Below the pieces are notes generated by a model. It saw only the letters and a program-made list of their open reading frames with translations. It was not told the DNA's origin and did no database searches. DNA of 64,000 nucleotides from Bacteroidales bacterium (GTDB lineage: Bacteria > Bacteroidota > Bacteroidia > Bacteroidales > UBA932). Positions 1-64,000 of this stretch are shown one piece after another (the stretch's first letter is position 1; every line of letters starts with the position of its first letter). The DNA lies in the NCBI GenBank assembly GCA_017544005.1, contig JAFYEZ010000037.1:1-64000 (forward strand), given 5' to 3'. The translations under genes and the position numbers were made by a program.

Positions 1-115
1 TAGTTAAGGACTTGCAACGACGTCGAATCGATTTATCGCATCGGAAAGCGATTCAAATCGTGAACAAGCCAAAACGATAGTAAAACATTAAATATTAACA
101 AGTTATACAAACAGC

Positions 116-130
116 GCGTTAAATTAACGC
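116..130. promoter_or_regulatory. perfect palindrome upstream of first gene (candidate operator)
   Basis: Seven-base arms (GCGTTAA / TTAACGC) around one central A form a perfect palindrome. It ends 5 bp before a -7-like box and 17 bp before the ATG at 148, so it is well placed for a dimeric regulator. No regulator gene is visible nearby. Chance occurrence in AT-rich DNA is possible. Confidence 0.35.
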
Positions 131-135
131 ATCAC

Positions 136-143
136 TAGTATTG
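136..143 (+). promoter_or_regulatory. -7-like box TAGTATTG
   Basis: One mismatch from the Bacteroidetes -7 consensus TAnnTTTG. It ends 4 bp before the ATG at 148, implying a leaderless or nearly leaderless transcript if used. No convincing -33 TTTG was found about 20 bp upstream. Confidence 0.35.
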
Positions 144-147
144 CACT

Positions 148-651
148 ATGAAAAAGTTTTTAATCCTTGCACTTTCTGCCGTTATGGCGCTTGCCTCCTG
201 CACAAAAGACGGTGGTTCCCTCGACGGCAGGTGGGACGCTCCCCGCAGCGAAGAGATGCCCAACGACATGATTTACACGTTCGTTTTCAGCGGAACTTCC
301 CTGGATCTGTACGTTCATTCCTATGGCTGGCACTGCACCGGCACGTACTCGTATGAGAACAATATCATCAAGTACAACATCACCGATATCCAGCAGAGCC
401 TTACCAACGTGGAATTCGACACTGACGGTACGCTGATCACCTGGGCCGGCGGCATGGGCAGCATGAACAGCAGCACCCTGAATCCCAGCGAGGGCTACCA
501 GTGGTATCCCCTCGGCCTGAACCGCGAAGACCTTCTGAACGAGTATAAGCAGAATTTTGCCCAGTTCTCTTTCAAGAAGACCTCGGAGACCACGGCCGAC
601 TGCGGCATTATGGGTCCTGCAGATTCATTCAAATTCACGAAGGTAAAGTAG
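148..651 (+). CDS. small hypothetical lipoprotein
   Basis: The 167-residue product has a lipoprotein signal peptide: basic MKK start, hydrophobic core, and lipobox L-A-S-C with the acylated Cys at residue 18. After the lipobox comes KDGG, then a compact domain rich in aromatic residues, Gly and beta-forming residues. A pattern beginning with L-x-G-x-W near residues 24-29 recalls the lipocalin-like DUF folds common in Bacteroidales lipoproteins, but I do not recognise a named family. It stands alone: a -7-like box and palindrome lie just upstream and a clear intrinsic terminator just downstream. Function is unknown; outer-membrane or periplasmic attachment is inferred from the lipobox. Confidence 0.8.
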   Translation: MKKFLILALSAVMALASCTKDGGSLDGRWDAPRSEEMPNDMIYTFVFSGTSLDLYVHSYGWHCTGTYSYENNIIKYNITDIQQSLTNVEFDTDGTLITWAGGMGSMNSSTLNPSEGYQWYPLGLNREDLLNEYKQNFAQFSFKKTSETTADCGIMGPADSFKFTKVK

Positions 652-690
652 GCAAGTAGGCTCTCTCGGCTTTCCCCGACAGCATTTTAG

Positions 691-728
691 CGGAGGACGA
701 CTGTTACCGGTCGCCCTCCGTTTGTTTT
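691..728 (+). terminator. intrinsic terminator after the first lipoprotein gene
   Basis: The stem CGGAGG/CCTCCG continues through one A-C mismatch into CGAC/GTCG around an eight-base loop and is followed by TTTGTTTT. It lies 40 bp after the stop codon at 651. Confidence 0.75.
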
Positions 729-823
729 GCGGCGCGGGAGAGGGTATCCCGAATACATGGGAAAGTGTTTGGGGGGCGGCGGGGAATTCATCGGCCGGCC
801 GGACAAGTTCCAAAATAAACCCG

Positions 824-831
824 TATCTTTG
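824..831 (+). promoter_or_regulatory. -7 box TATCTTTG
   Basis: Exact match to the Bacteroidetes -7 consensus TAnnTTTG. It ends 7 bp before the ATG at 839, so the transcript would be leaderless or nearly so. The -33 element is not obvious. Confidence 0.55.
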
Positions 832-838
832 AAGAACT

Positions 839-1882
839 ATGAAACGATTCTTTCTTTTCTTCTGCCTGCTCTCCCTGGGGATGGCCGGCAGTCAGGCACA
901 GGCCGGCGGCAAGGCACTGAAATTTGACCGCAACGGCGAATTTAAGATCCTCCATTTCACGGACCTTCATTATATCTATGGCAAGCCGGAGTCGCCCGTG
1001 ACGATCGACTGCCTCAACAAGGTGATCGAGGCGGAGAAGCCGGACTTGATTGTCATCACGGGAGATATGATCTACGGAAAACCGGCTGCCGACGGCGAAC
1101 CCGGACAGCCCGCCCTAAACGGGATCAAAGCAGTGATGAAAGCGGTTTCGTCGCACGGAATCCCGTTCTGCACGACCTTCGGAAATCACGATGACGAATC
1201 GGGGCTGACCCGCCCCGAACTGTACGATATCATACAGGCAACCCCCAACTGCGTCAATCCGCCCCGGGGCGATGCGGCATCGCCGGACTATGCCGTGGAG
1301 GTCAGGTCGTCCGACGGGAAAAGTATAGCCGCCGTCTTGTATTGTCTTGATTCACACTCCTATACCCCCATCAAAGGGGTTGGCAAGTATGCCTGGTTCA
1401 CCCACGGCCAGATTGGCTGGTACCGCGACCGGAGTGCGGCCTACACGCAGGCAAACGGCGGAACGCCCGTCCCCTCCTTCGCTTTTTTCCATATTCCGCT
1501 GCCGGAGTACGGCCAGGCTTTCGCCAATCCGCAGACGCACGTTTTCGGCAACCGCAAAGAGGCTGGGGGAGAGCCCAAGGTCAACAGCGGCATGTTTGTC
1601 CATATGCTGGAATGCGGAGATATCGTGGGCATCTTTACGGGGCATGACCACGACAACGACTATGCGCTGGATTACTTCGGTATCTGCCTCTGCTACGGCA
1701 GGTTTTCGGGGTGCAGCAACGTCTATAATCACCTGCCCAACGGCGGGCGCGTCATTGTCCTGAAGGAGGGCGAACGACGTTTCCGCTCCTGGATCCGCCA
1801 GCGGGAAGACGGCGCTCTGGTCCAGCCCTTCACCTATCCCGACGACTTTGTCTTCCGCAAGGGAGAGAATTACAATCACTGA
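839..1882 (+). CDS. secreted calcineurin-like metallophosphoesterase
   Basis: The 347-residue protein has a Sec signal peptide ending near A-Q-A at residues 20-22. It carries the metallophosphoesterase metal ligands in order: D42-x-H44 (T-D-L-H), D76 (T-G-D), N116-H117-D118 (G-N-H-D) and H269/H271 (G-H-D-H). These bind a di-metal centre that hydrolyses phosphomonoesters or diesters; the layout is like Dcr2/purple-acid-phosphatase-type exported enzymes. The substrate cannot be told from sequence. It is monocistronic, with its own -7 box eight bases before the ATG and only repeats downstream. Periplasmic or surface location is inferred. Phosphate scavenging or glycan dephosphorylation are both possible. 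Confidence 0.9.
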   Translation: MKRFFLFFCLLSLGMAGSQAQAGGKALKFDRNGEFKILHFTDLHYIYGKPESPVTIDCLNKVIEAEKPDLIVITGDMIYGKPAADGEPGQPALNGIKAVMKAVSSHGIPFCTTFGNHDDESGLTRPELYDIIQATPNCVNPPRGDAASPDYAVEVRSSDGKSIAAVLYCLDSHSYTPIKGVGKYAWFTHGQIGWYRDRSAAYTQANGGTPVPSFAFFHIPLPEYGQAFANPQTHVFGNRKEAGGEPKVNSGMFVHMLECGDIVGIFTGHDHDNDYALDYFGICLCYGRFSGCSNVYNHLPNGGRVIVLKEGERRFRSWIRQREDGALVQPFTYPDDFVFRKGENYNH

Positions 1883-1892
1883 TTCCGGGGAG

Positions 1893-1926
1893 AACCGCTT
1901 GAGGCGTTCCGACTTGTTGAGCGGTT
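1893..1926 (+). terminator. stem-loop after metallophosphoesterase, weak terminator candidate
   Basis: Arms AACCGCT and AGCGGTT (7 bp) enclose a 20-base loop, 11 bp after the stop codon. They are followed by TCTA rather than a solid T-run, so termination is uncertain. Confidence 0.3.
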
Positions 1927-2008
1927 TCTAACCATTGAGCACGGAGCGCGATTATTATTTGCTTGATTATCTGGCAATTACATTTTCGAACCGTGCTCAA
2001 TGATTAGA
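1927..2008. repeat. 18-bp inverted repeat with 46-bp spacer
   Basis: The arms at 1927-1944 and 1991-2008 are reverse complements except for one C/A mismatch (opposed positions 1932 and 2003). The AT-rich spacer contains no ORF. It could fold as an RNA hairpin, be a terminator-like structure, or be the ends of a tiny mobile element. Confidence 0.6.
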
Positions 2009-2080
2009 GTGCAGGGGTGGGAGATGTTTGGGGGCGTTCGGGAGTAGTCGAGGAGAGTCGTGGCGGCACGAATCTTTTTG

Positions 2081-2251
2081 TTTTGCAACCATCGCGCGGG
2101 CGAATGGATTTTATCTAACTGATTACCAGTGAGTTATTGATTTACCGTCCGCGCGGTCTGCTCTCTGGCGCGACACCGCGCGGAATGATTTTTCGCAAAG
2201 TATTAGTGATCAACGTGTTGTAAAGTGGCGTTCCGCGCGATGGTTGCAAAA
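2081..2251. repeat. 171-bp element bounded by 19-bp perfect terminal inverted repeats
   Basis: Positions 2081-2099 (starting TTTTGCAACC) and 2233-2251 are perfect 19-bp reverse complements. The 133-bp interior has no convincing gene and repeats the short motif CCGCGCGG near 2151 and 2174. Size and ends resemble a MITE or intergenic repeat unit. I see no clear target-site duplication and no transposase in the window. Confidence 0.55.
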
Positions 2252-2346
2252 AGGGTGAGCGGGAGTGAATATGTGAGGGAGCATCGGGGAAAGTCGTATG
2301 GAAGGCGCGCCCCGCACCGGGAGTTCGGTGGAACGGGCGGCCAGCC

Positions 2347-2490
2347 CCCCCTCACCGGGATTTCGTCAGGCCGGAGGCCCTCCGGCATTCCCAGCCGCCT
2401 GCGGCGGGGCGAGGACCAGCCAACATCCCCCTCACCGGGATTTCGTCGGGCCGGGGGCCCTCCGACATCCCCGCCCGCCTGCGGCGGGGC
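2347..2490. repeat. two-copy 80-bp-period GC-rich tandem repeat
   Basis: Two 64-bp units, 2347-2410 and 2427-2490, differ at only a few bases and are offset by exactly 80 bp. Each begins CCCCTCACCGGGATTTCGTC and ends with GCGGCGGGGC. Each contains a strong GC-rich palindrome of the GCCGGAGG/CCTCCGGC type. Short ORFs across it are low-complexity and unlikely to be real. Confidence 0.75.
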
Positions 2491-2506
2491 TATGCAAACC
2501 GTCATA

Positions 2507-2543
2507 AAAATAGCGCGATCGAGCAAGCTCGTCGCGCTATTTT
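2507..2543. terminator. strong symmetric hairpin, probable bidirectional terminator
   Basis: A 12-bp perfect stem (AAAATAGCGCGA / TCGCGCTATTTT) is extended by an inner five-pair stem CGAGC/GCTCG around a two-base loop. A-tract and T-tract flanks allow termination in either direction. It lies 13 bp beyond the 3' end of the minus-strand tRNA-Ser. Confidence 0.75.
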
Positions 2544-2555
2544 CATTCCGCTTTG

Positions 2556-2643
2556 CGGTGAGGGGGGGATTCGAACCCCCGGTACGGTAATCCCGTACGT
2601 CAGTTTAGCAAACTGGTGGTTTAAGCCACTCACCCACCTCACC
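2556..2643 (-). tRNA. tRNA-Ser (anticodon GCU)
   Basis: On the minus strand the acceptor arms are GGTGAGG and CCTCACC with discriminator G at 2556. The anticodon loop TTGCTAA gives anticodon GCT, and the T arm is GGGGG-TTCGAAT-CCCCC. The long variable arm (CGTACGG...CCGTACC-like) is typical of class II serine tRNAs. The 3' CCA is not encoded. Confidence 0.95.
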
Positions 2644-2680
2644 GGGCACCGTTCGGAATATGGGAACCCGAACGGGACTG

Positions 2681-2688
2681 CAAATATA
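2681..2688 (-). promoter_or_regulatory. -7 box TATATTTG for tRNA-Ser
   Basis: On the minus strand TATATTTG matches TAnnTTTG and lies about 38 bp upstream of the mature tRNA 5' end, leaving a short leader that can form a GTTCGG/CCGAAC hairpin. Confidence 0.5.
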
Positions 2689-2692
2689 TATC

Positions 2693-2713
2693 TTTTTCGG
2701 CGAACGCGAAAAA
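2693..2713 (-). terminator. short hairpin after the GH97 pair, weak terminator candidate
   Basis: TTTTTCG and CGAAAAA form a 7-bp stem around a seven-base loop, 7 bp beyond the stop of the downstream GH97 gene. It has no long T-run after the stem, so it may only attenuate transcription before the tRNA promoter. Confidence 0.3.
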
Positions 2714-2719
2714 ATTCGA

Positions 2720-4774
2720 TTACTTCACGTCGTCGGTGATGTCGATATCGGCATCGAGATTGACCGTCGGCTGCTTGATGATCTTGATCACGAAGCCGCC
2801 GCCGGGCGCCATGTGGATGGTCAGGGACTGTGTCTTGTCGGTGGTGTAGAAGTTATGGACGTAGTCGCGGGCCACGCGGTGCGCGTTGGGGCCGTCCTGC
2901 AGGACCTCCACGAAGCAGTCGGTGTTCTTGTAGAAGGAGAGGTCCACCGTCACGTCGCGCGGATCCCAGTTGTTCAGGCCGGCGATATACCAGACCTCCT
3001 CGCTGCGGCGCGCCAGGACGATAAACTCCCCGAGGGTTCCGCCCAGCGGCTGGGTCTTGTCCCAGACGGTCGGCACATGGGCGATGAAGTCGAGGCACTC
3101 CCGGTTCTCCACGTAGTTGGACGGGCTGTCGCAGAGCATCGCGAGCGGCGACTTGAAGATCACGTACTCGGCCAGCTGGTGGCAGCGGGTACCCTGGCTC
3201 ATCGGCTCGGAATAGACGGCCTTGTAGCTCTTCTTGGTGGCGTTGCGCATCGCACCCTGGGTGTAGTCGGCCGGACCGGCCACGAAACGGATGTAGGGCG
3301 CCGTGACATCGTAGGTCACCAGGTCGCAGTCATTGTCCCACTTGGTCTGCTCCAGACCGAAGATGCCTTCATAGTTGAGGACGTTCGGCCAGGTGCGGCT
3401 GAGGCCTGTCGGCTTGTAGATGCCGTGGAAATCAAGAATCAGGTGATACTTGGCGGCCATCTCGGCGGCTCGCGTCACGAAGGAGACCATCTGCTGGTCG
3501 TCGCGGTTCATGAAGTCCACCTTGAACCCCTTGACACCCACCTCGGAATAGTACTTGCAGACCTTCTCCATGTCCTTGTTGAAAGCCCAGTAGCCGGCCC
3601 AGAGGATGATGCCCACCCCCTTCTCGCGGCCATAGCGGACCAGCTGCTCGATATCGATCTCCGGCACCACCTTGAAGAGGTCGGCCTGGCCCTTGACAGC
3701 CCAGCCTTCGTCCAGAATCACATATTCAATGTGGTTTTCAGCCGCAAAGTCGATATAGTGCTGATAGGTTTCGTTGTTGATGCCGGCCTCGAACGGGACG
3801 TTGTAGAGGCTCCAGTCGTTCCACCAGTCCCAGGCCACCTTGCCCGGACGCACCCAGCTGAAATCCAGCGTCGGGTCGGCCGGTTTGGCCAGACGATACA
3901 CGATATCGTTGTCGGCCATGGCGATGTCGGTCGGCGTGATGGCGATCACGCGCCAGGGAAATTCGGTGGCGCCGTCGCACTTGGCAATCCATTTTTCGCG
4001 ACCGTTCACCAGCCCCTCGAGCTCATTGTGGCCGCCCTGCTTCTCCTGGATCGGATAAGCGGGGAAGACACCGGAGAGGATGGTTTTCTTCTTTTCGCCG
4101 TTGTAGAGATACATGCCCGGATAGTTGCGCAGATCGGCCTCGGTGATGCAGATGCGCGGACCGTTGGGGATCTCGATCAGCAGCGGCAGGAAGGCCAGGC
4201 GGTCAGGGTTCCAGGCGGAGGGAAGCACCTTCTCATAGGTGTTCTCGAAGTTGTTGTGGAACTGATTCTCCCAGCTCTTCTTGGAGGGCGAATCGCAGCG
4301 GACATACGACACGTACATCGGCCAATCTTCTGCGATATTGTAAGTTACGGTCTCGCTCATCACCTTGAACGGGTTCGTGGCGCGCGAGACAATCCGGTAG
4401 GCGACGCCGTCGTTGTAGACGCGGAAGATAACGTCGTGATCCTTGTAGACGAAGGTCGCCTCGTTATAGACGTCGCGCACATCTTTCTTGTGATAGATCT
4501 CGGTGCGGATGACATCGTCCACCTGTTTTTTGACCACATCCTGCACCTTGCCTTTGCCCAGCGTCTTTCCGTTGTCGAGTTTCATCTGCACAGGGCAGTC
4601 ATAGAGCACAAGACCTCCGGTGTAACCCACGCTGAAGGTCATCGAACCGGAGTAATTAATGGCGACGACAATCTTTCCATCGGGAGAAGGAATTGTCTCG
4701 GTTTTCGGAGCAGCCAGCAGCGAAAAGGCTGCGAAGAGGCCGGCAAAAGCCAACAAGAATCGTTTCATAGTCAA
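2720..4774 (-). CDS. glycoside hydrolase family 97, predicted retaining alpha-galactosidase type
   Basis: The 684-residue exported protein has a signal peptide ending near L-L-A-A. It then has a GH97 N-terminal beta-sandwich (about 25-290), a catalytic (beta/alpha)8 barrel (about 300-580) and a C-terminal beta domain. Hallmarks are W-D-W-W at the barrel start, L-D-E-G-W, and K-V-D-F-M. Asp420 of K-V-D-F-M sits where retaining GH97 enzymes have their nucleophile, and Glu475 (G-L-E-Q) lies 55 residues later. As I recall, the characterised BtGH97b uses Asp415/Glu470 with that spacing. Inverting SusB-type enzymes lack this Asp. Alpha-galactoside or related alpha-linked substrates are therefore favoured. 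It sits 12 bp downstream of a paralogue. ATG at 4774 or the MKR start at 4768 are both possible. Confidence 0.93.
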   Translation of the reverse strand: MTMKRFLLAFAGLFAAFSLLAAPKTETIPSPDGKIVVAINYSGSMTFSVGYTGGLVLYDCPVQMKLDNGKTLGKGKVQDVVKKQVDDVIRTEIYHKKDVRDVYNEATFVYKDHDVIFRVYNDGVAYRIVSRATNPFKVMSETVTYNIAEDWPMYVSYVRCDSPSKKSWENQFHNNFENTYEKVLPSAWNPDRLAFLPLLIEIPNGPRICITEADLRNYPGMYLYNGEKKKTILSGVFPAYPIQEKQGGHNELEGLVNGREKWIAKCDGATEFPWRVIAITPTDIAMADNDIVYRLAKPADPTLDFSWVRPGKVAWDWWNDWSLYNVPFEAGINNETYQHYIDFAAENHIEYVILDEGWAVKGQADLFKVVPEIDIEQLVRYGREKGVGIILWAGYWAFNKDMEKVCKYYSEVGVKGFKVDFMNRDDQQMVSFVTRAAEMAAKYHLILDFHGIYKPTGLSRTWPNVLNYEGIFGLEQTKWDNDCDLVTYDVTAPYIRFVAGPADYTQGAMRNATKKSYKAVYSEPMSQGTRCHQLAEYVIFKSPLAMLCDSPSNYVENRECLDFIAHVPTVWDKTQPLGGTLGEFIVLARRSEEVWYIAGLNNWDPRDVTVDLSFYKNTDCFVEVLQDGPNAHRVARDYVHNFYTTDKTQSLTIHMAPGGGFVIKIIKQPTVNLDADIDITDDVK

Positions 4775-4786
4775 TATGATTACAGA

Positions 4787-6865
4787 TTATTCGTCAATAC
4801 TTAAGTCCATTCCGGAATTCGGATTGGGGATGATGCGCACCACGAATCCGCCGCCCGGCGCCATCCGCACCGGCAGTTCCCGGGTCTTGCGGGTGTCGGT
4901 GAAGCGGTGCGAGAAGTCCTTGGCCAGGTAGTCGGCGTTGACGCCGTCCTGCAGCACCTCCACCAGGAAGTCTCCCCGCTGGAAGCCCAGGTCCACGAGC
5001 ACGTCGCGCTCCGTCCAGCCGTTGAGGCCGGCGATGTACCAGACCGATCCCTTGCGGCGCGAGAGGATGATGTATTCGCCCGCCTCGCCGGAGACCATCC
5101 GGGTCTCATCCCAGACGGTGGGGATGCCCGCCAGGAAATCGAAGCATTCGCGGTTGTCCAGGTAGTTGGAAGGACTGTCGCAGAGTGTGACGAGCGGAGA
5201 ATGGAAGACGATGGCGGCGGCCAGCTGGTGGCAGCGGGTGCCCTGGCTCATCGGCTCCTCGTAGATGGTGTAGAAATTCTTCAGGGAAGCGTTGCGCATG
5301 GCGCCCGGACAGTAGTCGATGGGGCCGGCCACGGCGCGCACGAAGGGCAGCGTCACGTCGTTGGTCACCATATCCAGCTCGCGGGAGATGGTTTTGGTCT
5401 TTTCCATGGTCACGGCGCTCTCGAAGCTGATCACGTTGGGCCAGGTCTTGGTGAGGCCGGTCGGCTTGCAGCAACCGTGGAAATCCACCAGCAGGTGGTG
5501 GGTGGCCGCCGCGCTGGCGGTCCGGGTCATGAATTCGACCATCGGCTGGTCGTCGCGGTGGAGCATATCCACCACGAAGCCCTCCACGCCGAGTTTGGCG
5601 TAATAGTCAAAGATCTGCTCCAGGTCGCGGCTCAGCGCCCAGTAGCCCGCCCAGAGCAGGATGCCGATGCGCTTCTCGCGGGCGTATTCCACCACACCGC
5701 GCAGATCCAGTCCCGACACCACCTGGTAGAGGTCGGCCTGCGGGCCGGAGGACCAGCCTTCACCGATCACGACATATTGAAAGCCGTGCTCCGCGGCGAA
5801 GTCCACATAGTGCTTGTAGGTCTGCGTATTGATGCCGCATTTGAAATCCACGCCGTGCAGCATCCGGGAGCTCCACCAGTCCCAGAGCGCCTTGCCGGGC
5901 CGCACCCAGCCGAAGCTCGCTTCGAAACCCGGCGGCGTGGCGAGCTTGTAAACCAGGTCGTTGTCGGCCATCTTGACGTCGCTGGGCGCCACGGCGATCA
6001 CGCGCCAGGGAAATTCGGTCACGCTGGCGGGCGAATCATACTTGGCAATATACTTTTCGCGGCCGGAGACGATGGATTCCAGATTATGACGACCGCCTTG
6101 TGCGGAACCCGTAGGGTACGCGGCAAAGCGGCCGGAGTAGATTTGATGTTTCTTGTCGGTGAACTGCAGGTACATGCCCGGGTAGTTCTGAAGATCGGCC
6201 TCGGTGATGCAGATGCAGATGCCGCCGTCGGCCTTGACCATCATCGGCAGGTAGGCCAGGCGATCGGTGGGCCAGCCGGAAAGCGGCAGGTGGCTGTAGG
6301 TATTCTCAAAGCTGTGGTGATACTGCTTGTCGAAGGACTTCTTGTCGTTCGGTACATAGCCCGTGGACCAGGTGGCGAAGGAGGGCCAGTCGCCCGCGAA
6401 ATGGAAGTCCGCCTGCTCGGACATCACCTTGAAGGGCGAAGAATGGAAGGCGGCGAAGCGGTAGGCGAATCCGTCGTCATAAGCGCGGAAGATTACCTCG
6501 TAGTCCTTGTAGGTCAGACGGACCTCGTTGAAACGGGCATCCACCTCGTTCTTGGTGTAGGCAGTGGGGTGCAGCGTTTCGCTGATGGGCGTGACGACAA
6601 TATTCTTGTTGACGGTACGTCCCTTGCCGTTGAAGTTCTTGCTGTCGAGCTTCATCGAAATTTCGCAGTCTTCCATCAGCAGTTTGTCGTTGTAGCTCAG
6701 CGAGAAACTCAGGCCGCCGCGGTTCGAAATCTGCGCCTTGAGCCGCCCGTTCGGCGAGGTAAGAACCGTCTGGCGCGGCGCGGCCTCGGCCGGGAAGCAC
6801 AGGAAGAGCGCCACCAGAGAGGTGAGCACAGAAATCAGATATCCTTTATGGCATCGCACAGTCAT
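4787..6865 (-). CDS. glycoside hydrolase family 97, second paralogue
   Basis: The 692-residue exported protein has a signal peptide ending near A-E-A-A and the same three-domain GH97 layout as its downstream neighbour. The barrel contains W-D-W-W, G-E-G-W and V-V-D-M-L. Asp433 and Glu488 occupy the retaining nucleophile and acid/base positions with the same 55-residue spacing, so it too is predicted to be a retaining alpha-glycosidase, most likely alpha-galactosidase-like. It differs from its partner around the pocket (G-E-G-W for D-E-G-W; C-C-K-P-T for I-Y-K-P-T), which suggests different linkages or leaving groups. A 63-bp gap and a -7 box upstream separate it from the long array, so the GH97 pair may have its own promoter. 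Confidence 0.93.
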   Translation of the reverse strand: MTVRCHKGYLISVLTSLVALFLCFPAEAAPRQTVLTSPNGRLKAQISNRGGLSFSLSYNDKLLMEDCEISMKLDSKNFNGKGRTVNKNIVVTPISETLHPTAYTKNEVDARFNEVRLTYKDYEVIFRAYDDGFAYRFAAFHSSPFKVMSEQADFHFAGDWPSFATWSTGYVPNDKKSFDKQYHHSFENTYSHLPLSGWPTDRLAYLPMMVKADGGICICITEADLQNYPGMYLQFTDKKHQIYSGRFAAYPTGSAQGGRHNLESIVSGREKYIAKYDSPASVTEFPWRVIAVAPSDVKMADNDLVYKLATPPGFEASFGWVRPGKALWDWWSSRMLHGVDFKCGINTQTYKHYVDFAAEHGFQYVVIGEGWSSGPQADLYQVVSGLDLRGVVEYAREKRIGILLWAGYWALSRDLEQIFDYYAKLGVEGFVVDMLHRDDQPMVEFMTRTASAAATHHLLVDFHGCCKPTGLTKTWPNVISFESAVTMEKTKTISRELDMVTNDVTLPFVRAVAGPIDYCPGAMRNASLKNFYTIYEEPMSQGTRCHQLAAAIVFHSPLVTLCDSPSNYLDNRECFDFLAGIPTVWDETRMVSGEAGEYIILSRRKGSVWYIAGLNGWTERDVLVDLGFQRGDFLVEVLQDGVNADYLAKDFSHRFTDTRKTRELPVRMAPGGGFVVRIIPNPNSGMDLSIDE

Positions 6866-6884
6866 CCGAATTTATCGTATCACG

Positions 6885-6892
6885 CAAAGATA
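6885..6892 (-). promoter_or_regulatory. -7 box TATCTTTG for the GH97 pair
   Basis: The minus strand reads TATCTTTG, an exact TAnnTTTG match, 19 bp before the ATG at 6865 in the only gap over 21 bp in this whole gene array. No clear -33 TTTG is seen. Confidence 0.5.
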
Positions 6893-6928
6893 AGATTTTT
6901 TTCGGATAATGGAACGATATTGCACCAA

Positions 6929-9634
6929 TCAGTGTTTCTTCGCCTTGATCCAGTTGAGCACCATCGGGTAGGTTTCCTGCTTGAAGATGAAGCGGTCCCG
7001 CATCCAGAAACCGTGTCCGCCCTTGGGGTAGAGATGAATCTGGGCCTGGGCCCCGACCTTCACCATCGCCTCATAGAAAGCCTTGACCTGGGCGATTGGC
7101 ACGCTCCTGTCGTCTTCGCAGGAGACAATCATTACCGGAGGCATGTCCGCACGTACGTGCCGCTCGGAACTCCACATCGGGCCGTCTTCTTTCAGCCGGT
7201 CTCCGAGCAGCATTCCGTGGGTGTTCACGTTGTCGTAATCGGCGGAAATCACCGGATAGACCAGGATGCCGAAGTCGGGACGGCTCTCCGGGGAGGTGAA
7301 CTTCGTCAGCAGCGTGGAGCAGAAATGGCCGCCCGCCGAGAACCCGATGATCCCGATGCGATGCGGGTCGAACCCGAACTCGGCAGCCCGGGAACGCAAC
7401 AGCCGGATGGCCGCTTCGCCGTCTTCCAGCGTTACCTCGGGATGTCCCTCGGGCAGACGATATTTGAGAATGAAGGCAGTCACGCCGTTCTCCCGGAGCC
7501 AGTGGGCCGTCTTGTATCCCTCGAAGGTGATGCAGTTCTTTTCGTAACCGCCGCCCGGGACGATGAGCACAGCTGCGCCACAGGGCTTTTCGGGTTTGTA
7601 AACCAGGATTTCAGGCTTGATTTTGCCCCAGATATAACCTTTTGCGTCAATGGTTTCCGCGACGGGGAGATCCCGGCCGGGATAGAGTTCAATGCGTTCG
7701 TTATAGTTTGTCATCGTATTCTTGATCAGGTAGAAATGTCCGTCTTCCGCGCCGACCACCAAATCGACGATACCGTCCTTGTCCCAATCCACCGGCGTCG
7801 GACAGGTGGTGTGCCCCTCGAGGCGGGTGGAAGAGAGCGGCCCCTCGTAGGTCAGCGGATAGGTGCCGTTTTTCTTCGCCTTGGCGCCCCGGAAGAGCAC
7901 AGCGCCGAAGCGGCCGTCCACAATCAAATCCAGAAATCCGTCCTTGTCCCAATCGGCGAAGCAGATCTTGCGGCGACCCGACTGGCCGGCCTCGAGGGCA
8001 TTCAGCCTCAACACGCCGGGCGTCTTGTCCACCAAGCCTTTGCGATTATCATAAACGCTGCCGTCCGCGCAGGTGAAGATGCGTTTCCCTGGCGCCAGAC
8101 GGCCATCTTCCATCCGCTCGAAATAAGCGGGATAGCCCTCCGTATCCAGAACAATCAGGTCGCAGCGGCCGTCTTTGTTCCAGTCGATGGCCACCGGCGT
8201 CGTGCGCCACTGGGTAACCAGCGTGCCGGGGGTGGGATTCCACCAGTTCCAGGCCGGTTTGGGAGCGGGACCGTCCCAGGCCACCTCAACAGGCTTCGGC
8301 GCGGCGAGTTTCATCCCGCCGAGACCGCGCATCCACTCTACCTTGCCCCAAATGGAATTGAGAATGATATCCGGGCGGCCGTCACCGTCCCAGTCTGCCA
8401 CGGAGAGAACCGTGTAGCCCCATTTGCGCTCTGCAGGGCCCTGGATCGAGCCGTTTTCACCCGCCATCACCCGCCAGGGTTTGCCCTTGACGGTAAACCG
8501 CTGCGGAGCGGCCCAGGCCTTGCCGCCGCCGAGATTCCGGATCAGGGCAATTTCGCCGGCTGTGTTGCCAGTCACGAAATCCTCTTCGCCGTCACCGTCC
8601 CAATCAAAACTGCACGGGGTGGTCAGGGCGCCGAACTTCACCAGGTCGGCCTTTTGCATAAAGTGGACGGGATTCTCGAACTGCGGCATTCCCTTTTTGA
8701 CCTTTCCGGTATTGCGAACGAAAGAGACCGTTCCATCTTCATCACTGACAATCAAGTCAATATGTCCATCCTTGTCGAAATCGAACGGAACGGGAACAAT
8801 CATTTCGATATGAAGACGGATGTCTCCCGATTTGTTGGCCAGCTGACGGCCGGCAGCCAGCGTGCCGCCCCGGTTCTCGTACCAGGTAAGGCCGTCCACA
8901 AACTCGCCACAGATCAGGTCCAGGTCCCCGTCACCATCGAAATCTGCCACGCAGGGGCACGGAGCGCCATAGGTATCGATGATTGCGTCTCCCGCCTGAA
9001 TCGGGCCGCGGTTGATGTAGCGTCCCGCCACATTCTCAATAAAATAGACATGGCCGTGAAGCGGGCCGTTTTTCCAGTTTCCCGCCTCGTCGAAGGCGTT
9101 GTCCCAGCCGTAGTCGTCCCAAGAGTCGAATCCGACAATCAGGTCTTCATCCCCGTCGCCGTCCCAGTCGACGACATTCCACATCGAGGAGCGCCATTTG
9201 TTGACGCCTTCTCCGATGATTTGCCCTTCATATTCGATTTTGACGGGAGAGTCCAGAAAACTGCGGAAAAAGTCCGGGTAAGAGACGCCGGCGTCTATCA
9301 CGTGAGGCTTGCCGCCGAAATAACTGACGCGCAGGTTTTTCGGCGCTTTGTCGCAGAGTTTCACCGCCTTGTCGAAGAGCGGAGCGGCGTTGGTGCCGAT
9401 GTTGCGGAACCAGTAGATTCCCTTGTACGGCGTGTCCGGGCAGGCCACCAGCAGGTCGTTGAGGCCGTCGGCGTCGTAGTCGACCGGCAGGGGGATTCCC
9501 CAGAGGCCGACGCCGAGTTCTACCCGGATATCCTGTCCGAAGGGAATGGCCTCGGCCGCGGGCATCGTGTTCTTCTGTGCCTGCAGCGCCATTGCGCAAC
9601 AGAGCAGCGACAGGAGGATTGCAAGCTTTTTCAT
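6929..9634 (-). CDS. FG-GAP/VCBS-repeat propeller fused to a C-terminal alpha/beta-hydrolase esterase
   Basis: The 901-residue exported protein has a signal peptide ending near L-Q-A-Q. Residues about 25-640 carry repeated D-x-D-G-D/N-x-D calcium-loop motifs (D-W-D-G-D-G, D-F-D-G-D-G, D-W-N-K-D-G), as in FG-GAP/VCBS beta-propellers. Residues about 665-901 form an alpha/beta hydrolase of the BD-FAE/acetyl-esterase type. That part has the oxyanion strand P-G-G-G-Y, nucleophile Ser766 in G-F-S-A-G-G-H, a likely acid in C-E-D-D-R-S-V-P, and the His in G-G-H-G-F-W. It probably removes acyl groups from a glycan while the propeller binds it; that role is inferred. It is the last gene of the 28-gene array, 3 bp after the YhcH-family gene. 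The fusion is unusual compared with the three stand-alone VCBS proteins nearby. Confidence 0.9.
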   Translation of the reverse strand: MKKLAILLSLLCCAMALQAQKNTMPAAEAIPFGQDIRVELGVGLWGIPLPVDYDADGLNDLLVACPDTPYKGIYWFRNIGTNAAPLFDKAVKLCDKAPKNLRVSYFGGKPHVIDAGVSYPDFFRSFLDSPVKIEYEGQIIGEGVNKWRSSMWNVVDWDGDGDEDLIVGFDSWDDYGWDNAFDEAGNWKNGPLHGHVYFIENVAGRYINRGPIQAGDAIIDTYGAPCPCVADFDGDGDLDLICGEFVDGLTWYENRGGTLAAGRQLANKSGDIRLHIEMIVPVPFDFDKDGHIDLIVSDEDGTVSFVRNTGKVKKGMPQFENPVHFMQKADLVKFGALTTPCSFDWDGDGEEDFVTGNTAGEIALIRNLGGGKAWAAPQRFTVKGKPWRVMAGENGSIQGPAERKWGYTVLSVADWDGDGRPDIILNSIWGKVEWMRGLGGMKLAAPKPVEVAWDGPAPKPAWNWWNPTPGTLVTQWRTTPVAIDWNKDGRCDLIVLDTEGYPAYFERMEDGRLAPGKRIFTCADGSVYDNRKGLVDKTPGVLRLNALEAGQSGRRKICFADWDKDGFLDLIVDGRFGAVLFRGAKAKKNGTYPLTYEGPLSSTRLEGHTTCPTPVDWDKDGIVDLVVGAEDGHFYLIKNTMTNYNERIELYPGRDLPVAETIDAKGYIWGKIKPEILVYKPEKPCGAAVLIVPGGGYEKNCITFEGYKTAHWLRENGVTAFILKYRLPEGHPEVTLEDGEAAIRLLRSRAAEFGFDPHRIGIIGFSAGGHFCSTLLTKFTSPESRPDFGILVYPVISADYDNVNTHGMLLGDRLKEDGPMWSSERHVRADMPPVMIVSCEDDRSVPIAQVKAFYEAMVKVGAQAQIHLYPKGGHGFWMRDRFIFKQETYPMVLNWIKAKKH

Positions 9635-9637
9635 CTT

Positions 9638-10201
9638 CTATCGAATTACTTTGACGACAACTTTACGGATATGAACCGGCTCTTCGCCGATGGAAAGGCA
9701 GGGAGCGTGGGCATCGGAGGGGAAGAGGATGACCCAGTGCTCACGGTCGGCCAAAGCGGTGCGAAAGTCTGTGGCCGACGCGAAGAATTCGATGTCCCGT
9801 GCTTCGTCGAACGGCTCCAGAGGATCCTTCACGGCCGTGATAGGCGCAATCAGGATGTTTTCCTGGCCGGAGAGAACCACTTGAATATCCGTATAAGCGC
9901 GGTGCGCCTCATATTTTGCTTCGGAGACAGGACGGGTCTCATATTCCTGAATATTGGCGTACGTCCCTTTGGAAGTGAGTTCGTAGCGGCCCAGAGGCAG
10001 GGTATCCAGGTCGGGTCGGGCGAGAAACTCGGCAGCCGCCTTCCATTCGGCGGGACGGGTTTTGATTTCAGCGGCCAGCTGAGCGGCATCGGTCTCTTCC
10101 GAAACGGGAAGCGAAGCCCAGGTCCAGGCCACCTCGTTGCCCGAGCAGGCGGAAAGAAGAAAAGCGGAAACGGTCATAACGGTCAGAAAAGAGTGTTTCA
10201 T
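9638..10201 (-). CDS. YhcH/YjgK/YiaL-family (NanQ-like) lipoprotein
   Basis: I start this at 10201 because the preferred ATG opens a clean lipoprotein signal (MKHSF..., lipobox L-S-A-C); an in-frame start at 10249 would bury it. The mature part (187 residues in all) shows YhcH-family hallmarks: L-G-R-Y-E-L, Y-E-T-R-P, the core E-A-H-R-A-Y-T-D-I-Q, and F-P-S-D-A-H-A-P with a late H-I-R-K-V-V-V-K-V. The Escherichia coli relative NanQ is a cytoplasmic N-acetylneuraminate anomerase, and others act on sugar acids or beta-galactosides. An exported lipid-anchored version is unusual. Its place after a sialidase-like gene suggests it handles a sugar released in the periplasm. The exact substrate is unknown. 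Confidence 0.85.
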   Translation of the reverse strand: MKHSFLTVMTVSAFLLSACSGNEVAWTWASLPVSEETDAAQLAAEIKTRPAEWKAAAEFLARPDLDTLPLGRYELTSKGTYANIQEYETRPVSEAKYEAHRAYTDIQVVLSGQENILIAPITAVKDPLEPFDEARDIEFFASATDFRTALADREHWVILFPSDAHAPCLSIGEEPVHIRKVVVKVIR

Positions 10202-10212
10202 ATCGTTGAAAA

Positions 10213-11769
10213 TCATAAATCGCGGAAGGAAGCGATGCGCACGAAGCACATCATATTGGAGTCGTGCTGCCGCACCGGAAGGCCGCGCGATTCGGGGGCG
10301 CCCACACGGACGACGGCTGCGATATCTTCGCCGTCAAATACCCAGTCGGCATACTGGAATCCGTGGAAGAAGGGGTCCGGGTCGTACAGGACCGTCGCTA
10401 CCTCCATCCAGTTGACAAGGTCGGTGCTGCAAACCAGGACGAGCCGGTTTCGCTCCAGCGAACGGGAGAGGCCGTCGCCGGTAATGCCCCGGTGGTAGAA
10501 CTTTTCCGGAGAGCCGGAATCCGGGTTGGTCAGCGCCCAGTAACGACCGCTCACCGGATCGTAGCGGACCGTGAACTTCTTGCCGCCGCCGGGCATTTCC
10601 ACCCAGTCGCGCTCCGGGTCGAAACTGAGACTGTCTGGGGCCATGACGTGAAGCAGGTAGGCAAAACGGCTGGTGGCGCTGCTGTTGGTACGGATCAGGT
10701 TGATGACCTCGCCGGAGGGCGCCTCAACAACGTTTCCTTCAATCAGCGAGCCGCTCATCCGATAGCCTTGGATGTTGTGGGACCCGGAGCCAACCGTATT
10801 GGTGCGGGTCCAGTTAGAGGCCTCGAGCAGGTCGCATCCCAGCGGGGCCGAGGCCACGAAAGGCTGCTTGGCGGGATAGGTCTCGCAGGCGCGCCAGATG
10901 CGGCCACCGCTGATGAGCACCGGTACGGGGGCCGTATGGTACTGTCCTTCCAGAATCAGACCGCTGTGGCTGTCGCGCGCGACGGTCCAGGTGCGGCCGC
11001 CGTCGTCCGAACGGCAGATGCGCAATCCGTCGCGCTCAGCCCCGACGCCCATAAAATAGACGGCGCCGTCCAGAACGAAAAGATTGTGGTAGTTCATCAC
11101 CCCGTTTTTCCGGCCCGAATAGTCGCCGTGGCGGCTCCAGGTGGCCCCTTTGTCCCGGGAGATGTACATCACCGGGCCCGGCTCGTCGCCGGTACCCGTG
11201 CAGGCCGCCAGATAACTGCCATCGGGCAGCAACGTGATGGTCTCGTTATAGACGCCTCCCTTGCGCAGGGTAGGAATTTTTGCGATGACAGTCCCGAAAT
11301 CAGGCACGCCGTCGACGGTGATCCGCTCGCCCAGTACCACGGCGGAACGGCTGCAATATTCCGGATAAGGGATCTCCGTCCATTCTCCGGTACGGATTTT
11401 CCGGTTCTCATACACCCAATACTGTATTCCCGCCGCCTCGAAGGTTTCGCCGGTAGCCGTCCAGGGAGCAGGAACGCCGGAATCCGTATCGAGGGCTATC
11501 CGGGCACGGGCTGCCCGTCCACAGCAAATCTGCTCGGGACCCCGGCTTTCCATCAGGCTGACGGCAAATGCTGCGCCCTTACCCACGACAGAGATCAACT
11601 CCGGCGAGCATTTCCACTCGAACTGCGGATAAAAATCCTGCTTCGGGAAAGCATAGCGGACATCGATCAACTGACCGCGGACCAGCACTTCGTCCGGCCC
11701 CTGCGCCAGGCAGGGCACGGGAAGCAGGCAGAGCGCGAGCGCCAGCAGAGTGATGAGCCTTTTTACCAT
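10213..11769 (-). CDS. exported sialidase-like (BNR/Asp-box) beta-propeller protein
   Basis: The 518-residue protein has a signal peptide ending near C-L-A-Q. A beta-rich N-terminal region (about 27-180) precedes a propeller with two clear Asp boxes, S-R-D-K-G-A-T-W and S-D-D-G-G-R-T-W. Later come W-R-A-C-E-T-Y, G-G-G-K-K-F-T-V-R-Y-D, and the C-terminal signature H-G-F-Q-Y-A-D-W with V-R-Q-H-D-S-N. These are shared with the genes at 33877 and, in part, 29817. The fold is that of sialidases and related exo-glycosidases, but the Arg triad of a true GH33 sialidase cannot be assigned by eye. I therefore call it sialidase-like. It overlaps the upstream VCBS lipoprotein gene by 7 bp, implying coupled translation. 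Confidence 0.85.
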   Translation of the reverse strand: MVKRLITLLALALCLLPVPCLAQGPDEVLVRGQLIDVRYAFPKQDFYPQFEWKCSPELISVVGKGAAFAVSLMESRGPEQICCGRAARARIALDTDSGVPAPWTATGETFEAAGIQYWVYENRKIRTGEWTEIPYPEYCSRSAVVLGERITVDGVPDFGTVIAKIPTLRKGGVYNETITLLPDGSYLAACTGTGDEPGPVMYISRDKGATWSRHGDYSGRKNGVMNYHNLFVLDGAVYFMGVGAERDGLRICRSDDGGRTWTVARDSHSGLILEGQYHTAPVPVLISGGRIWRACETYPAKQPFVASAPLGCDLLEASNWTRTNTVGSGSHNIQGYRMSGSLIEGNVVEAPSGEVINLIRTNSSATSRFAYLLHVMAPDSLSFDPERDWVEMPGGGKKFTVRYDPVSGRYWALTNPDSGSPEKFYHRGITGDGLSRSLERNRLVLVCSTDLVNWMEVATVLYDPDPFFHGFQYADWVFDGEDIAAVVRVGAPESRGLPVRQHDSNMMCFVRIASFRDL

Positions 11770-13820
11770 AGCGTCAGTTCGGTCAGGTCACTTCTGTCAA
11801 AGAAGAACAGCTTGCCCCCTTCTCCGGCCACCAGCAGGTTCGGCCGGCTGCCGTGGGACGTCCCCAGGAAGCAGGCCGTCGGCCCGTTGGCGTGGGTACC
11901 GATATGGAAATCCAGCCCGCGGAAGAGGAACTGTTTGGGATAAGCGAAGACCATTGCGTCGTTGGTGCCGACATTCTCCAGCCACATCGTCTGCAGGCCG
12001 CGGGTAGAACGCGACCAGGGCAGGCCATAAGCGGGATCGGGGACGGAAGCCTGAAGCGGCGTACCGATGAGCAGGTCCAGGTCGCCGTCGCCATCCCAGT
12101 CCGTGAATTCCAACTTTTCGCGGCCCCGTTCACCCAGCGTGGAAGAGGCCGTGGCCCGATGACCGTAGATATACTTCCCGTCCGTCAGGGTAAGCCGGCC
12201 GAGGTCCTTGACGCTGGTGGGCGTAGCCTGCTCGTAGAGATGGAGGGCATCTTCGTCGTCCATCATCGCAATCAGCACCCGCGAATCCGTGCGGGCCACC
12301 GCCGGCCGGACGCGCCACATCCCGTAGAGTTCCAGACCGTCCAGGAAGATGCCCTGACGGCGTCCCAGCGAAGGTTCCTTGGCGGTTCCTTCGTTGCGCA
12401 TATACTCGAACTTGCCTTCGTTGCCGGAAAAGACGATATCGGAGAGGCCGTCGCCGTCCCAGTCGAACACCACCGGGCAGAGATAGCCCCAAGCCGCCTC
12501 ATAGGGCCCCTGAACCTCATAATAGCCGGCCCGGAAGCAGATGGGGACCCCCTCCGAGCAGAGGTATTCGGCCCGACCGAAGGCCGGTGCTGCGTTGGTG
12601 CCGTAATTCTTGAAGAAGAGCAGCCGCCCCTCGGAGTTGCCGGCGACAATATCCAGCACGCCGTCACCATCCCAGTCCGCCACCGTAGGCACCGGCAGGG
12701 AACCGGCATACAAATCCCCCTGTTTTATCAGGAGTTCGAACGGTCCATCGAAGACGGGAACGCCCGAAACGGATTTCTTGACAACTTTATAGAGCCTGGG
12801 CGAGCCCTCTCCAGAAACGACCACCCACGGAGTGTCGGTGCCGCCCGATTTGCGGATGGGGAGAATATCGCCGGAAACGAACGGATTGACCATTTCGGTG
12901 CCGTTCTCCAGCCGCGCATAGTCGGCAGATTGCGGCTTGCTGCGGGAGACATACTTCACGACGCCCAGCTTGTTGACACACAGATATCCGTCCGCACCGC
13001 TGTCCGCATACCGGAAACCTCCTACGCCGGTGGGCGCCAGTACCACTTTGGTTTCACCGGTGACGGCGGTCGCCGAGCCGATCTGTTTCCAGGTGGAGAG
13101 GTCTATCGTACAGCGATATATCCGGCCGTAATACATCTTTCCGCGGTAGATGCCCGCGCTGTCGTAATAGGACTCGGAGACGTCACTCATATCGGGGCGG
13201 TAACTGCCTTCGATATCCGGAAGCAGCAGCACCAGTTCCGCCGTTGAACCGGAGCCGGGAATCAGGTCGAAAGCCAGCGGCTCGCCGGGAAGCCCCGTCA
13301 GGGAGAGAGAGGCGGTCCAGGCACTGCCGAAGGAGTGATCCGACGTATTGTAGAGGGCATATTTCAATTTACCGGAATCCACGGTCACGGCCAGCGTTCG
13401 GGAGCCGTCCTGAACAATCCGGACCGGATGGGAATAATCTGACCAGGGCACCGTTTTAATGGCTACGGGCGCGCTGTAGATCGGCTCGCCATCTGCGCTC
13501 CACCCGACGAACGAACAGCGGCTCAACCCCATCAGGGAGGTGATTCCGTTGGAAGAGGCAACACCGTTCGGACAGAGGAAGAAGAGCTCTGGCAGCTCGC
13601 TTGCGGCTTCATACGCATATCCGATACAGAGATTGGAAATGGTCTTGGTAAAGGAAAGGGGAGCCAGACCGTCATCCAGGGTGGCTGTCAGCATGGAACC
13701 GCTGACCGGCGCAACCCCGGCAACGGGCTCCGGACCGGGGCCGGGACCGGGACCCGGCGTCGGTTCACAGGAAGCGGCCATCCAAAATGCGGCCGCGAGG
13801 ACCAGACAGACTCGTTTCAT
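11763..13820 (-). CDS. FG-GAP/VCBS-repeat lipoprotein, propeller of unknown activity
   Basis: The 685-residue lipoprotein has lipobox A-A-S-C near residue 18 and then a Pro-Gly linker of (PG)n type. An N-terminal module contains G-L-A-P-L-S. The rest has FG-GAP calcium loops (D-W-D-G-D-G, D-F-/D-W-D-G-D-G) in blocks such as E-G-R-L-L-F-F-K-N and G-Y-L-C-P-V-V-F-D-W. It is a clear paralogue of the proteins at 13817 and 25955. No known catalytic domain is visible. It could bind the target glycan or be an uncharacterised propeller-type lyase or hydrolase. Starts and stops overlap both neighbours (4 bp upstream, 7 bp downstream). Confidence 0.85.
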   Translation of the reverse strand: MKRVCLVLAAAFWMAASCEPTPGPGPGPGPEPVAGVAPVSGSMLTATLDDGLAPLSFTKTISNLCIGYAYEAASELPELFFLCPNGVASSNGITSLMGLSRCSFVGWSADGEPIYSAPVAIKTVPWSDYSHPVRIVQDGSRTLAVTVDSGKLKYALYNTSDHSFGSAWTASLSLTGLPGEPLAFDLIPGSGSTAELVLLLPDIEGSYRPDMSDVSESYYDSAGIYRGKMYYGRIYRCTIDLSTWKQIGSATAVTGETKVVLAPTGVGGFRYADSGADGYLCVNKLGVVKYVSRSKPQSADYARLENGTEMVNPFVSGDILPIRKSGGTDTPWVVVSGEGSPRLYKVVKKSVSGVPVFDGPFELLIKQGDLYAGSLPVPTVADWDGDGVLDIVAGNSEGRLLFFKNYGTNAAPAFGRAEYLCSEGVPICFRAGYYEVQGPYEAAWGYLCPVVFDWDGDGLSDIVFSGNEGKFEYMRNEGTAKEPSLGRRQGIFLDGLELYGMWRVRPAVARTDSRVLIAMMDDEDALHLYEQATPTSVKDLGRLTLTDGKYIYGHRATASSTLGERGREKLEFTDWDGDGDLDLLIGTPLQASVPDPAYGLPWSRSTRGLQTMWLENVGTNDAMVFAYPKQFLFRGLDFHIGTHANGPTACFLGTSHGSRPNLLVAGEGGKLFFFDRSDLTELTLW

Positions 13821-15817
13821 TTCTTGTACCTTTCTTTAATAGTAAACGGTTGTAAATCTTTGCGGGCAATCCAGAAAAGACGGCCGCTTTCGCATCCCAC
13901 CAACAGGTTGGCGCCGGAAGAAACCGGACCCAGCATACAGGGCACGGGGGCATTCGCGTGAACGCCCAGGTTCAGATCCTCGCCGTTCACCTTGAAGCCC
14001 ACGGGATCGGCAAAGCGGGGTTCCTCGCGAGGTCCTGCGACATTCTCCAGATAAAAGACCTGCAGCATCAACTGTTTGAGAACCGGACCATTGGGAATAC
14101 CGCCGTCCGGATGGGGAAGACAGGAGGTCTGCGGCGTGCCCAGAATCAAATCGAGATCACCGTCGCCGTCCCAGTCAAAGAGATTGATCTTCACGCGTCC
14201 CAGATTGCCATCGCGTCCCACCGAAGAGGAGTGGGCCGTAATGGGGCGGCCGTCCCGATGCAGAAGCGGCCCGCCGTCTTGCAGGGAGGTTTCGTCCACT
14301 TTCCACCAGAGATGCAGGGCACCGTCGCCGTCCATATTGACCAGGCAGACCTTTTCGTGGATGCGGACCACAGCCGGTTTAACGCGCCAGAGGCCCTTGA
14401 TTTCCAGGCCGTCCTGCGTCAGGGCAAAGGGTTTGCGCAGGGCGGTGTGTGACGGGTCGCCCAGATTGAGCATCACCTCCAGCCGGCCGCGGGCATCCGA
14501 AAAGACGATATCGGGCAGGCCGTCGCGATTCCAGTCGAAAACCGTTGGGCAGAGATAGCCCCAAATAGCTTCGAAGGGTCCCTGTACGCCGATATAGCCG
14601 GGGCGGATGCAGACCGGATCCCCGTCACAGCAGAAGGGTTCGGCAAACGAGGAAAAGGCGGGCGCTTCGTTGCTTCCGGTATTCCGGAACCAGAGCAGGC
14701 GCCCTTCGGAATTGCCGCAGATGATATCCAGGACTCCGTCGCCATCCCAGTCCGCCACGTCAGGAACGCCCAGCGAACCGGTATAAAGAGCCCCGTTACG
14801 GACAAGCACCGTGGAGGGTTCTGAAAGAATCGGACCATTGCCCATTCCCTCAAAACGGCAACTGACCAGCGGTCCCTCGCCTCCCATAACAATCACTTTT
14901 TCTCCGGAACGGAAAGGAATCAGGACCATTTTGGCCCCATTGGCCGGATAGAGAATCTGGTCGAGGGCCTCATTCCGCACCCAACCGCGCGGAAGGGCCG
15001 GATCGGACGCATCCTGCCAGCCCAGAGTTCCGAAACGGTTGACCACCAGATAACCGTCCGCCCCCATAAAACCGTCCTGAAGCCGCACGGCACCTGTCGG
15101 AGCAATGATAAATGAAGCAGGGCTGGCTTCCTTGAAGGAGCCACCCTTCAACGGGTCTTTGAGAATCATCCGGCGGATGCCGCCCTTCGACAGGTCGCCT
15201 TTGTAAATCATCGCTCCGTCGTACCAGCTCTCGTCCTTTGCCCGGTCCGCCCGGTATTTGGAACCATCGCTGCAGAGGGCTGTGACGCAGAGCGAGCCGT
15301 CTTCCAGCTCCGTAGCGGATAAGCTCAGGATCCCGGAGAGGCCCTCTACCTCTACGCTGGCAACCCGGGAAAGTTCCCGTGTATCCGGATGGTAGGAGGC
15401 CAGGGTCAGATGATCCTTGTTTTCAGCCCAAAGGGAGAGCACGCCGCCCTTGTAATTGAAGAGGCAGCCGTAAGCCGGCATTGCACTCGGTTTGCCCCAG
15501 TAGGGTTTAATCTTTTTCGGCTGCTCGAACACCAGTTCGCCGCCCGCCTTGCGCGTCCCGGAAAGGGTGGAGACATAGAGGCCTCTAGACCCGGGCGTTC
15601 CCACGCGGGCCAGCAGGAAGAGCGAAGGGTTGACCGCTTCCGGGCTGAGATAGGCGGCACCGACCGGCAGCGAAGCGACTGCCTGCAGGATGCCCAGCGG
15701 CGCAAGCCCCTCCGGATCGGAACTCATCAGCGGCTTACCGCTGCGCAGAGGTGCCTGGGCGCTCAAAATGCCGACGAGGCAGAGCAAAAGAAGCAGGATG
15801 GAGGTGATTCTTTTCAT
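13817..15817 (-). CDS. exported FG-GAP/VCBS-repeat propeller protein
   Basis: The 666-residue protein has a cleavable signal ending near L-S-A-Q and no lipobox, unlike its downstream neighbour. It shares the opening motif L-R-S-G-K-P-L-M and P-E-G-L-A-P-L with the paralogue at 25955. It then has FG-GAP loops such as D-W-D-G-D-G-V-L-D-I, D-W-N-R-D-G-L-P-D-I and D-W-D-G-D-G-D-L-D-L. The order of motifs matches the proteins at 11763 and 25955 throughout, so the three arose by duplication. No catalytic family is recognised. ATGA-type 4-bp overlaps with both adjacent genes point to one transcript and coupled translation. Confidence 0.85.
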   Translation of the reverse strand: MKRITSILLLLLCLVGILSAQAPLRSGKPLMSSDPEGLAPLGILQAVASLPVGAAYLSPEAVNPSLFLLARVGTPGSRGLYVSTLSGTRKAGGELVFEQPKKIKPYWGKPSAMPAYGCLFNYKGGVLSLWAENKDHLTLASYHPDTRELSRVASVEVEGLSGILSLSATELEDGSLCVTALCSDGSKYRADRAKDESWYDGAMIYKGDLSKGGIRRMILKDPLKGGSFKEASPASFIIAPTGAVRLQDGFMGADGYLVVNRFGTLGWQDASDPALPRGWVRNEALDQILYPANGAKMVLIPFRSGEKVIVMGGEGPLVSCRFEGMGNGPILSEPSTVLVRNGALYTGSLGVPDVADWDGDGVLDIICGNSEGRLLWFRNTGSNEAPAFSSFAEPFCCDGDPVCIRPGYIGVQGPFEAIWGYLCPTVFDWNRDGLPDIVFSDARGRLEVMLNLGDPSHTALRKPFALTQDGLEIKGLWRVKPAVVRIHEKVCLVNMDGDGALHLWWKVDETSLQDGGPLLHRDGRPITAHSSSVGRDGNLGRVKINLFDWDGDGDLDLILGTPQTSCLPHPDGGIPNGPVLKQLMLQVFYLENVAGPREEPRFADPVGFKVNGEDLNLGVHANAPVPCMLGPVSSGANLLVGCESGRLFWIARKDLQPFTIKERYKK

Positions 15818-17256
15818 TCTACAGCCGTTTTCTTATAAAAGATATAGCCGCCCGTATCCGATTTGGTCATACGCCATTCGAAGTGGTCGAGGCCGTTGGC
15901 CGAATCGATCCAGGGCATTGCTTTCCGCTCGGAAACGGGGACGGTCATCACGATACCGGAGGCCCCGTCCGTGAGGGTCCAGCAGGTGCTGTAATCCTTG
16001 GCGGTGTAATAGCCTTTTCCGTCGGTACTGATGGCGATGCCCTGTGCCTGGTCGCAGCCGCCAAGCAGGTAGGTTGCGGTGCCGTCGGTACAGGAGAAGG
16101 TCCATCCGTCCGTGGATTTGGCGATGTCCCAAAGGTAGCCCGCAGGAGCCGCGAGCAGGTCGCCGGCGGTATTGAACGAGAGGTTCAGATCTGCGACTGA
16201 AGCGGGAATCGGATTGCGGTCCACCGGCGTGCACGGCAGAAGGAAGTTGCCCGAATAATCTCCATAATGGAAATCATAGCGGACCACATACTGCCCGGTA
16301 GTGACCTCTGCGGCGGATGTCACTTTTTTCCAAATGTAGGAGCCTCCGCCACCTGAAGTTGAGAAGGAGGCCGGATCGACGGAGATGGTTTTTCTATAAA
16401 TGCCGTTGCCGACGAAGTTAACAGCGCCGGGAATGGCGATGGTCGCCTCTGCACCGGTCGTCGTCACCAGCCGCAGTTTCAGAGAACCGGCCACGTGCGT
16501 CCCGGGTATGACGGTCAGACTGATTTTGGCGCCCGCCGTGGTCAGTGCAAACGGTTCGCCCAGCGAGAGCGTGAGGGTATCCTGCCCGTCATTGATTTGG
16601 AAGGCACCGCCCGTATCGTCGGGATCGCCCTCCAGCAGGAGGTTGCCCCGGTCAAAGGCCAGCGGAGCGGCGGCCTGCATCTCTGCGGAGGCAATCTTGT
16701 GCGCACTGGCGGCGGTGGCTTTGATTTCAAGTTCCACGACGGCGGTCAGGTTCCGGAAGCGCAGGTTTACGGAGCCCGTAGGGGGATTTGCCGTAGCAGG
16801 GAAGGCTTTCAGCACCACATAGGAGGAGAGATGTTCCACGCTGCCCGCTGCGGCCTGTTGCTGGAGGGAAGGCACGCTGACGGGCACGACAAACCGGTTC
16901 CCCTCTCCGGCAGTGCCCGAGAAGGGGACATACGCCTGGAAAGTACAGCCGGAGACGGAGGCGCGGCCATACTGCCACTGCGAAGAGACGGCGGAAAGGG
17001 TCGCGGAGGCCCCGGTAATCTCCGTCGCCGCATAAGGATAATTCACGCCGACCGTCTCGGAACCCTTCACGGCATAGATGCCAATCCGGTCACCGGAGGC
17101 CCAATTCAGCGCCGAGAGGTCGTCCGAAAAGGCAACCCGTACGTCGCCTGCGGACCCGGCAGCCGTGAAACGGAGCGGTTCCTCCGCAGGAACGAATCCC
17201 CGCTCACAGGAAGCCGCCAGGCAGAGTATCATCACAAGCAATAAACTCTTTTTCAT
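15814..17256 (-). CDS. fimbrillin-like lipoprotein with a C-terminal module of unknown function
   Basis: The 480-residue lipoprotein has lipobox A-A-S-C near residue 17. Residues about 25-310 look like the fimbrillin (Mfa-like) double-sandwich module: a strand with L-N-W-A-S-G-D-R-I-G-I-Y-A, the P-Y-A segment, and a G-T-H-V-A-G-type turn before G-I-Y-R-K-T. After a Gly-Ser linker (GGGGS), residues about 325-480 form a second domain starting Y-I-W-K-K-V-T-S-A and ending Y-I-F-Y-K-K. The same kind of domain ends the lipoprotein at 22994. Probably a surface glycan-binding or scaffold protein of the SusCD module; that role is inferred from position. It lies 3 bp after a DUF5017-like gene. Confidence 0.8.
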   Translation of the reverse strand: MKKSLLLVMILCLAASCERGFVPAEEPLRFTAAGSAGDVRVAFSDDLSALNWASGDRIGIYAVKGSETVGVNYPYAATEITGASATLSAVSSQWQYGRASVSGCTFQAYVPFSGTAGEGNRFVVPVSVPSLQQQAAAGSVEHLSSYVVLKAFPATANPPTGSVNLRFRNLTAVVELEIKATAASAHKIASAEMQAAAPLAFDRGNLLLEGDPDDTGGAFQINDGQDTLTLSLGEPFALTTAGAKISLTVIPGTHVAGSLKLRLVTTTGAEATIAIPGAVNFVGNGIYRKTISVDPASFSTSGGGGSYIWKKVTSAAEVTTGQYVVRYDFHYGDYSGNFLLPCTPVDRNPIPASVADLNLSFNTAGDLLAAPAGYLWDIAKSTDGWTFSCTDGTATYLLGGCDQAQGIAISTDGKGYYTAKDYSTCWTLTDGASGIVMTVPVSERKAMPWIDSANGLDHFEWRMTKSDTGGYIFYKKTAVE

Positions 17257-17259
17257 GGC

Positions 17260-18303
17260 TTACCAGGTTTTAGGGTCGGGGTTGTCGATGGTGGCGCCGC
17301 CACGCGGGGAGACGTGTACCGTCACGTGTTTCTCGGTGGTCAGAACCTGTCCGTCCTGCGAAACATTCCGGCACTCGAATACGGCATCGTAGTCGCCCGG
17401 AGCTGTGTAGGTATGGGTGTAGCCCTTCATCGGACTGTCGGAGTAGGATTTGATGCCCACCGCATAGTCACAGCCCAAGTTGATGGAGAGCGAGGGTGTC
17501 CAGGCTTTGGAGACCGCCCAGGAGAAGCGTTCGGCCGTATTGGCCGTCGAAGCGTTGAAGTAGATGTAGGAAGCGGAAGCCACCGGCATATAATCCGCAT
17601 CCTGGGCGTCGTAACCGGTGTTGACAAAGGTCCATCCCGCCGTCGAATTGGTGACGACGGATTCGTTCACGTGCAGCGCCTCATTTACAAGGTTGATGGT
17701 GAATCCGGAAACCACGGCCCGCGAACGGGAATCCGTGGCCGCCTCAACCACCGGTTTCAGGTGATAGCGGAAGGCGAACCAGAAAGGACCTTTCGCCCCG
17801 GAGGGCAGGAAATCGGAAATGGCGACGGTACCGGAAGGCGTTGCCGTGGCCAGGTTCCGGGCATCGTCCACCCGGATGGAAGCGAAGGTGAACAGGCCCG
17901 TGATATCGTGCCAGTGAGCGGCAGCGACGCCGGCAGCCGTATAATCGCCGCCAAAATCGTCGCTCCACCAGAGGGTGACCAGTTTATCGTCGGAGGAGGC
18001 GGATGCCTGATTCTTCCACTGCTGCCCGTTCATAAAGCCCGTGCCGAAACTGAGGCCGGCCGTTCCCTGGTAAACCCGGTCCTCTGTCCGCCAGGCGTAA
18101 TCATTTCCCTCTTCTCCGGACCAGAACGAGATGATATCGGCATTCCCTTCGAACCGGAAGGTAACCGCTTCATCCGTAAAGACCTCCGGCGTGTCGAGAT
18201 AGACCTGGAGATCCGGCTCGGTGATGCGGCCGCCGCCGTCAGAGCAGCCACTCAGCAGCACCACGGCGATAATCATAACAAAGAATCTTCTGTCCATTAC
18301 CAT
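17260..18303 (-). CDS. DUF5017-like surface lipoprotein (SusE/F position)
   Basis: The 347-residue lipoprotein has lipobox L-S-G-C. It opens with an Ig/PKD-like strand set containing F-R-F-E-G-N-A-D-I-I-S-F-W-S-G-E, the typical start of DUF5017-like proteins. Then come W-H-D-I-T-G, the late D-Y-A-V-G-I-K-S, and the closing beta strand T-Y-T-A-P-G-D-Y-D-A-V-F. It directly follows SusD, the usual place of SusE/SusF-type glycan-binding lipoproteins, so a substrate-binding role is likely. Either ATG at 18303 or the second at 18297 could be used; the latter gives a TAATG overlap with the SusD stop. Paralogues are at 37687 and in the C-terminal half of 35891. Confidence 0.82.
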   Translation of the reverse strand: MVMDRRFFVMIIAVVLLSGCSDGGGRITEPDLQVYLDTPEVFTDEAVTFRFEGNADIISFWSGEEGNDYAWRTEDRVYQGTAGLSFGTGFMNGQQWKNQASASSDDKLVTLWWSDDFGGDYTAAGVAAAHWHDITGLFTFASIRVDDARNLATATPSGTVAISDFLPSGAKGPFWFAFRYHLKPVVEAATDSRSRAVVSGFTINLVNEALHVNESVVTNSTAGWTFVNTGYDAQDADYMPVASASYIYFNASTANTAERFSWAVSKAWTPSLSINLGCDYAVGIKSYSDSPMKGYTHTYTAPGDYDAVFECRNVSQDGQVLTTEKHVTVHVSPRGGATIDNPDPKTW

Positions 18304-19877
18304 CCGGAGTTTTGGTTAAGCAAAGGATTTACGCTGATTTCCCGTGCGGGAATCGGCCAGCAAACATCGCGCCGACGCACGGAAGAGTAAGCGGCGATGG
18401 CCGCCTGCTGATAGGCGGAAGAACGACCGTCGATATTGTCGAGCGCCTCCTGCATCCTGTCGTAGAAGACGCCCCAGCGGACAAGATCGTCCTTGCGGAG
18501 CATCTCGTAGGCCAGTTCGCGGGCCCGTTCGTCCATCAGTTCGCGGCGCAGCGCCTCGTCGTCCCCGGTCCAGTCATAGGCGGAAGGGGTGGAAACGTCC
18601 ACGCCGTGGCCGCGGCGGCGCACCTGGTTGAGGCACTCCAGGGCCAGCGTACGGTCCAGTCCCGAAGGATGGTAAGCGTAGGCCTCGGCATACATCAGCA
18701 GGACGTCGGAGTAGCGCAGCACGGGGAAATTGATGTCCGTGCAGGTCGTGCTCTTCTCCTTGGAGGTTTCATATTCCCGGCGCCACTTCGCGCAGTATTT
18801 GCGGCTGATGATGGTGGATTCTCCATCCGCCACGTGGCTTCCGTCTTCCTGATAGCGGAAGGTGGAGATGGTCCAGTTCCGGCGCAGGTCCGCGGTGTCG
18901 TAGAGGTGCCAGAGCAGCGGGTTGCAGCGCAGCAGACCCATACAGTAGCCTATCGGACTCTCCTCAGAAGAGGCTATGCCGATGTTGCGGCCCACGGTGC
19001 CGGCCGTCTGCCAGATGCCCGTGTTGTCGCCCCAGAAGTTCACCTCGAAGAGGACCTCCCGGATGTCGTAGATATTGCGGCACTGATTGATGAAAATCTG
19101 CTCGAAGTCGGGATTCAGTCCGTGATAGCCGGAGTCTATCACCATTTTCGCATAGGTTGCCGCCTTGACGTACATACTCTCCTCGCAGACCGGCTGCCCC
19201 GCCATATTGAGGGCGACACGGGCAATCATACCCCAGACCGCCGTCCGGCAAACCTGCCAGCCACCCTCCACGTCGGGCGTATCGGGCACCAGGCCGGCGG
19301 CCGTCTCCATATCGGCGAGGATTCTGTTGTACACCTCCCGCGGAGTGGACTGGGCCACGTATTTCTCATCGGAATTGACATCCGAAGGAGGCGTCAGCAC
19401 CAGCGGCACGTTGTCGAACCGCTTAACGAGCATATAATAATAGTAAGCCCGCAGGAAAAGCGCCTCGCCGCGGATCTGCTCGCGGCGGACAAGCGCTTCG
19501 TCCGAAGCCGTCACGCGGTCGATATTCGCCAAGAGGAGGTTCGCACGGCCGATGCCGGCATAGAGCGAGCGCCAGAAGGCGTTGATCTTGGTATCGGAGA
19601 CGCTGGCCTGGTAGTAACTGACCGTACCGGCGTCCTTCTTGTAGTATTCGTATCCCAGGTCGGCGCTGAGCCCCAGCCGCCCCATCATCGCCTCGCCGTA
19701 GAGCGCGTTGTCGGCCAGGGTGGCATAAACGCCGTTCAGCGCGTCCTCCAGTTCGTCCATCGTCCGGTAATAGTTGTCGAGGGTCGCCACGTTGTGGACA
19801 TCGACATCCAGAAAACCGCAGGAGGCGGTGGTCAGCACGGCCAGAAGGGCCATCAGGTGAATTCTTATCTTTTTCAT
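18297..19877 (-). CDS. SusD/RagB-family outer-membrane lipoprotein
   Basis: The 526-residue lipoprotein has lipobox T-A-S-C followed by G-F-L-D-V, the classic SusD opening, and N-Y-Y-R-T-M-D-E-L. Helical TPR-like content and the late motifs Y-S-D-V-L-L-M-Y-A-E-A, N-Q-V-R-R-R-G and R-R-D-V-C-W-P-I-P confirm the family. SusD caps the SusC pore and binds the oligosaccharide. Its partner SusC ends 12 bp upstream. The paralogous SusD at 38696 has the same motif order but different binding-side loops, so the two pairs probably bind related but not identical glycans. Confidence 0.95.
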   Translation of the reverse strand: MKKIRIHLMALLAVLTTASCGFLDVDVHNVATLDNYYRTMDELEDALNGVYATLADNALYGEAMMGRLGLSADLGYEYYKKDAGTVSYYQASVSDTKINAFWRSLYAGIGRANLLLANIDRVTASDEALVRREQIRGEALFLRAYYYYMLVKRFDNVPLVLTPPSDVNSDEKYVAQSTPREVYNRILADMETAAGLVPDTPDVEGGWQVCRTAVWGMIARVALNMAGQPVCEESMYVKAATYAKMVIDSGYHGLNPDFEQIFINQCRNIYDIREVLFEVNFWGDNTGIWQTAGTVGRNIGIASSEESPIGYCMGLLRCNPLLWHLYDTADLRRNWTISTFRYQEDGSHVADGESTIISRKYCAKWRREYETSKEKSTTCTDINFPVLRYSDVLLMYAEAYAYHPSGLDRTLALECLNQVRRRGHGVDVSTPSAYDWTGDDEALRRELMDERARELAYEMLRKDDLVRWGVFYDRMQEALDNIDGRSSAYQQAAIAAYSSVRRRDVCWPIPAREISVNPLLNQNSGW

Positions 19878-19889
19878 ACCTTCTTTCCG

Positions 19890-22800
19890 TTAAAATACTG
19901 CCTTGACGCCAAGAGTCCAGATGCGATTGCGCGGGTAAGCCGAATAGTCGAACCCCGGGGTCAGGGCTGACCGTTGGGTAGAGACCTCCGGATCCATTCC
20001 GGAGTAAGAGGTGAAGGTCCAGAGGTTCTGGCAGGAGAGCGAGAGCTGCAGGGAGCGGACGTTGAGGCGTTTGAGCCCCTTCGGATTGAAATCATAACTC
20101 AGCAGCAGGTTCTTTACGCGCAGGTAACTGCCGTCTTCAAGCGTTCGGGTCGAGTAGAAGCCCCGGGGACCGTAACCTCCGGCGCGATAGAGCGTGGAGG
20201 TGGGGTTTTCGGGACTCCAGCGGTCGGCATAGGAGGCAAACTGGTTCACCGCCCTGCCGGCGTAATTGCCTTCGAGGGCAATCCGGTTGGCATTGAAGAT
20301 ATCCTGGCCGTAGCTCCATTGCAGGAACAGGTTGGCCGAGAAGCGCTTCCACCGGAAACTGTTGTTCCAGCCACCCGTATGGATCGGGATGGCGCGGCCG
20401 ATGATGCACATATCGTCGGCCGTGATGGTGCCGTCGCCGTTGAGGTCGGCGTACTTGATATCGCCCGGCTGAATCTGGGAACGGGCGTTGCCGTTGTCCG
20501 GCACGTTGTTCTTCAGCACGAGGTTGCCCATCGAATCCTGGGTGAAATCATCTTCGTTATAGACACCCTGCCACAGGAGCCCGTAGAAGGCGGTCAGAGG
20601 GCCGCCGACGCGGGTGATATAGAGCGGAGTGGCCGAGAAGTCCCCGGTCCAGGGTACGGTGGTCGTGAAGGACTCCTGTCCGCCGGAGAGGGCCAGCACG
20701 CGGTTGTCGTTGAAGGCGATATTGAAACTGCTTCGCCATTCGAAATCCCCCTTAATGACAGGAGCCGCCTCCAGGGAGATCTCAAGCCCACGGTTGCGGA
20801 CGGAACCCACATTCAGCGTCGCGGTGCCCAGACCGGTCGTGTAGGGAATATCCGCGTTGAGCAGCAGGTCGCGGGTGGTCTTGTTGTAGAGGTCCACCGT
20901 CAGCGAAAGCCGGTCCCCGAAGAGCGACAGGTCCAGGCCGAGGTCCAGCTGGTCCGTCTTCTCCCAGGTCAGATGGGAGTTGGCGTAGTTGCTCACGCCC
21001 GATGCCGAAGACGGGGTCTGGGTGCCGTGGGAATAATAATCCAGGTAATCGATGGTGGTGTACCAGGTGTTGTCCCCAATCCGGTTGTTACCCGTAACGC
21101 CCCAGCTCAGGCGGAGCTTGGCATCGGAAACGGCCTTCAGGTTCTTCATAAATGACTCATTGCCGAGACGCCAGGCCAGCGCGAAGGAGGGGAAGACGCC
21201 CCAGCGGTTGCCGCGCGGGAACTTGGAGGAGCCGTCGGCACGGAGCGAAGCCGTCACCAGATAGCGGGCATCCCACGAAAAGTTCACGCGGGCCAGGGCG
21301 GACATCATATTGGCTTCCGTCTCGGAGGAGCGCAACTTATTGGGTGTACCGGTCTCCAGGCCTGACACGCCCAGTGTTTCATCGGGAATCTGACGAACGC
21401 TGTAGCCGTACCGGCTGCGGTCGGAATGTGACAGCGAGAAGTTCGCCATCGCAGAGAGGACCGTGCGCTTGGTATATTTGTGCTTGTAGTTGGCCGTCAG
21501 TTCGTTCACCCATTCGGAGCGGCGGTCGTTCAGGTAGGAACCGTTGACGCCGTTGTTGTTGAAACGGGTCTTGAAGCCGGACCAGGTGAGGGAATTGTTG
21601 AAGATCTTGGTCTCGCCGACCTGGGTGTTGTAGCCGAACATCTCCGTGATTTTCAAATCCTTGATCGGCTTCCACTCCAGCGTTCCGCTGCCGAAGAAGT
21701 AAGTTCCTGTCACGTCGCGGAAGGTATTGGAGGCCGAGATGACGGGATTCAGGCGGGTGATGTCGACGACCGTCGATTCGTCATCGTCATCGGCCGTGCC
21801 GAACCCGATGGGGCTGTAACTCCAGAGGCGGTACATCAGGTAACTCTGCCAGGAGCCGGAGGAACCGCCCTCCTCGGAGGTAACCACGCCGGTTGAGAGC
21901 GAGTGGGAATAGTTTACGTTCGCCTTGAAGGTCCAGTTCCGGGCCAGGTCCTGCTCCAGTTTGACACGGCCCTGGTAGCGGGTAAAGCCGCTGCCGATCA
22001 CCACACCGTCCTGGTCGGTGTACGAGAGCGACAGGGTATATCGGGTCCGGGAACCGCCGCCGGAAAGGCCGAGGGAGTGCTTCTGCACCACGGCCGGACG
22101 CAGCAACTCTTTCTGCCAGTTGCGGCCTTCGACATTCCGGTAATCCTCCAGCGTCTTGCCGTCAGAGAGATACGAACCGGCGGAGCCCATCTCGTCTAGG
22201 TAACGGACGAACTCGTATGGGGTCATCACCTCCATATATTTGGAGACCTGCTGGAGGCCGACACTGCCGTCGTAGGTCACCTGCGTCTCCCCGGCTCCCG
22301 ACTTGGTCTCGATAATGACCACGCCGTTCGCACCCCGGGCACCGTAGATGGCTCCGGCCGAGGCGTCCTTGAGAATGGAAACGGATTTAATCTCTTCGGG
22401 TGCAAGTCGGGTCGGCGAAAAGTCTTCGGTCGGGAAGCCGTCAATCACATAGAGCGGAGAGTTGTCCTGCGTTATCGAGTTGGCTCCGCGGATGAGGATG
22501 CTCATCTCGCTGCCGGGCTGGCCGTCGGAGGAATTCATCACCACGCCGGCCACGCGTCCCTGCAGGGCCTGGCCGATATCGGCCACCGGCATCTGCTGCA
22601 GGGTTTCCGTCTTGACCGCCGCAATGGCGCCTGTCACATCCTTGGCGCTCTGTTCTCCATAACCGATCAAGACGGCTCCCTCGAGATATTCGGCACTCTC
22701 CTTGAGTCGGACGACCAGCGATTTGCGGCCGCCGACCGCCAGCGTGACGCTTTCATAAGAGAGCATCGTCACCGTCAGCGTATCGCCGGGATTCACCCTG

Positions 22801-22994
22801 AGGGTAAAGTACCCTTTGTCTCCGGCCGCCGTTCCGGTCTGCGTGGGACCGTGGCGGATAATGGTCGCCCCGATCAGGGGCTCTCCCGATTCGGAGAGTA
22901 CCTGTCCCTTCAAGTCGTAGCCTCCCGACTGAGCCCACAGCCCGGAAGGCAGCAGGAACAGCAGCAGGAGCGCCAGAGAAAGCGGGTTTTTCAT
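19890..22994 (-). CDS. SusC/RagA-family TonB-dependent transporter
   Basis: The 1034-residue outer-membrane protein has a signal peptide ending near L-W-A-Q, then a carboxypeptidase-D-regulatory-like domain (about 26-105). The plug (about 110-230) carries Q-A-L-Q-G-R-V-A-G-V, I-R-G-A-N-S-I, Y-V-I-D-G-F-P and L-K-D-A-S-A-G-A-I-Y-G-A. A long TonB-type beta-barrel ends in a C-terminal Phe. It imports glycan fragments with its SusD partner using TonB energy. It begins with TAATG overlap on the preceding lipoprotein gene, so it is translated as part of the long array. It is the closest visible relative of the SusC at 40300. Confidence 0.95.
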   Translation of the reverse strand: MKNPLSLALLLLFLLPSGLWAQSGGYDLKGQVLSESGEPLIGATIIRHGPTQTGTAAGDKGYFTLRVNPGDTLTVTMLSYESVTLAVGGRKSLVVRLKESAEYLEGAVLIGYGEQSAKDVTGAIAAVKTETLQQMPVADIGQALQGRVAGVVMNSSDGQPGSEMSILIRGANSITQDNSPLYVIDGFPTEDFSPTRLAPEEIKSVSILKDASAGAIYGARGANGVVIIETKSGAGETQVTYDGSVGLQQVSKYMEVMTPYEFVRYLDEMGSAGSYLSDGKTLEDYRNVEGRNWQKELLRPAVVQKHSLGLSGGGSRTRYTLSLSYTDQDGVVIGSGFTRYQGRVKLEQDLARNWTFKANVNYSHSLSTGVVTSEEGGSSGSWQSYLMYRLWSYSPIGFGTADDDDESTVVDITRLNPVISASNTFRDVTGTYFFGSGTLEWKPIKDLKITEMFGYNTQVGETKIFNNSLTWSGFKTRFNNNGVNGSYLNDRRSEWVNELTANYKHKYTKRTVLSAMANFSLSHSDRSRYGYSVRQIPDETLGVSGLETGTPNKLRSSETEANMMSALARVNFSWDARYLVTASLRADGSSKFPRGNRWGVFPSFALAWRLGNESFMKNLKAVSDAKLRLSWGVTGNNRIGDNTWYTTIDYLDYYSHGTQTPSSASGVSNYANSHLTWEKTDQLDLGLDLSLFGDRLSLTVDLYNKTTRDLLLNADIPYTTGLGTATLNVGSVRNRGLEISLEAAPVIKGDFEWRSSFNIAFNDNRVLALSGGQESFTTTVPWTGDFSATPLYITRVGGPLTAFYGLLWQGVYNEDDFTQDSMGNLVLKNNVPDNGNARSQIQPGDIKYADLNGDGTITADDMCIIGRAIPIHTGGWNNSFRWKRFSANLFLQWSYGQDIFNANRIALEGNYAGRAVNQFASYADRWSPENPTSTLYRAGGYGPRGFYSTRTLEDGSYLRVKNLLLSYDFNPKGLKRLNVRSLQLSLSCQNLWTFTSYSGMDPEVSTQRSALTPGFDYSAYPRNRIWTLGVKAVF

Positions 22995-24391
22995 TAGAGT
23001 CTCGTTTTATAATAGAGAATGATCTTTCCTTTGAGTTCAGGCAGCATACTCCACTGTGTCGCATCGTCTGCGACGGAGAGATGGCGTCCCGCCGATACGG
23101 TAACCATCATCTGCAGGCCGTAGGTAGCATCTTCCGTGAACGACCAGGTCCGTGCGTATGTGCTGCCCGGATCGTAATAACCCTTGAGGTCGGTGAGAAC
23201 CGCGGCCCCCTGGTATTTGTCGCTGCCAATCAGCCAGAGGCCGTTCGAACCCGCAAAGGTCCAATTTGCCTCGGATGCGGCAACCGTCCAGACGTAGGCT
23301 GCATCCACCGCAGTGATATCGTCGCCCAAGAAGGTGACACCGGCCGCAGCCGCCTCAACGGCAGCGGGATTCCTGTTGATCGCGGTAGCGCCGGAGAGGA
23401 AGAGAAGCTTGGAGTCCGATGCGCGCAGGTAGGTGATGATGCAGTCGCCCGCCTTGACGCCAGCGGCCGTCGTGACCGGTTTCCAGATGAAGGTACCCCC
23501 TTCCGACTGGACCACTTCGACGGCAAGCTCGGCCGCATAGGCCTCATTTTTCAGTTTGACGGTCGCCTTGCGCTCATCCGAGGTATTCTCCGTCAGCGCA
23601 AAGGTTACCTCCGTCTCACTGACCTCAGCCGCTGTCAGCCAGGTGGCTGCAGAAGGAATCTCCACGGTGAAGGCCCCGAGGTTGTTCTCCACGGGAACCT
23701 TCAGCTGGCCCGCTTCCGCATCTACTTTATAAGAGGTCTTGGCAACTGCGAAATGTGCCTCGGCGCACGAGAGCGTTGCAAAAGAGGAGAGTCCAGCCGC
23801 GGAAGCAACCGCCACGACCACCTTGGCATCCGTACAGGGATCCGGGGCCGTGACATTGATCTTGCCGCTCTGGGCATCCGTCGCGACGGCTTCCGCCTGC
23901 CACAGGCCCTCGATCAGCAACTGAATCTTGTTGCCGGAATCACCGCCCGAAAGGGTATAGCCCACCGAAGCGGTGCCGCCCGCAAAGACAAGGATCTGCT
24001 CCTTCTCAAGCGCAACGACCGGCACGGTGGTGACGGGAATCCGGACCACCTCGTCGGAAGTGAGGGTGATGACCAGGACATTGTCTTCCAGGACGACGGA
24101 GCGAATTCCGCTGCCCGAAGAGCCGGAGCCGAAATTGATGGTAACATCCGGAGCGTTGCTGAAAGAAACGGTAATGCCCACGGTGGCGCCGGAGGTCACG
24201 ATGGGCGTGACGTTCGTCACATAGCCGCCGGAGGTGACGGCATCCAGCAACAGGCGCAGTTCGGAAATCTCGGCCGCAAGGGTCTCGATACGGGCCTGCT
24301 GGGTGTCAATCTGTCCGCGCAGTTCCGTATCGTCATATTTGCAGCCCGCCAGAAGGGCGAAAGCCAACAGGATGGATATGAGCTTTTTCAT
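22994..24391 (-). CDS. coiled-coil (DUF4988-like) lipoprotein with C-terminal unknown module
   Basis: I start this at the ATG 24391, which gives lipobox L-A-G-C; a GTG at 24430 would add 13 unneeded residues. After the Cys comes K-Y-D-D-T-E-L-R with a short heptad helix, as in DUF4988 lipoproteins, then beta segments including a BACON-like region (about 215-300). The last 150 residues start F-I-W-K-P-V-T and end I-L-Y-Y-K-T; the same type of domain ends the protein at 15814. Probable surface binding protein. ATGA overlap with the upstream esterase gene and TAATG overlap with SusC tie all three together. Confidence 0.8.
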   Translation of the reverse strand: MKKLISILLAFALLAGCKYDDTELRGQIDTQQARIETLAAEISELRLLLDAVTSGGYVTNVTPIVTSGATVGITVSFSNAPDVTINFGSGSSGSGIRSVVLEDNVLVITLTSDEVVRIPVTTVPVVALEKEQILVFAGGTASVGYTLSGGDSGNKIQLLIEGLWQAEAVATDAQSGKINVTAPDPCTDAKVVVAVASAAGLSSFATLSCAEAHFAVAKTSYKVDAEAGQLKVPVENNLGAFTVEIPSAATWLTAAEVSETEVTFALTENTSDERKATVKLKNEAYAAELAVEVVQSEGGTFIWKPVTTAAGVKAGDCIITYLRASDSKLLFLSGATAINRNPAAVEAAAAGVTFLGDDITAVDAAYVWTVAASEANWTFAGSNGLWLIGSDKYQGAAVLTDLKGYYDPGSTYARTWSFTEDATYGLQMMVTVSAGRHLSVADDATQWSMLPELKGKIILYYKTRL

Positions 24392-25950
24392 AGGTTTTCC
24401 TTGATAAAATCGACCGTTTTGGCGAGACACTCGCCGTTTTTATCCGAACTGCCCACCAATCCGTGGGAGTAATAGGTGTAATATTCTTCCTGCACCGTCT
24501 GGCCAGCGGTGCGGAGGGCATCCGCAAAGAGCGGCGCCTGCAGGAAGAGGACTTGATTGTCGGCGGTACCGTGCAACAGCATACAGGAGACGGCCCGCTC
24601 GGACACCGGAGGAATCAGTTTGACGGGAGAATAGTCGGCAAGCTGCTCCGGATTGCGCTTGTGGAAATACTTTTCAATCCGGTTGACGCCGATTCCCCAG
24701 ACCTTGAGGTGCTCGTCGATGTCATAGGCACCGGACCAGCCCACCAGCACCTTGGCGGCAGGATAGGTCATCGCCAGAATGGCGGAGAGATGGCCACCGG
24801 CCGAATTGCCCACGAAGGCCACGCGGCTCATATCCAGATTATAATCGGTGGCGTGTGCAACCAGCCAGGCCAGGGCGTCACGCAAATCCTGGACGGAGGT
24901 TTCGATATAGGTATCGGTCTGGCCCGCCAGGGAATACTGCACGCTGACGCCCGCCGCGCCCGCATTTTTGGCCATATAGCGGGCCACCTTGAGCAGGGAG
25001 TCGTGGTTCCCCTGCCACCAGCCGCCTCCGTGCGTCAGGAAGACCACCGGTGCGGGTTCAGTGGCACCCACGGCGCGGCAGATATTCATATGAAGCTCGC
25101 GGTCCGTGTAGGTCTTGTAAACAATGGTCTCGTATTCGACATCAGCCACGGCGGAGGAGCCCACCAGCGGTGCGTTTTCCACCGGCTCATAGAGCCCTTC
25201 CGGTTCAACGCCCGCAAGCGCTGCGGCCTGGGAAGCATCCACCATCCAGCTGCCGTCGGGCTGGTGATAGAGGGTCATGCTGTAGCGGTTCTTGGCGGAT
25301 TCGTCGGTACGCATCGGTTCCAGTACCGCAGAAGCATAACCCGAGCGGCCCGATGCATCGGCGGCCATCAGGAGTACCCTGCCTGCAGTAGCATCAACGG
25401 GAGCATAAACCCGCAGCCGGCCGGCATAGGCGCCCTGTGCGGAGATCTCGCTTTTCCAATAGCCCTCCGCTACGGCTTCCACCTTGTTTCCGGCATCGCC
25501 GCCGGTAATGGAATAGGCAACATCGAGGCTTCCGCCCGGGGCCACATAAAGGGTCGTTTTCGCCAGCGTCAGCGCCGGAGAGGCATCGTAGGGCAGCGCC
25601 ACGGTGCTTTGGTCGGAAAGTGTGAAGAGTACTTCGTTCCCCTCGACGGTCACGGAGACAAGGCCTTCCGAATCAGCGCTGCCGGGCAGGACCACCAGGG
25701 GATCCGCCTTGCGGAAGCGGACGGTGAAGCCGATGGCCTGTCCGCCTTCCAGGATCGGTTCGACCCCGGTCACGCGGTCCGTTCCCTGTAAGGTCTCCAG
25801 CGTCGCGCGGATATCCGCCGTCTGTCCCTTCAGCACCTCGTAACGCGCGGTAAGGGCGTCCAGGTCGCTGCGGAGCGCACTGTCGTCGTATCCTTTGCAG
25901 GCCGAGGCCAACAACAGGAGGAGGGACAACACCGTCAGGCACTTTATCAT
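24388..25950 (-). CDS. DUF4988-like lipoprotein carrying an alpha/beta-hydrolase esterase domain
   Basis: The start at 25950 gives an immediate lipoprotein signal (MIKCL..., lipobox A-S-A-C); in-frame ATGs at 25965 and 25986 would overlap the upstream gene. The stalk begins G-Y-D-D-S-A-L-R with a short coiled coil and beta segments to about residue 250. The esterase domain follows, with oxyanion motif H-G-G-G-W, nucleophile Ser383 in G-N-S-A-G-G-H, an acid near H-G-T-A-D-N, and the His in Y-S-H-G. This matches carbohydrate or feruloyl-type esterases of the BD-FAE/HSL group. A surface-anchored deacylase acting before import is likely. Substrate unknown. Confidence 0.85.
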   Translation of the reverse strand: MIKCLTVLSLLLLLASACKGYDDSALRSDLDALTARYEVLKGQTADIRATLETLQGTDRVTGVEPILEGGQAIGFTVRFRKADPLVVLPGSADSEGLVSVTVEGNEVLFTLSDQSTVALPYDASPALTLAKTTLYVAPGGSLDVAYSITGGDAGNKVEAVAEGYWKSEISAQGAYAGRLRVYAPVDATAGRVLLMAADASGRSGYASAVLEPMRTDESAKNRYSMTLYHQPDGSWMVDASQAAALAGVEPEGLYEPVENAPLVGSSAVADVEYETIVYKTYTDRELHMNICRAVGATEPAPVVFLTHGGGWWQGNHDSLLKVARYMAKNAGAAGVSVQYSLAGQTDTYIETSVQDLRDALAWLVAHATDYNLDMSRVAFVGNSAGGHLSAILAMTYPAAKVLVGWSGAYDIDEHLKVWGIGVNRIEKYFHKRNPEQLADYSPVKLIPPVSERAVSCMLLHGTADNQVLFLQAPLFADALRTAGQTVQEEYYTYYSHGLVGSSDKNGECLAKTVDFIKENL

Positions 25951-25954
25951 TCTT

Positions 25955-27931
25955 TTATTCGACATATGTGATATGGTTGTGTTCAAAGAAGAAATACTTG
26001 CCGCTTTCGCACCCTACCACCAGGTTCGGGCCATGCGAGGTATCGCCCAACAGGCAGGGTTCCGGTGCGTTGGAATGGGCGCCGAGATAGAACGACTGGC
26101 CGTCGATCTGAAGTTGTTTCGGAGCGGCGAAGCGCATATTTCCCAGGTTCTCGAAATAGAGGACCTGCATATCGATCTGTTTCTTTTTGAAACGGCGGTA
26201 GGGCAGTCCGTCGTTCGGGGCGGGATAGGAGGAGCGCTTGACGGTACCCACAAAGAGGTCTTCGTCGCCGTCGCCGTCCCAGTCATAGAAACGCAGCTTG
26301 CCCCGGCCCAACTGGCCCAGCCCCTCGCCTGCTCCGTTGTGGCCGGTGATAATGCGGCCGTCGGTCAGCAGAAGCCGGCCGGCATCCTCTACGTGGGTGT
26401 CGTCAAGCCTACGATAGAGATGCAGGGCGTTGGCGTCATCCATGATCAGGAGGTGCAGCACTCCGTCGATGGTGGTAACAGCCGGACGGACCCGCCACGT
26501 GCCATGCAACTCCATTCCGTCGTAACGGATAGTATGCGGCTTCCCCAGACGGGGCTCCGTACGGGTGCCCACGTTGAGCAGCAGCTCATACTTGGCGCGG
26601 GAGCCGGATACGATAACATCCGGCAAGCCGTCCCCGTTCCAGTCGCAAACCGTCGGGCAAAGATAGCCCCAGGCCCCTTCGAAGGGACCCTGGACCACGT
26701 AATAGCCCGGAAGAAGCCGGATGGGCTCACCGTCGGAGGTCAGTTCCACCGACGGGCGGAAATCGGGCTGCAGATTACTGCCGTCATTCTTGAAAAAGAG
26801 CAGTCGGCCTTCCGAATTGCCCGCCACGATGTCCAGCACGCCGTCACCATCCCAATCCACGACATTCGGAACCGTCAGGGAGCCGCCGTAGAGCGGGGCG
26901 CGGCGCTGCCAGACGAGATGATAATCGCCATAGACCGGTCCATCCGCCGAAACCAGCGGATAGATGCGGGGCGCGCACTCGCCGCCGATAAAGAGAGAGG
27001 TAATGCCGCCCCGGCCATCCGGAAGGGACGAGAGCTGGTTGGAATAGGCGCCGTGGTCACGGACCGTACCGTCCGGATTCAGCACCGGAACGGCCGAAAG
27101 CAGCGTCGATATCTTTTTCTGATAAGGGACGAACTTGAGCGCGCCGAGGTTGGATCCCACAATGTAGCCGTCCAGCGTTCCGTCGGCACTGCGCACGGCG
27201 GCAACCCGCGAAGGTCCCTGCACAATCCAGTCCGTCACCTGCGTCACCCTGCCAGCCTGGCGCCAGTCGAGATTGAACTCGAGCCGGAAGAGACGCCCTT
27301 TCGGGAACGTCCCGCGATAGATGCCGGCGCCGTCATAGTAGGAGAGTTTTGTCGCCTTGGAATCCTCCACCGGACGGTAATCCGCCCCGTCGTTGCAGAG
27401 CAGGATGATCTCATAGGTGCGCTTGTCGCGCTTGATGATGTCCATATCCTGCACACGGGAAACCCCTTCGACCGGCGATTTGCAGTAGGGCACGAATGCC
27501 TCGCCGTCCCAGCGGGCCACGCTGAGTTCTTTGGTCGTGGCCAGGGTCACCATCCAGGCATCCTTACCATCCTGGAAGATGCGAAAGCGCGCGTGGAACT
27601 TGTCGCTGCCGTCCCAGGGATTGGCAATCCGGCCGGCTTGGCGATAGACAGGTCCTCCATCGGGCGCCGTACCGTCAGGCACGCCGCGCCAGAGGCCGCG
27701 GTCCTCGCCGATTCCGTTCGGGGAGTAGAGGAAAATGTCCGGCACATCGTCCCGGGTCAGGTAGGCCCAACCCATCGGGCGATGGCTGTAAACCAGCCCG
27801 GACGACCAGGGGGCAAGCCCCTCGGGGCCGCCCGCCATCAGAGGCTGGCCGTTGCGGAGCGGCGGCCCGCCCCACGCAGGCAGAAGCCCCGTGCAGGCAA
27901 ACCAGAGAACAATGGCGAACAATCTTTTCAT
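25955..27931 (-). CDS. exported FG-GAP/VCBS-repeat propeller protein
   Basis: The 658-residue exported protein has a signal ending near A-W-G-G. The N-terminal module (L-R-N-G-Q-P-L-M, E-G-L-A-P-W) matches the paralogue at 13817. FG-GAP loops include D-W-D-G-D-G-V-L-D-I, D-W-N-G-D-G-L-P-D-V and D-W-D-G-D-G-D-E-D-L in the order seen in its two paralogues. The C-terminus ends with G-P-N-L-V-V-G-C-E-S-G-K. No recognised catalytic family. It lies 7 bp downstream of the sialate O-acetylesterase-type gene, so it may act on the same esterified glycan. Confidence 0.85.
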   Translation of the reverse strand: MKRLFAIVLWFACTGLLPAWGGPPLRNGQPLMAGGPEGLAPWSSGLVYSHRPMGWAYLTRDDVPDIFLYSPNGIGEDRGLWRGVPDGTAPDGGPVYRQAGRIANPWDGSDKFHARFRIFQDGKDAWMVTLATTKELSVARWDGEAFVPYCKSPVEGVSRVQDMDIIKRDKRTYEIILLCNDGADYRPVEDSKATKLSYYDGAGIYRGTFPKGRLFRLEFNLDWRQAGRVTQVTDWIVQGPSRVAAVRSADGTLDGYIVGSNLGALKFVPYQKKISTLLSAVPVLNPDGTVRDHGAYSNQLSSLPDGRGGITSLFIGGECAPRIYPLVSADGPVYGDYHLVWQRRAPLYGGSLTVPNVVDWDGDGVLDIVAGNSEGRLLFFKNDGSNLQPDFRPSVELTSDGEPIRLLPGYYVVQGPFEGAWGYLCPTVCDWNGDGLPDVIVSGSRAKYELLLNVGTRTEPRLGKPHTIRYDGMELHGTWRVRPAVTTIDGVLHLLIMDDANALHLYRRLDDTHVEDAGRLLLTDGRIITGHNGAGEGLGQLGRGKLRFYDWDGDGDEDLFVGTVKRSSYPAPNDGLPYRRFKKKQIDMQVLYFENLGNMRFAAPKQLQIDGQSFYLGAHSNAPEPCLLGDTSHGPNLVVGCESGKYFFFEHNHITYVE

Positions 27932-27938
27932 AAGGAGG

Positions 27939-29798
27939 TTATCTCAGTTCAATCTTCGGCGCGATCACCGTGAAGCCCGGGAAGTCGATTCCACGGAGCG
28001 TCACGCTTTCGCCCTTCTTGAAGTTGCGCGACCAGACGACCATCACGCCCGGTTTGGCGGGGTCGTTGGTGGTGTATTGCAGGACTTTGGTAAGATCCGG
28101 CTCCCAGCCGGCGAGCGCCTGGGCGAGCCGGTTGACGTTGCGGGCAAGCAGGAACACCTTTCCGCCCTCGGGCGCGGTAATCGTTACGGTGTGCTCCTCT
28201 TTCGAGAGGCCTTCGTGGGCGGCAAACTGCCAGCCGGAGTATTCCGTGGGAACGTCCACCACCGGATATTTGCGGTTGGTGAAATAGGTTGCCCCCTCGG
28301 TCAGCGTACGGACCTCCGCATTGGCGCAGGAGACGACGATGGCACCCTTCGCCACCGGAGCATCAGCCTTTGCGGCAGACGGGACCGTTTGGCCCTTCTG
28401 TGCGGGGCGGTCGGTGCGGAACGGCAGCAGCGGGTTGCCGGCCACATCGGCCACGTTGCCCGGCTCCAGGCCGAAGGCGTAGCGCACGGCCGTGGGTTTG
28501 CGGACATCGTTGCTCCAGACCACCAGTTTATCGCCCTGGATCATTCCCTGTGCGGGAGAGAAGGTGCCGCCGTCGCCGATTTCGAGGCCGCGGATGGCCC
28601 CGTCACGGCAGACCAGGCCACCTTCGGCATTGTCGAACGAAACGACGATGCGGTTCTTCTTGACCTCCATCGAGGCATATGCCGGTGATTTGTACTTGCC
28701 GACTTCCCGGCCATAGACTTCCGCCAGCGCCCAGGCCGCAAGACGCTCACCCACCGGACGCTTGTACTTGGGATGGATGTCCGTCAGGTCCTCCACCGTA
28801 TCGGAGATGTTCACCATACCGGTTTTGGACACGGTGCGGGCCACCAGTTCCTGCTGTTCGCGCACCAGCGCCCCCTGCGGGTCGGCGCCCTTATAATCCT
28901 TCGGAGCAATCTGTACGAAATAGAACGGTATCTCGCGCCCGAAAGCCTGGCGCCAGTCGCGGATCATCATCGAGAAGTCCCGGGCATAGAAGATAGCGTT
29001 GTTCCGGTTCGACTCGCCCTGGTACCAGATGGCGCCCGCCGCAACAAAGTTTTCCAGCGGGGCAATCATCCCGTTGTAGGCTGCGCCGATATCCCATCCC
29101 TTGCGGGAGGCATAAGGCAGCGTCTTCCACGAGCCCACCAGTTCGGGTTCGCGGGAGAGCGTCTCTTTGCGGATCCACACCTCAACGGGCGTTCCGCCCC
29201 AGGAGGCGTTGACAAGACCCACCGGCTGTCCAAGTTCAGCAGCCAGCTTGCGGCCGAAAAAATACCCCACCGCACTGAACCACCAGGCGTTCGCGGAATC
29301 GCACGGGCTCCAGTGGCCCTCCACGTCCTCCTGAGGATAGGCGGAGGCCTTCTTGGGAACGGTGAAGAGCCGCACGGAAGGGTCTTTCTGGCCAATCACC
29401 CCCCGCGCATCCAGGATGCCGTTAGCCGCCGACCAGTTCATATTGGACTGGCCGGTGCAGAGCCACACCTGGCCGAAGAGAATGTTGCTGACGGTTTTCG
29501 TCACCTTTCGCTTGGTCGTCACGGTGAAACTGTGGGCGTCGAACGATGCCTTCGGCGTGCGGACACGCACTTTCCACAACGTGGAGAAGTCGCTCTTGAC
29601 GATGGCTTTCTCTCCCCAGGAGGTCTCCACCGTCACCTCGGTATTCGGATCGCACCAGCCCCAGAGCGTGACCATATCGTCGGCCTGAAGCACCGCGCCG
29701 TCGCTCAGCAGCGCGGGTAATTTCAAAAATGGCTGAGCCTGGGCCGTGAAGGCCAGCAGCAGGAGAGAGAGGAGAGATATAAACAGCTTTTTTCTCAT
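27939..29798 (-). CDS. sialate O-acetylesterase-type (SASA, SGNH-like) esterase
   Basis: The 619-residue exported protein has a signal ending near A-Q-A-Q. An N-terminal Ig-like domain (about 25-108) precedes the SGNH-type catalytic core. Nucleophile Ser118 lies in G-Q-S-N-M, the W-Y-Q-G-E-S-N block supports the oxyanion hole, and Asp340/His342 sit in D-I-H-P. The C-terminal 180 residues are beta-rich. The family removes O-acetyl groups from sialic acids, but many Bacteroidetes members act on acetylated plant or host glycans, so the sugar is not proven. It is one of three esterases in this array, arguing for a heavily acylated substrate. Confidence 0.92.
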   Translation of the reverse strand: MRKKLFISLLSLLLLAFTAQAQPFLKLPALLSDGAVLQADDMVTLWGWCDPNTEVTVETSWGEKAIVKSDFSTLWKVRVRTPKASFDAHSFTVTTKRKVTKTVSNILFGQVWLCTGQSNMNWSAANGILDARGVIGQKDPSVRLFTVPKKASAYPQEDVEGHWSPCDSANAWWFSAVGYFFGRKLAAELGQPVGLVNASWGGTPVEVWIRKETLSREPELVGSWKTLPYASRKGWDIGAAYNGMIAPLENFVAAGAIWYQGESNRNNAIFYARDFSMMIRDWRQAFGREIPFYFVQIAPKDYKGADPQGALVREQQELVARTVSKTGMVNISDTVEDLTDIHPKYKRPVGERLAAWALAEVYGREVGKYKSPAYASMEVKKNRIVVSFDNAEGGLVCRDGAIRGLEIGDGGTFSPAQGMIQGDKLVVWSNDVRKPTAVRYAFGLEPGNVADVAGNPLLPFRTDRPAQKGQTVPSAAKADAPVAKGAIVVSCANAEVRTLTEGATYFTNRKYPVVDVPTEYSGWQFAAHEGLSKEEHTVTITAPEGGKVFLLARNVNRLAQALAGWEPDLTKVLQYTTNDPAKPGVMVVWSRNFKKGESVTLRGIDFPGFTVIAPKIELR

Positions 29799-29816
29799 TT
29801 CAGTAACAGGTATCGT

Positions 29817-31346
29817 TTATAAGAGGTCGGGTATGGAAGGTGCACCGGAGATAACGGGGGTGTCCACGAAGATGGTGGAGACGGCTCCGCCGCTGCGGAA
29901 GTTCCGTACGCGGAAGAATCCGAAGGCGTTGGAATCGTGGTAACTCAGCGGCAACCCCCGCGCCTCGTCCACCGAGCAGCGGAAGACGGAGATGAGGTCA
30001 TCGCCGTCGAAGCGCCAGTCGATATAGTGGTAGGAGTTGTTGAAGGCGTTGTCGGTGTAGATGCAGGTCCGCTCACGCGTCCAGGTGAGGAGGTTCGTTG
30101 AAGAGAAGAGAACCAGCGAGTTGCGGTTCTGTCCCGGTGAGAGACCGTAGAGGGTACGCGTGTTGGCGTAGAAGGGAGATGCCAGCATCCAGTATTTGCC
30201 GCTGACTGAATCGTAGGCGATGGTGAGCCGCTTCTGCGAGCCCGGCATCGCGAAGGTCCGGTTGAAGGAGATGCGGGTGTCGCTCTCCACGTTGATCAGC
30301 GCCGCGTACTCCTTGTCCGTAGGGGAGTCTATGCGGGCGATGATGGCCAGCGAACCGTCCGCCTTTTTGATGAGGGCGGGCTCTTCCCAGCGCTCGGAGG
30401 TAGATGAAAGCCAGGAAGTATTGTAATACAGTTTGTTGGACATCGTCCACGCAGCCGGATCTTCCAGATCGTCGTTCACGTCGGCCGAGAGGAGGATGAC
30501 GCTCCATCCGTCCTTGCGGTCGCCCATCGCCCGGTAGAGCCGGCCGTTTTTCTCAACGAACGGACTGGAACCACCGTGGTAGCCGTCCACCGTCGTATCT
30601 TTGTCGAAGATGACGCTGTTGGCGCTCCAGGTGTAGCCGCCGTCGGTGGATTTCTGGACGGCAAGGCTGCCCGCCACGTTGTCGCAGCCGAGCATATAGA
30701 GCGAGGAACCCTGCTGCCACACGGCGCAATAGGTCTGGCGCAGGCCGTCGCTGATGCGCGTCCAGGTGGCGCCACGGTCTGTGGACTTATAGACGTATCC
30801 CTTGTTCTTGGAAGCCGTCTGTGATGCCAGGTAGCTTCCGTCGGAGAGGATGTGGATGGCCGGGTTGTTCACGGTCACATCGCGGAGCGTCGCCGCGTAA
30901 TCGATAATCGTGCAGGGCGGTTCCGGGGCATCCACGGTGATGGAGCCGCCGGAGGCGAAGACCATCGTAGACCAGGAGGCGGCGTGCGGGATGGGCATCG
31001 GGGTGGAAGCCGACGCCATCGCAGCCGTGTAGAACCCCTTGTAGCGGTAGAACGTGGTTCCGCCCACCGAGAAGGTTTCACCAGTAGCCGTCCAGGTGGG
31101 ATCTCCGGAGAGATCCGCCGGGGTGGCAATCGTTATCTGGCAGTGGCCAGAGGCCGTCACGGATTCGATTCCGTGTACGTTCCAGTGGCTTGCCGCGTAG
31201 GTAGCTCCGGAAAACTTGGTGCGGTCGGCGGAACTCAGTTCCTCAAATGTCTCCCTGTGTGCTTTGGAACCCAGGGGGAAGACGTACTTGTGCTTTTCTG
31301 ACGTCAACCCCCAGGTTCGAACATCAATGGTAGACCCGTGCATCAC
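29817..31346 (-). CDS. sialidase-like propeller protein lacking a signal peptide (possibly 5'-truncated)
   Basis: The 509-residue product aligns with the 518-residue protein at 10213 from just after that protein's signal peptide (I-D-V-R strand) to the end. It has Asp boxes S-T-D-R-G-A-T-W and S-T-D-G-G-Y-T-W, and the C-terminal Y-H-Y-I-D-W-R-F-D-G-D-D and Y-H-D-S-N. It starts at GTG 31346 or ATG 31343. The frame stays open for 10 more codons upstream (A-P-A-D-L-V), then meets a TAG inside the end of the preceding gene. No signal peptide is encoded, unlike nearly every neighbour in the PUL. It may have lost its 5' end by deletion, be cytoplasmic, or depend on an unseen frameshift. Confidence 0.75.
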   Translation of the reverse strand: MMHGSTIDVRTWGLTSEKHKYVFPLGSKAHRETFEELSSADRTKFSGATYAASHWNVHGIESVTASGHCQITIATPADLSGDPTWTATGETFSVGGTTFYRYKGFYTAAMASASTPMPIPHAASWSTMVFASGGSITVDAPEPPCTIIDYAATLRDVTVNNPAIHILSDGSYLASQTASKNKGYVYKSTDRGATWTRISDGLRQTYCAVWQQGSSLYMLGCDNVAGSLAVQKSTDGGYTWSANSVIFDKDTTVDGYHGGSSPFVEKNGRLYRAMGDRKDGWSVILLSADVNDDLEDPAAWTMSNKLYYNTSWLSSTSERWEEPALIKKADGSLAIIARIDSPTDKEYAALINVESDTRISFNRTFAMPGSQKRLTIAYDSVSGKYWMLASPFYANTRTLYGLSPGQNRNSLVLFSSTNLLTWTRERTCIYTDNAFNNSYHYIDWRFDGDDLISVFRCSVDEARGLPLSYHDSNAFGFFRVRNFRSGGAVSTIFVDTPVISGAPSIPDLL

Positions 31347-31365
31347 CAGGTCTGCCGGAGCGTCA

Positions 31366-33516
31366 TCAAAACCCTTCTATCTTCGCTGCGTAGGTGCTCC
31401 AACCCGCTGCTGCTTTATAATCATCAACAAGAGAGGCCGGAACCAGAATTGTAGGAAGTTCTCCTTCCCAGCCCTCAAACATCAAGTATGAAGCAGTACT
31501 GCCATCAACAACCGCAGTGGTATACGGAATCTTGAGGGAAACCATTGTCATAGTCCTTGTTCCCGAACTGCTGCCAAAAGCGCGACGAATATAGGAAACA
31601 GTCTCCGGCAGTACCACCGTGGTGAATGCCGCGCAGTAACGGAATGCCCGGTCGTCAATTCTGGTAAGTGCCGTGTTGTTGCTGAAATCAGGAACACCTG
31701 CCGGTGTATTGGCAGAAGCCAGCACCCGGCAGTCACTGAACGCATAGTTTCTGATACGGTTTACATCAGGAGGCAGCACAAATCCGTTTGAAGTACCAGT
31801 ATTGGAGAACGTCGTCAGTTTGGTGCAACCATTGAATGCGTGCTGGCCGATATTTGTCAGATTATTGCTCACGCGAATGGTTACAAGACCGCTGCAACCG
31901 AAGAAGGTAGAATCCTGAATATTCTGATAGCCAGCATTATTCATCGTAAAATTTGAAACTTTCTTGCAGTTTGCAAATGCACCCTTGCCGACCGTCGTAA
32001 CCGCACGGAAATTTCGTGAGCCGAAGGTGATATTCTCACAGCCGCTGAATGCATAGTTTCCGATGGAGGTAAGAGCATCTGTGACCGACGAACCGCAAAC
32101 CGGTCCCCGTAGAGCGGCACATCCTTCAAAGACTGCTGCGCCTATGGTCCGAAGGGTCGTCGGCAGGCCGATGGTATCCAACGAAGTACAGTTCTGGAAG
32201 GTATAGTTGTTCAGGGCTGTCAACTGGGTAGATTCAAACCCATATACGTGGGTAAGAGACGTACAGTTGGTAAAACCTGATGCAGAAATCTGGGTGAGTG
32301 TGGAAGGAACGGAAATGGATTCCAGTGCCGAACAGCCATTGAAACAGTTGGAGAAGATGGACGTCAGACCGGAAGGAAGGACTACGGAAGCCAGTGATGA
32401 ACATCCATAGAACGCATAATTGGAGATATGCGTAATGTTGTCCGGAATTTTGACGGAAGTCAGGTTCGTACAATCCTTGAACAGGATCGGGAGCTGATGG
32501 CGGTTGCCTTGGGCTGTGTTGATCAGACCGGTGAAATATTTCAATTCGTCAAACGTATTGATAACGGTGAGGTCTGCACCCCAGAGTGCCGTGACATCTG
32601 CGTTTTTGTCACCACCAACGATTCCCTCAACGGCGTTGTAAGTGACGGCTTCGGCCTCTGCCTTGGAAAGTTCACCGTCGCCATTGGTGTCAAAATGAGC
32701 CACAAGCGCAGCCTTGACCTCGGGATCAGCAAAGACGATGATGTCCGGGGAACCGATGTTGCGGATCTGGGAACGGCCGAGCACCATTTCGTTGGTGGTG
32801 GTCTCCACGCGGTCCACGTCGGAGCTGTTGGTGTAGGTCAGCGTAAAGCCGTTCGTGAAGGTCTGAGGAAGGACGGCGAAGTAATAGGTGCTGCCCTGAA
32901 CGAAGGTTCCGGTCAGTTCAATGGCAGTAGCGGCACCGCCCGTGACGGTATAGGTGGGTTCACCTGCATTGTAGTCGATCTCCACCGTACCGGCCAGCAC
33001 TTCGGAGTTATTACCGGTCAGGGTTACCTTGACGATGTCGGCATCTGCGCCGACAGTGAACTTGATGAGGCCCAGCACGTTTTTGAAGGCAAGAGCGCTG
33101 CCGTCCGAAAGGGCGACGGCGATGTTCAGGTCGTCTGCAAAAGTGCCGGCGACAGCCGTCTGTGCGGCGGGCAGGGTCGTGGTAATGACACCTGCGTCAA
33201 TGGATGCGCCAGTTGCATAAGGATAGAGGGCATACCAGGGACCGGCCGTAGCAAGAGCTGCGGTGAAAGTAGCGGATGCACCGCTGCCGGTCGTAGAGAT
33301 TTCGGTATTGACGGTACCGTCAAAGAGCGAGATGACATCGCCGGCGAGCCATTCAACCTTGTTTCCGGCCACCAGTGCCGTACGGGTCGGGGTATCGAGA
33401 GTCGCCGTCAGGGTAACGGTATTCTTATCCACAGGGGCAACAGGCTCGACTTTGTTGCAAGCGGCAAACTGAACCAATGCGGCTGCCGCAACGAGAATCG
33501 TAAATATCTTTTTCAT
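31366..33516 (-). CDS. fimbrillin-like/EF-hand/BspA leucine-rich-repeat surface lipoprotein
   Basis: The 716-residue lipoprotein has lipobox F-A-A-C. Residues about 25-240 are a fimbrillin-like module (V-E-W-L-A-G-D-V-I-S-L-F-D and a P-Y-A-T-G block). An EF-hand/dockerin-like loop follows (D-T-N-G-D-G-E-L-S-K-A-E, about 265-276). About 330-700 holds BspA-type LRR_5 repeats (F-x-G-C-S/T-x-L, I-x-x-Y-A-F). It ends D-D-Y-K-A-A-A-G-W-S-T-Y-A, a typical BspA C-terminus. Such proteins mediate surface adhesion or protein contacts. The repeat-encoding part reads visibly poorer in G+C than its neighbours, suggesting separate ancestry. It follows two tiny peptide genes by 12 bp. Confidence 0.85.
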   Translation of the reverse strand: MKKIFTILVAAAALVQFAACNKVEPVAPVDKNTVTLTATLDTPTRTALVAGNKVEWLAGDVISLFDGTVNTEISTTGSGASATFTAALATAGPWYALYPYATGASIDAGVITTTLPAAQTAVAGTFADDLNIAVALSDGSALAFKNVLGLIKFTVGADADIVKVTLTGNNSEVLAGTVEIDYNAGEPTYTVTGGAATAIELTGTFVQGSTYYFAVLPQTFTNGFTLTYTNSSDVDRVETTTNEMVLGRSQIRNIGSPDIIVFADPEVKAALVAHFDTNGDGELSKAEAEAVTYNAVEGIVGGDKNADVTALWGADLTVINTFDELKYFTGLINTAQGNRHQLPILFKDCTNLTSVKIPDNITHISNYAFYGCSSLASVVLPSGLTSIFSNCFNGCSALESISVPSTLTQISASGFTNCTSLTHVYGFESTQLTALNNYTFQNCTSLDTIGLPTTLRTIGAAVFEGCAALRGPVCGSSVTDALTSIGNYAFSGCENITFGSRNFRAVTTVGKGAFANCKKVSNFTMNNAGYQNIQDSTFFGCSGLVTIRVSNNLTNIGQHAFNGCTKLTTFSNTGTSNGFVLPPDVNRIRNYAFSDCRVLASANTPAGVPDFSNNTALTRIDDRAFRYCAAFTTVVLPETVSYIRRAFGSSSGTRTMTMVSLKIPYTTAVVDGSTASYLMFEGWEGELPTILVPASLVDDYKAAAGWSTYAAKIEGF

Positions 33517-33528
33517 AAGTCTGCAGAA

Positions 33529-33678
33529 TCAAAAGTTAAAAATGGTTTCTTCAAAGTCTTCGTTACTTGCCGGAGGGATGCTCTGGCACATCACCGATGA
33601 GGGTGATACGTGAAGGATTTTGCATCCAGGAGCCAGATAGGGCTGCGGGAATGCCGGGTTCAAATTGGTTTCTTTCAT
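33529..33678 (-). CDS. 49-residue peptide, paralogue of the preceding short ORF
   Basis: A short ORF (49 codons plus stop) opens with MKETN and contains P-Q-P-Y-L-A-P-G-C near residues 11-19. A second Cys lies at residue 31 and the C-terminal block is F-E-E-T-I-F-N-F. The order P-x-P-Y-x-A-P-x-C, S-S, Cys 12 residues later, then an acidic E-T-I end is shared with the 60-residue peptide just upstream, which argues that both are real. Its ATG overlaps that gene's TGA (ATGA). I recognise no named family; short Bacteroidales peptides of this look occur beside fimbrillin/BspA loci. No signal peptide or membrane span. Function unknown. Confidence 0.65.
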   Translation of the reverse strand: MKETNLNPAFPQPYLAPGCKILHVSPSSVMCQSIPPASNEDFEETIFNF

Positions 33679-33857
33679 GATATCGTACTGTATTTAATAA
33701 TGTCTGTTTCAAATAAGTAGATTGTTTCGTCAAAAGCCTCGTTCTGACCTTCTCCGCTTGCGCAGAAGATCCCTGAGGATTCAGTGGCCAGCACGGTACA
33801 GTCCGGGGCCTCGTAAGGCCGCGGAATACATCGAGGAGTTAGAAGTGGTTTTTTCAT
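33675..33857 (-). CDS. 60-residue peptide, first of a tandem pair
   Basis: The product opens MKKPLL and carries P-R-P-Y-E-A-P-D-C near residues 12-20, Cys32, a G-E-G-Q segment and F-D-E-T-I-Y-L-F, then a short tail. Cys20 and Cys32 have the same 12-residue spacing as Cys19 and Cys31 in the peptide that overlaps it by 4 bp. No signal peptide is visible. Sitting between a sialidase-like lipoprotein gene (19-bp gap) and a fimbrillin/BspA gene, it could be a precursor, chaperone-like or regulatory peptide; none of these can be preferred from sequence. Confidence 0.65.
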   Translation of the reverse strand: MKKPLLTPRCIPRPYEAPDCTVLATESSGIFCASGEGQNEAFDETIYLFETDIIKYSTIS

Positions 33858-33876
33858 AGTTGATATATTTATATGG

Positions 33877-35889
33877 TTATTTGTTTCTGAAATCTTTCAC
33901 TTTTACGAAGATAAACTTGTTGGAGTCGTGCTGCCGCACAGGCAGTCCGCGGACCTCCGGAAAGGCGGCCCGGACCACGACGGCCAGGTCGTTGCCGTCC
34001 ACCACCCAGTCGGCATACTGGAAACCGTGGAAGAAGGGATCGGGATCGCTGAGGATGGTGGCCCTTTCCGTCCAGTTGCGCAAATCCGGGCTGGATATTA
34101 ACACCAACTTATTGCGGCGCAGGGAGTTCTGGAGGCCTGCGGCATAAATGCCTTCGTGCGAGAAACTGCCTTCGGTATGCGGATTGGTCAGGCTCCAGTA
34201 GAGGCCGCTCTGCGCGTCGTAGCGCACGGTAAATTTCTTGCCGCCACCGGGCATCGACACCCAGTCCGTAGCGGCATCATAAGCAAGGGTTGTCGTTCCG
34301 GACACGTGGAGAAGCGTCGCATAGTTGCTCGATGCGGCGCTGTTGCTCCGGATGATATTCACCACGGAGCCATCCGGGGCCTCAACCACATTGCCCTCAA
34401 TCATCGAGGAGATGCGGTCGGCACCAATATAATAGGATGTGGCCGTTACGGTATTGGTGGCGGTCCAGGAGGCCGCGTCGAGCAGGTCTGTATCGACCGG
34501 AGCGGAGATGACGAACGGCTTCTTGGAAGCATCGTCATCGTTGTAGGTTTCACAGGCACGCCAGATACGGCCGCCGGAGACGATGCAGGGAACCTGCGCC
34601 GTATGGTATTTGCCTGTCAGGAGCAAACCGGTCGTGCTGCCATCCGGAACGCTCCAGGTACGGCCGTTGTCGGAAGAACGCGAGACGCGGAACCCTTCGC
34701 GGTCGGCGGCGACGCCGAAAAGATAAACATCGTTGCCGTAAACGAAGAGGTTCGTATAATTTTCAATCAGGTTGACGGCGGAACTGTATTCCCCGAAAGG
34801 AGCCCAGGTGGCGCCGTGGTCGGTGGAGCGGAACATCGAAATCCCCTCTTTCTCCTTCACACCCGTGCAGGCGGCAAGCAGGTTGCCGTCGGGCAGCAGC
34901 GCGATACAGACGTTGGAAACGGTACCGCTGCGGAGCTTGGCCACCTCTGAAATCGTCACGTCGCCAAAGTCCGACACCCCCTGTACGCGGATGGCGTGGC
35001 CGAATACGAAGGGCGCGCGGGTAGCAGAAGCAGTAGCGGGCATCGAAATCCAGTCGCCCAGGGTATAATTGTCTGCCTTGAAAACACGGTAGGTAAGCGT
35101 GCCCAGCAGAAATGTTTTCCCCGTTGCAGTCCATCCCGGGAGGGTTTCCTCCACGGAGGCAATCAGGGGTTCTTCGGAGAGGCCAAACCGCATCCGGGTG
35201 ACGCCCTTGCTTTCAATCAGGCCGGTAGCGCATTGGACGGAATGGCCGCCGAAAGCTGTGAGGGCATCATCGGCAAAGAGATAGTTGTCGTTCTGGGGGA
35301 AGGCCTTCTGTCCTTTCTTTACCGTACGGACGTCGATCAGCTCGCCCTCGACCTGCACCTCGTTGGCAGCCAGTGTTTCAGGGGATCCTTCCTGGATCCA
35401 GGTGATTCTGCGGGCAAGGGGAACCGCGCTGAAGGTTCCGTCCAGGACGGGAATCTCCACCCGCGCGCCGGCGGAAACAATCTTTGAAAAGATGGCCAGC
35501 GTGATGATGGAGGAACCGTACGTACAGTTGCAGGTGTTCTCCCCCGCCGAGGAGTCGGCCACCAACGTCCAGCCGGAGGGAACCGGCGAAGCGGGCGCCA
35601 GAATATAGACAGGACCTTTGATATCGGTAATGATGACTCCGCCATTGTGCGATTCGGAGTTGCTGACCAGCATTTCGAATCCGGCAAAGTAGGGATGAAG
35701 CGCGCCCGACAGGACGGCGTGCTTGTCCGGCATCACGACGGCGCCGGCCTCGTAAACAGCCCGGGTATAACCGGTTCCATCCACGGTAACGGTATCGGGT
35801 GTGCCTTTCTCGACGGGGTCGGTCGGGCCACAGGCGCCGCAGAGCAGCAGCGCCAGCAGGAGAGGAATATAGCGTAAACCGTGTTTCAT
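33877..35889 (-). CDS. sialidase-like (Asp-box) lipoprotein with extra N-terminal domain
   Basis: The 670-residue lipoprotein has lipobox C-G-A-C. An additional beta-rich domain of about 150 residues precedes the shared part that begins at V-E-G-E-L-I-D-V-R-T. The propeller shows Asp boxes S-T-D-H-G-A-T-W and S-S-D-N-G-R-T-W, then W-R-A-C-E-T-Y, G-G-G-K-K-F-T-V-R-Y-D, H-G-F-Q-Y-A-D-W and V-R-Q-H-D-S-N. It is closely parallel to the protein at 10213. Likely a surface exo-glycosidase or binding protein; true sialidase activity is unproven. It begins 1 bp after the stop of the fimbrillin/DUF5017 gene. Confidence 0.85.
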   Translation of the reverse strand: MKHGLRYIPLLLALLLCGACGPTDPVEKGTPDTVTVDGTGYTRAVYEAGAVVMPDKHAVLSGALHPYFAGFEMLVSNSESHNGGVIITDIKGPVYILAPASPVPSGWTLVADSSAGENTCNCTYGSSIITLAIFSKIVSAGARVEIPVLDGTFSAVPLARRITWIQEGSPETLAANEVQVEGELIDVRTVKKGQKAFPQNDNYLFADDALTAFGGHSVQCATGLIESKGVTRMRFGLSEEPLIASVEETLPGWTATGKTFLLGTLTYRVFKADNYTLGDWISMPATASATRAPFVFGHAIRVQGVSDFGDVTISEVAKLRSGTVSNVCIALLPDGNLLAACTGVKEKEGISMFRSTDHGATWAPFGEYSSAVNLIENYTNLFVYGNDVYLFGVAADREGFRVSRSSDNGRTWSVPDGSTTGLLLTGKYHTAQVPCIVSGGRIWRACETYNDDDASKKPFVISAPVDTDLLDAASWTATNTVTATSYYIGADRISSMIEGNVVEAPDGSVVNIIRSNSAASSNYATLLHVSGTTTLAYDAATDWVSMPGGGKKFTVRYDAQSGLYWSLTNPHTEGSFSHEGIYAAGLQNSLRRNKLVLISSPDLRNWTERATILSDPDPFFHGFQYADWVVDGNDLAVVVRAAFPEVRGLPVRQHDSNKFIFVKVKDFRNK

Positions 35890-35890
35890 C

Positions 35891-37681
35891 TTATTGTACC
35901 GTTATGTTAAAGGTGCGGGTTTCGGTTTTGTCACCGGTCAAGGTCGGACAGGAGGCCACGAAGACCGCCTTGTAGGTACCCGGTTCGGTGAAGGTATAAC
36001 TCCAGGAGCCCGGCGTATCGGCCCCTTCCGCCTGCACGGTGAAGGGTTTGTCCGGTCCGTGGTTGGTCTTGGCGGGCTTGAAAGCCTCGTTGGCGACGGC
36101 ATAGGCGTCGCGGTCGGCCGTCGGCTTGAAATCCGACATAAAGCGGAAGGCCGGATAGTCGGGCACGCCAGCGCTGGTCTTGGGCGTCTGCCACATCGGA
36201 ACATTGGAGGAGCTGACGCCGCTCCATTTGTCGGAATCCCAGACGAAGGTCAGTCCGGCCGGCGACATCTCCCAGTCGCCCACGCGGAAGCGGGTCACAT
36301 AGGAGACGGTACGGGTATTGCCCAGCGTAGCGTCGTGTTTGTCGGCGTGCCAGAACATCGCCACATAGAGAGAATCGGCCGTCGCGAATTCCGGGGCGAG
36401 GTCATACTCGCCTGAATCTACGAAGTACTTGTCGTAGTTGGCCTTCGAGGAGGTAATCGGGTTGTCGGTACCGAGATTCTCCGTCGCGAAGGTGAAGTGG
36501 TCGGAGATGTCCTTCCAGGTGGCGGCCAGGATGGCGGCTTCGGTCATCTCGCCGGTATAGTTTTCGGAGACCTTGACCAGCGGATGGTTATTCTGTGTAC
36601 CGGCCGAAATGGCGTGTTTGAAGGAGAGCATCAGGGAGCCCGTCTCGACGCGGTCCTTGTCGGCATAGTCGTAGTCGTGGAACTTCTCGCCGGAGTAGAA
36701 GTCAATTTTGGCGGCGGTTCCGCTTACGTTGAAGGAGAGGGCTTCGCCGGCATTCACCGTCAGGGCCATCGCAGTAATGTCGAAAGGATCGGCCTGGACG
36801 AAATCGGCTACCTCGAGAACGAGGTTCCGGGTATAACTCTTTCCTGCGGCGAAGGTGATTGCGGGCAGGGAGACCGTCGCCACGGAGCCGTCGATGGCGG
36901 TCACTTCAGCCTTTACGGGCGAAGCGTGCGCGCCGGGCAGCACCGTAATCCAGGCATCGGACTCGTGGTCGGGATCAAGCACCGGCAGGGTGCCGAAGCC
37001 GAGCGTCACCTCCTTCTCTCCGGCTGCAGCCACGGGGGTCGATGCAGGGTTGGTCAAATCGAGCGTCACCGCATCGCCCGCGAAAGGCGCGTCTGCGGAG
37101 ACCAGCTTCACGCGGCGGACGGGAACGTTTACCGGGGAACCCGGCGCCATCTTCAGGGTTAGGTGTACCGTACTGAAGGCGGGCGCAAACTGGAAGTCAG
37201 CCTGCGCGGAGGAGCCGGAAACCGTCACGGGCGCTGCACGGAAGAGTTGCAGCGCAGGCAGGTGCGCCACGTCGCCTTCGGAAGCCTGCGTCTGGAGCGC
37301 CGGCAGCGGGAAGGTAACGGTCGGAGCGGAAGTTACGCCGCCGCGCCAGGGAGTGTAGGCATAATAGGAGCAGGCGCTGCCGTCGAAGAGGAACATCGTC
37401 TCCTCGCTGACTGCGCTGAAGAGGGCGGCCGTAGGATCGGTCTTACTGACCTCTGCCGTATAGGGGAAGTTACCGCGGGTGGAGGCGCTGCTCCAGATAC
37501 CGATGGTATCGTCGGGCGACCAGGCGACCGTCAGGTTGCCGCCTGTGGCGGAGAAGGCCGTCCGGGTGAGGGAAGCGGTAGCGGTGAAGCGCACAGGCTC
37601 GGTCTGCCATGCCGCAGGCTCCTTCACGCCGCAGGAGGCCGCGAGGAGCAGGACGGAGATTGTAAAGAGTATCTTTTTCAT
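35891..37681 (-). CDS. fimbrillin-like plus DUF5017-like fusion lipoprotein
   Basis: The start at 37681 gives MKKIL and lipobox A-A-S-C; an in-frame start at 37693 overlaps the gene before. Residues about 25-285 are fimbrillin-like (L-T-V-A-W-S-P-D-D-T-I-G-I-W and a Y-Y-A-Y-T-P-W block). Residues about 300-596 are DUF5017-like, with F-N-V-S-G-T-A-A-K-I-D-F-Y-S-G-E, W-K-D-I-S-D-H-F and a closing Y-T-F-T-E-P-G-T-Y-K-A-V-F strand. It thus joins two modules that elsewhere in this window are on separate proteins. Position after SusD and another DUF5017 protein suggests a surface glycan-binding role. Confidence 0.83.
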   Translation of the reverse strand: MKKILFTISVLLLAASCGVKEPAAWQTEPVRFTATASLTRTAFSATGGNLTVAWSPDDTIGIWSSASTRGNFPYTAEVSKTDPTAALFSAVSEETMFLFDGSACSYYAYTPWRGGVTSAPTVTFPLPALQTQASEGDVAHLPALQLFRAAPVTVSGSSAQADFQFAPAFSTVHLTLKMAPGSPVNVPVRRVKLVSADAPFAGDAVTLDLTNPASTPVAAAGEKEVTLGFGTLPVLDPDHESDAWITVLPGAHASPVKAEVTAIDGSVATVSLPAITFAAGKSYTRNLVLEVADFVQADPFDITAMALTVNAGEALSFNVSGTAAKIDFYSGEKFHDYDYADKDRVETGSLMLSFKHAISAGTQNNHPLVKVSENYTGEMTEAAILAATWKDISDHFTFATENLGTDNPITSSKANYDKYFVDSGEYDLAPEFATADSLYVAMFWHADKHDATLGNTRTVSYVTRFRVGDWEMSPAGLTFVWDSDKWSGVSSSNVPMWQTPKTSAGVPDYPAFRFMSDFKPTADRDAYAVANEAFKPAKTNHGPDKPFTVQAEGADTPGSWSYTFTEPGTYKAVFVASCPTLTGDKTETRTFNITVQ

Positions 37682-37686
37682 AGCGG

Positions 37687-38682
37687 CTACCATTCTGCGG
37701 GTACGGGACCGGTAATATTGCCGGAATCCTGTACGACATTGATTGTGATTTCACGGACCACCTCCTTGCGGCCTTCCACGCCGGCATTCGTACCGACGAA
37801 GACCACTTTGTAGGTACCGGGGGTGTTCCAGGTATAATAGTATTTCCGCATCTGCGGGTCGGCAATCGACTTGATGCCGACGCCCTTGTCGCGTCCGAGG
37901 TTCATCTCGCCTGGACGCTGGATCGCGCCGGAAATTGCCCAGACATTCAGGTCCACCGCAGGTTTGAACTGCGAACGGAAAAGGATGCGGGCGGAGGTGG
38001 CGGGCAAGGCCGGAAGGTTGGCTGTCGGAATGGTCTCACACCCCGCGCCCAGAATCAGCTGCCAGCCCTGGTCGTAGATGTCGTAGGCCGTGACGGGGCC
38101 GGCCGGCGTCTCGCAGAAGATATTCATATTGGTGAACTGCCATTGGGTACGGCCATTCCCGGCACCTCCCGCAGCAGTCGCATTGAAGGCCGCCACGTGG
38201 TAGTAAAGCCGGAAATAGACGGGTGTGCCGTCGGCGGGCAGGATGTCATTCAGGCTGAGTTCCCCGGCGGGGACGGTCTGCCCCACATCGGTCGGCCAGG
38301 CGAATTCGCCGGTGATGTCGTGCCAGGTGGCAGCGGCCATTGCCGCTTCCGTGTATTCTCCGCTGAAATCAGAGGACCACGAGAAGGGAACCGTCGCCGG
38401 GTTGGGATAACCTGCCGTTCCGGAAGAGGTGGTGACGCTGAAGGTGATCTTCGTGTCACCGGCACCGATGCGGTCGGTGTCACGGTAGGTGTAGTCGCTG
38501 CCGGGTTCACCCGACCAGAAAGCAAGGATATCCTGCTCTCCTTCCAGCGAAAACTCCACCTTCTGGCCGGCCTTCACGGTCTCCGGAGCCGTCACCTCCA
38601 GCGTAGGCTGCCGGAGAGCATAGGGATCCTCGCAGGCCGCCAGAAGCAACAGGGTTGATAATAATATCGTCGTTCTTTTCAT
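37687..38682 (-). CDS. DUF5017-like surface lipoprotein (SusE/F position)
   Basis: The start at 38682 gives MKRTT and lipobox L-A-A-C; upstream in-frame codons to 38718 would overlap the SusD gene. The protein carries the DUF5017 opening V-E-F-S-L-E-G-E-Q-D-I-L-A-F-W-S-G-E, W-H-D-I-T-G-E-F, G-V-G-I-K-S-I and the final Y-T-W-N-T-P-G-T-Y-K-V-V-F strand. It is a paralogue of the protein at 17260 and occupies the same slot right after SusD, so the two SusCD-DUF5017 blocks look duplicated. Expected to bind glycan at the surface; not shown. Confidence 0.82.
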   Translation of the reverse strand: MKRTTILLSTLLLLAACEDPYALRQPTLEVTAPETVKAGQKVEFSLEGEQDILAFWSGEPGSDYTYRDTDRIGAGDTKITFSVTTSSGTAGYPNPATVPFSWSSDFSGEYTEAAMAAATWHDITGEFAWPTDVGQTVPAGELSLNDILPADGTPVYFRLYYHVAAFNATAAGGAGNGRTQWQFTNMNIFCETPAGPVTAYDIYDQGWQLILGAGCETIPTANLPALPATSARILFRSQFKPAVDLNVWAISGAIQRPGEMNLGRDKGVGIKSIADPQMRKYYYTWNTPGTYKVVFVGTNAGVEGRKEVVREITINVVQDSGNITGPVPAEW

Positions 38683-38695
38683 CTGTACCTCCTTT

Positions 38696-40288
38696 TTACC
38701 ATCCGGTATTCTGGACAAGGTTGCGGTTCACGCCCATTTCATAGGACGGGATAGGCCAGAGCACATCCCGGGCCTGGGCGTTGCGGTAATACTCCCGGGC
38801 CGCCACATAATAGGAGGAGGTGTAGGCCCCGGGAATCAGGGATTCAACGTGTTTCATACGGTGGTAGAATTCACCCCAGCGCACGATATCGTCCTTGCGC
38901 AGAAGTTCGAAACCGAGTTCTCGGGCGCGCTCGTCCTTGATGGTTTCAAGCAACGCGACACCCCCTTCGTTGGGAACATCCACGGAGGCGTCGGCCGTAA
39001 GCGGATCCTTGCCGTAGCCGCGGCGCCGTACCTGATTCAGGCACTCGTAGGCGGCGGAGAGTTCTTCCGCCGTGCGGTCGTCATCGCAGGCCACCGCCTC
39101 AGCGTACATCAGCAGCACGTCGGAGTAGCGCAGCAGCGGGAAGTTGGTCGGCGTATTGGTCACGCTCTTGGGCATCAGGGTCTCATATTCCCGGCGGAAC
39201 TTGCCGCAGAAGCGGACCCACAGATTGGTGGTCTGCACGGTCTTTTCGCCGGTGGTGGAGTTGTAGGTGTAAGGCGCAATGGTCCAGTCGCGTCGCAGGT
39301 CCGCCTCTTCGAAGAGATTGTAGAAATAGGAGGTTGCCCGGGCTGTTCCGATGGAAACGCCGATGTCGTCCCTCAGACCGCCGGAATTGGAGAAGCCGAT
39401 GCCATTGTTGCGGCCCACCATCCCGGCCACCGTGGTGTAGGTACCGGTGTTGTTGCCGTAGAACTCAACTTCCCAGATGCTCTCCTTGATGTCGTAAATG
39501 TCCTGCATATAATTGATGAAGACCTGTTCGAACGAAGGGTTCAGCTCGTGGAAGTTCAGGTCGATCACCTGCTTTGCGCAGCTCTTGGCCTTGGCGTACA
39601 TACCGGGCAGGTAGCAGGGATAACCGGCTGCATCCAGGCAGACGCGGGCCAGAATGCCCCAGGCCGCCGATTTGCTCAGGTGACCGCCGCCATCGAGCGC
39701 CGATGCGTCCGGAAGGCCGGCAACGGAGGCCTCCATCTCGGAGATGATGTTGGCGTAAACCGTCGCCTGCGGCGTCTGCGGAAGCTGGATATCAGCCACA
39801 TTGCCCGAAGCGGGCACGGCCGTCACATAGGGAATGTTGCCGAAGCGCACCGTCAGCATAAAGTGGTAATAGGCGCGCAGGAAGCGGGCCTCGGAGGTGA
39901 TGTGCAGTTTCTCCGCATCCTCCAGGTTGCAGCGGTCGATGTTCTCCAGCAGGCGGTTGGCATTGCCGATGCTCTGATAGAGATAGCGCCAGTAACTGTT
40001 GATCTTGGCGTCGGAAGCCACCACTTCGTAATAGCCCACCGAGTTCGCGTCGCTGTTGTAGTATTCATAGCCGATATCGGCCGAAAGGCCCATACGGCCC
40101 AGCATATTGTTGCCGTAAAGCTGAGAAGCGCCGAGGGTGCAATATACCCCGTTGAGGGCCTCCTCTGCATCCGCGGGGGTCCGGAAGGAGTCTTCCACCG
40201 TCTTGACGTCCTGCGGATAGGTGTCCAGGAAGTTGCAGCCGGCGGCCGCAAATACCGTTGCAAGAAGAAGAATGATTCTGTGTTTCAT
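38696..40288 (-). CDS. SusD/RagB-family outer-membrane lipoprotein
   Basis: The 530-residue lipoprotein has lipobox A-A-G-C followed by N-F-L-D-T-Y-P, the canonical SusD start. N-Q-V-R-R-R-G, Y-S-D-V-L-L-M-Y-A-E-A and R-D-V-L-W-P-I-P near the end confirm the family. It pairs with the SusC ending 11 bp upstream. The closest visible relative is the SusD at 18297, with the same sequence of motifs along its length. Confidence 0.95.
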   Translation of the reverse strand: MKHRIILLLATVFAAAGCNFLDTYPQDVKTVEDSFRTPADAEEALNGVYCTLGASQLYGNNMLGRMGLSADIGYEYYNSDANSVGYYEVVASDAKINSYWRYLYQSIGNANRLLENIDRCNLEDAEKLHITSEARFLRAYYHFMLTVRFGNIPYVTAVPASGNVADIQLPQTPQATVYANIISEMEASVAGLPDASALDGGGHLSKSAAWGILARVCLDAAGYPCYLPGMYAKAKSCAKQVIDLNFHELNPSFEQVFINYMQDIYDIKESIWEVEFYGNNTGTYTTVAGMVGRNNGIGFSNSGGLRDDIGVSIGTARATSYFYNLFEEADLRRDWTIAPYTYNSTTGEKTVQTTNLWVRFCGKFRREYETLMPKSVTNTPTNFPLLRYSDVLLMYAEAVACDDDRTAEELSAAYECLNQVRRRGYGKDPLTADASVDVPNEGGVALLETIKDERARELGFELLRKDDIVRWGEFYHRMKHVESLIPGAYTSSYYVAAREYYRNAQARDVLWPIPSYEMGVNRNLVQNTGW

Positions 40289-40299
40289 AGCGGTTCCTC

Positions 40300-43200
40300 C
40301 TAGAATGTAATGTCAATTCCCGTGGTGAAGACCCGGTTGCGGGCGTAGGCGCTGTAGTCGAAGCCCGGCGTCAGGGTGGTATGCCGCGTGGAGACCTCGG
40401 GATCCAGACCGGAGTAGCGGGTCAGTGTCCAGAGGTTCTGACCGGAAATGTTCACCGAAAGCGATTCGAGATGCATCCGGTTGGTAATCCGGCGCGGAAG
40501 CGTATAGCTGAGCTGCATCGTCTTCAGACGGAGGAAACTGCCGTCCTCGATGGTGCGCGAGGAGTAGATGCCGCGAGGGCCCTGTCCGCCTACGCGGAAG
40601 TTGCGGCTGTTCTGGTTGTCGAAGGTCCAGTGATCGTTGTAGGAGGCGAACTGGTTGATGTTCTTGTTGCCGTAGTTGCCCTCCATAAAGATCCTGTTGG
40701 CGTTCATGATGTCGTTGCCATAGCTCCACTGGAAGAAGATGTTGAGGTTGAAGTTCCGCCAGGTGAAGTTGTTGTTCAGGCCTCCAATATGAATAGGTGC
40801 GCAGCGGCCGATCACGACCATATCCTGGTCGTTGACAATCCCGTCGCCGTTGATGTCGGCATACTTGATGTCGCCCGGCTGGATGCTTGCGCGGTCGTTG
40901 CCGTTGGAAGGCACGCCCTCCTTGAGCACATACTTGCCGGCCGGGGTCACGTCGAAGTCCTCAACACCGTAAACGCCTTCCCAGATCGCTCCGTAGAAGG
41001 AGGCAACCGGACCGCCCACGCGCGCGATATAGAGATTGGTAGCATTGAAATCTCCCGTGAAGCTGACGGCGTTCAACAGGACCTCCTGGCCCTCGGACAA
41101 CTGCAGCACGCGGTCGCGGTTGAAGCTGATGTTGAAGTCGCCGCTCCAGATGAAATCCCGCGTGTGGACCGGCGTGAAGCCCAGCGTCAGTTCGAGGCCG
41201 TCGTTGCGGATCTTGCCGATATTCTTGTACATACTGGCAAAACCGGTGGAGTACGGCAGGCGGGCGTTGAGCAGCAGGTTGCGGGTAATCTTGCGATAGA
41301 GGTCCGCCGTCAGGCTGAGGCGGCCGTCGAAGAGACGCAGGTCCAGGCCCAGGTCCACCTGGTCTGTGGTTTCCCAGGTCAGGGCCTCGTTTCCGAGGGC
41401 GCTCTGTACCAGTGCAATCTGCGGCGTATTGTCGAACGGATAGTAATCGGTTGCGGAGAGGGTGGCATACGAAGAGTAGTCCCCTACCTTGTTGTTACCG
41501 GTAGAACCATAGGTCAGGCGCAACTTGGCATCTTCGACCCAGGTGACGTTCTTCATAAAATCCTCCCGGCTGAAGCGCCACGCGAAAGCGGCGGAGGGGA
41601 AGAGACCCCACTTGTGGCCGGGGGCGAACTTGCTCGAACCGTCGGCACGCAGGGAACCGGTGAAGAGATACCGGTCACCGTAGGAGTAGTTGACACGCCC
41701 CAGGAATGACATCAGCGTGTTCTTGCTCAGCGTGGTGACCATATCCTGCGGAATACCGTCGTCCATTCCGCTCAAACCGAGATCTTCGTGGGGAATCTGG
41801 GCAGCGGTGAAACCGTAGATGTTCTTGTCCGTTCCCTGCATCGTAAAGCCGCCGAGAACGGACAGTTTGTGTTTCTTGTTCAGTTTCGGATTCCAGGAAA
41901 CGGTGTTCTCGTTCATCCAGTTCAGGGTCTGCGTCTCCCGGAAGCTGCCGTTGATGCCGAGCGTATTGGTGACGCGCGGGAAGCCCTTGTAAGTCTTGGA
42001 ATTGTTGAATTCCAACCAGCGGTTGAGCTTGTTCTCGAATCCGGCGCGAAGATTCAGTTTCAGCGTAGGTGTAATTTTCCACTCAAGTTTTCCGTTGGCG
42101 TTGAAGGTGGTATTCCTGCGGGAGGTCTGTTCGTTGGCGTTGGAGATGACGGGGTTCATCGTGGAAGCTGAGTCGTTCTCGTCGGCCAGCAGGTCCTCCT
42201 CATCGAGCGTGGTCAGGGAGACCGGACGGTAGGTCCACACGCGGTACATCAGGTAGGTTGTATAGGAGTTGCTCGTGGAAAGCGAAGCGGAAGAGGCCTG
42301 GCCGGAAGTAATCGCCTCTGTATAGGAGGCGTTCAGGTTCAGGCGCAGCTTCTTGGAGAGCTTGTGTTCCAGTGCGAAACGACCCTGGTATTTCTGATAG
42401 CCAGAATTGACGATGACGCCGGGCTGGTCCACCACGGAACCGGATACCGAAAACCGGGTCTGGTCGGTGCCGCCCATCACGGAGAGGTGGTGGGTCTGGA
42501 CGAGGGCGTTGCGGAAGACGCGGTCCTGCCAGTCGATGGCGTTGTAATTGATGTAGTCCTCCAGCGTGCGGCCGGGATTCGTCAGGTATTTGTCGAAGTT
42601 CTCGGATCCGCGTTCCAACTGGTAGAGCACGAACTCGTACGGAGTCATCAGTTCCATTTGCTTGGCGGCCTGATGGATACCGACGGTGCCGGAATAACTT
42701 ACATCCGTCTTGCCGAGTTTACCCTTTTTCGTTTCGATGATAATGACGCCGTTGGCACCGCGGGAGCCGTAGATGGCGGTAGAGGAGGCATCCTTGAGCA
42801 CCGTCACGGAAGCAATGTCGTTCGGGCTCAGGGCCGAAGTGGAGTAGTCTTCCATCGGGAAGCCGTCAATCACATAGAGCGGGGCGTTGCTCTGGGTGAG
42901 GGAGTTGGCGCCACGGATCACGACATCCATATCGTATCCCGGCTGTCCGTCGGCCGAAGTGACCGCAACGCCGGCGATGCGGCCCTGCAGGGCCTGGTCC
43001 AGTCCGGCGACGGGCGCGCGGCGGATTTCGTCGATCTTGACGTGGGCCACCGTACCGGTGACGTCCACCAGCCTCTGTTCCCCATAGCCGACCTCGATAA
43101 CCGCCTCCTGGAGCATTACGGCGTCATCCTTGAGGGTAAAGTTCACGGTCGTGCGGCCGTTCACCTCCTGCGTCTCGGTGACGTAACCCATCATCGAGGC

Positions 43201-43422
43201 CTCCAGGACGGCGTTCTTCTTCACCTTCAGGGTGTAGCTGCCGTCAGGGCCGACCAGCGTACCGGTCGCGGTTCCCTTCACGATGACCGCCGCTCCCTCC
43301 AGCGGTTCACCCTTGGAGTCCACTACTTTGCCGCTGACCGACAGGTTCTGGGCAAAGGCGGCTCCGCTTCCCGTAAGGAGCAGGCAGATCGCTGTGAATA
43401 AGGTATATAACTTAGTTTTCAT
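40300..43422 (-). CDS. SusC/RagA-family TonB-dependent transporter
   Basis: The 1040-residue outer-membrane transporter has a signal ending near A-A-F-A-Q, a carboxypeptidase-regulatory-like domain (about 28-105) and a plug. The plug has E-V-G-Y-G-E-Q, Q-A-L-Q-G-R-I-A-G-V, I-R-G-A-N-S-L, Y-V-I-D-G-F-P and L-K-D-A-S-S-T-A-I-Y-G-S. The barrel ends I-D-I-T-F. Strong similarity in the plug to the SusC at 19890 shows duplication. It is the first exported gene after the cytoplasmic catabolic cassette (9-bp gap after RbsD/FucU-type gene), so import and catabolism appear co-transcribed. Confidence 0.95.
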   Translation of the reverse strand: MKTKLYTLFTAICLLLTGSGAAFAQNLSVSGKVVDSKGEPLEGAAVIVKGTATGTLVGPDGSYTLKVKKNAVLEASMMGYVTETQEVNGRTTVNFTLKDDAVMLQEAVIEVGYGEQRLVDVTGTVAHVKIDEIRRAPVAGLDQALQGRIAGVAVTSADGQPGYDMDVVIRGANSLTQSNAPLYVIDGFPMEDYSTSALSPNDIASVTVLKDASSTAIYGSRGANGVIIIETKKGKLGKTDVSYSGTVGIHQAAKQMELMTPYEFVLYQLERGSENFDKYLTNPGRTLEDYINYNAIDWQDRVFRNALVQTHHLSVMGGTDQTRFSVSGSVVDQPGVIVNSGYQKYQGRFALEHKLSKKLRLNLNASYTEAITSGQASSASLSTSNSYTTYLMYRVWTYRPVSLTTLDEEDLLADENDSASTMNPVISNANEQTSRRNTTFNANGKLEWKITPTLKLNLRAGFENKLNRWLEFNNSKTYKGFPRVTNTLGINGSFRETQTLNWMNENTVSWNPKLNKKHKLSVLGGFTMQGTDKNIYGFTAAQIPHEDLGLSGMDDGIPQDMVTTLSKNTLMSFLGRVNYSYGDRYLFTGSLRADGSSKFAPGHKWGLFPSAAFAWRFSREDFMKNVTWVEDAKLRLTYGSTGNNKVGDYSSYATLSATDYYPFDNTPQIALVQSALGNEALTWETTDQVDLGLDLRLFDGRLSLTADLYRKITRNLLLNARLPYSTGFASMYKNIGKIRNDGLELTLGFTPVHTRDFIWSGDFNISFNRDRVLQLSEGQEVLLNAVSFTGDFNATNLYIARVGGPVASFYGAIWEGVYGVEDFDVTPAGKYVLKEGVPSNGNDRASIQPGDIKYADINGDGIVNDQDMVVIGRCAPIHIGGLNNNFTWRNFNLNIFFQWSYGNDIMNANRIFMEGNYGNKNINQFASYNDHWTFDNQNSRNFRVGGQGPRGIYSSRTIEDGSFLRLKTMQLSYTLPRRITNRMHLESLSVNISGQNLWTLTRYSGLDPEVSTRHTTLTPGFDYSAYARNRVFTTGIDITF

Positions 43423-43431
43423 ACGTTTTGG

Positions 43432-43839
43432 CTATGCGCAGCCCACGGTAATGAGAAGGTTTGCGAAGGTCCGCTGCTCGCCGGTGGCGATGGCCAGGCG
43501 GAGCGAAGGATTGCTGCATTCATCGTAGAATTCGGAACGGCCCAGCCGGCGAAGCTGCATTCCGTCGAGCATCGTATTGAATTCTGCAAAGATTTCAGGG
43601 TCAGGGCCCTCGGCGGGCTGCATCACGGCAGCCTCTTCGATATTGATGACCGACTGAAGGGCATCCAGCACATCGGTGACCGTAGGCAGTCCGGGGCTCA
43701 GCGAGACCCAGATCTTTTCGGCTTCCCCGGTTTTGCTGGCAAGGGGATAGTTGCCGTCCGCAATCAGGATGCGGTCGCCGTGTCCCAGCCGGCTGACGGC
43801 CGCCAGGATGCACGGATTGATACATTTACCTTTGTTCAT
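43432..43839 (-). CDS. RbsD/FucU-family sugar mutarotase
   Basis: The start at 43839 gives MNKGK and an ATGA overlap with the SIS gene; an in-frame start at 43884 lies inside that gene. The 135-residue product has the family signature L-G-H-G-D-R-I-L-I-A-D-G-N-Y-P near residues 18-32 and the C-terminal T-G-E block. RbsD and FucU interconvert anomers of ribose or fucose before phosphorylation or isomerisation. Next to a ribokinase-like gene, it probably supplies the right anomer of the imported sugar. Which sugar is unresolved. Confidence 0.9.
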   Translation of the reverse strand: MNKGKCINPCILAAVSRLGHGDRILIADGNYPLASKTGEAEKIWVSLSPGLPTVTDVLDALQSVINIEEAAVMQPAEGPDPEIFAEFNTMLDGMQLRRLGRSEFYDECSNPSLRLAIATGEQRTFANLLITVGCA

Positions 43840-44450
43840 CGTTCGTTCTCCCTTATTTCTCCCAGCTTGCCGCCGGGGTGGCATTTTACATATTTTTCAG
43901 GCGTCCAGTCCTTCTCCACCTGGAGAACGACGCTGAGCGCCTGGAGAATCAGCATTTCGGCGTTGACCGAGTTGCGCGGGGCGCGGTTGAGCGGACCGCC
44001 CTCTTCCCGTACGCCGGCCAGCAGGGTGCACTCCGCGTGCTTTGCCAGCCAACTTTCCGGGTTGCCGGTGACGGCAATCACCTTGCAGCCGTTCAGATGC
44101 ACGGCATTCACGGTCGCCTTGAGTTCCGAGGTCTCCCCGGAATTGGAGATGGCAATCACCACGTCGCCCGCCACCAACTGGCCGCAGGAGCCATGGACAG
44201 CCTCGGTTCCGTGAAGGAAGGTAGCCGGATTGCCTGTGGAGGCCAACAGCGAAGCGGCGTAAGCCGCCACGTGACCTGGTTTTCCAATACCGGTCACGTG
44301 AATCCGGCCGCCTGCAGCCTGCGAAGCGAGAATCAGTTCCGCAGCGGAGCGGCAGGCCCCGGTATCAACACTCTCCACGAAAGCCGTGAAGTTCTCTTTA
44401 GCCGAATGGAGAAAGGCTTCCAGCGCCTTATTGCTCTTTTCCTGTATCAT
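43836..44450 (-). CDS. SIS-domain sugar-phosphate isomerase-like protein
   Basis: The 204-residue cytoplasmic protein is a single SIS domain with G-I-G-K-P-G-H, A-I-S-N-S-G-E-T-S-E-L and a C-terminal N-A-E-M-L-I-L-Q-A-L helix. This resembles arabinose-5-phosphate isomerase (KdsD/KpsF) N-terminal domains and 6-phospho-3-hexuloisomerase-like proteins, without the CBS pair of KdsD. It likely isomerises the phosphosugar made by the adjacent kinase. ATGA overlaps on both sides show tight coupling with the kinase and mutarotase genes. Confidence 0.88.
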   Translation of the reverse strand: MIQEKSNKALEAFLHSAKENFTAFVESVDTGACRSAAELILASQAAGGRIHVTGIGKPGHVAAYAASLLASTGNPATFLHGTEAVHGSCGQLVAGDVVIAISNSGETSELKATVNAVHLNGCKVIAVTGNPESWLAKHAECTLLAGVREEGGPLNRAPRNSVNAEMLILQALSVVLQVEKDWTPEKYVKCHPGGKLGEIRENER

Positions 44451-45442
44451 TTCAGTACCTCCAATTTTTTGATCAAATCCTTGTCGGCACCCCGCTCCTT
44501 CATCAACGCCAGTACCTTGTCGAAGGTGGGCAGCGAAGGGATGGCGCCGTGTCCGCAGACCGTAATGGCGGCGGCGTGAACGGCAAAGGTCAGTGCTTCA
44601 GGAATGGAAAGCCCTGCCGCATAACCCGCGCAGAAAGCCCCCACGAAGGAGTCGCCGGCGGCGGTGGGATCGCAGACCGCGTCCATTTTCACGCACGGAA
44701 CCTTTTCGACACCGGCGGCCGTACAGACGGCAGCGCCCCGGTCGCCGAGCGTAATGATGACATTGGGAACCCCTTTCTTCATCAGGACCTCTGCAGCCGC
44801 CTTCAGGGCTTCATCCGAAAGCCGGCCTTCCGCATCGGTCTTGACGCCGGTCAGCAGTGCTGCTTCCGTTTCGTTCGGGGAAAGGAAGGTGACGCAGGAG
44901 AGCAGACGGTCCGAAAGCGGAGCGGCCGGAGCGGGGTTCAGCATCACGGGGACACCGGCCTCGTGGGCAATCTCAGCCACGGCTTCAATGGTCTCCATTT
45001 CCAGTTCCAACTGCATAATCACGATATCATAGTGACCTATTTCCGACTGCAACCAACCGAGGTCGGCAGGTTTGAGATCATAATTGGCGCCGGGCACCAC
45101 GATGATGCGGTTCTGGACACCACCCGCCCCTGTCTGGATTTCGATATGGCCTACACCGGAAGGATGTGCGCCGCTGGTTTTTACGTAATGTGTATCCACG
45201 CCCGAAGCGTTCAATGCGGCGACCATCTCCTTTCCAAAGGCATCGTCACCGACACATCCGGCCATCCGCGTAGGGACACCGAGGCGGGCGGCCTGCACGG
45301 CCTGGTTGGCCCCCTTTCCGCCGGGTGCCGTCCGGAAATTGTGTCCGATGATGGTTTCTCCCAGTTCAGGGGCCCTTTCGGCCGAAGCCACCAGGTCCAT
45401 CATAAAACTACCGACAACGAGGATTCTGGGTTTTTTATTCAT
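44447..45442 (-). CDS. ribokinase-like PfkB-family sugar kinase
   Basis: The 331-residue cytoplasmic kinase has the PfkB signatures: G-S-F-M-M-D start, G-G-K-G-A-N-Q-A near residue 42, N-P-A-P-A, N-E-T-E-A, and D-P-T-A-A-G-D-S-F with catalytic Asp264. These match ribokinase more than fructokinase or KDG kinase, but sugar specificity cannot be read with certainty. It overlaps the symporter gene by 8 bp and the SIS gene by 4 bp. Together with RbsD-like and SIS proteins it forms a sugar phosphorylation-isomerisation module. Confidence 0.92.
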   Translation of the reverse strand: MNKKPRILVVGSFMMDLVASAERAPELGETIIGHNFRTAPGGKGANQAVQAARLGVPTRMAGCVGDDAFGKEMVAALNASGVDTHYVKTSGAHPSGVGHIEIQTGAGGVQNRIIVVPGANYDLKPADLGWLQSEIGHYDIVIMQLELEMETIEAVAEIAHEAGVPVMLNPAPAAPLSDRLLSCVTFLSPNETEAALLTGVKTDAEGRLSDEALKAAAEVLMKKGVPNVIITLGDRGAAVCTAAGVEKVPCVKMDAVCDPTAAGDSFVGAFCAGYAAGLSIPEALTFAVHAAAITVCGHGAIPSLPTFDKVLALMKERGADKDLIKKLEVLK

Positions 45443-46898
45443 CTTTCTTGCGGTTTTTAAACAGGAGCGATATCAGAAGACCGACGACGAAGATCGTCGT
45501 CGTACCGAATACGATGGTCAGATAGGTGTGGATGGGACTGCCGAAGACCGGAAGGCTCATCCAGGCAATCACGCAGAGGCCGAGTGCCACGGCGATGATG
45601 GCTCCGGCGCGGTTCGGTTTGCGGCAGACCAACGAGAGCAGGAAGAGGCCGAGCATACCGCCGCTGAAGATGGAGGAGAGTTTCCACCACGCGTCCAGCA
45701 CGCCGTTGATGCTCATCATCGCCAGGCCGATCAGGATACCCACGACACCGACGACGGCAGAGGCCGTATAGAGCACGGTCATGTGGGCCTTGCGCTCATC
45801 TTTGGGTTCCTTCTTGCGAATCTTCTTGTAGAAGTCGGTAAATACGATGGTGGCCGAGGAGTTGATACTGGTGGCCACAGTACTCATTCCCGCCGAGAAG
45901 AGCGAAGCAATCACCAGACCGGTGAGACCTGCCGGCAGGCCGTGCACGATAAAGTACGGGAAGACCTTGTCCCCTGCGATACCTTCAGGCAGCAGGTCGG
46001 GTTGGGCCGTATAGTAGGAGAAGAGCGCCGTACCGATGAATACGAAGACCAGCGACACGGGAATATAGAGCAGTCCGCCGAACAGGGTGGCCTTCACGGC
46101 CTCGCCCGTACTCTTGGCGGTCATATACCGCTGCACGTAGTTCTGGTCGATTCCGTAGTTCTGCAGGTTGATGAAGATGCCGTAGATCAGCACCACCCAG
46201 ACCGTCGGCTCCCGGAGCGTGAGCCCCAGGCTGCCCAGGCTGAACTTATGGCTGGCAGCAGCAATGGAGAACATCTGGCCCGGTCCCTCCGGCATCCCGA
46301 AGAGCAGGATCAGGGCGCAGACCAGCGCACCGACAATCAGGATCAGTCCCTGGATGGCGTCCGTCCAGACCACCGCCGAAATACCGCCCAACACCGCATA
46401 GACCAGCGTCAGGGCGCCCGTCACGATGATGATGGTACCGATATCCCATCCGAACATCGTGTTGATGGGGATGGCCAGCAGCAGGAGGATGGAGCCCACC
46501 CGGCAGACTTGCGTAAGCAGGTAGCAAACAGCCACATAACCGCGTGCCCAGTAGCCGTAGCGGTCCTCCAGGAACTGGTAGGCGGAAACGCTGCCCACCC
46601 CGCGGTAGAGCGGAATGAATACCTTGGCGGCCAGCCAGGTGGCAATGGGAATCGTGAAACTGAATATCAGCTGGTTCCAGTTGCCGGCATACGAGCCGCC
46701 CGGAAGGCCGAGGAAGGAGATGCTGCTGACGAAGGTGGCAAAGATGGACATTCCCACCACCCAGGTCGGAATGGAGCCCTCCGCCTTGGTGAAGGCATCC
46801 GTTCCCTTGCGGCTCTTCTTGAAGAAACTGCAGCCGAAGAGGGCGACGCCCCCGACGAAAACGAAAAAGACGATATAGTCTATCCAGGAGAGTTCCAT
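45435..46898 (-). CDS. sodium:solute symporter (SSS family)
   Basis: The 487-residue integral membrane protein has about 13 hydrophobic segments. Family features include the start I-D-Y-I-V-F-F-V-F-V, S-F-L-G-L-P-G-G, R-Y-G, and L-V-Y-A-V-L-G-G-I-S-A-V-V-W-T-D. SSS members import sugars, sialic acids and other solutes with Na+. Here it would bring the monosaccharide released in the periplasm into the cytoplasm. Its ATG overlaps the stop of the lyase gene by one base (TAATG). Substrate is inferred only from the neighbouring lyase and kinase. Confidence 0.92.
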   Translation of the reverse strand: MELSWIDYIVFFVFVGGVALFGCSFFKKSRKGTDAFTKAEGSIPTWVVGMSIFATFVSSISFLGLPGGSYAGNWNQLIFSFTIPIATWLAAKVFIPLYRGVGSVSAYQFLEDRYGYWARGYVAVCYLLTQVCRVGSILLLLAIPINTMFGWDIGTIIIVTGALTLVYAVLGGISAVVWTDAIQGLILIVGALVCALILLFGMPEGPGQMFSIAAASHKFSLGSLGLTLREPTVWVVLIYGIFINLQNYGIDQNYVQRYMTAKSTGEAVKATLFGGLLYIPVSLVFVFIGTALFSYYTAQPDLLPEGIAGDKVFPYFIVHGLPAGLTGLVIASLFSAGMSTVATSINSSATIVFTDFYKKIRKKEPKDERKAHMTVLYTASAVVGVVGILIGLAMMSINGVLDAWWKLSSIFSGGMLGLFLLSLVCRKPNRAGAIIAVALGLCVIAWMSLPVFGSPIHTYLTIVFGTTTIFVVGLLISLLFKNRKKDE

Positions 46899-47803
46899 TA
46901 TCTGTAATCTTTGAGGGTTTCAAGAACGGCGGCCACCTTCTTCTCCTGCTCCGCATCGAAAGCCGTATAAGGCAACGGCAGGTAGCCGGAGCAGACGCCC
47001 TTGAGTTTCAGGGCACACTTGATGGCCTTCACGAAACTTGCATCGGAGCCGGGTTCCAGGCCGTAGAGGCTGTCGGAGAGGAACATAATCCGTTTCTGAA
47101 GCCGGCGGGTTTCCGCGAGGTCGCCGGCCGCCGCAGCGCGATACATATTTACGAACAGTTCCGGGAAGAGGTTCGCGCCTCCGTTCACGCCGCCGTCGGC
47201 ACCCAGGAGAACAACTGCCGCCGTTTGCTCCTCCGGTCCCATATAGACGGCGAAATCGGTGCCGGCAAAATGGAAGAGCAAGCTCTGGAAATAGCTCTGG
47301 TTGCCCGAAGAGTCCTTCACGCCGACGATATTCGGGTGTTTTGAGAGGGCCACCACGGTGGAAACGTTGAGGAAGACCTTCACCTTGGAAGGCATATTGT
47401 AGAGATAGACCGGAAGCGGGCAGGCATCCGCCAGGGCCGTATACCAGTCAATCAGTTCTTTCTGGTTTCCAGGGAAATAATAAGGCGCCGCCGCCACCAC
47501 ACCGGATGCCCCGCAGGCCTTGGCGTGGGCCGCCAGGGAGAGGCTGTCTTCGAGCGAGGTTTCCGTGACGCCGACCAGGACGGGAACCCGGCCTGCAATG
47601 TGGGCGCACATTGCCTTGACGAAATCGAAACGAAGCCGCATCGGCAGGCTCTGGCTTTCACCGGTCGTGCCGAGCAGGAAGATACCTGCCACCCCGGCTT
47701 CAATCATACGGTCCGCAATGCGGCCGGCACCTTCGATGTCCAGCGTCTTCGCATCGAGCATCGGAGTAATCATCGGAGGAAGAATTCCTTGAATCTTTTT
47801 CAT
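46898..47803 (-). CDS. DapA/NanA-superfamily lyase (N-acetylneuraminate-lyase-like)
   Basis: The 301-residue cytoplasmic class I aldolase has G-T-T-G-E (residues 45-49, binding the keto-acid carboxylate), Tyr135 in Y-N-M-P and Schiff-base Lys163 in K-D-S-S-G. It cleaves or forms 2-keto acids. G-T-T-G-E and length are compatible with dihydrodipicolinate synthase, N-acetylneuraminate lyase or a 2-keto-3-deoxy-sugar-acid aldolase. Position in a sugar operon after a LacI regulator favours a catabolic lyase. A NanE epimerase is not seen nearby, so the sialate assignment is tentative. Confidence 0.88.
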   Translation of the reverse strand: MKKIQGILPPMITPMLDAKTLDIEGAGRIADRMIEAGVAGIFLLGTTGESQSLPMRLRFDFVKAMCAHIAGRVPVLVGVTETSLEDSLSLAAHAKACGASGVVAAAPYYFPGNQKELIDWYTALADACPLPVYLYNMPSKVKVFLNVSTVVALSKHPNIVGVKDSSGNQSYFQSLLFHFAGTDFAVYMGPEEQTAAVVLLGADGGVNGGANLFPELFVNMYRAAAAGDLAETRRLQKRIMFLSDSLYGLEPGSDASFVKAIKCALKLKGVCSGYLPLPYTAFDAEQEKKVAAVLETLKDYR

Positions 47804-47824
47804 ATCGCTTTTGTATAATAATTT

Positions 47825-48835
47825 CTATTCGAGGATTTCCGGCGAGAGGACAATCTCTTCGACCGGAATTTCCTGTTTGGGTTTTCTGCGGATCTCCGCC
47901 ATCAGCAGCTTCATCGCCTTTCCTGCAAAGAGATCCACGGGCTGGCGGACATAGATGATACCGTGGCCGTTGAAGTCATAGACCGAGTTGCGGTCGAAAC
48001 GGGCCACCTGGTAATCTTCGGGAACCCGGAATCCGTTCCGGATGATCTCGGAGAGCACCAGAGAAGAGAGGGTGTTGGTTGCCATCATAAAGGCCTCGAC
48101 GCCCCTGCTGCGGGCTTCGCGGAAATAATCGGGAATGCAGGCGTAATCGTTGTGGGCCACCCGCTCGATATGGATGTTGTCCGAGAGGCCGGCCGCCTCC
48201 ATCGCATCGCGATACCCCTGTTCGCGGTCGCGGGTGCTGGAAATATCCATCGAGTAGGAGACCATATCGATGCGGCGGGCGCCGCGCGAGAGAAGTTTCT
48301 CCACGATGACGCGGGCTGCACTGCGATTGTCGAGCACCACGCTGCTCACCTCCAGTCCGGGCACCTTGCGGTCGATCAGGACCGTGTTGATTCCGGAGGC
48401 GACAATTTCCCGGAGAGTCTCATCGGCTCCTGCGCAAGGAACCAGGATCAGGCCGTCCACTCCCTTGTTGAGGAGAACGTTCACCACCCGGCGGAATTTC
48501 TCGGGATTTTCGTCGGAACTGCCGAAAATGACGTTGTAATCATAATGATAGGCATCGTCTTCCAGGTACCGGGCAATCTCCGCAAAGAAAGGGTTGGCGA
48601 TATCGGAAACGACGACGCCGATGGTGCCGGTTTTGCCGCTGCGCAGGGCGCGCGCAGAGTTATTTGGCTTATAATGAAGATGTTCCGCGACTTCCAGGAT
48701 GCGCTTGCTGGTCTCCGGGTTGACGCGGTACAACTGCTCGCCGGCGACCCTGTTGCTCATTACGAAGGAGACGAGGGCGGGTGAAACGCCTGCCTCGCGC
48801 GCGATGTCCTTTATGGTCACGTGACGGTTGGTCAT
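47825..48835 (-). CDS. LacI/GalR-family transcriptional regulator
   Basis: The 336-residue protein has an N-terminal helix-turn-helix (about 6-27: V-T-I-K-D-I-A-R-E-A-G-V-S) and hinge (Y-K-P-N-N-S-A-R-A-L-R-S-G). A periplasmic-binding-type effector domain follows, with V-V-S-D-I-A-N-P-F-F and D-G-L-I-L-V-P. It heads the array, 21 bp before the lyase gene, and has the best-formed promoter in the window. It likely represses the array until a sugar or sugar-acid is present. The operator is not obvious by eye. Confidence 0.92.
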   Translation of the reverse strand: MTNRHVTIKDIAREAGVSPALVSFVMSNRVAGEQLYRVNPETSKRILEVAEHLHYKPNNSARALRSGKTGTIGVVVSDIANPFFAEIARYLEDDAYHYDYNVIFGSSDENPEKFRRVVNVLLNKGVDGLILVPCAGADETLREIVASGINTVLIDRKVPGLEVSSVVLDNRSAARVIVEKLLSRGARRIDMVSYSMDISSTRDREQGYRDAMEAAGLSDNIHIERVAHNDYACIPDYFREARSRGVEAFMMATNTLSSLVLSEIIRNGFRVPEDYQVARFDRNSVYDFNGHGIIYVRQPVDLFAGKAMKLLMAEIRRKPKQEIPVEEIVLSPEILE

Positions 48836-48852
48836 ACGGACAGTTTATGACC

Positions 48853-48884
48853 CAAAAATAGTTAAATCGTTTTAATATCCCAAA
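48853..48884 (-). promoter_or_regulatory. LacI-gene/PUL promoter with -33 TTTG and -7 TATTTTTG
   Basis: On the minus strand TTTG (48881-48884) and TATTTTTG (48853-48860) are separated by exactly 20 bp, matching the Bacteroidetes consensus. The -7 box ends 17 bp upstream of the LacI ATG. It is the only full promoter seen for the 28-gene array. Confidence 0.65.
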
Positions 48885-48901
48885 AGTTTTTGAAAAACAA
48901 C

Positions 48902-48909
48902 TACCTTTG
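48902..48909 (+). promoter_or_regulatory. -7 box TACCTTTG for tRNA-Pro
   Basis: Exact TAnnTTTG match 10 bp upstream of the mature tRNA 5' end. No clear -33 TTTG 19-21 bp upstream. Confidence 0.5.
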
Positions 48910-48919
48910 CACTCACAAT

Positions 48920-48993
48920 CGGGATGTAGTCCAGAGGTCTAAGACGCATGGTTTGGGACCATGATTTCGCAGGTTCGAATCCTGTCATCCCGA
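48920..48993 (+). tRNA. tRNA-Pro (anticodon UGG)
   Basis: Acceptor arms CGGGATG and CATCCCG with discriminator A. The anticodon stem CATGG/CCATG encloses loop TTTGGGA, giving anticodon TGG. The T arm is CAGG-TTCGAAT-CCTG. The 3' CCA is not encoded. It divides the long PUL from the amidotransferase-like cluster. Confidence 0.95.
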
Positions 48994-49067
48994 CCTATTT
49001 TTACTGGGGCGATGCCCCAGACCCCCCGCTCCCGGCCTATAAGTCCTCGGGTCAAGCCCTCGGACAC

Positions 49068-51242
49068 TTAGTCCCACGTGCCGGGGATCGGGGTGGCCGG
49101 CTGATTGCCACCGGTGCCCGTGTTGGGGCCTGTGGCGTTCCAGGAAGCCATAATCCGGTACGGCACGCCGTTCAGCACAGCCGTTTCGCCGGAATACTGA
49201 TAGTAATAGGCACCGCTGGTGTACTGCGTCTTGGTGCTGGTGACCGTCACCGGGCAATAGACGCATACGGACCATTTTCCGGCCGGCAGGTGCTTGATGC
49301 GCAGGGACTTGGTGGGGCCGGAGGTGCAGAGCAGGTAGTCCGAATCGCCCAGCCAGGCCGTGCGTTCGCGGGCCAGGCCCACATAGAGGTCGTAGGAGGT
49401 TCCGATGCCGGCCAGGGTCAGGGTAAAGTCATCCACATCGGCGGGAAGCTCGATATTGAAGTGATGGTACTGCTTGTCGCCGATCCGGGTGTTGGCGGGC
49501 TGGTTGTCGGTCGTTTTCCTGGTCATCTCGCGGGCGACACCCTTGGAAAGGGTCCCCTTGGGGGTGACACAGCCGTTGCCGTCGCAGGCGTAGCGGATCA
49601 TGGCGGAGAAGAGGTCCCGCTGCTCGCCGGAAGAGACGCCCTCCGGGTGTGATCCGATTACGCAGAGGCGGCCGCTCTCCTCGGTGGCTTTGTAGGCCCA
49701 GCCGCTCACCGAACCGTTCAGTTTGGTGGAATCGGGCCCCGGCGTGAGGTAGCGGAGCAGGATTTCCGTTCCTGCGGGCACCGGATAATCGATCTGCGAC
49801 ATATAGCAGCCGCCGTTGTGGCGGACGCCGTTGATCTGCAGATCGCCGCCGTAATCGTAGTAGTTCAGCAGCGCACAGCCCGGTTCGATGGTCATACTGG
49901 TGTAGGTATCGGTGACGCTCTTGCCCGAGTCGGTCTTGGTGTGGTAGGTATGGCCCGGCCAGATGCCGAAATAGGTAGTGGTAGTTGCCTGGCTGTCATA
50001 GCCTTTGGAGGAGATCAGACAGCCGGCGCAGGTACCCACGTAGGCGCCGCCGTTGGCATAGTAGGCGCGGATGCGGTTGCGGCCCGTTTCGCCGAGCGAA
50101 GCGCCGTGCTGGGTGGATTTACCGCCGTTGACGTAGATGCAGCGAAAACGCGGTTCGCCGTCCGGATAGAGCAGCGCACCGTTCAGGTCCGTATCCGAAC
50201 CGATAAAGACTTCGGTCTGGATCAGCGTGTCCTGCGCGGTCGTTTTGCCGGTGGCGAGCGATGCGTAAAATTCCCAGTCGAGGTTCAAATAACTGGCGGC
50301 CGGCAGCGTGGTGCGCGAAGTCAGGCCGATACCGCCGTCCATGAAGAGATCTTTGTAGTAGCCGCGCTGCAGCGGATCGGCGCTCTCGCTGACGAACTTG
50401 GTGGCCACAGCCGGCATGCGGACCATTTCGGAGCGGCCCGGCGTATTGGCGACCTGGGTCTGGACCACGCCGCAGAGGTTGTCGTTCTTGTCGAAGGCCT
50501 TCACGATAAAGCCCCTATCCAGCGCGCCGGCAGGCACCACAAAGAAGAAGGCCTGCGGGGTGCTGAGCGACAGGGCCACGGAGCCCAGGTTGAGCGTCAG
50601 GGTATTGTCGCCGCCGGAGAGGGTCATGGTCTGTTCGGCGGTGCCCTCCTTGCCGTCGAGGGCCACGGTGCAGTCGCCCCAGAGCAGGTTGCCGCCCAGA
50701 TCGTGCAGCACCAGCCGCGAGAGGGTCGAGGTGCCGGTCAATTTCAGGCAGAGCACGCCGCAGAGGTTTTTGAACTGCAGCGGATCGTCCAGCGAAGCGG
50801 TCTTGGCGATCGACGGATTGGCCCCTTTCGAGAAGGTGCCGGAGGTATAATTCTGCACGGCGGCCAGCTTGAAGTGAAGCTCGCCGGGAAGGCGCGTAAC
50901 CGACTCGTCATACGGATAAATCGCGTACCAGGGCGCAGCGCCGGTGGGAGTGCCGGCAAAGGAGCCGACGGTTTTCTGCGCACCGGAGGTGAGGGTGAAC
51001 TTGCTCTTGGAGCCGTCGTTGCCCAGCAGGGCGAAGGCGTCGTTTGCACTCCAGAGGACCGTGGCCGTATCGGCGGCCAGCACGGTGCGGGTGTCACCCA
51101 CCGGGACGGGGGTTTCGGTGCCGGCCGTCAGGACGACGGGGCCCTCGGCGCCGGTGACCTCGCCCAGGTTGTTGATTGAACAGGAAGCGGCGGCAGCCAG
51201 GGTGGCAGCAGCCATCAGAAGGTGGGAAAAGCGTCTGTTCAT
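49068..51242 (-). CDS. lipoprotein: fimbrillin-like + BPL_N/GATase1-like + PPC-like domains
   Basis: The 724-residue lipoprotein has lipobox A-A-S-C. Residues about 30-280 look fimbrillin-like. After the Y-Y-K-D-L-F-M-D-G-G-I motif, a class-I-amidotransferase-like (BPL_N-type) domain runs to about 575. It has G-T-C-A-G with candidate nucleophile Cys405, and G-S-H-P-E-G with His532 and Glu534, matching the His-Pro-Glu of GATase1 enzymes. The last 130 residues are PPC-like beta sandwich (H-H-F-N-I-E-L-P, L-P-A-G-K-W). It lacks any synthetase partner and is exported, so a glutaminase role is doubtful; hydrolysis of an amide or peptide outside the cytoplasm is a guess. It lies 9 bp after a paralogue. 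Confidence 0.8.
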   Translation of the reverse strand: MNRRFSHLLMAAATLAAAASCSINNLGEVTGAEGPVVLTAGTETPVPVGDTRTVLAADTATVLWSANDAFALLGNDGSKSKFTLTSGAQKTVGSFAGTPTGAAPWYAIYPYDESVTRLPGELHFKLAAVQNYTSGTFSKGANPSIAKTASLDDPLQFKNLCGVLCLKLTGTSTLSRLVLHDLGGNLLWGDCTVALDGKEGTAEQTMTLSGGDNTLTLNLGSVALSLSTPQAFFFVVPAGALDRGFIVKAFDKNDNLCGVVQTQVANTPGRSEMVRMPAVATKFVSESADPLQRGYYKDLFMDGGIGLTSRTTLPAASYLNLDWEFYASLATGKTTAQDTLIQTEVFIGSDTDLNGALLYPDGEPRFRCIYVNGGKSTQHGASLGETGRNRIRAYYANGGAYVGTCAGCLISSKGYDSQATTTTYFGIWPGHTYHTKTDSGKSVTDTYTSMTIEPGCALLNYYDYGGDLQINGVRHNGGCYMSQIDYPVPAGTEILLRYLTPGPDSTKLNGSVSGWAYKATEESGRLCVIGSHPEGVSSGEQRDLFSAMIRYACDGNGCVTPKGTLSKGVAREMTRKTTDNQPANTRIGDKQYHHFNIELPADVDDFTLTLAGIGTSYDLYVGLARERTAWLGDSDYLLCTSGPTKSLRIKHLPAGKWSVCVYCPVTVTSTKTQYTSGAYYYQYSGETAVLNGVPYRIMASWNATGPNTGTGGNQPATPIPGTWD

Positions 51243-51251
51243 TATTGTATT

Positions 51252-52616
51252 TTATTTATTTCCAACAGGTTCATCCCAGGAAGCGGTGAGCGTATAGGGC
51301 ACACCGTTCAGCAAGGTGGTATTTCCGGTATATTTGTAGTAGTGGCCTGTCTGCTCCTGGCCGTTGTCATAGTCGGTCAGGGTGGCCGTGACGGTATCCG
51401 GGCAGCGGACCGCGACCAGCCAGAGGCCGCCCTCGGGCGCCGCTTCGACGAGCGTCTGGGCGCAGCCGGCCTTTAGCGCGCTGAGGCGGGCAACCTCCGG
51501 ATAGGCGAAGGTGCCTTTGTTGAGGTACAGTTCGAGGTTGCACCCTTCGGAACCTTCTGCCCCAGAAAGTGTAATACTCAAGTTTTTAGCGCCTTCCGGC
51601 AGGAAAACAGCAAAATGATGGAACTGCCGGTCCCCGATGCGGGCGTGGGCGAGATCGCCCGATGAATAGAGGGCGGTCATCTCGCAGACCTTCCCGTTCC
51701 AGAGGGTATCCTTGACGGTGGTGCAGCCCTGGCCGTCCATCGCATAGCGGCACATGGCGGCCATCAGGTCGCGGCGCTCGCCGGAAGCAACGCCTTCCGG
51801 ATGCGAACCGCATGCCACCGCACGGCCGGTGAAGGCATCTTTTTTCCAGGCCCAGATGCTGCCCTGCCCATGGACCTTGGTGGTATCGGGGCAGTAATAA
51901 CGCAGCAACAGTTCCGTGCCGGCAGGCGGGGCGGGCGAGAGGTAGCAGCCGCCGTTGTGGCGCACGCCGTCCACCCGCATATCTCCGCCAAAATCATAAT
52001 ATTTCAGCAGCGGACAGCCCGGTTCGACGGTCATCGAGGTATAGGTGTCGGTCATGCTGGTGGGGTAGCAGTGCCCCGGCCAGATGCCCGTATAGTTCGG
52101 GTTGGAGGCGGTGCCGGAACCGGCGGAGGCGAGATAAGCGCCGGCACAGGTGCCCACATAGCTGCCGCCGTTGGCATAGTACTCCCGGATGCGCTTGAGC
52201 GCCTTGCTGCCCTTGGTATTGAGCGACAGGCCGTGGTTGCCCGATTTGCCGCCGTTCATGTAGATCATGCGGAAGCGCGGCGCGCCGTCCGGATAGAGCA
52301 GGCAGCCGTTTTCGTCCTCCGCGCTGTGCGAGAGAACCGCCGTCTGCAGGGTCGTATCCACGGCCGTCATCTTTTCCACGTCCGCGCCGCTGGCGAAGTA
52401 CTCCATCGACAGGTCGAGATATTCGGTGACGGGGAGCGTCGTGCGGGAGGTCAGCGCAATGCCGCCATCCATGAAAAGATCCTTATAGAAACCCCTCAGG
52501 GGCACATCCGTCGGGATCGCCTCATACTGCGGGCCGGGCTCCGGCCCGGGTTTTCCGCAGGCCGCGAGCAGGGTCGCTGCCAGAGCCAGGTTCCAGAGAA
52601 TCAGTTTCTTTCTCAT
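51252..52616 (-). CDS. lipoprotein: BPL_N/GATase1-like + PPC-like domains
   Basis: The 454-residue lipoprotein has lipobox L-A-A-C followed by a Pro-Gly linker. F-Y-K-D-L-F-M-D-G-G-I-A-L-T-S-R opens the amidotransferase-like domain. L-L-Y-P-D-G-A-P-R-F-R and Y-M-N-G-G-K lead to G-G-S-Y-V-G-T-C-A-G with Cys157, and G-S-H-P-E-G gives His272 and Glu274. The C-terminal 120 residues are PPC-like. The layout equals the 450-residue protein at 55736 apart from lipid anchoring. Its start faces the beta-lactamase-fold gene at 52680 across 63 bp with divergent -7 boxes. Confidence 0.82.
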   Translation of the reverse strand: MRKKLILWNLALAATLLAACGKPGPEPGPQYEAIPTDVPLRGFYKDLFMDGGIALTSRTTLPVTEYLDLSMEYFASGADVEKMTAVDTTLQTAVLSHSAEDENGCLLYPDGAPRFRMIYMNGGKSGNHGLSLNTKGSKALKRIREYYANGGSYVGTCAGAYLASAGSGTASNPNYTGIWPGHCYPTSMTDTYTSMTVEPGCPLLKYYDFGGDMRVDGVRHNGGCYLSPAPPAGTELLLRYYCPDTTKVHGQGSIWAWKKDAFTGRAVACGSHPEGVASGERRDLMAAMCRYAMDGQGCTTVKDTLWNGKVCEMTALYSSGDLAHARIGDRQFHHFAVFLPEGAKNLSITLSGAEGSEGCNLELYLNKGTFAYPEVARLSALKAGCAQTLVEAAPEGGLWLVAVRCPDTVTATLTDYDNGQEQTGHYYKYTGNTTLLNGVPYTLTASWDEPVGNK

Positions 52617-52638
52617 TCACGCGAAATAATACAATCTA

Positions 52639-52646
52639 CGAAGGTA
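52639..52646 (-). promoter_or_regulatory. minus-strand -7-like box TACCTTCG
   Basis: One mismatch from TAnnTTTG, 22 bp upstream of the ATG at 52616. With the plus-strand box at 52668 it forms an inverted repeat, consistent with two divergent promoters. Confidence 0.4.
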
Positions 52647-52667
52647 GGGATTTATTTTGGAAAAACC

Positions 52668-52675
52668 TACCTTTG
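52668..52675 (+). promoter_or_regulatory. -7 box TACCTTTG
   Basis: Exact TAnnTTTG match ending 4 bp before the ATG at 52680, implying a leaderless transcript. It mirrors the minus-strand box at 52639-52646. Confidence 0.5.
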
Positions 52676-52679
52676 TCGT

Positions 52680-54185
52680 ATGAAACGTCTTTTCCTCATC
52701 CTTCTGCTCCTGATGGCGTCCCTTACGGGGTTATCGCAAGATCGGGTCTCTGTCGCCCAGGCACTTGACTCGTATATCAAACAGGTCCGCAGGCAGTGGG
52801 CCGTGCCGGGCATGAGCGTGGCGGTCATCCAGGGCGGCAAGACGCTGCTGGCCAAGGGCTATGGCGTCAAGGAGAAGGGCCGGCCGGATCCGGTGGACGA
52901 GAACACGGTGTACCAGATCGGCAGCGTTTCGAAATCCTTTACCTCCGCCCTGATGGCGATGATGGTGGACGAGGGGCTGGTGCGCTGGGACGACCGCGTG
53001 AAAGACCTCCTGCCCGACTTTCGTCCGGTGGACAGCGTCGTCCGCGAGGAGACGCGCGTCAGCGACCTGATGACCCACCGCATGGGCTACACCTCGCAGG
53101 CCGCCACCTATTTTCCGAACCTCGGCTACGACCGCGACCAGACGGCGCGGATGCTCTACCTGCAGAAGCCGCAATACGGCTTCCGGGAGGGCAAGCACTA
53201 CAACAACATGACCTTCCTCACGGCGGCGCAGATTCTGGAGAAAGTGAGCGGAAAAACCTGGGAGGAGCTGCTTCAGGAGCGGATTTTCGGGCCACTGGGG
53301 ATGACGGGCGCCTCCTCCGGCAAAACAGGATACCTCAACTCCCCGAACGTGGCGGGACAGCATGATTTCTCCAACCGCAAGGACACCCTGCGGGTGGTGC
53401 AGCTGCGGGGCAACAACCGCGCGCTGGAGTGGCTGACGGTGATCGGCCCGGCGGGCGGCGTGAACGCCAGCGTGGTGGATCTGGCGCGCTGGGCGGAGTT
53501 TCACCGCACGGGCGGCCTCAACGCGGCGGGCGAACGCCTTCTCTCGCAGGAGCAGGCGGATTACCTGCATACGGGGGTGGTGATCGATGAACAGACCGAC
53601 GACCACCTGACCCTCTACGGGCAGTGCTGGTATATCGAGCAGAATCAAAAATGCCGCCTCTACTACCATACCGGCACCACCTGGGGCCACACGGCGCTCT
53701 GCGTCTTTATTCCCGAGTTCGAAATGAGCCTCGCGATATTGGTGGACAGCGAAGCCCCGGGCGGCGTGCGCTTCTCCATCCTCAAGCGACTGGTGGACCT
53801 CTGGCTGGGGCTTCCGGACGTGGACTACAGCTCCGCCGCACTGCAGAAATGGCTGCACCGCAAGGGGTCGGCGCCGAGCAAGGCCAGCCGCTTCCCGCTG
53901 CGCAAGGAACGCCCGGCCGCCAGCGCCCTCTGCGGAAACTATTCCGCGGGCGAGCTGCTGGGCGATGCCCGCATCTGGCTGAAAGACAATAAACTCTGTA
54001 TTAAAATAGGTCCCAAGGGCTGGACACACCGGATGCTCCACGAACGGGGCAACCGCTGGGTCTTTGACTCGGACGGCCACCGCTTCCGGGCCACCTTCGA
54101 CGTCCGGCCGGATGGCACCGTCCGCGCCTTTGACCTGGACTGGGGCCACGGGGAGACCTTCGATCCCTGGATCCGTAAAAAATAA
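52680..54185 (+). CDS. exported serine hydrolase of the beta-lactamase/PBP4* type
   Basis: The 501-residue protein has a signal peptide ending near G-L-S-Q. The class-C beta-lactamase-like domain (about 25-380) has the S-x-x-K motif Ser82-V-S-Lys85, Tyr174-N-Asn176 and His330-T-G as the third motif. The C-terminal 85 residues form a small lipocalin-like/DUF3471-type domain. Family members include D-aminopeptidases, esterases and PBP-like hydrolases; a true beta-lactamase role is not implied. I chose ATG 52680 because it opens the signal peptide; the frame is open far upstream. The gene at 54191 follows after 5 bp. Confidence 0.9.
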   Translation: MKRLFLILLLLMASLTGLSQDRVSVAQALDSYIKQVRRQWAVPGMSVAVIQGGKTLLAKGYGVKEKGRPDPVDENTVYQIGSVSKSFTSALMAMMVDEGLVRWDDRVKDLLPDFRPVDSVVREETRVSDLMTHRMGYTSQAATYFPNLGYDRDQTARMLYLQKPQYGFREGKHYNNMTFLTAAQILEKVSGKTWEELLQERIFGPLGMTGASSGKTGYLNSPNVAGQHDFSNRKDTLRVVQLRGNNRALEWLTVIGPAGGVNASVVDLARWAEFHRTGGLNAAGERLLSQEQADYLHTGVVIDEQTDDHLTLYGQCWYIEQNQKCRLYYHTGTTWGHTALCVFIPEFEMSLAILVDSEAPGGVRFSILKRLVDLWLGLPDVDYSSAALQKWLHRKGSAPSKASRFPLRKERPAASALCGNYSAGELLGDARIWLKDNKLCIKIGPKGWTHRMLHERGNRWVFDSDGHRFRATFDVRPDGTVRAFDLDWGHGETFDPWIRKK

Positions 54186-54190
54186 CCGTC

Positions 54191-55735
54191 ATGAAACGTT
54201 TCCATTCGTTTATCCTCGCTTGCGCAGCCGCCTCTCTGCTGGCTGCCAGCCCGCTTTCCGCCCAAGTTCTCAACCCGCATGACGCTGCCGAGGCAGCCAT
54301 CCTGGAGAATGTGGACCACTATTTTCAAAAAGTTTGCGCCGACTGGGGCATTCCCGGCGCCGCCCTCTCCATTGTCAAGGACGGACAGCTGGTTTATGCC
54401 CGCGGAATCGGCGTGCGGGACCTGGACAACCCCCAGGAGAAGGTAGACGAGCATACCCATTTCAAAATTGCCTCCGTATCCAAGGCCTTCACGCCCGTGC
54501 TGGTGGCGCAGCTGGTGGATGAGGGAAAGGTGAAGTGGGAGACCCGCGTGCGGGATATTCTTCCGGAATTCCGCCTGCAGGATAGCGTCGCTTCGGAGAA
54601 TATCACCGTCAAGGACCTGTTCCAGCACTGCTCGGGCCTCAAGGCGGGCCAGGGCAGCTACCTGCCGCGCCTGGGTTACGGCCGGGAGAGCATCTTCACC
54701 GTGCTGCCCTACCTCGAGCCGGAATATCCCTTCCGCAGCGGCTATGCCTACCAGACCTTCTTCTACGCGGTGAACGCCCTGCTGGTGGAGCGCCTCACCG
54801 GCCAAAGCTGGGAAGAGGCCATCCGGACCCGGATTTTCCAGCCGCTGGGCATGAACGAGACCACGACCGGCGCCGAGGGGCTGCTCTCCTGTGAAAACCG
54901 CGCGCAGTCGCACGATGTGGCCGTTGTGGACGGGCGGATCGTCGCAACACCGATTCCTTATGAGGAACAGCCCCTCAACCGCCTCAGTGTCATCAGTGCC
55001 TCGGGCGGCATCATCTCCACCGTGACGGATATGGCCAAGTGGCTGCAGTTCCACCTCTCGGACGGCGTCCTGCCCGACGGCACCCGCCTGGTGAGCAAGG
55101 AGCAGATGCGGCGCGTGCACCGCGGAGAGAATCCCCAGATCCAGACCGATTCTTCCATGACGATATATGGCTACGGCTGGCATATCGAATACAGCCCCAA
55201 AGGCAAGCTCTACTGGCACACGGGGTCCGGATTCGGCCATACGGATATCTGTTTCTGGCGGCCCGACCTCCGGCTGGGCTGCATGGTTTCCTGCAATACC
55301 GAGAGCCTCACAGGCGCCCGCCGCGCACTGATGCGCCGGATCATCGACCTCTATCTCGGCCTGCCCGACACGGATTACAGTGCCCGCGAACTGGCTTCCC
55401 TGCTGCGGACCGAAGCCCGGAAAAAGCCGGCTGGACCCGCTCCGGAGCCCAAGCCGGCGCCCGACGCAGAACTGCTGGTCGGAACCTACCGCAACACGAT
55501 CGGCCTGGGTGACGCCCTTGTGGCCCCGGATGGAGACCAGCTGACCATCACGCTGGGCACAAAGCACTGGACACATCCGCTCGAGCCGGTCAGCGGCCGG
55601 AAATTTCGCTTCAAGAGCGAAGGCCACTGGTTCCCCGTCACCTTCCTGCGCAACAAAAAAAGCGGAAAGATTGACTCTTTCCGCCTTCAGTTCGGCCACG
55701 GCGAAGACTTCGGCATGTGGCAGAAAATCAACTGA
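54191..55735 (+). CDS. exported beta-lactamase-fold serine hydrolase, second copy
   Basis: The 514-residue exported protein has a signal ending near L-S-A-Q. Catalytic Ser95-V-S-Lys98 and H-T-G (in W-H-T-G-S-G) are intact. Where the upstream paralogue has Y-N-N, this one reads Y-Q-T, so the usual Asn of the Y-x-N motif is missing or shifted; substrate or mechanism may differ. A Pro-rich linker (about 415-430) leads to the C-terminal lipocalin-like domain. Its stop abuts the stop of the minus-strand amidotransferase-like gene with no spacer and no visible terminator. Confidence 0.9.
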   Translation: MKRFHSFILACAAASLLAASPLSAQVLNPHDAAEAAILENVDHYFQKVCADWGIPGAALSIVKDGQLVYARGIGVRDLDNPQEKVDEHTHFKIASVSKAFTPVLVAQLVDEGKVKWETRVRDILPEFRLQDSVASENITVKDLFQHCSGLKAGQGSYLPRLGYGRESIFTVLPYLEPEYPFRSGYAYQTFFYAVNALLVERLTGQSWEEAIRTRIFQPLGMNETTTGAEGLLSCENRAQSHDVAVVDGRIVATPIPYEEQPLNRLSVISASGGIISTVTDMAKWLQFHLSDGVLPDGTRLVSKEQMRRVHRGENPQIQTDSSMTIYGYGWHIEYSPKGKLYWHTGSGFGHTDICFWRPDLRLGCMVSCNTESLTGARRALMRRIIDLYLGLPDTDYSARELASLLRTEARKKPAGPAPEPKPAPDAELLVGTYRNTIGLGDALVAPDGDQLTITLGTKHWTHPLEPVSGRKFRFKSEGHWFPVTFLRNKKSGKIDSFRLQFGHGEDFGMWQKIN

Positions 55736-57088
55736 TTATTCCCAGGTGACCGTCAGGGTGTAGGGAACGCCGTTGAGGACCTCGAGGTGGCCGGTGTAGG
55801 ACTCGCCGTGGTCCGTCTGGACGGTATCGACGGTGGTGTCGCACTTGACGCCGATATACCAGGTGCCTGCGGGCAGCGTGTCGAATTCCATTGTCTTGAC
55901 GGCGCCGAGGGTCACGTCGGCATAATCAGCCTCCTTGGCAAAGGCGAAATCGCCCTTGCGGAGGGTCAGGAAGAGGTCGTCCTGCGAATAGCCGCCCTGG
56001 AGCGCGATCTTGATGTTCTTGGCGCCCTTGGGGATGTTGACCGTGAAGTGGTGATACTGCTTGTCCCCGATCTTGGCGTGTGCGGGATCGTTGTCGTCCG
56101 TGTCGCAATTCATCACGCGGGCTTCGCCGTTGACCAGTTCACCCTTGACGCGCGGGGTGCCGTTGCCATCCAGGGCATAGAGCACGAATGCGGAGAAGAG
56201 CTGCAGCTGCTCGCCAGCCACCACGCCCTCCGGATGCGATCCGCATAGCACCGTACGGCCGGTTTCCGGGCTTTCTTTCCAAGCCCAGGCGCTGATATGG
56301 TTGGTCACTTTGAAGCGGCCTTCATCCTCGCGCTTCTGGTCCTTGGCTGCATCATAGTCATAGCGTAGCAGTATTTCGGTACCCGGAGCAAAGTGCAGCG
56401 GATCGGTGGTGATGAAGCAGCCGCCGTTGTGATAGACGCTGTCGATATACATATCTCCGCCAAAGTCGTAGTACTTCAGCAGCGGGCTGCCGGGCTCGAC
56501 CTTCATACCGGTGGTAACACGCTCACCTACAAAATCTTTGGTCAGGTTGTTGGTGGAAATGGTGCGGGCCGGATAGACGTGGAAATATTCGAAGCGGACC
56601 TTCTCGCGGTCTTCATCCTTGCAGCGGTTCTTCGTGGGATCGAAACGGGTGTCAGAAATAGAAGCGACGAAGGCGCCTGCGCAGGTACCCACATAGCTGC
56701 CGCCGTTCTTCACGAAGTCGCGGATATGCTGGCGACCCTCCTCGGTGAGGGATTTGCCATGCTTGCCGGCCTTGCCGCCGTTGACATAGATCACGCGGAA
56801 ACGCGGCGCGCCGTCCGGATAGAGCAGGCAGCCGTTCTGGTCAATCTCGGAACGGACCATCAGCGCGGTCTGCTCGAGGGTATCCTTGAGGGTGATGGAC
56901 ATCGGTTTGTGGGGTGCGGAGTAGTAGCGCTCCCAGGAGAGGCCCAGGTAGCGGGCGGAGGGCAAATCTACGCGCGAGGTGATGTTGATGCCACCGTCCA
57001 TAAAGAGGTCTTTGTAATACTGTGCCGAAGCGTCGGGCATCAGGGTCAGCGCCACGAGCGCCGCAATCAGGAGAGAAAGCTTTTTCAT
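55736..57088 (-). CDS. exported BPL_N/GATase1-like protein with PPC-like C-terminus
   Basis: The 450-residue exported protein has a signal ending near A-S-A-Q and then Y-Y-K-D-L-F-M-D-G-G-I at once. The amidotransferase-like domain contains Y-P-D-G-A-P-R-F-R, Y-V-N-G-G-K, G-T-C-A-G with Cys136, and G-S-H-P-E-G with His285 and Glu287. Residues about 335-450 are a PPC-like beta sandwich (Y-H-H-F-T-V-N-I-P, L-P-A-G-T-W-Y-I-G-V). It is converging on the beta-lactamase-fold pair and has its own -7 box. Function unknown; the intact catalytic set argues for enzymatic activity outside the cytoplasm. Confidence 0.82.
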   Translation of the reverse strand: MKKLSLLIAALVALTLMPDASAQYYKDLFMDGGINITSRVDLPSARYLGLSWERYYSAPHKPMSITLKDTLEQTALMVRSEIDQNGCLLYPDGAPRFRVIYVNGGKAGKHGKSLTEEGRQHIRDFVKNGGSYVGTCAGAFVASISDTRFDPTKNRCKDEDREKVRFEYFHVYPARTISTNNLTKDFVGERVTTGMKVEPGSPLLKYYDFGGDMYIDSVYHNGGCFITTDPLHFAPGTEILLRYDYDAAKDQKREDEGRFKVTNHISAWAWKESPETGRTVLCGSHPEGVVAGEQLQLFSAFVLYALDGNGTPRVKGELVNGEARVMNCDTDDNDPAHAKIGDKQYHHFTVNIPKGAKNIKIALQGGYSQDDLFLTLRKGDFAFAKEADYADVTLGAVKTMEFDTLPAGTWYIGVKCDTTVDTVQTDHGESYTGHLEVLNGVPYTLTVTWE

Positions 57089-57112
57089 AGCTGTTCAATA
57101 ATCATTTTGTCT

Positions 57113-57120
57113 CAAAGATA
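57113..57120 (-). promoter_or_regulatory. -7 box TATCTTTG for the 450-residue amidotransferase-like gene
   Basis: The minus strand reads TATCTTTG, 24 bp before the ATG at 57088; ATTG, one base from TTTG, lies 20 bp further upstream. Confidence 0.5.
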
Positions 57121-57168
57121 GAAAAAACTACAATAACAAACAATTGTGGCTTGCGCAATTGGGTAAAC

Positions 57169-57231
57169 TGTTTATTGCGATAAACATTTTTTAGTGAAAT
57201 TTGTTTATTGTGATAAACATTTTTATTTTTG
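57169..57231 (+). promoter_or_regulatory. promoter overlaid by two near-identical 18-bp palindromes
   Basis: TGTTTATTGCGATAAACA at 57169-57186 and TGTTTATTGTGATAAACA at 57202-57219 differ at one base, have perfect 7-bp arms and start 33 bp apart, about three helical turns. A full promoter, -33 TTTG (57200-57203), 20-bp spacer and -7 TATTTTTG (57224-57231), lies over the second palindrome, a typical repressor layout. The ATG at 57246 is 14 bp further on. The binding protein is unknown. Confidence 0.7.
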
Positions 57232-57245
57232 CAAAAAATATTGAT

Positions 57246-58457
57246 ATGGAACCTTTATTCGAAAGACATCTTGAATATCTAACTGACGTCCCCACTGCTT
57301 TTGAGCGTGAACTGATGCAAACGATTGACTGGGACTCACGCTTGATTCTTATCCGTGGCCCCAAGGGCGTCGGAAAATCCACGCTGATGCAGCAGTACCT
57401 ACTGAAGCATTATGAGGTGACGGACAGACACGCCCTGTACTGCTCAGCGGACTCCTCCTATTTCTCCACACATACGCTTCTGGATACGGCGGCGGCTTTT
57501 GTCCGCCAGGGCGGAAGGCATCTGTTTATTGACGAGATTCATAAGTACGACGGGTGGAGCAGGGAGATCAAGGAGATTTATGATCTCTACAAGGGACTGA
57601 AGGTCGTATTGAGCGGTTCGTCTCTTATCCAGTTGAATGACGGACAGGCAGATCTGTCCAGAAGGCAGGACGTGTATGATATGAGCGGCCTCTCTTTTCG
57701 AGAGTACCTTTGGTTCCGGACAGGGAAGAAGGTGGAGCCCATTTCGCTGGAGCGGCTGCTTGCGGATGCCGGCACTTTCTGTTCGAAGGTTCGTTCTGTT
57801 TACAGGCCGCTGGAGTTCTTCGACGATTATTTGCAGATGGGTTATTATCCATTCTCTTTCGAGAAGAAGAAGACCTATAAGACTCTCATAGAAAATGTCG
57901 GCGCATACATAATCGATACAGAGCTGACTAAGTACCGCGGCGTCAGCCAAGAGAATACCCGCAAAATCAGGGCTTTATTGCAAGTAATCGCCGGCATGCT
58001 TCCGTATCAGGTAGATCTCTCCAAACTGTCCAAGAGCGTGAGTATCGACCGGGTGACGCTGATTCGCTATTTGAAGTATTTGGACGAGGCGCATCTTACC
58101 AGGAATCTATTCTCGGAGGTTGACCGAATCACAGATTTGCAAAAGCCGGACAAACTATTGCTGGACAACACAAATCTGATATATGCTTACTGCGCAAAAG
58201 CCCCGGAAACGGGCACGGTGCGAGAAACTTTCTTCTGCAACCAGCTTTCTGCCGCAGGGCACCTCGTGGAATACGGCGGAATCAAGACGGGAGACTTCCG
58301 AATTGACAAAAACCATGTGATAGAGGTCGGTGGCGCTGGAAAGGACTTTTCTCAAATCAGCGACGAGGATATTTCAAGTGCAGCGCTGGCTGTGGACAAT
58401 GTAGATATCGCCAGCCGGAAGAAGATTCCGCTTTGGGCCTTCGGCTTTTTGTATTGA
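57246..58457 (+). CDS. AAA/DUF4143-type P-loop ATPase
   Basis: The ATG at 57246 opens MEPLF; a TTG-initiated extension to 57201 would run through the promoter and operator. The 403-residue product has Walker A G38-P-K-G-V-G-K-S-T46, Walker B L-F-I-D-E-I-H near residue 100 and sensor-like L-S-G-S-S-L. A winged-helix-like middle follows, and the DUF4143-type C-terminal part ends with G-D-F-R-I-D and V-I-E-V-G-G. These ATPases are numerous in Bacteroidetes and their role is unknown. It is more AT-rich than its neighbours and monocistronic, so lateral acquisition is possible. Confidence 0.88.
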   Translation: MEPLFERHLEYLTDVPTAFERELMQTIDWDSRLILIRGPKGVGKSTLMQQYLLKHYEVTDRHALYCSADSSYFSTHTLLDTAAAFVRQGGRHLFIDEIHKYDGWSREIKEIYDLYKGLKVVLSGSSLIQLNDGQADLSRRQDVYDMSGLSFREYLWFRTGKKVEPISLERLLADAGTFCSKVRSVYRPLEFFDDYLQMGYYPFSFEKKKTYKTLIENVGAYIIDTELTKYRGVSQENTRKIRALLQVIAGMLPYQVDLSKLSKSVSIDRVTLIRYLKYLDEAHLTRNLFSEVDRITDLQKPDKLLLDNTNLIYAYCAKAPETGTVRETFFCNQLSAAGHLVEYGGIKTGDFRIDKNHVIEVGGAGKDFSQISDEDISSAALAVDNVDIASRKKIPLWAFGFLY

Positions 58458-58469
58458 TCCTTTTTCCTA

Positions 58470-58513
58470 AAAAAACTTCCCCGGGGCCGAGGGGCTCCGG
58501 GGAAGCGTTTGTT
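58470..58513. terminator. bidirectional terminator between ATPase and SusD genes
   Basis: CTTCCCCGG and CCGGGGAAG make a 9-bp perfect stem with A-tract on one side and TTTGTTT on the other. It serves the convergent ATPase (stop 58457) and SusD (stop 58531) genes. Confidence 0.75.
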
Positions 58514-58530
58514 TCAGGCGGAACGAGCCG

Positions 58531-60153
58531 TTAGAGTTCGTTCTGGACCATCAGCGGGTTGGCGGAGAGTTCCTGTTCAGGAATCAGCCACTGCCAGCGT
58601 TTGTCGCCTGCAGGAATCACGCGAGCCTCTTCACCGAGCGAAGCACCATACATATCATAGTTGGATGCCAGCGGGTCGAGGTTGGTCGGAGCGGAGGTTG
58701 CGCTGTTCTTCCAAGGGCCTTTGTTGTAACCGTCGCGCGGAGCCGGACCACGGTCGCACGGGAGGTTGAGGCGCTTGAGGTCGAGCCAGCGAAGACCGGC
58801 TTCAGCCCAGAGTTCCACGCGGCGCTGCCACATAATCTTCTCGATCAGGGCATCACCAGTTTCGGTAACAGCTGCATAGCCAGGATCACGGTCGTGACCG
58901 AGCTGGTAAACCAGCTGTTGAGCCTTGGTGACGTTCGCACCGCCGCTGCGGGCATAACCCTCTGCTGCAATCAGCATGATTTCGGGCAGACGCATGTAGG
59001 GAACGTCGCGCTCTTCATACTTGGTGACAGGGTCGTCAACCAGCCACTTCTGCGACATGTACGGCGCTTTCTTGCCGGAAGCGTTGACATAGCAGGTGAC
59101 GGTGTACGGATCCGGGAGCCACATGCCCTTGCGGATATCCGATGCCGGAATCGTGTTGTAGAGCAGACAGTTGATGGCGCGGGGGGAGTTTGCGTTATAG
59201 GAAGCTGCGTTGTTGGAGATGAAGTCATGCCAGCTGCGGAGCTTACCGCCGAACTGGGACTGGTCAGTACGCGAAGATGCGCAAGCCCAGAGCCATTCGG
59301 TGTTACTCATTTCGCCGAAGCGGTTTTCAGCCATACCATCTGTATAGGTGTGCGGATCGAGCGCCGCACCCGAGTGGTCAATCACATCCTGAGCCACGGT
59401 AGCGGCGTCAGCCCATTTGCCCATGGTCAGCAGCACGCGGGCCTTGATGCCCTTGGCCACCCATTGGTCGATATGGGATTTGTTGTACTTCTTGTAGTTG
59501 GTGGCTTCCAATTCCACGATAGCGGCATCGATATCCTTGAGAATCTGGGTATAGACGTCTTCCACGGAGGAGCGGGGCAAATTGTCATCGTTATCCTCGA
59601 TGCGGAGGGGCACACCCAATTGGGTATTGTTACCGGCTGCATCATAACGCTGAGCATACGCCTGAACCAGCTGGAAGTGCAGGAAAGCTCTGTAAGCCAG
59701 AGCCTGGCCCTTCACAAATGCGCGCTGGTTGTCGTCGCCCGGGAGATCGTCAATATAAGAAAGGATACGGTTACCGTTGGCAATAATACGATAAAACAGC
59801 TTCCAATAGAGGTTGCAGTCCATGTATTTGTGCGTCAGGTCGCGGTGGTGGATATACTGCTGCGTCTGCTGGAACATCGCATTCGTATAGGTGAAGATAA
59901 AGTCATCCGAGAGGGCTGCCAGATGGAGGCAGAAGGTCGGATAACCACCCTGGCTGTACCAGTCCGTGCTGCAGTTGTGCAGCAGGCGGTGCATACCGTT
60001 GATGTTCATCAAAGCACTCTCAGTCGTGTTCATGATGTCGCCTTCAGACACCTGGTTGGTCGGCTTGGTCTCAAGGAAGTCCTTGGAGCAGGAAGCCAGC
60101 AGTAAACCGGCTGCGGCGAGAACGAAAAGGGTATTGCTAAAAATCTTTTTCAT
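58531..60153 (-). CDS. SusD/RagB-family lipoprotein of the third pair
   Basis: The 540-residue lipoprotein has lipobox L-A-S-C, then K-D-F-L-E-T-K-P-T, the SusD N-terminus. Later motifs are R-A-F-L-H-F-Q-L-V-Q-A-Y, P-Y-M-R-L-P-E-I-M-L-I-A-A-E and R-R-V-E-L-W-A-E-A-G-L-R. It is only distantly similar to the other two SusD proteins here and belongs to a separate importer. It follows SusC by 18 bp and ends at the bidirectional terminator. Confidence 0.95.
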   Translation of the reverse strand: MKKIFSNTLFVLAAAGLLLASCSKDFLETKPTNQVSEGDIMNTTESALMNINGMHRLLHNCSTDWYSQGGYPTFCLHLAALSDDFIFTYTNAMFQQTQQYIHHRDLTHKYMDCNLYWKLFYRIIANGNRILSYIDDLPGDDNQRAFVKGQALAYRAFLHFQLVQAYAQRYDAAGNNTQLGVPLRIEDNDDNLPRSSVEDVYTQILKDIDAAIVELEATNYKKYNKSHIDQWVAKGIKARVLLTMGKWADAATVAQDVIDHSGAALDPHTYTDGMAENRFGEMSNTEWLWACASSRTDQSQFGGKLRSWHDFISNNAASYNANSPRAINCLLYNTIPASDIRKGMWLPDPYTVTCYVNASGKKAPYMSQKWLVDDPVTKYEERDVPYMRLPEIMLIAAEGYARSGGANVTKAQQLVYQLGHDRDPGYAAVTETGDALIEKIMWQRRVELWAEAGLRWLDLKRLNLPCDRGPAPRDGYNKGPWKNSATSAPTNLDPLASNYDMYGASLGEEARVIPAGDKRWQWLIPEQELSANPLMVQNEL

Positions 60154-60171
60154 GGTTACAATCCTCCTTCA

Positions 60172-63100
60172 TTAAAGACCCAGGTTGATACCCACCGTGA
60201 TGGTTCGTGCCGGTTTGGAGAACGAAGCATTCGAGGTGTAGTTGCTGAGCGAGTAGTTGGTGTAGTAACCTCTGCGGGCATTCAACAGGAAGAGGTGGTC
60301 TGCGGAAGCATAAACCTTGATGCTGTTGAGTTGCAGTTTGTTGCAAAGGCTCTTAGGAAGTGCGTAAGCCAGCGTCACGTTGTTGATTTCCAACATGTTG
60401 GTCGTGGTGAACCAACGGGTGGAACGGGTAGCCGTGGTGTTCTCGCTGTAGGAGGAGGAACCAACGGCCTTGGTGCTGGTGGTCAGGATCGCAAAGTCGG
60501 TAACGTCGCCGGGCTGCTTCCAGGATTTGGCTGCATCCACGTGGCGGTTGATGTACGGCTTGTTATCGCCGATGATACCCTGCTGCAGGATGTTGGAATA
60601 ACCACGGTCATAACCGACACCGCCCAACTGGTAGTACAGGTTGAGTGCGAAGGTGAAGTTACCCACGGTGAGGTCGGTGGTGATACCGCCGAATACCTTC
60701 GGAAGCGGGGAACCGCTGTAGTCCTGCTTGGACTGTGCGATAGCCGTCGTGTAGTACTTGCCGTCAATGGTAACGACGTCTGCATTCGTTTCGATACCGT
60801 CGATATATTCATTCGTAACGTTGCCCTCAGCGTCCTTCTTGTAGAAGCCATCACCCAGAGTGAAGTAGTTCAGACCGGTAGCCGGGTCGACGCCCTGCCA
60901 CTGATAGAGCCACCACTCATAGACGGAGTGGCCTTCTTCAATCTTGTTGAAGCTGCTGTTGGTGGTGTAAGCCGGAATCGGCAGATAGGTAATCTTGTTC
61001 TTGAGGATGGAGGCGTTCGCACCGACATTCCATTTCACCTTTTTGGTCTTGATGATGTCATAACCCAACTGCAGCTCGAAACCGCTGTTAAGCAGACCAC
61101 CGTCGTTGGTCGGATAAGAGTTCTTACCCGTGGAAGGAGCGAGGGTCACGTCCATCAGCAGGTTGCTGGTCTGGTGGTGGAAGTATTCGATGGTACCGGT
61201 CAGGCGACGCTTGAAGGCCTGGAACTCGACTGCGACATCCCAGTTGGTATTAACCTCCCACTGGAGATCGAGGTTACCCGGGGAGTCCATCACCTGCGTG
61301 TAGCCCGGCTCGGTGTCGTTCAGCTTCAGCTCGTACAGTGCCATATAAGGCCAGTATTGGCCGAGGTCGTCGTTACCGACGGTACCGATGGATGCACGGA
61401 GTTTCAACTGATCGATCTGGGAAACACCCTTCATGAAGTCTTCGTTGCTGATAATCCAGCTGCCGCCCACGGACCAGAAGTTACCCCAGCGGGATTTGCT
61501 GTAGAAACGCGAGGAACCGTCACGACGGAACGAAGCGGAGAGGTAATACTTGCTCAGGTAGTCGTAGTTGACGCGGCCCAGGTAGCTTTCCGTGCGATAG
61601 TTGTGCTGATAGCCGGAAGGAACCGTGTTGGCGTCGGCGTAGTTGTTGAACTGGTAGTTGGTACCGATCACAATCTGGTTGGCCTTGCCGGAGGTCTCAT
61701 AATCATAGACATACTGATAGGTCTCGTGACCGACCAGCGCGTCAACGTGGTGATCGCCGAAGGACTTGGTCCAGCTCAGCAGCTGGTTGGCCGTGCGCGT
61801 CTGGGTGTTCGAGAAGGTCAGGGTCGCTGAAGAGGAGTGGCCTTTGTAGTCCTCAAAGTACGGAGTTGCGGAGTGAGCGGTGTAACCGCTGTTGTAGATC
61901 GATGCGTTGGCCGTGAACTTCAGGTCGAACGGGAGTTTGATCTCGATGAACGGCTTCACGTTGATGATGTTTCTCTTGTAGTGGCTGTAACGGTTTGCCG
62001 TGTAAGCAGCTACGTTGAAGGAGAAGTCCGTACGGGCAGGAATGACATCATAGGATATACCGTCGGGTTTATAGTATACCTTGAGTCCGTTTTTGAAATC
62101 GTCCGGTTGGTTGTAACCCTCACCGAAGTCGTAGATCTTGTTGCCTGCACCGTCGAGGACATAGGAACCGTCGGCCCAGTGGAGGTGGATCGGGTAGGTC
62201 GGGACGATCTTCAGCACCACGTGATAGGCGTTCTGACGGTCGTTGGCCGAGGTGGAGAGGTTACCGGACTGGTCACTGACGGAACCCGAAGCGTTGACAC
62301 CGAACTTCAGCCATTTCTTTTCGAAGCTGACGTTGGCGCGAGCGGAATAGCGCTCGAAGCCGGTTCCCACCATATAACCCTTGGTGTCCGTGTAGCCGAC
62401 GCTGCCGAAGTAAGTGGTGTACTTGCCTTTACCGGAAGCGGAAATACCATAGTCCTGTACCTGGCCCACACGCTCGGTTGCGCCCAGCCAGTCCACGTCG
62501 TCCTCATAGAGGAACTTAGCGGCAGGGTTGAACTTACCGTCGGTGCCGACCACGTTGTTGAAAGCAGCACCGGTGAACGGATAAAAATCTTCGCGATAAC
62601 CCAGGTTGGTCAGCAGGTCGCCGGAAGCGTTGGTAGCCGCAACATCTGCTGCCTGGCCGTTCAACACGTTCGTGTTATAGAGCTGCTGCCAGTAGTTCTC
62701 CATGTAATCCTGGAGGTTCATGGTCTTGTAGTCTTTCTGCTCACGAGTTACGAAACCGTGGGAGATCTTGACATTGATGGACGGGACTTCACCCTTGCCC
62801 TGCTTGGTGGTGATCATAATCACACCGTTTGCAGCACGGGACCCGTAAAGAGCGGTGGAAGCCGCATCCTTCAGGACGGTGATGGACTCGATGTCGGATG
62901 ACGGGATCGTAGCCAGGTTTCCGGAATAGATCATACCGTCCATGACAATCAGCGGGTCGGTATTACCATTGATGGAGCCGATACCACGTACGGTGATGGT
63001 TGCGTCAGCACCCGGCTGGCCGCCCGCGGAGGTCAGACGAAGACCCGGGGTGGTACCGTTCAGGGTGTTGAGCGGGTTGGTGCTCGGCACGAGTTCGATC

Positions 63101-63486
63101 TTCTCGCCGGAGACCTTGCCGGCAGAACCGGTGAAGGAGGTCTTCGTCGCGGAACCGTAGGCCACGACCATCACCTCGTCCAGGGCGGCTGCGTCCGTAG
63201 CGAGGGATACGTTAATCTGAGCGCGGCCGCCGACAGTGACTTCCTGGTTTTCATAACCGACAGCACTGAAGACGAGAACGCTCTTTGCGTTGGGTACGGA
63301 GATGGAATACTTGCCGTCCGCATCCGCAGCGACACCGGTGGTGGTGCCCTTCACGACGACGCTGGCATACGGGATGCCTGCACCGTCCGAAGCGTCGGAA
63401 ACCGTACCGGTGACTTTAATCTGCGCAAAGGCTGAGCCGGCGAGGGTCAGAAATGCGCACATTAAAAACAGAATACGCTTTTTCAT
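60172..63486 (-). CDS. SusC/RagA-family TonB-dependent transporter of the third pair
   Basis: The 1104-residue transporter has a signal ending near S-A-F-A-Q, a carboxypeptidase-regulatory-like domain (about 25-105) and a plug. The plug has V-M-V-V-A-Y-G, V-R-G-I-G-S-I-N-G, I-V-M-D-G-M-I-Y and L-K-D-A-A-S-T-A-L-Y-G-S-R. The barrel ends in V-G-I-N-L-G-L rather than a terminal Phe. No enzyme follows in the operon. The divergent gene across 140 bp is another amidotransferase-like protein, so that family may process what this pair imports; this is inferred from position only. Confidence 0.95.
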   Translation of the reverse strand: MKKRILFLMCAFLTLAGSAFAQIKVTGTVSDASDGAGIPYASVVVKGTTTGVAADADGKYSISVPNAKSVLVFSAVGYENQEVTVGGRAQINVSLATDAAALDEVMVVAYGSATKTSFTGSAGKVSGEKIELVPSTNPLNTLNGTTPGLRLTSAGGQPGADATITVRGIGSINGNTDPLIVMDGMIYSGNLATIPSSDIESITVLKDAASTALYGSRAANGVIMITTKQGKGEVPSINVKISHGFVTREQKDYKTMNLQDYMENYWQQLYNTNVLNGQAADVAATNASGDLLTNLGYREDFYPFTGAAFNNVVGTDGKFNPAAKFLYEDDVDWLGATERVGQVQDYGISASGKGKYTTYFGSVGYTDTKGYMVGTGFERYSARANVSFEKKWLKFGVNASGSVSDQSGNLSTSANDRQNAYHVVLKIVPTYPIHLHWADGSYVLDGAGNKIYDFGEGYNQPDDFKNGLKVYYKPDGISYDVIPARTDFSFNVAAYTANRYSHYKRNIINVKPFIEIKLPFDLKFTANASIYNSGYTAHSATPYFEDYKGHSSSATLTFSNTQTRTANQLLSWTKSFGDHHVDALVGHETYQYVYDYETSGKANQIVIGTNYQFNNYADANTVPSGYQHNYRTESYLGRVNYDYLSKYYLSASFRRDGSSRFYSKSRWGNFWSVGGSWIISNEDFMKGVSQIDQLKLRASIGTVGNDDLGQYWPYMALYELKLNDTEPGYTQVMDSPGNLDLQWEVNTNWDVAVEFQAFKRRLTGTIEYFHHQTSNLLMDVTLAPSTGKNSYPTNDGGLLNSGFELQLGYDIIKTKKVKWNVGANASILKNKITYLPIPAYTTNSSFNKIEEGHSVYEWWLYQWQGVDPATGLNYFTLGDGFYKKDAEGNVTNEYIDGIETNADVVTIDGKYYTTAIAQSKQDYSGSPLPKVFGGITTDLTVGNFTFALNLYYQLGGVGYDRGYSNILQQGIIGDNKPYINRHVDAAKSWKQPGDVTDFAILTTSTKAVGSSSYSENTTATRSTRWFTTTNMLEINNVTLAYALPKSLCNKLQLNSIKVYASADHLFLLNARRGYYTNYSLSNYTSNASFSKPARTITVGINLGL

Positions 63487-63567
63487 AGATTAATTGTTTG
63501 GGGTTGAAGAATGATATACAATTCTTTTGGATAAAAAGATATTGATGCTAATTCGTGCAAATCGCTC

Positions 63568-63575
63568 CAAATTTA
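63568..63575 (-). promoter_or_regulatory. -7 box TAAATTTG for the third SusC/SusD pair
   Basis: Exact TAnnTTTG match on the minus strand, 81 bp upstream of the SusC ATG, leaving a 5' leader of roughly 75 bases. No -33 TTTG at the usual spacing. Confidence 0.4.
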
Positions 63576-63596
63576 GCGCTTTTTTAAAAGATTTGC

Positions 63597-63604
63597 TAAT
63601 TTTG
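63597..63604 (+). promoter_or_regulatory. -7 box TAATTTTG for the fourth amidotransferase-like gene
   Basis: Exact TAnnTTTG match 22 bp before the ATG at 63627. It lies 21 bp from the opposing SusC -7 box, so the two promoters are back to back and could be co-regulated. Confidence 0.45.
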
Positions 63605-63626
63605 GGCAAAATTGTTTAGAAAACCT

Positions 63627-64000
63627 ATGAGAAAGGCCCTCCCGCTTGGTTTTTGTCTGCTGTTCTGGCTGACATTCACCCCTTTTCCGGCCGCAGGACA
63701 GTACTATAAGGATATCTTCGTGGATGCCGGCATCCACATGAGCGACTACCACGATTTTCCCGTTGCGCGCCTGCTCGGCCTGAGCTGGGAACGCTTCACC
63801 GCCGGGGAGTATCCCGACCACCTCACGTTGCGCGACACCGTCACGCAACGCGCGCTCTACGAAGGGTCCGAACTCGATGAAAACGGCGTTCTGCTCTATC
63901 CGGACGGGGCTCCTCGCTTCCGGATAGTCTATGTCCACGGCGGCCTGGCCACCCGGCACGGCAATTCGATGGGCGAGCGGGGCCGCGACCATTTCCGTGC
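63627..64000 (+). CDS. exported BPL_N/GATase1-like protein, 3' end beyond window
   Basis: The first 124 codons are visible; the frame is still open at the window edge. A signal peptide ends near A-A-G-Q and is followed by Y-Y-K-D-I-F-V-D-A-G-I, then L-G-L-S-W-E-R, L-L-Y-P-D-G-A-P-R-F-R and V-H-G-G. These are the same landmarks in the same order as the proteins at 49068, 51252 and 55736, closest to the last. The region that would hold the catalytic Cys and His-Pro-Glu is not yet reached. It is divergent from the third SusC gene. Confidence 0.82.
   Translation, partial: MRKALPLGFCLLFWLTFTPFPAAGQYYKDIFVDAGIHMSDYHDFPVARLLGLSWERFTAGEYPDHLTLRDTVTQRALYEGSELDENGVLLYPDGAPRFRIVYVHGGLATRHGNSMGERGRDHFR

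Follow-up and report, generated by a model that had tools for sequence, protein, structure and literature searches.

Exported BPL_N-type proteins with a near-invariant Cys/His/Glu triad beside serine hydrolases and SusC/SusD genes in gut Bacteroidales: possible surface amidohydrolases

Introduction

What would exported proteins that carry the Cys, His and Glu of class I glutamine amidotransferases do next to secreted serine hydrolases? The question is raised by positions 49068 to 57088 of a 64,000-nucleotide stretch of DNA (the window) from a Bacteroidales bacterium. A preliminary description regarded the five genes found there as a candidate undescribed system, on the premise that GATase1 enzymes only feed ammonia to synthetases. 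This premise was too restrictive: the GATase superfamily also includes secreted gamma-glutamyl hydrolases and cyanophycinases, C26 and S51 (cyanophycinase/PepE) are hydrolases without a synthetase, and C26-type proteins occur among the neighbours of the family analyzed here. Nor is the domain itself undescribed, as it corresponds to the named Pfam family BPL_N, of which a yeast member is described in the accessible part of PMC12582158. We found no account of exported bacterial BPL_N proteins in the open-licence literature searched.

Results

Three exported BPL_N-type proteins surround two serine hydrolases

P0001 (49068..51242) and P0002 (51252..52616) lie on the minus strand, with the P0002 stop codon 9 bp from the P0001 start codon. 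P0004 (52680..54185) and P0005 (54191..55735) follow on the plus strand, P0005 beginning 5 bp after P0004, and P0003 (55736..57088) is again on the minus strand. All five are open reading frames at these positions, each in a conserved protein family; since the gene caller had learned from the genes found here, its score is no evidence for their being genes. The arrangement reported earlier, three proteins around two exported Ser-x-x-Lys hydrolases, was confirmed, and the residue numbers given for the triads (Cys405/His532/Glu534 in P0001, Cys157/His272/Glu274 in P0002 and Cys136/His285/Glu287 in P0003) are exact.

P0003 and P0002 matched Pfam BPL_N (PF09825) with 45.5 and 31.6 bits, above the curated cut-off of 24.2, and P0001 fell just below it (23.5 bits, E 3e-5). 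At E 0.01 the match was present in 46/46 aligned family members, in agreement with the amidotransferase-like family first proposed. A PPC-like ending had been claimed for all three proteins: the PPC domain (PF04151) was above its cut-off of 25.9 in P0003 (31.6 bits) and below it in P0002 (14.4 bits), P0001 had no listed match, and 32 of the 46 aligned members matched at E 0.01. P0001 has an N-terminal extension of about 290 aa, whose residues 1-291 matched no Pfam family, and a C-terminal domain with the GD-x-Q-x-HH motif of the family. According to their sequences, the three exported proteins are BPL_N members with a predicted class I glutamine-amidotransferase-like fold and a conserved C-terminal domain that is probably PPC-like.

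Reading the sequences by eye, we found lipobox-like sites in P0001 (AASC) and P0002 (LAAC) and signal-peptide-like N-termini in P0003, P0004 and P0005, with no lipobox in P0003; these features support the signal peptides or lipoboxes noted before. Pfam scans of P0001-P0003 detected no biotin ligase catalytic domain and, as previously stated, no partner synthetase, which was also not seen in the neighbour genes scanned singly. Weak Peptidase S51 matches occurred in 4/46 aligned members. A PDB search with P0003 gave no match at E 1, and the best match of the family alignment was a peptidase named Lmo0363 (E 0.17). Galectin-7 matches of this alignment, located at the QYHHF motif, were judged to be due to chance.

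The Cys/His/Glu triad is almost invariant

The G-T-C-A-G elbow and HPE of the preliminary description were searched as G[TS]CAG with HPE behind it at the expected spacing, in all six reading frames of the window. Only three occurrences were obtained, and since they sit in frames with the lengths of P0001-P0003, the motif is not a chance find. Without any motif filter, the triad was kept in 153 of the 154 distinct sequences that cover the site and have 380 aa or more (153/155 before the truncated L081:15842, at a locus end, was set aside), and GD-x-Q-x-H of the C-terminal domain was kept in 154/154. In the lone loss, L078:5039, Gly replaces Cys and Arg replaces His. This conservation argues that the triad is probably catalytic. 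Residues 100-288 of P0003 align to BPL_N profile positions 53-221, and a linear offset puts its triad close to C89/H215/E217 of the yeast BPL, residues described as correctly positioned in the available portion of the yeast study, where the domain, given glutamine in vitro, yielded no glutamate (PMC12582158).

P0004 and P0005 are S12-type serine hydrolases

P0004 and P0005 matched PF00144 (S12 type) with 202.4 and 202.8 bits. P0004 carries SVSK at 82 (S82-x-x-K85), HTG and YNN, and P0005 carries SVSK at 95 (S95-x-x-K98), HTG and YQT. A DUF3471-like match at the C-terminus of P0004 was below cut-off, as was a Pab87_oct match seen in P0005 only (12.1 bits, cut-off 27). The best solved relative of both proteins is IS11 (7spn) and the second best is 2qmi (phmmer E 1e-17 and 1.4e-23), which we take to be Pab87; the solved relatives of P0005 include esterases. 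Pab87 breaks down D-amino-acid peptides (PMC2651629). Class C beta-lactamases were rejected, with NCBIfam bla_class_C scores of 95.1 and 54.5 bits against a cut-off of 415.

SusC/SusD genes and a fourth BPL_N gene lie next to the locus

Beyond P0003, an AAA_14 ATPase gene on the plus strand (57246..58457), whose DUF4143-like part is slightly below cut-off, is an uncertain member of the cluster; genes of an AAA-type group also lie near family or SusCD genes in three other loci (L061, L146 and L041, the L146 member being Pfam-scanned). Two minus-strand genes are probable members: that of a SusD-like outer-membrane lipoprotein (58531..60153, Pfam scan) and that of a SusC-like TonB-dependent transporter (60172..63486, by its BLAST group). 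Adjacent SusC and SusD genes with predicted surface hydrolases, as in a SusCD utilisation locus, are found here, and by BLAST groups SusD genes adjoin P0003-type genes in three other genomes (G010, G013 and G031). A fourth BPL_N-type exported protein starts on the plus strand at the window end (63627..64000) and runs to contig base ~64,964; it is followed outside the window, at contig 65-68.6 kb, by a further three PF00144 genes. The genes of an upstream sialidase-like locus (29-49 kb) were not common neighbours at other family loci by BLAST groups, and the idea that the cluster is part of that locus found no support.

Together with the three copies above, this genome holds 12 BPL_N-type copies, nine besides P0001-P0003. 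The BPL_N identity, the fourth copy, the SusC/SusD pair (58531-63486, minus strand), the PF00144 genes past the window and the 12 copies were all absent from the preliminary description.

The family is expanded and its serine hydrolase pairing is local

Of 40 genomes of the genus, 32 had the family, which was rare in wider genome samples. Up to 36 matches were counted per genome, this maximum being in a genome of 1.9 Mb (G021). Judged by sequence, some gut Bacteroidales hold many copies of a predicted exported BPL_N-type protein.

A recurrent association with beta-lactamase-fold genes, as first suggested, was found locally: 6/10 PF00144 genes of this genome have a family member within 5 kb (0.67 expected). 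Five other genomes of the genus and locus L086 also show the pairing, and PF00144 neighbours, labelled by phmmer, occur in 17/119 loci with a called family member, several of the 17 being the same place fetched twice. The serine hydrolase pairing is limited to a single group of related genomes. As a general feature of the family we rejected it: in G021, none of the six listed PF00144 genes (of seven) is within 5 kb of any of the 36 family matches.

Neighbours of family members include peptide- and amide-related types

Family neighbours include SusC/SusD, Pab87/AmpH-like serine hydrolases, Ntn amidases, C26 (gamma-glutamyl-hydrolase-type), glutamate racemase/symporter and M14, as well as M15. 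Genes within three genes of a family member (near, n=542) were compared with those five or more genes away (far, n=370). PF00144 was enriched near (23/542 vs 1/370, P 5.5e-5), as were SusD (25/542 vs 4/370, P 0.002) and SusC (27/542 vs 6/370, P 0.005), with P values that are optimistic because the labels were chosen from families already seen, and counts inflated by related genomes. AAT, C69, C26, M14 and racemase, each taken singly, were not significant (P 0.07-0.22). Near versus far counts were 7 vs 9 for LRR, 5 vs 2 for GltS, 2 vs 2 for GH97, 2 vs 1 for Amidohydro_3, 2 vs 0 for M15 and 1 vs 0 for FGase. At 70% identity there were 74 groups, with near counts of 11 for PF00144, 9 for AAT, 3 for C69, 4 for C26 and 5 for M14. 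Eight proteins of at least 337 aa (three sequence pairs or fragments included), which the motif filter (G[TSAD]CAG or SHPE) had left out of the family labelling, were counted in this test as neighbours and not as family.

An unbiased Pfam tally scanned 117/226 near and 120/219 far gene clusters. AAT was found in 5/117 near clusters, where no family was commoner and only the TonB-receptor Plug domain equalled it; it was absent among the 25 families listed for the far set, in which at least one member is AAT-type (L028:14334). In 19 genomes outside the 40 genus genomes, 3/19 AAT had a family member within 5 kb (0.09 expected), as had 3/44 C69 (0.25 expected) and 3/22 C26 (0.12 expected), the genomes having been picked from loci already seen and the families after being seen. 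In 8 genomes of the genus, there was no excess over chance near family members for AAT, C69 or C26 (P 0.30, 0.13 and 0.51).

A run of C26, racemase/GltS, two BPL_N and C69 genes occurs in three Prevotella-titled MAGs (L122, L124 and L128), and another locus (L094) reads SusC-SusD-AAT-FGase-BPL_N-M14. In the mapped loci, many family copies have no hydrolase neighbour. The common single copy of the genus sits after genes that presumably encode acetate kinase, phosphotransacylase and butyrate kinase. Among members with both CAG and HPE, a DUF285-type LRR gene is directly downstream on the same strand of 9/24 long forms vs 1/114 short forms.

Discussion

The closest described relatives of this family are class III biotin protein ligases such as yeast Bpl1, which, going by the portion of the yeast work available, share with it the BPL_N family and, where the sequences match, the Cys/His/Glu residues. 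In contrast to them, the window proteins have no visible ligase domain, are exported and have a C-terminal domain that is probably PPC-like, and their family is multi-copy with YKD-x-F and GD-x-Q-x-HH motifs. Two other Bacteroidota proteins of putative BPL_N type with signal-peptide-like starts (L159 and L161) have a CAG elbow and an SPH-x-E motif, and their profile matched the family in its N-terminal half only (probability 97%, E 8e-11); L159, at 254 aa, has no room for a PPC-like domain and L161 runs on into other sequence. The elbow and HPE layout is shared with Peptidase C26, although HMM-HMM comparison was not significant in two tries, the best local alignment having Cys and HPE in register. 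Peptidase S51 uses serine where the window family has Cys. P0004 and P0005 share the SxxK and HxG motifs of Pab87/CubicO S12 peptidases, and the CubicO C-terminal domain was not detected above cut-off in either. The SusC/SusD pair beside peptidase-like genes recalls RagAB of Porphyromonas gingivalis, a SusCD peptide importer according to the accessible text of PMC11817032.

We propose, with about even confidence, that the BPL_N proteins are surface or periplasmic cysteine amidohydrolases. The Cys would attack an amide carbonyl, His and Glu would serve as the base pair, and the acyl group would be taken by water, not by a synthetase. Working beside the two Pab87/AmpH-like serine peptidases and the SusC/SusD importer, they may help to trim amide-linked compounds, probably peptides, which would then be imported. 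Both catalysis and an extracellular peptide substrate are what we infer for these proteins. The peptide and amide theme among the neighbours fits the amide or peptide processing suggested at the outset, and its D-amino-acid or cell-wall part is kept here as a hypothesis; a gamma-glutamyl or D-amino-acid peptide, for example a muropeptide stem, is the most speculative of our suggestions.

Several other explanations were weighed. The proteins might be non-enzymatic surface binding proteins, in which a ligand-recognising BPL_N fold expanded as adhesins do, especially the long forms paired with BspA/DUF285 leucine-rich-repeat proteins. The 36 copies in a 1.9 Mb genome, the LRR genes behind long forms, the fimbrillin-like Mfa_like_1 domain of the triad-less L078:5039 and the lack of glutaminase activity of the yeast domain point this way. 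However, a mere binding fold would not be expected to keep the triad so strictly, including in 26/27 spanning long forms, and LRR genes overall are not enriched near the family (7/542 vs 9/370), so we find this unlikely. An exported enzyme that hydrolyses amides other than peptides (N-acyl amino acids, bile-acid-like or glycan-linked amides) would fit AAT/CBAH-type Ntn amidases, whose known members act on N-acyl amides, the rank of AAT among near families and the esterases related to P0005; it is quite unlikely, as the C26, C69, M14, M15, racemase and glutamate-symporter neighbours suit peptides or amino acids better.

The fold family and the racemase/glutamate-symporter neighbours could also suit an exported glutaminase or asparaginase-like enzyme that supplies nitrogen as ammonia or glutamate from glutamine. 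We consider this very improbable: the single BPL_N protein found assayed had no glutaminase activity, in the part of PMC12582158 that was available, and such an enzyme would account for neither the PPC-like domain nor the Pab87-like partners. Finally, the PF00144/BPL_N clustering may be incidental, through tandem duplication within one inherited locus. PF00144 adjoins the family only in loci of six genus genomes (G000, G010, G013, G018, G029 and G031) and in L086, and with tandem copies collapsed the association in this genome comes down to two contigs (C30 and C9). Against this, gene content is kept while gene order differs among G000/G010, G013/G031 and G018/G029, and there is a separate PF00144 neighbour on C9 of G000 and C71 of G010; we regard incidental clustering as rather unlikely.

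To return to surface amidohydrolases, a broader reading, which we consider rather unlikely, would make this lineage-expanded family the central enzymes of loci with which gut Bacteroidales use peptides. Its targets would be gamma-glutamyl or D-amino-acid bonds, for instance in the stem peptides of peptidoglycan, and its partners would be SusC/SusD, glutamate racemase/symporter and hydrolases of the Pab87-like, C69, AAT, C26 or M14 types. For the conserved triad of BPL_N we found no reported activity, the yeast BPL being inactive on glutamine in the available text of that study (PMC12582158). A multi-copy exported family with a near-invariant triad and neighbours that hint at substrates makes the question of BPL_N activity testable. 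If the broader reading is true, this would be the first enzymatic activity for the BPL_N domain and a hint at what the triad, so far unexplained, does in eukaryotic biotin ligases, and a gamma-glutamyl or D-peptide hydrolase would represent a new enzyme type in the nutrient-acquisition loci of gut Bacteroidales.

Cluster genes and adjoining loci

Our analysis of the sequence confirmed the three exported BPL_N-type proteins P0001 (49068-51242), P0002 (51252-52616) and P0003 (55736-57088), all on the minus strand, with triads exactly where the preliminary description had placed them (Cys405/His532/Glu534, Cys157/His272/Glu274 and Cys136/His285/Glu287, respectively). As described there, gene coordinates and motifs show that they enclose two exported Ser-x-x-Lys hydrolases, P0004 (52680-54185) and P0005 (54191-55735), both on the plus strand. 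Across all six reading frames of the window, the elbow (the G-T-C-A-G motif around the triad Cys) combined with HPE is found at three places, which are those in P0001-P0003. The cluster extends past these five genes: SusD and SusC occupy 58531-63486; next comes a fourth family member, which starts at 63627 and continues beyond the window end, and after it three further PF00144 genes at 65-68.6 kb of the contig. An AAA_14/DUF4143-like ATPase (57246-58457) lies inside the cluster, of which it may be a part; L061, L146 and L041 have AAA-type genes of a different group close to family members or SusCD genes.

A separate locus at 29817-48835, carrying BNR-repeat (sialidase-like) proteins, SusC/SusD, a SIS-domain protein and a sodium:solute symporter, looks like a sialic-acid-type utilisation locus. 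It also holds genes that read by sequence as a LacI-type regulator, a ribokinase-like kinase and an aldolase of the DHDPS/NanA-like kind. Two adjoining proteins at 2720-6865 belong to one BLAST group, and the scanned one of the two (4787-6865) is a GH97 protein; two proteins of this group also adjoin the BPL_N cluster in another genome (G010, L040). Four proteins at 6929-27838 likewise belong to one BLAST group, with FG-GAP repeats in the scanned one (13817-15817).

Family identity and probable catalytic residues

A reading of the domain as undescribed does not hold: its Pfam identity is BPL_N (PF09825), which scores above the curated cut-off in P0002 and P0003 and slightly below it in P0001. 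In a diverse alignment, BPL_N matched all 46 members and PPC 32 of the 46 (E 0.01). Members share a YKD-x-F motif close to the N-terminus of the mature protein, HN-x-G, the Cys motif and HPE, followed in the C-terminal domain by GD-x-Q-x-HH and LNG-x-x-Y; G341, D342, Q344 and H346 are invariant in the 154/154 sequences that reach them. The triad is intact in 153 of 155 distinct profile matches of at least 380 aa, collected with no motif filter. Of the two exceptions, one is truncated where its locus ends; in the other, L078:5039, Gly replaces Cys and Arg replaces His. Members come in two lengths: the short form has about 430 aa, and the long form is extended at its N-terminus by some 200-350 residues; no Pfam family matched this extension in P0001.

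L078:5039-7375, a member by profile without the triad Cys and His, carries a fimbrillin-like Mfa_like_1 domain, and a Pfam scan did not detect BPL_N in it. Long open frames in L162 and L166, each about 870 aa, show a BPL_N-like stretch close to the C-terminus; in L162 this domain seems degenerate because the elbow cysteine is absent (GIKEGA). An M14 neighbour in L087 has a weak ThuA match at a similar place.

Pfam aligns P0003 residues 100-288 to BPL_N positions 53-221, so that by linear offset Cys136 falls near position 89 and His285/Glu287 near 218-220. These places agree with C89/H215/E217 of yeast BPL, residues that the authors of PMC12582158 term correctly positioned in an AlphaFold model backed by hydrogen exchange. 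They also report that glutamine gave no glutamate with yeast BPL (PMC12582158). Direct profile comparison of the family with Peptidase C26 was not significant. Judged by sequence, the exported BPL_N-type proteins are probably amidohydrolases.

Pairing with serine hydrolases and other neighbours

P0004 and P0005 are PF00144 proteins scoring far under the class C beta-lactamase cut-off. Among proteins of solved structure, IS11 (7spn) and 2qmi (Pab87) are the closest to them. According to PMC2651629, Pab87 breaks down D-amino-acid peptides, with processing of bacterial cell debris as its proposed role. The resemblance of P0004 and P0005 to Pab87 is one of sequence and says nothing on specificity.

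We compared 542 genes within 3 positions of a family member with 370 genes at least 5 positions away in the same loci. PF00144 was found 23 times near and once far, SusD 25 and 4 times, and SusC 27 and 6 times. Counts for AAT (7 vs 2), C69 (5 vs 1), C26 (5 vs 1), M14 (5 vs 0) and racemase (5 vs 0) were not significant singly, and LRR genes numbered 7 near and 9 far. Genome-wide positions with a 5 kb distance provide a fairer test. In the own genome, 6/10 PF00144 genes are no more than 5 kb from a family member, against 0.67 expected (P 1.5e-5, each tandem copy counted). The association with beta-lactamase-fold genes suggested earlier holds in this genome and is limited to a set of related loci. 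In 19 further genomes, reached via retained loci and with family places coinciding with none of the 40 genus genomes, near counts were 3/19 for AAT (expected 0.09), 3/44 for C69 (expected 0.25) and 3/22 for C26 (expected 0.12); as G722-G724 have a common gene order, a single event may underlie the counts for C69 and C26. In eight genus genomes, none of the counts was significant (AAT 2/19, C69 4/31, C26 2/25).

Several loci stand out as the most informative. L122, L124 and L128 (titles Prevotella) combine C26, a racemase/Na-glutamate-symporter protein (in two pieces in L124), two family members and C69. An Asp/Glu racemase follows the family member in L136 and L147. L094 holds SusC, SusD, AAT, an N-formylglutamate-amidohydrolase-like protein, a family member and M14. 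In the own genome, contig G000:C9 carries a pair of family members together with PF00144, a NUDIX/GreA-type protein and an exported C26-like protein, a run matched in G010:C71 but with a single family member. In G018 and G029, two PF00144 genes are flanked by two family members, and a C69 gene adjoins. The gene content of these loci suggests peptide or amino-acid amides, and glutamate recurs among them. The common single genus copy (L060, L062, L063, L064, L066, L068, L071, L074, L076) comes directly after genes whose N-terminal sequences suggest acetate kinase, phosphotransacylase and butyrate kinase.

Distribution and long forms

The own genome (1.57 Mb, 85.8% complete) has 12 family genes, or 13 pieces in another search. 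The family occurs in 32/40 genus genomes; seven of these have 36, 17, 16, 12, 9, 8 and 6 matches, including some fragments, and the others have 1-3. It was found in at least 4/393 genomes of an order-wide sample, own genome counted, and in at least 3/299 of the genus of G722, two of the three being previously known carriers; both figures may be undercounts, as scoring covered only the top few candidates in each genome. A phylum sample gave BPL_N matches in 11/296 genomes, own included, 6 above cut-off; among those inspected, L159 and L161 show a similar triad and an N-terminus resembling a signal peptide. Scanning named genome contigs yielded 339 relatives and 79 retained loci, in MAGs with titles such as Bacteroidales, Prevotella, Alistipes and Candidatus Cryptobacteroides, many of them of rumen origin; the closest relative of P0003, with 94% identity, comes from a goat-rumen MAG (L080).

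With locus-end genes excluded, a DUF285-type leucine-rich-repeat gene lies immediately downstream of 9/24 long forms vs 1/114 short ones, in places as tandem two-gene cassettes (L211, L212). The order of long BPL_N gene then DUF285/BspA-like LRR gene was seen in L033, L035, L036, L048, L210, L211 and L212.

It is defensible to regard the family as a new exported multi-copy BPL_N variant with a nearly invariant triad, and its loci as having a peptide-processing flavour. The LRR gene downstream of long forms suggests that part of the expanded family may have a cell-surface role distinct from nutrient release.
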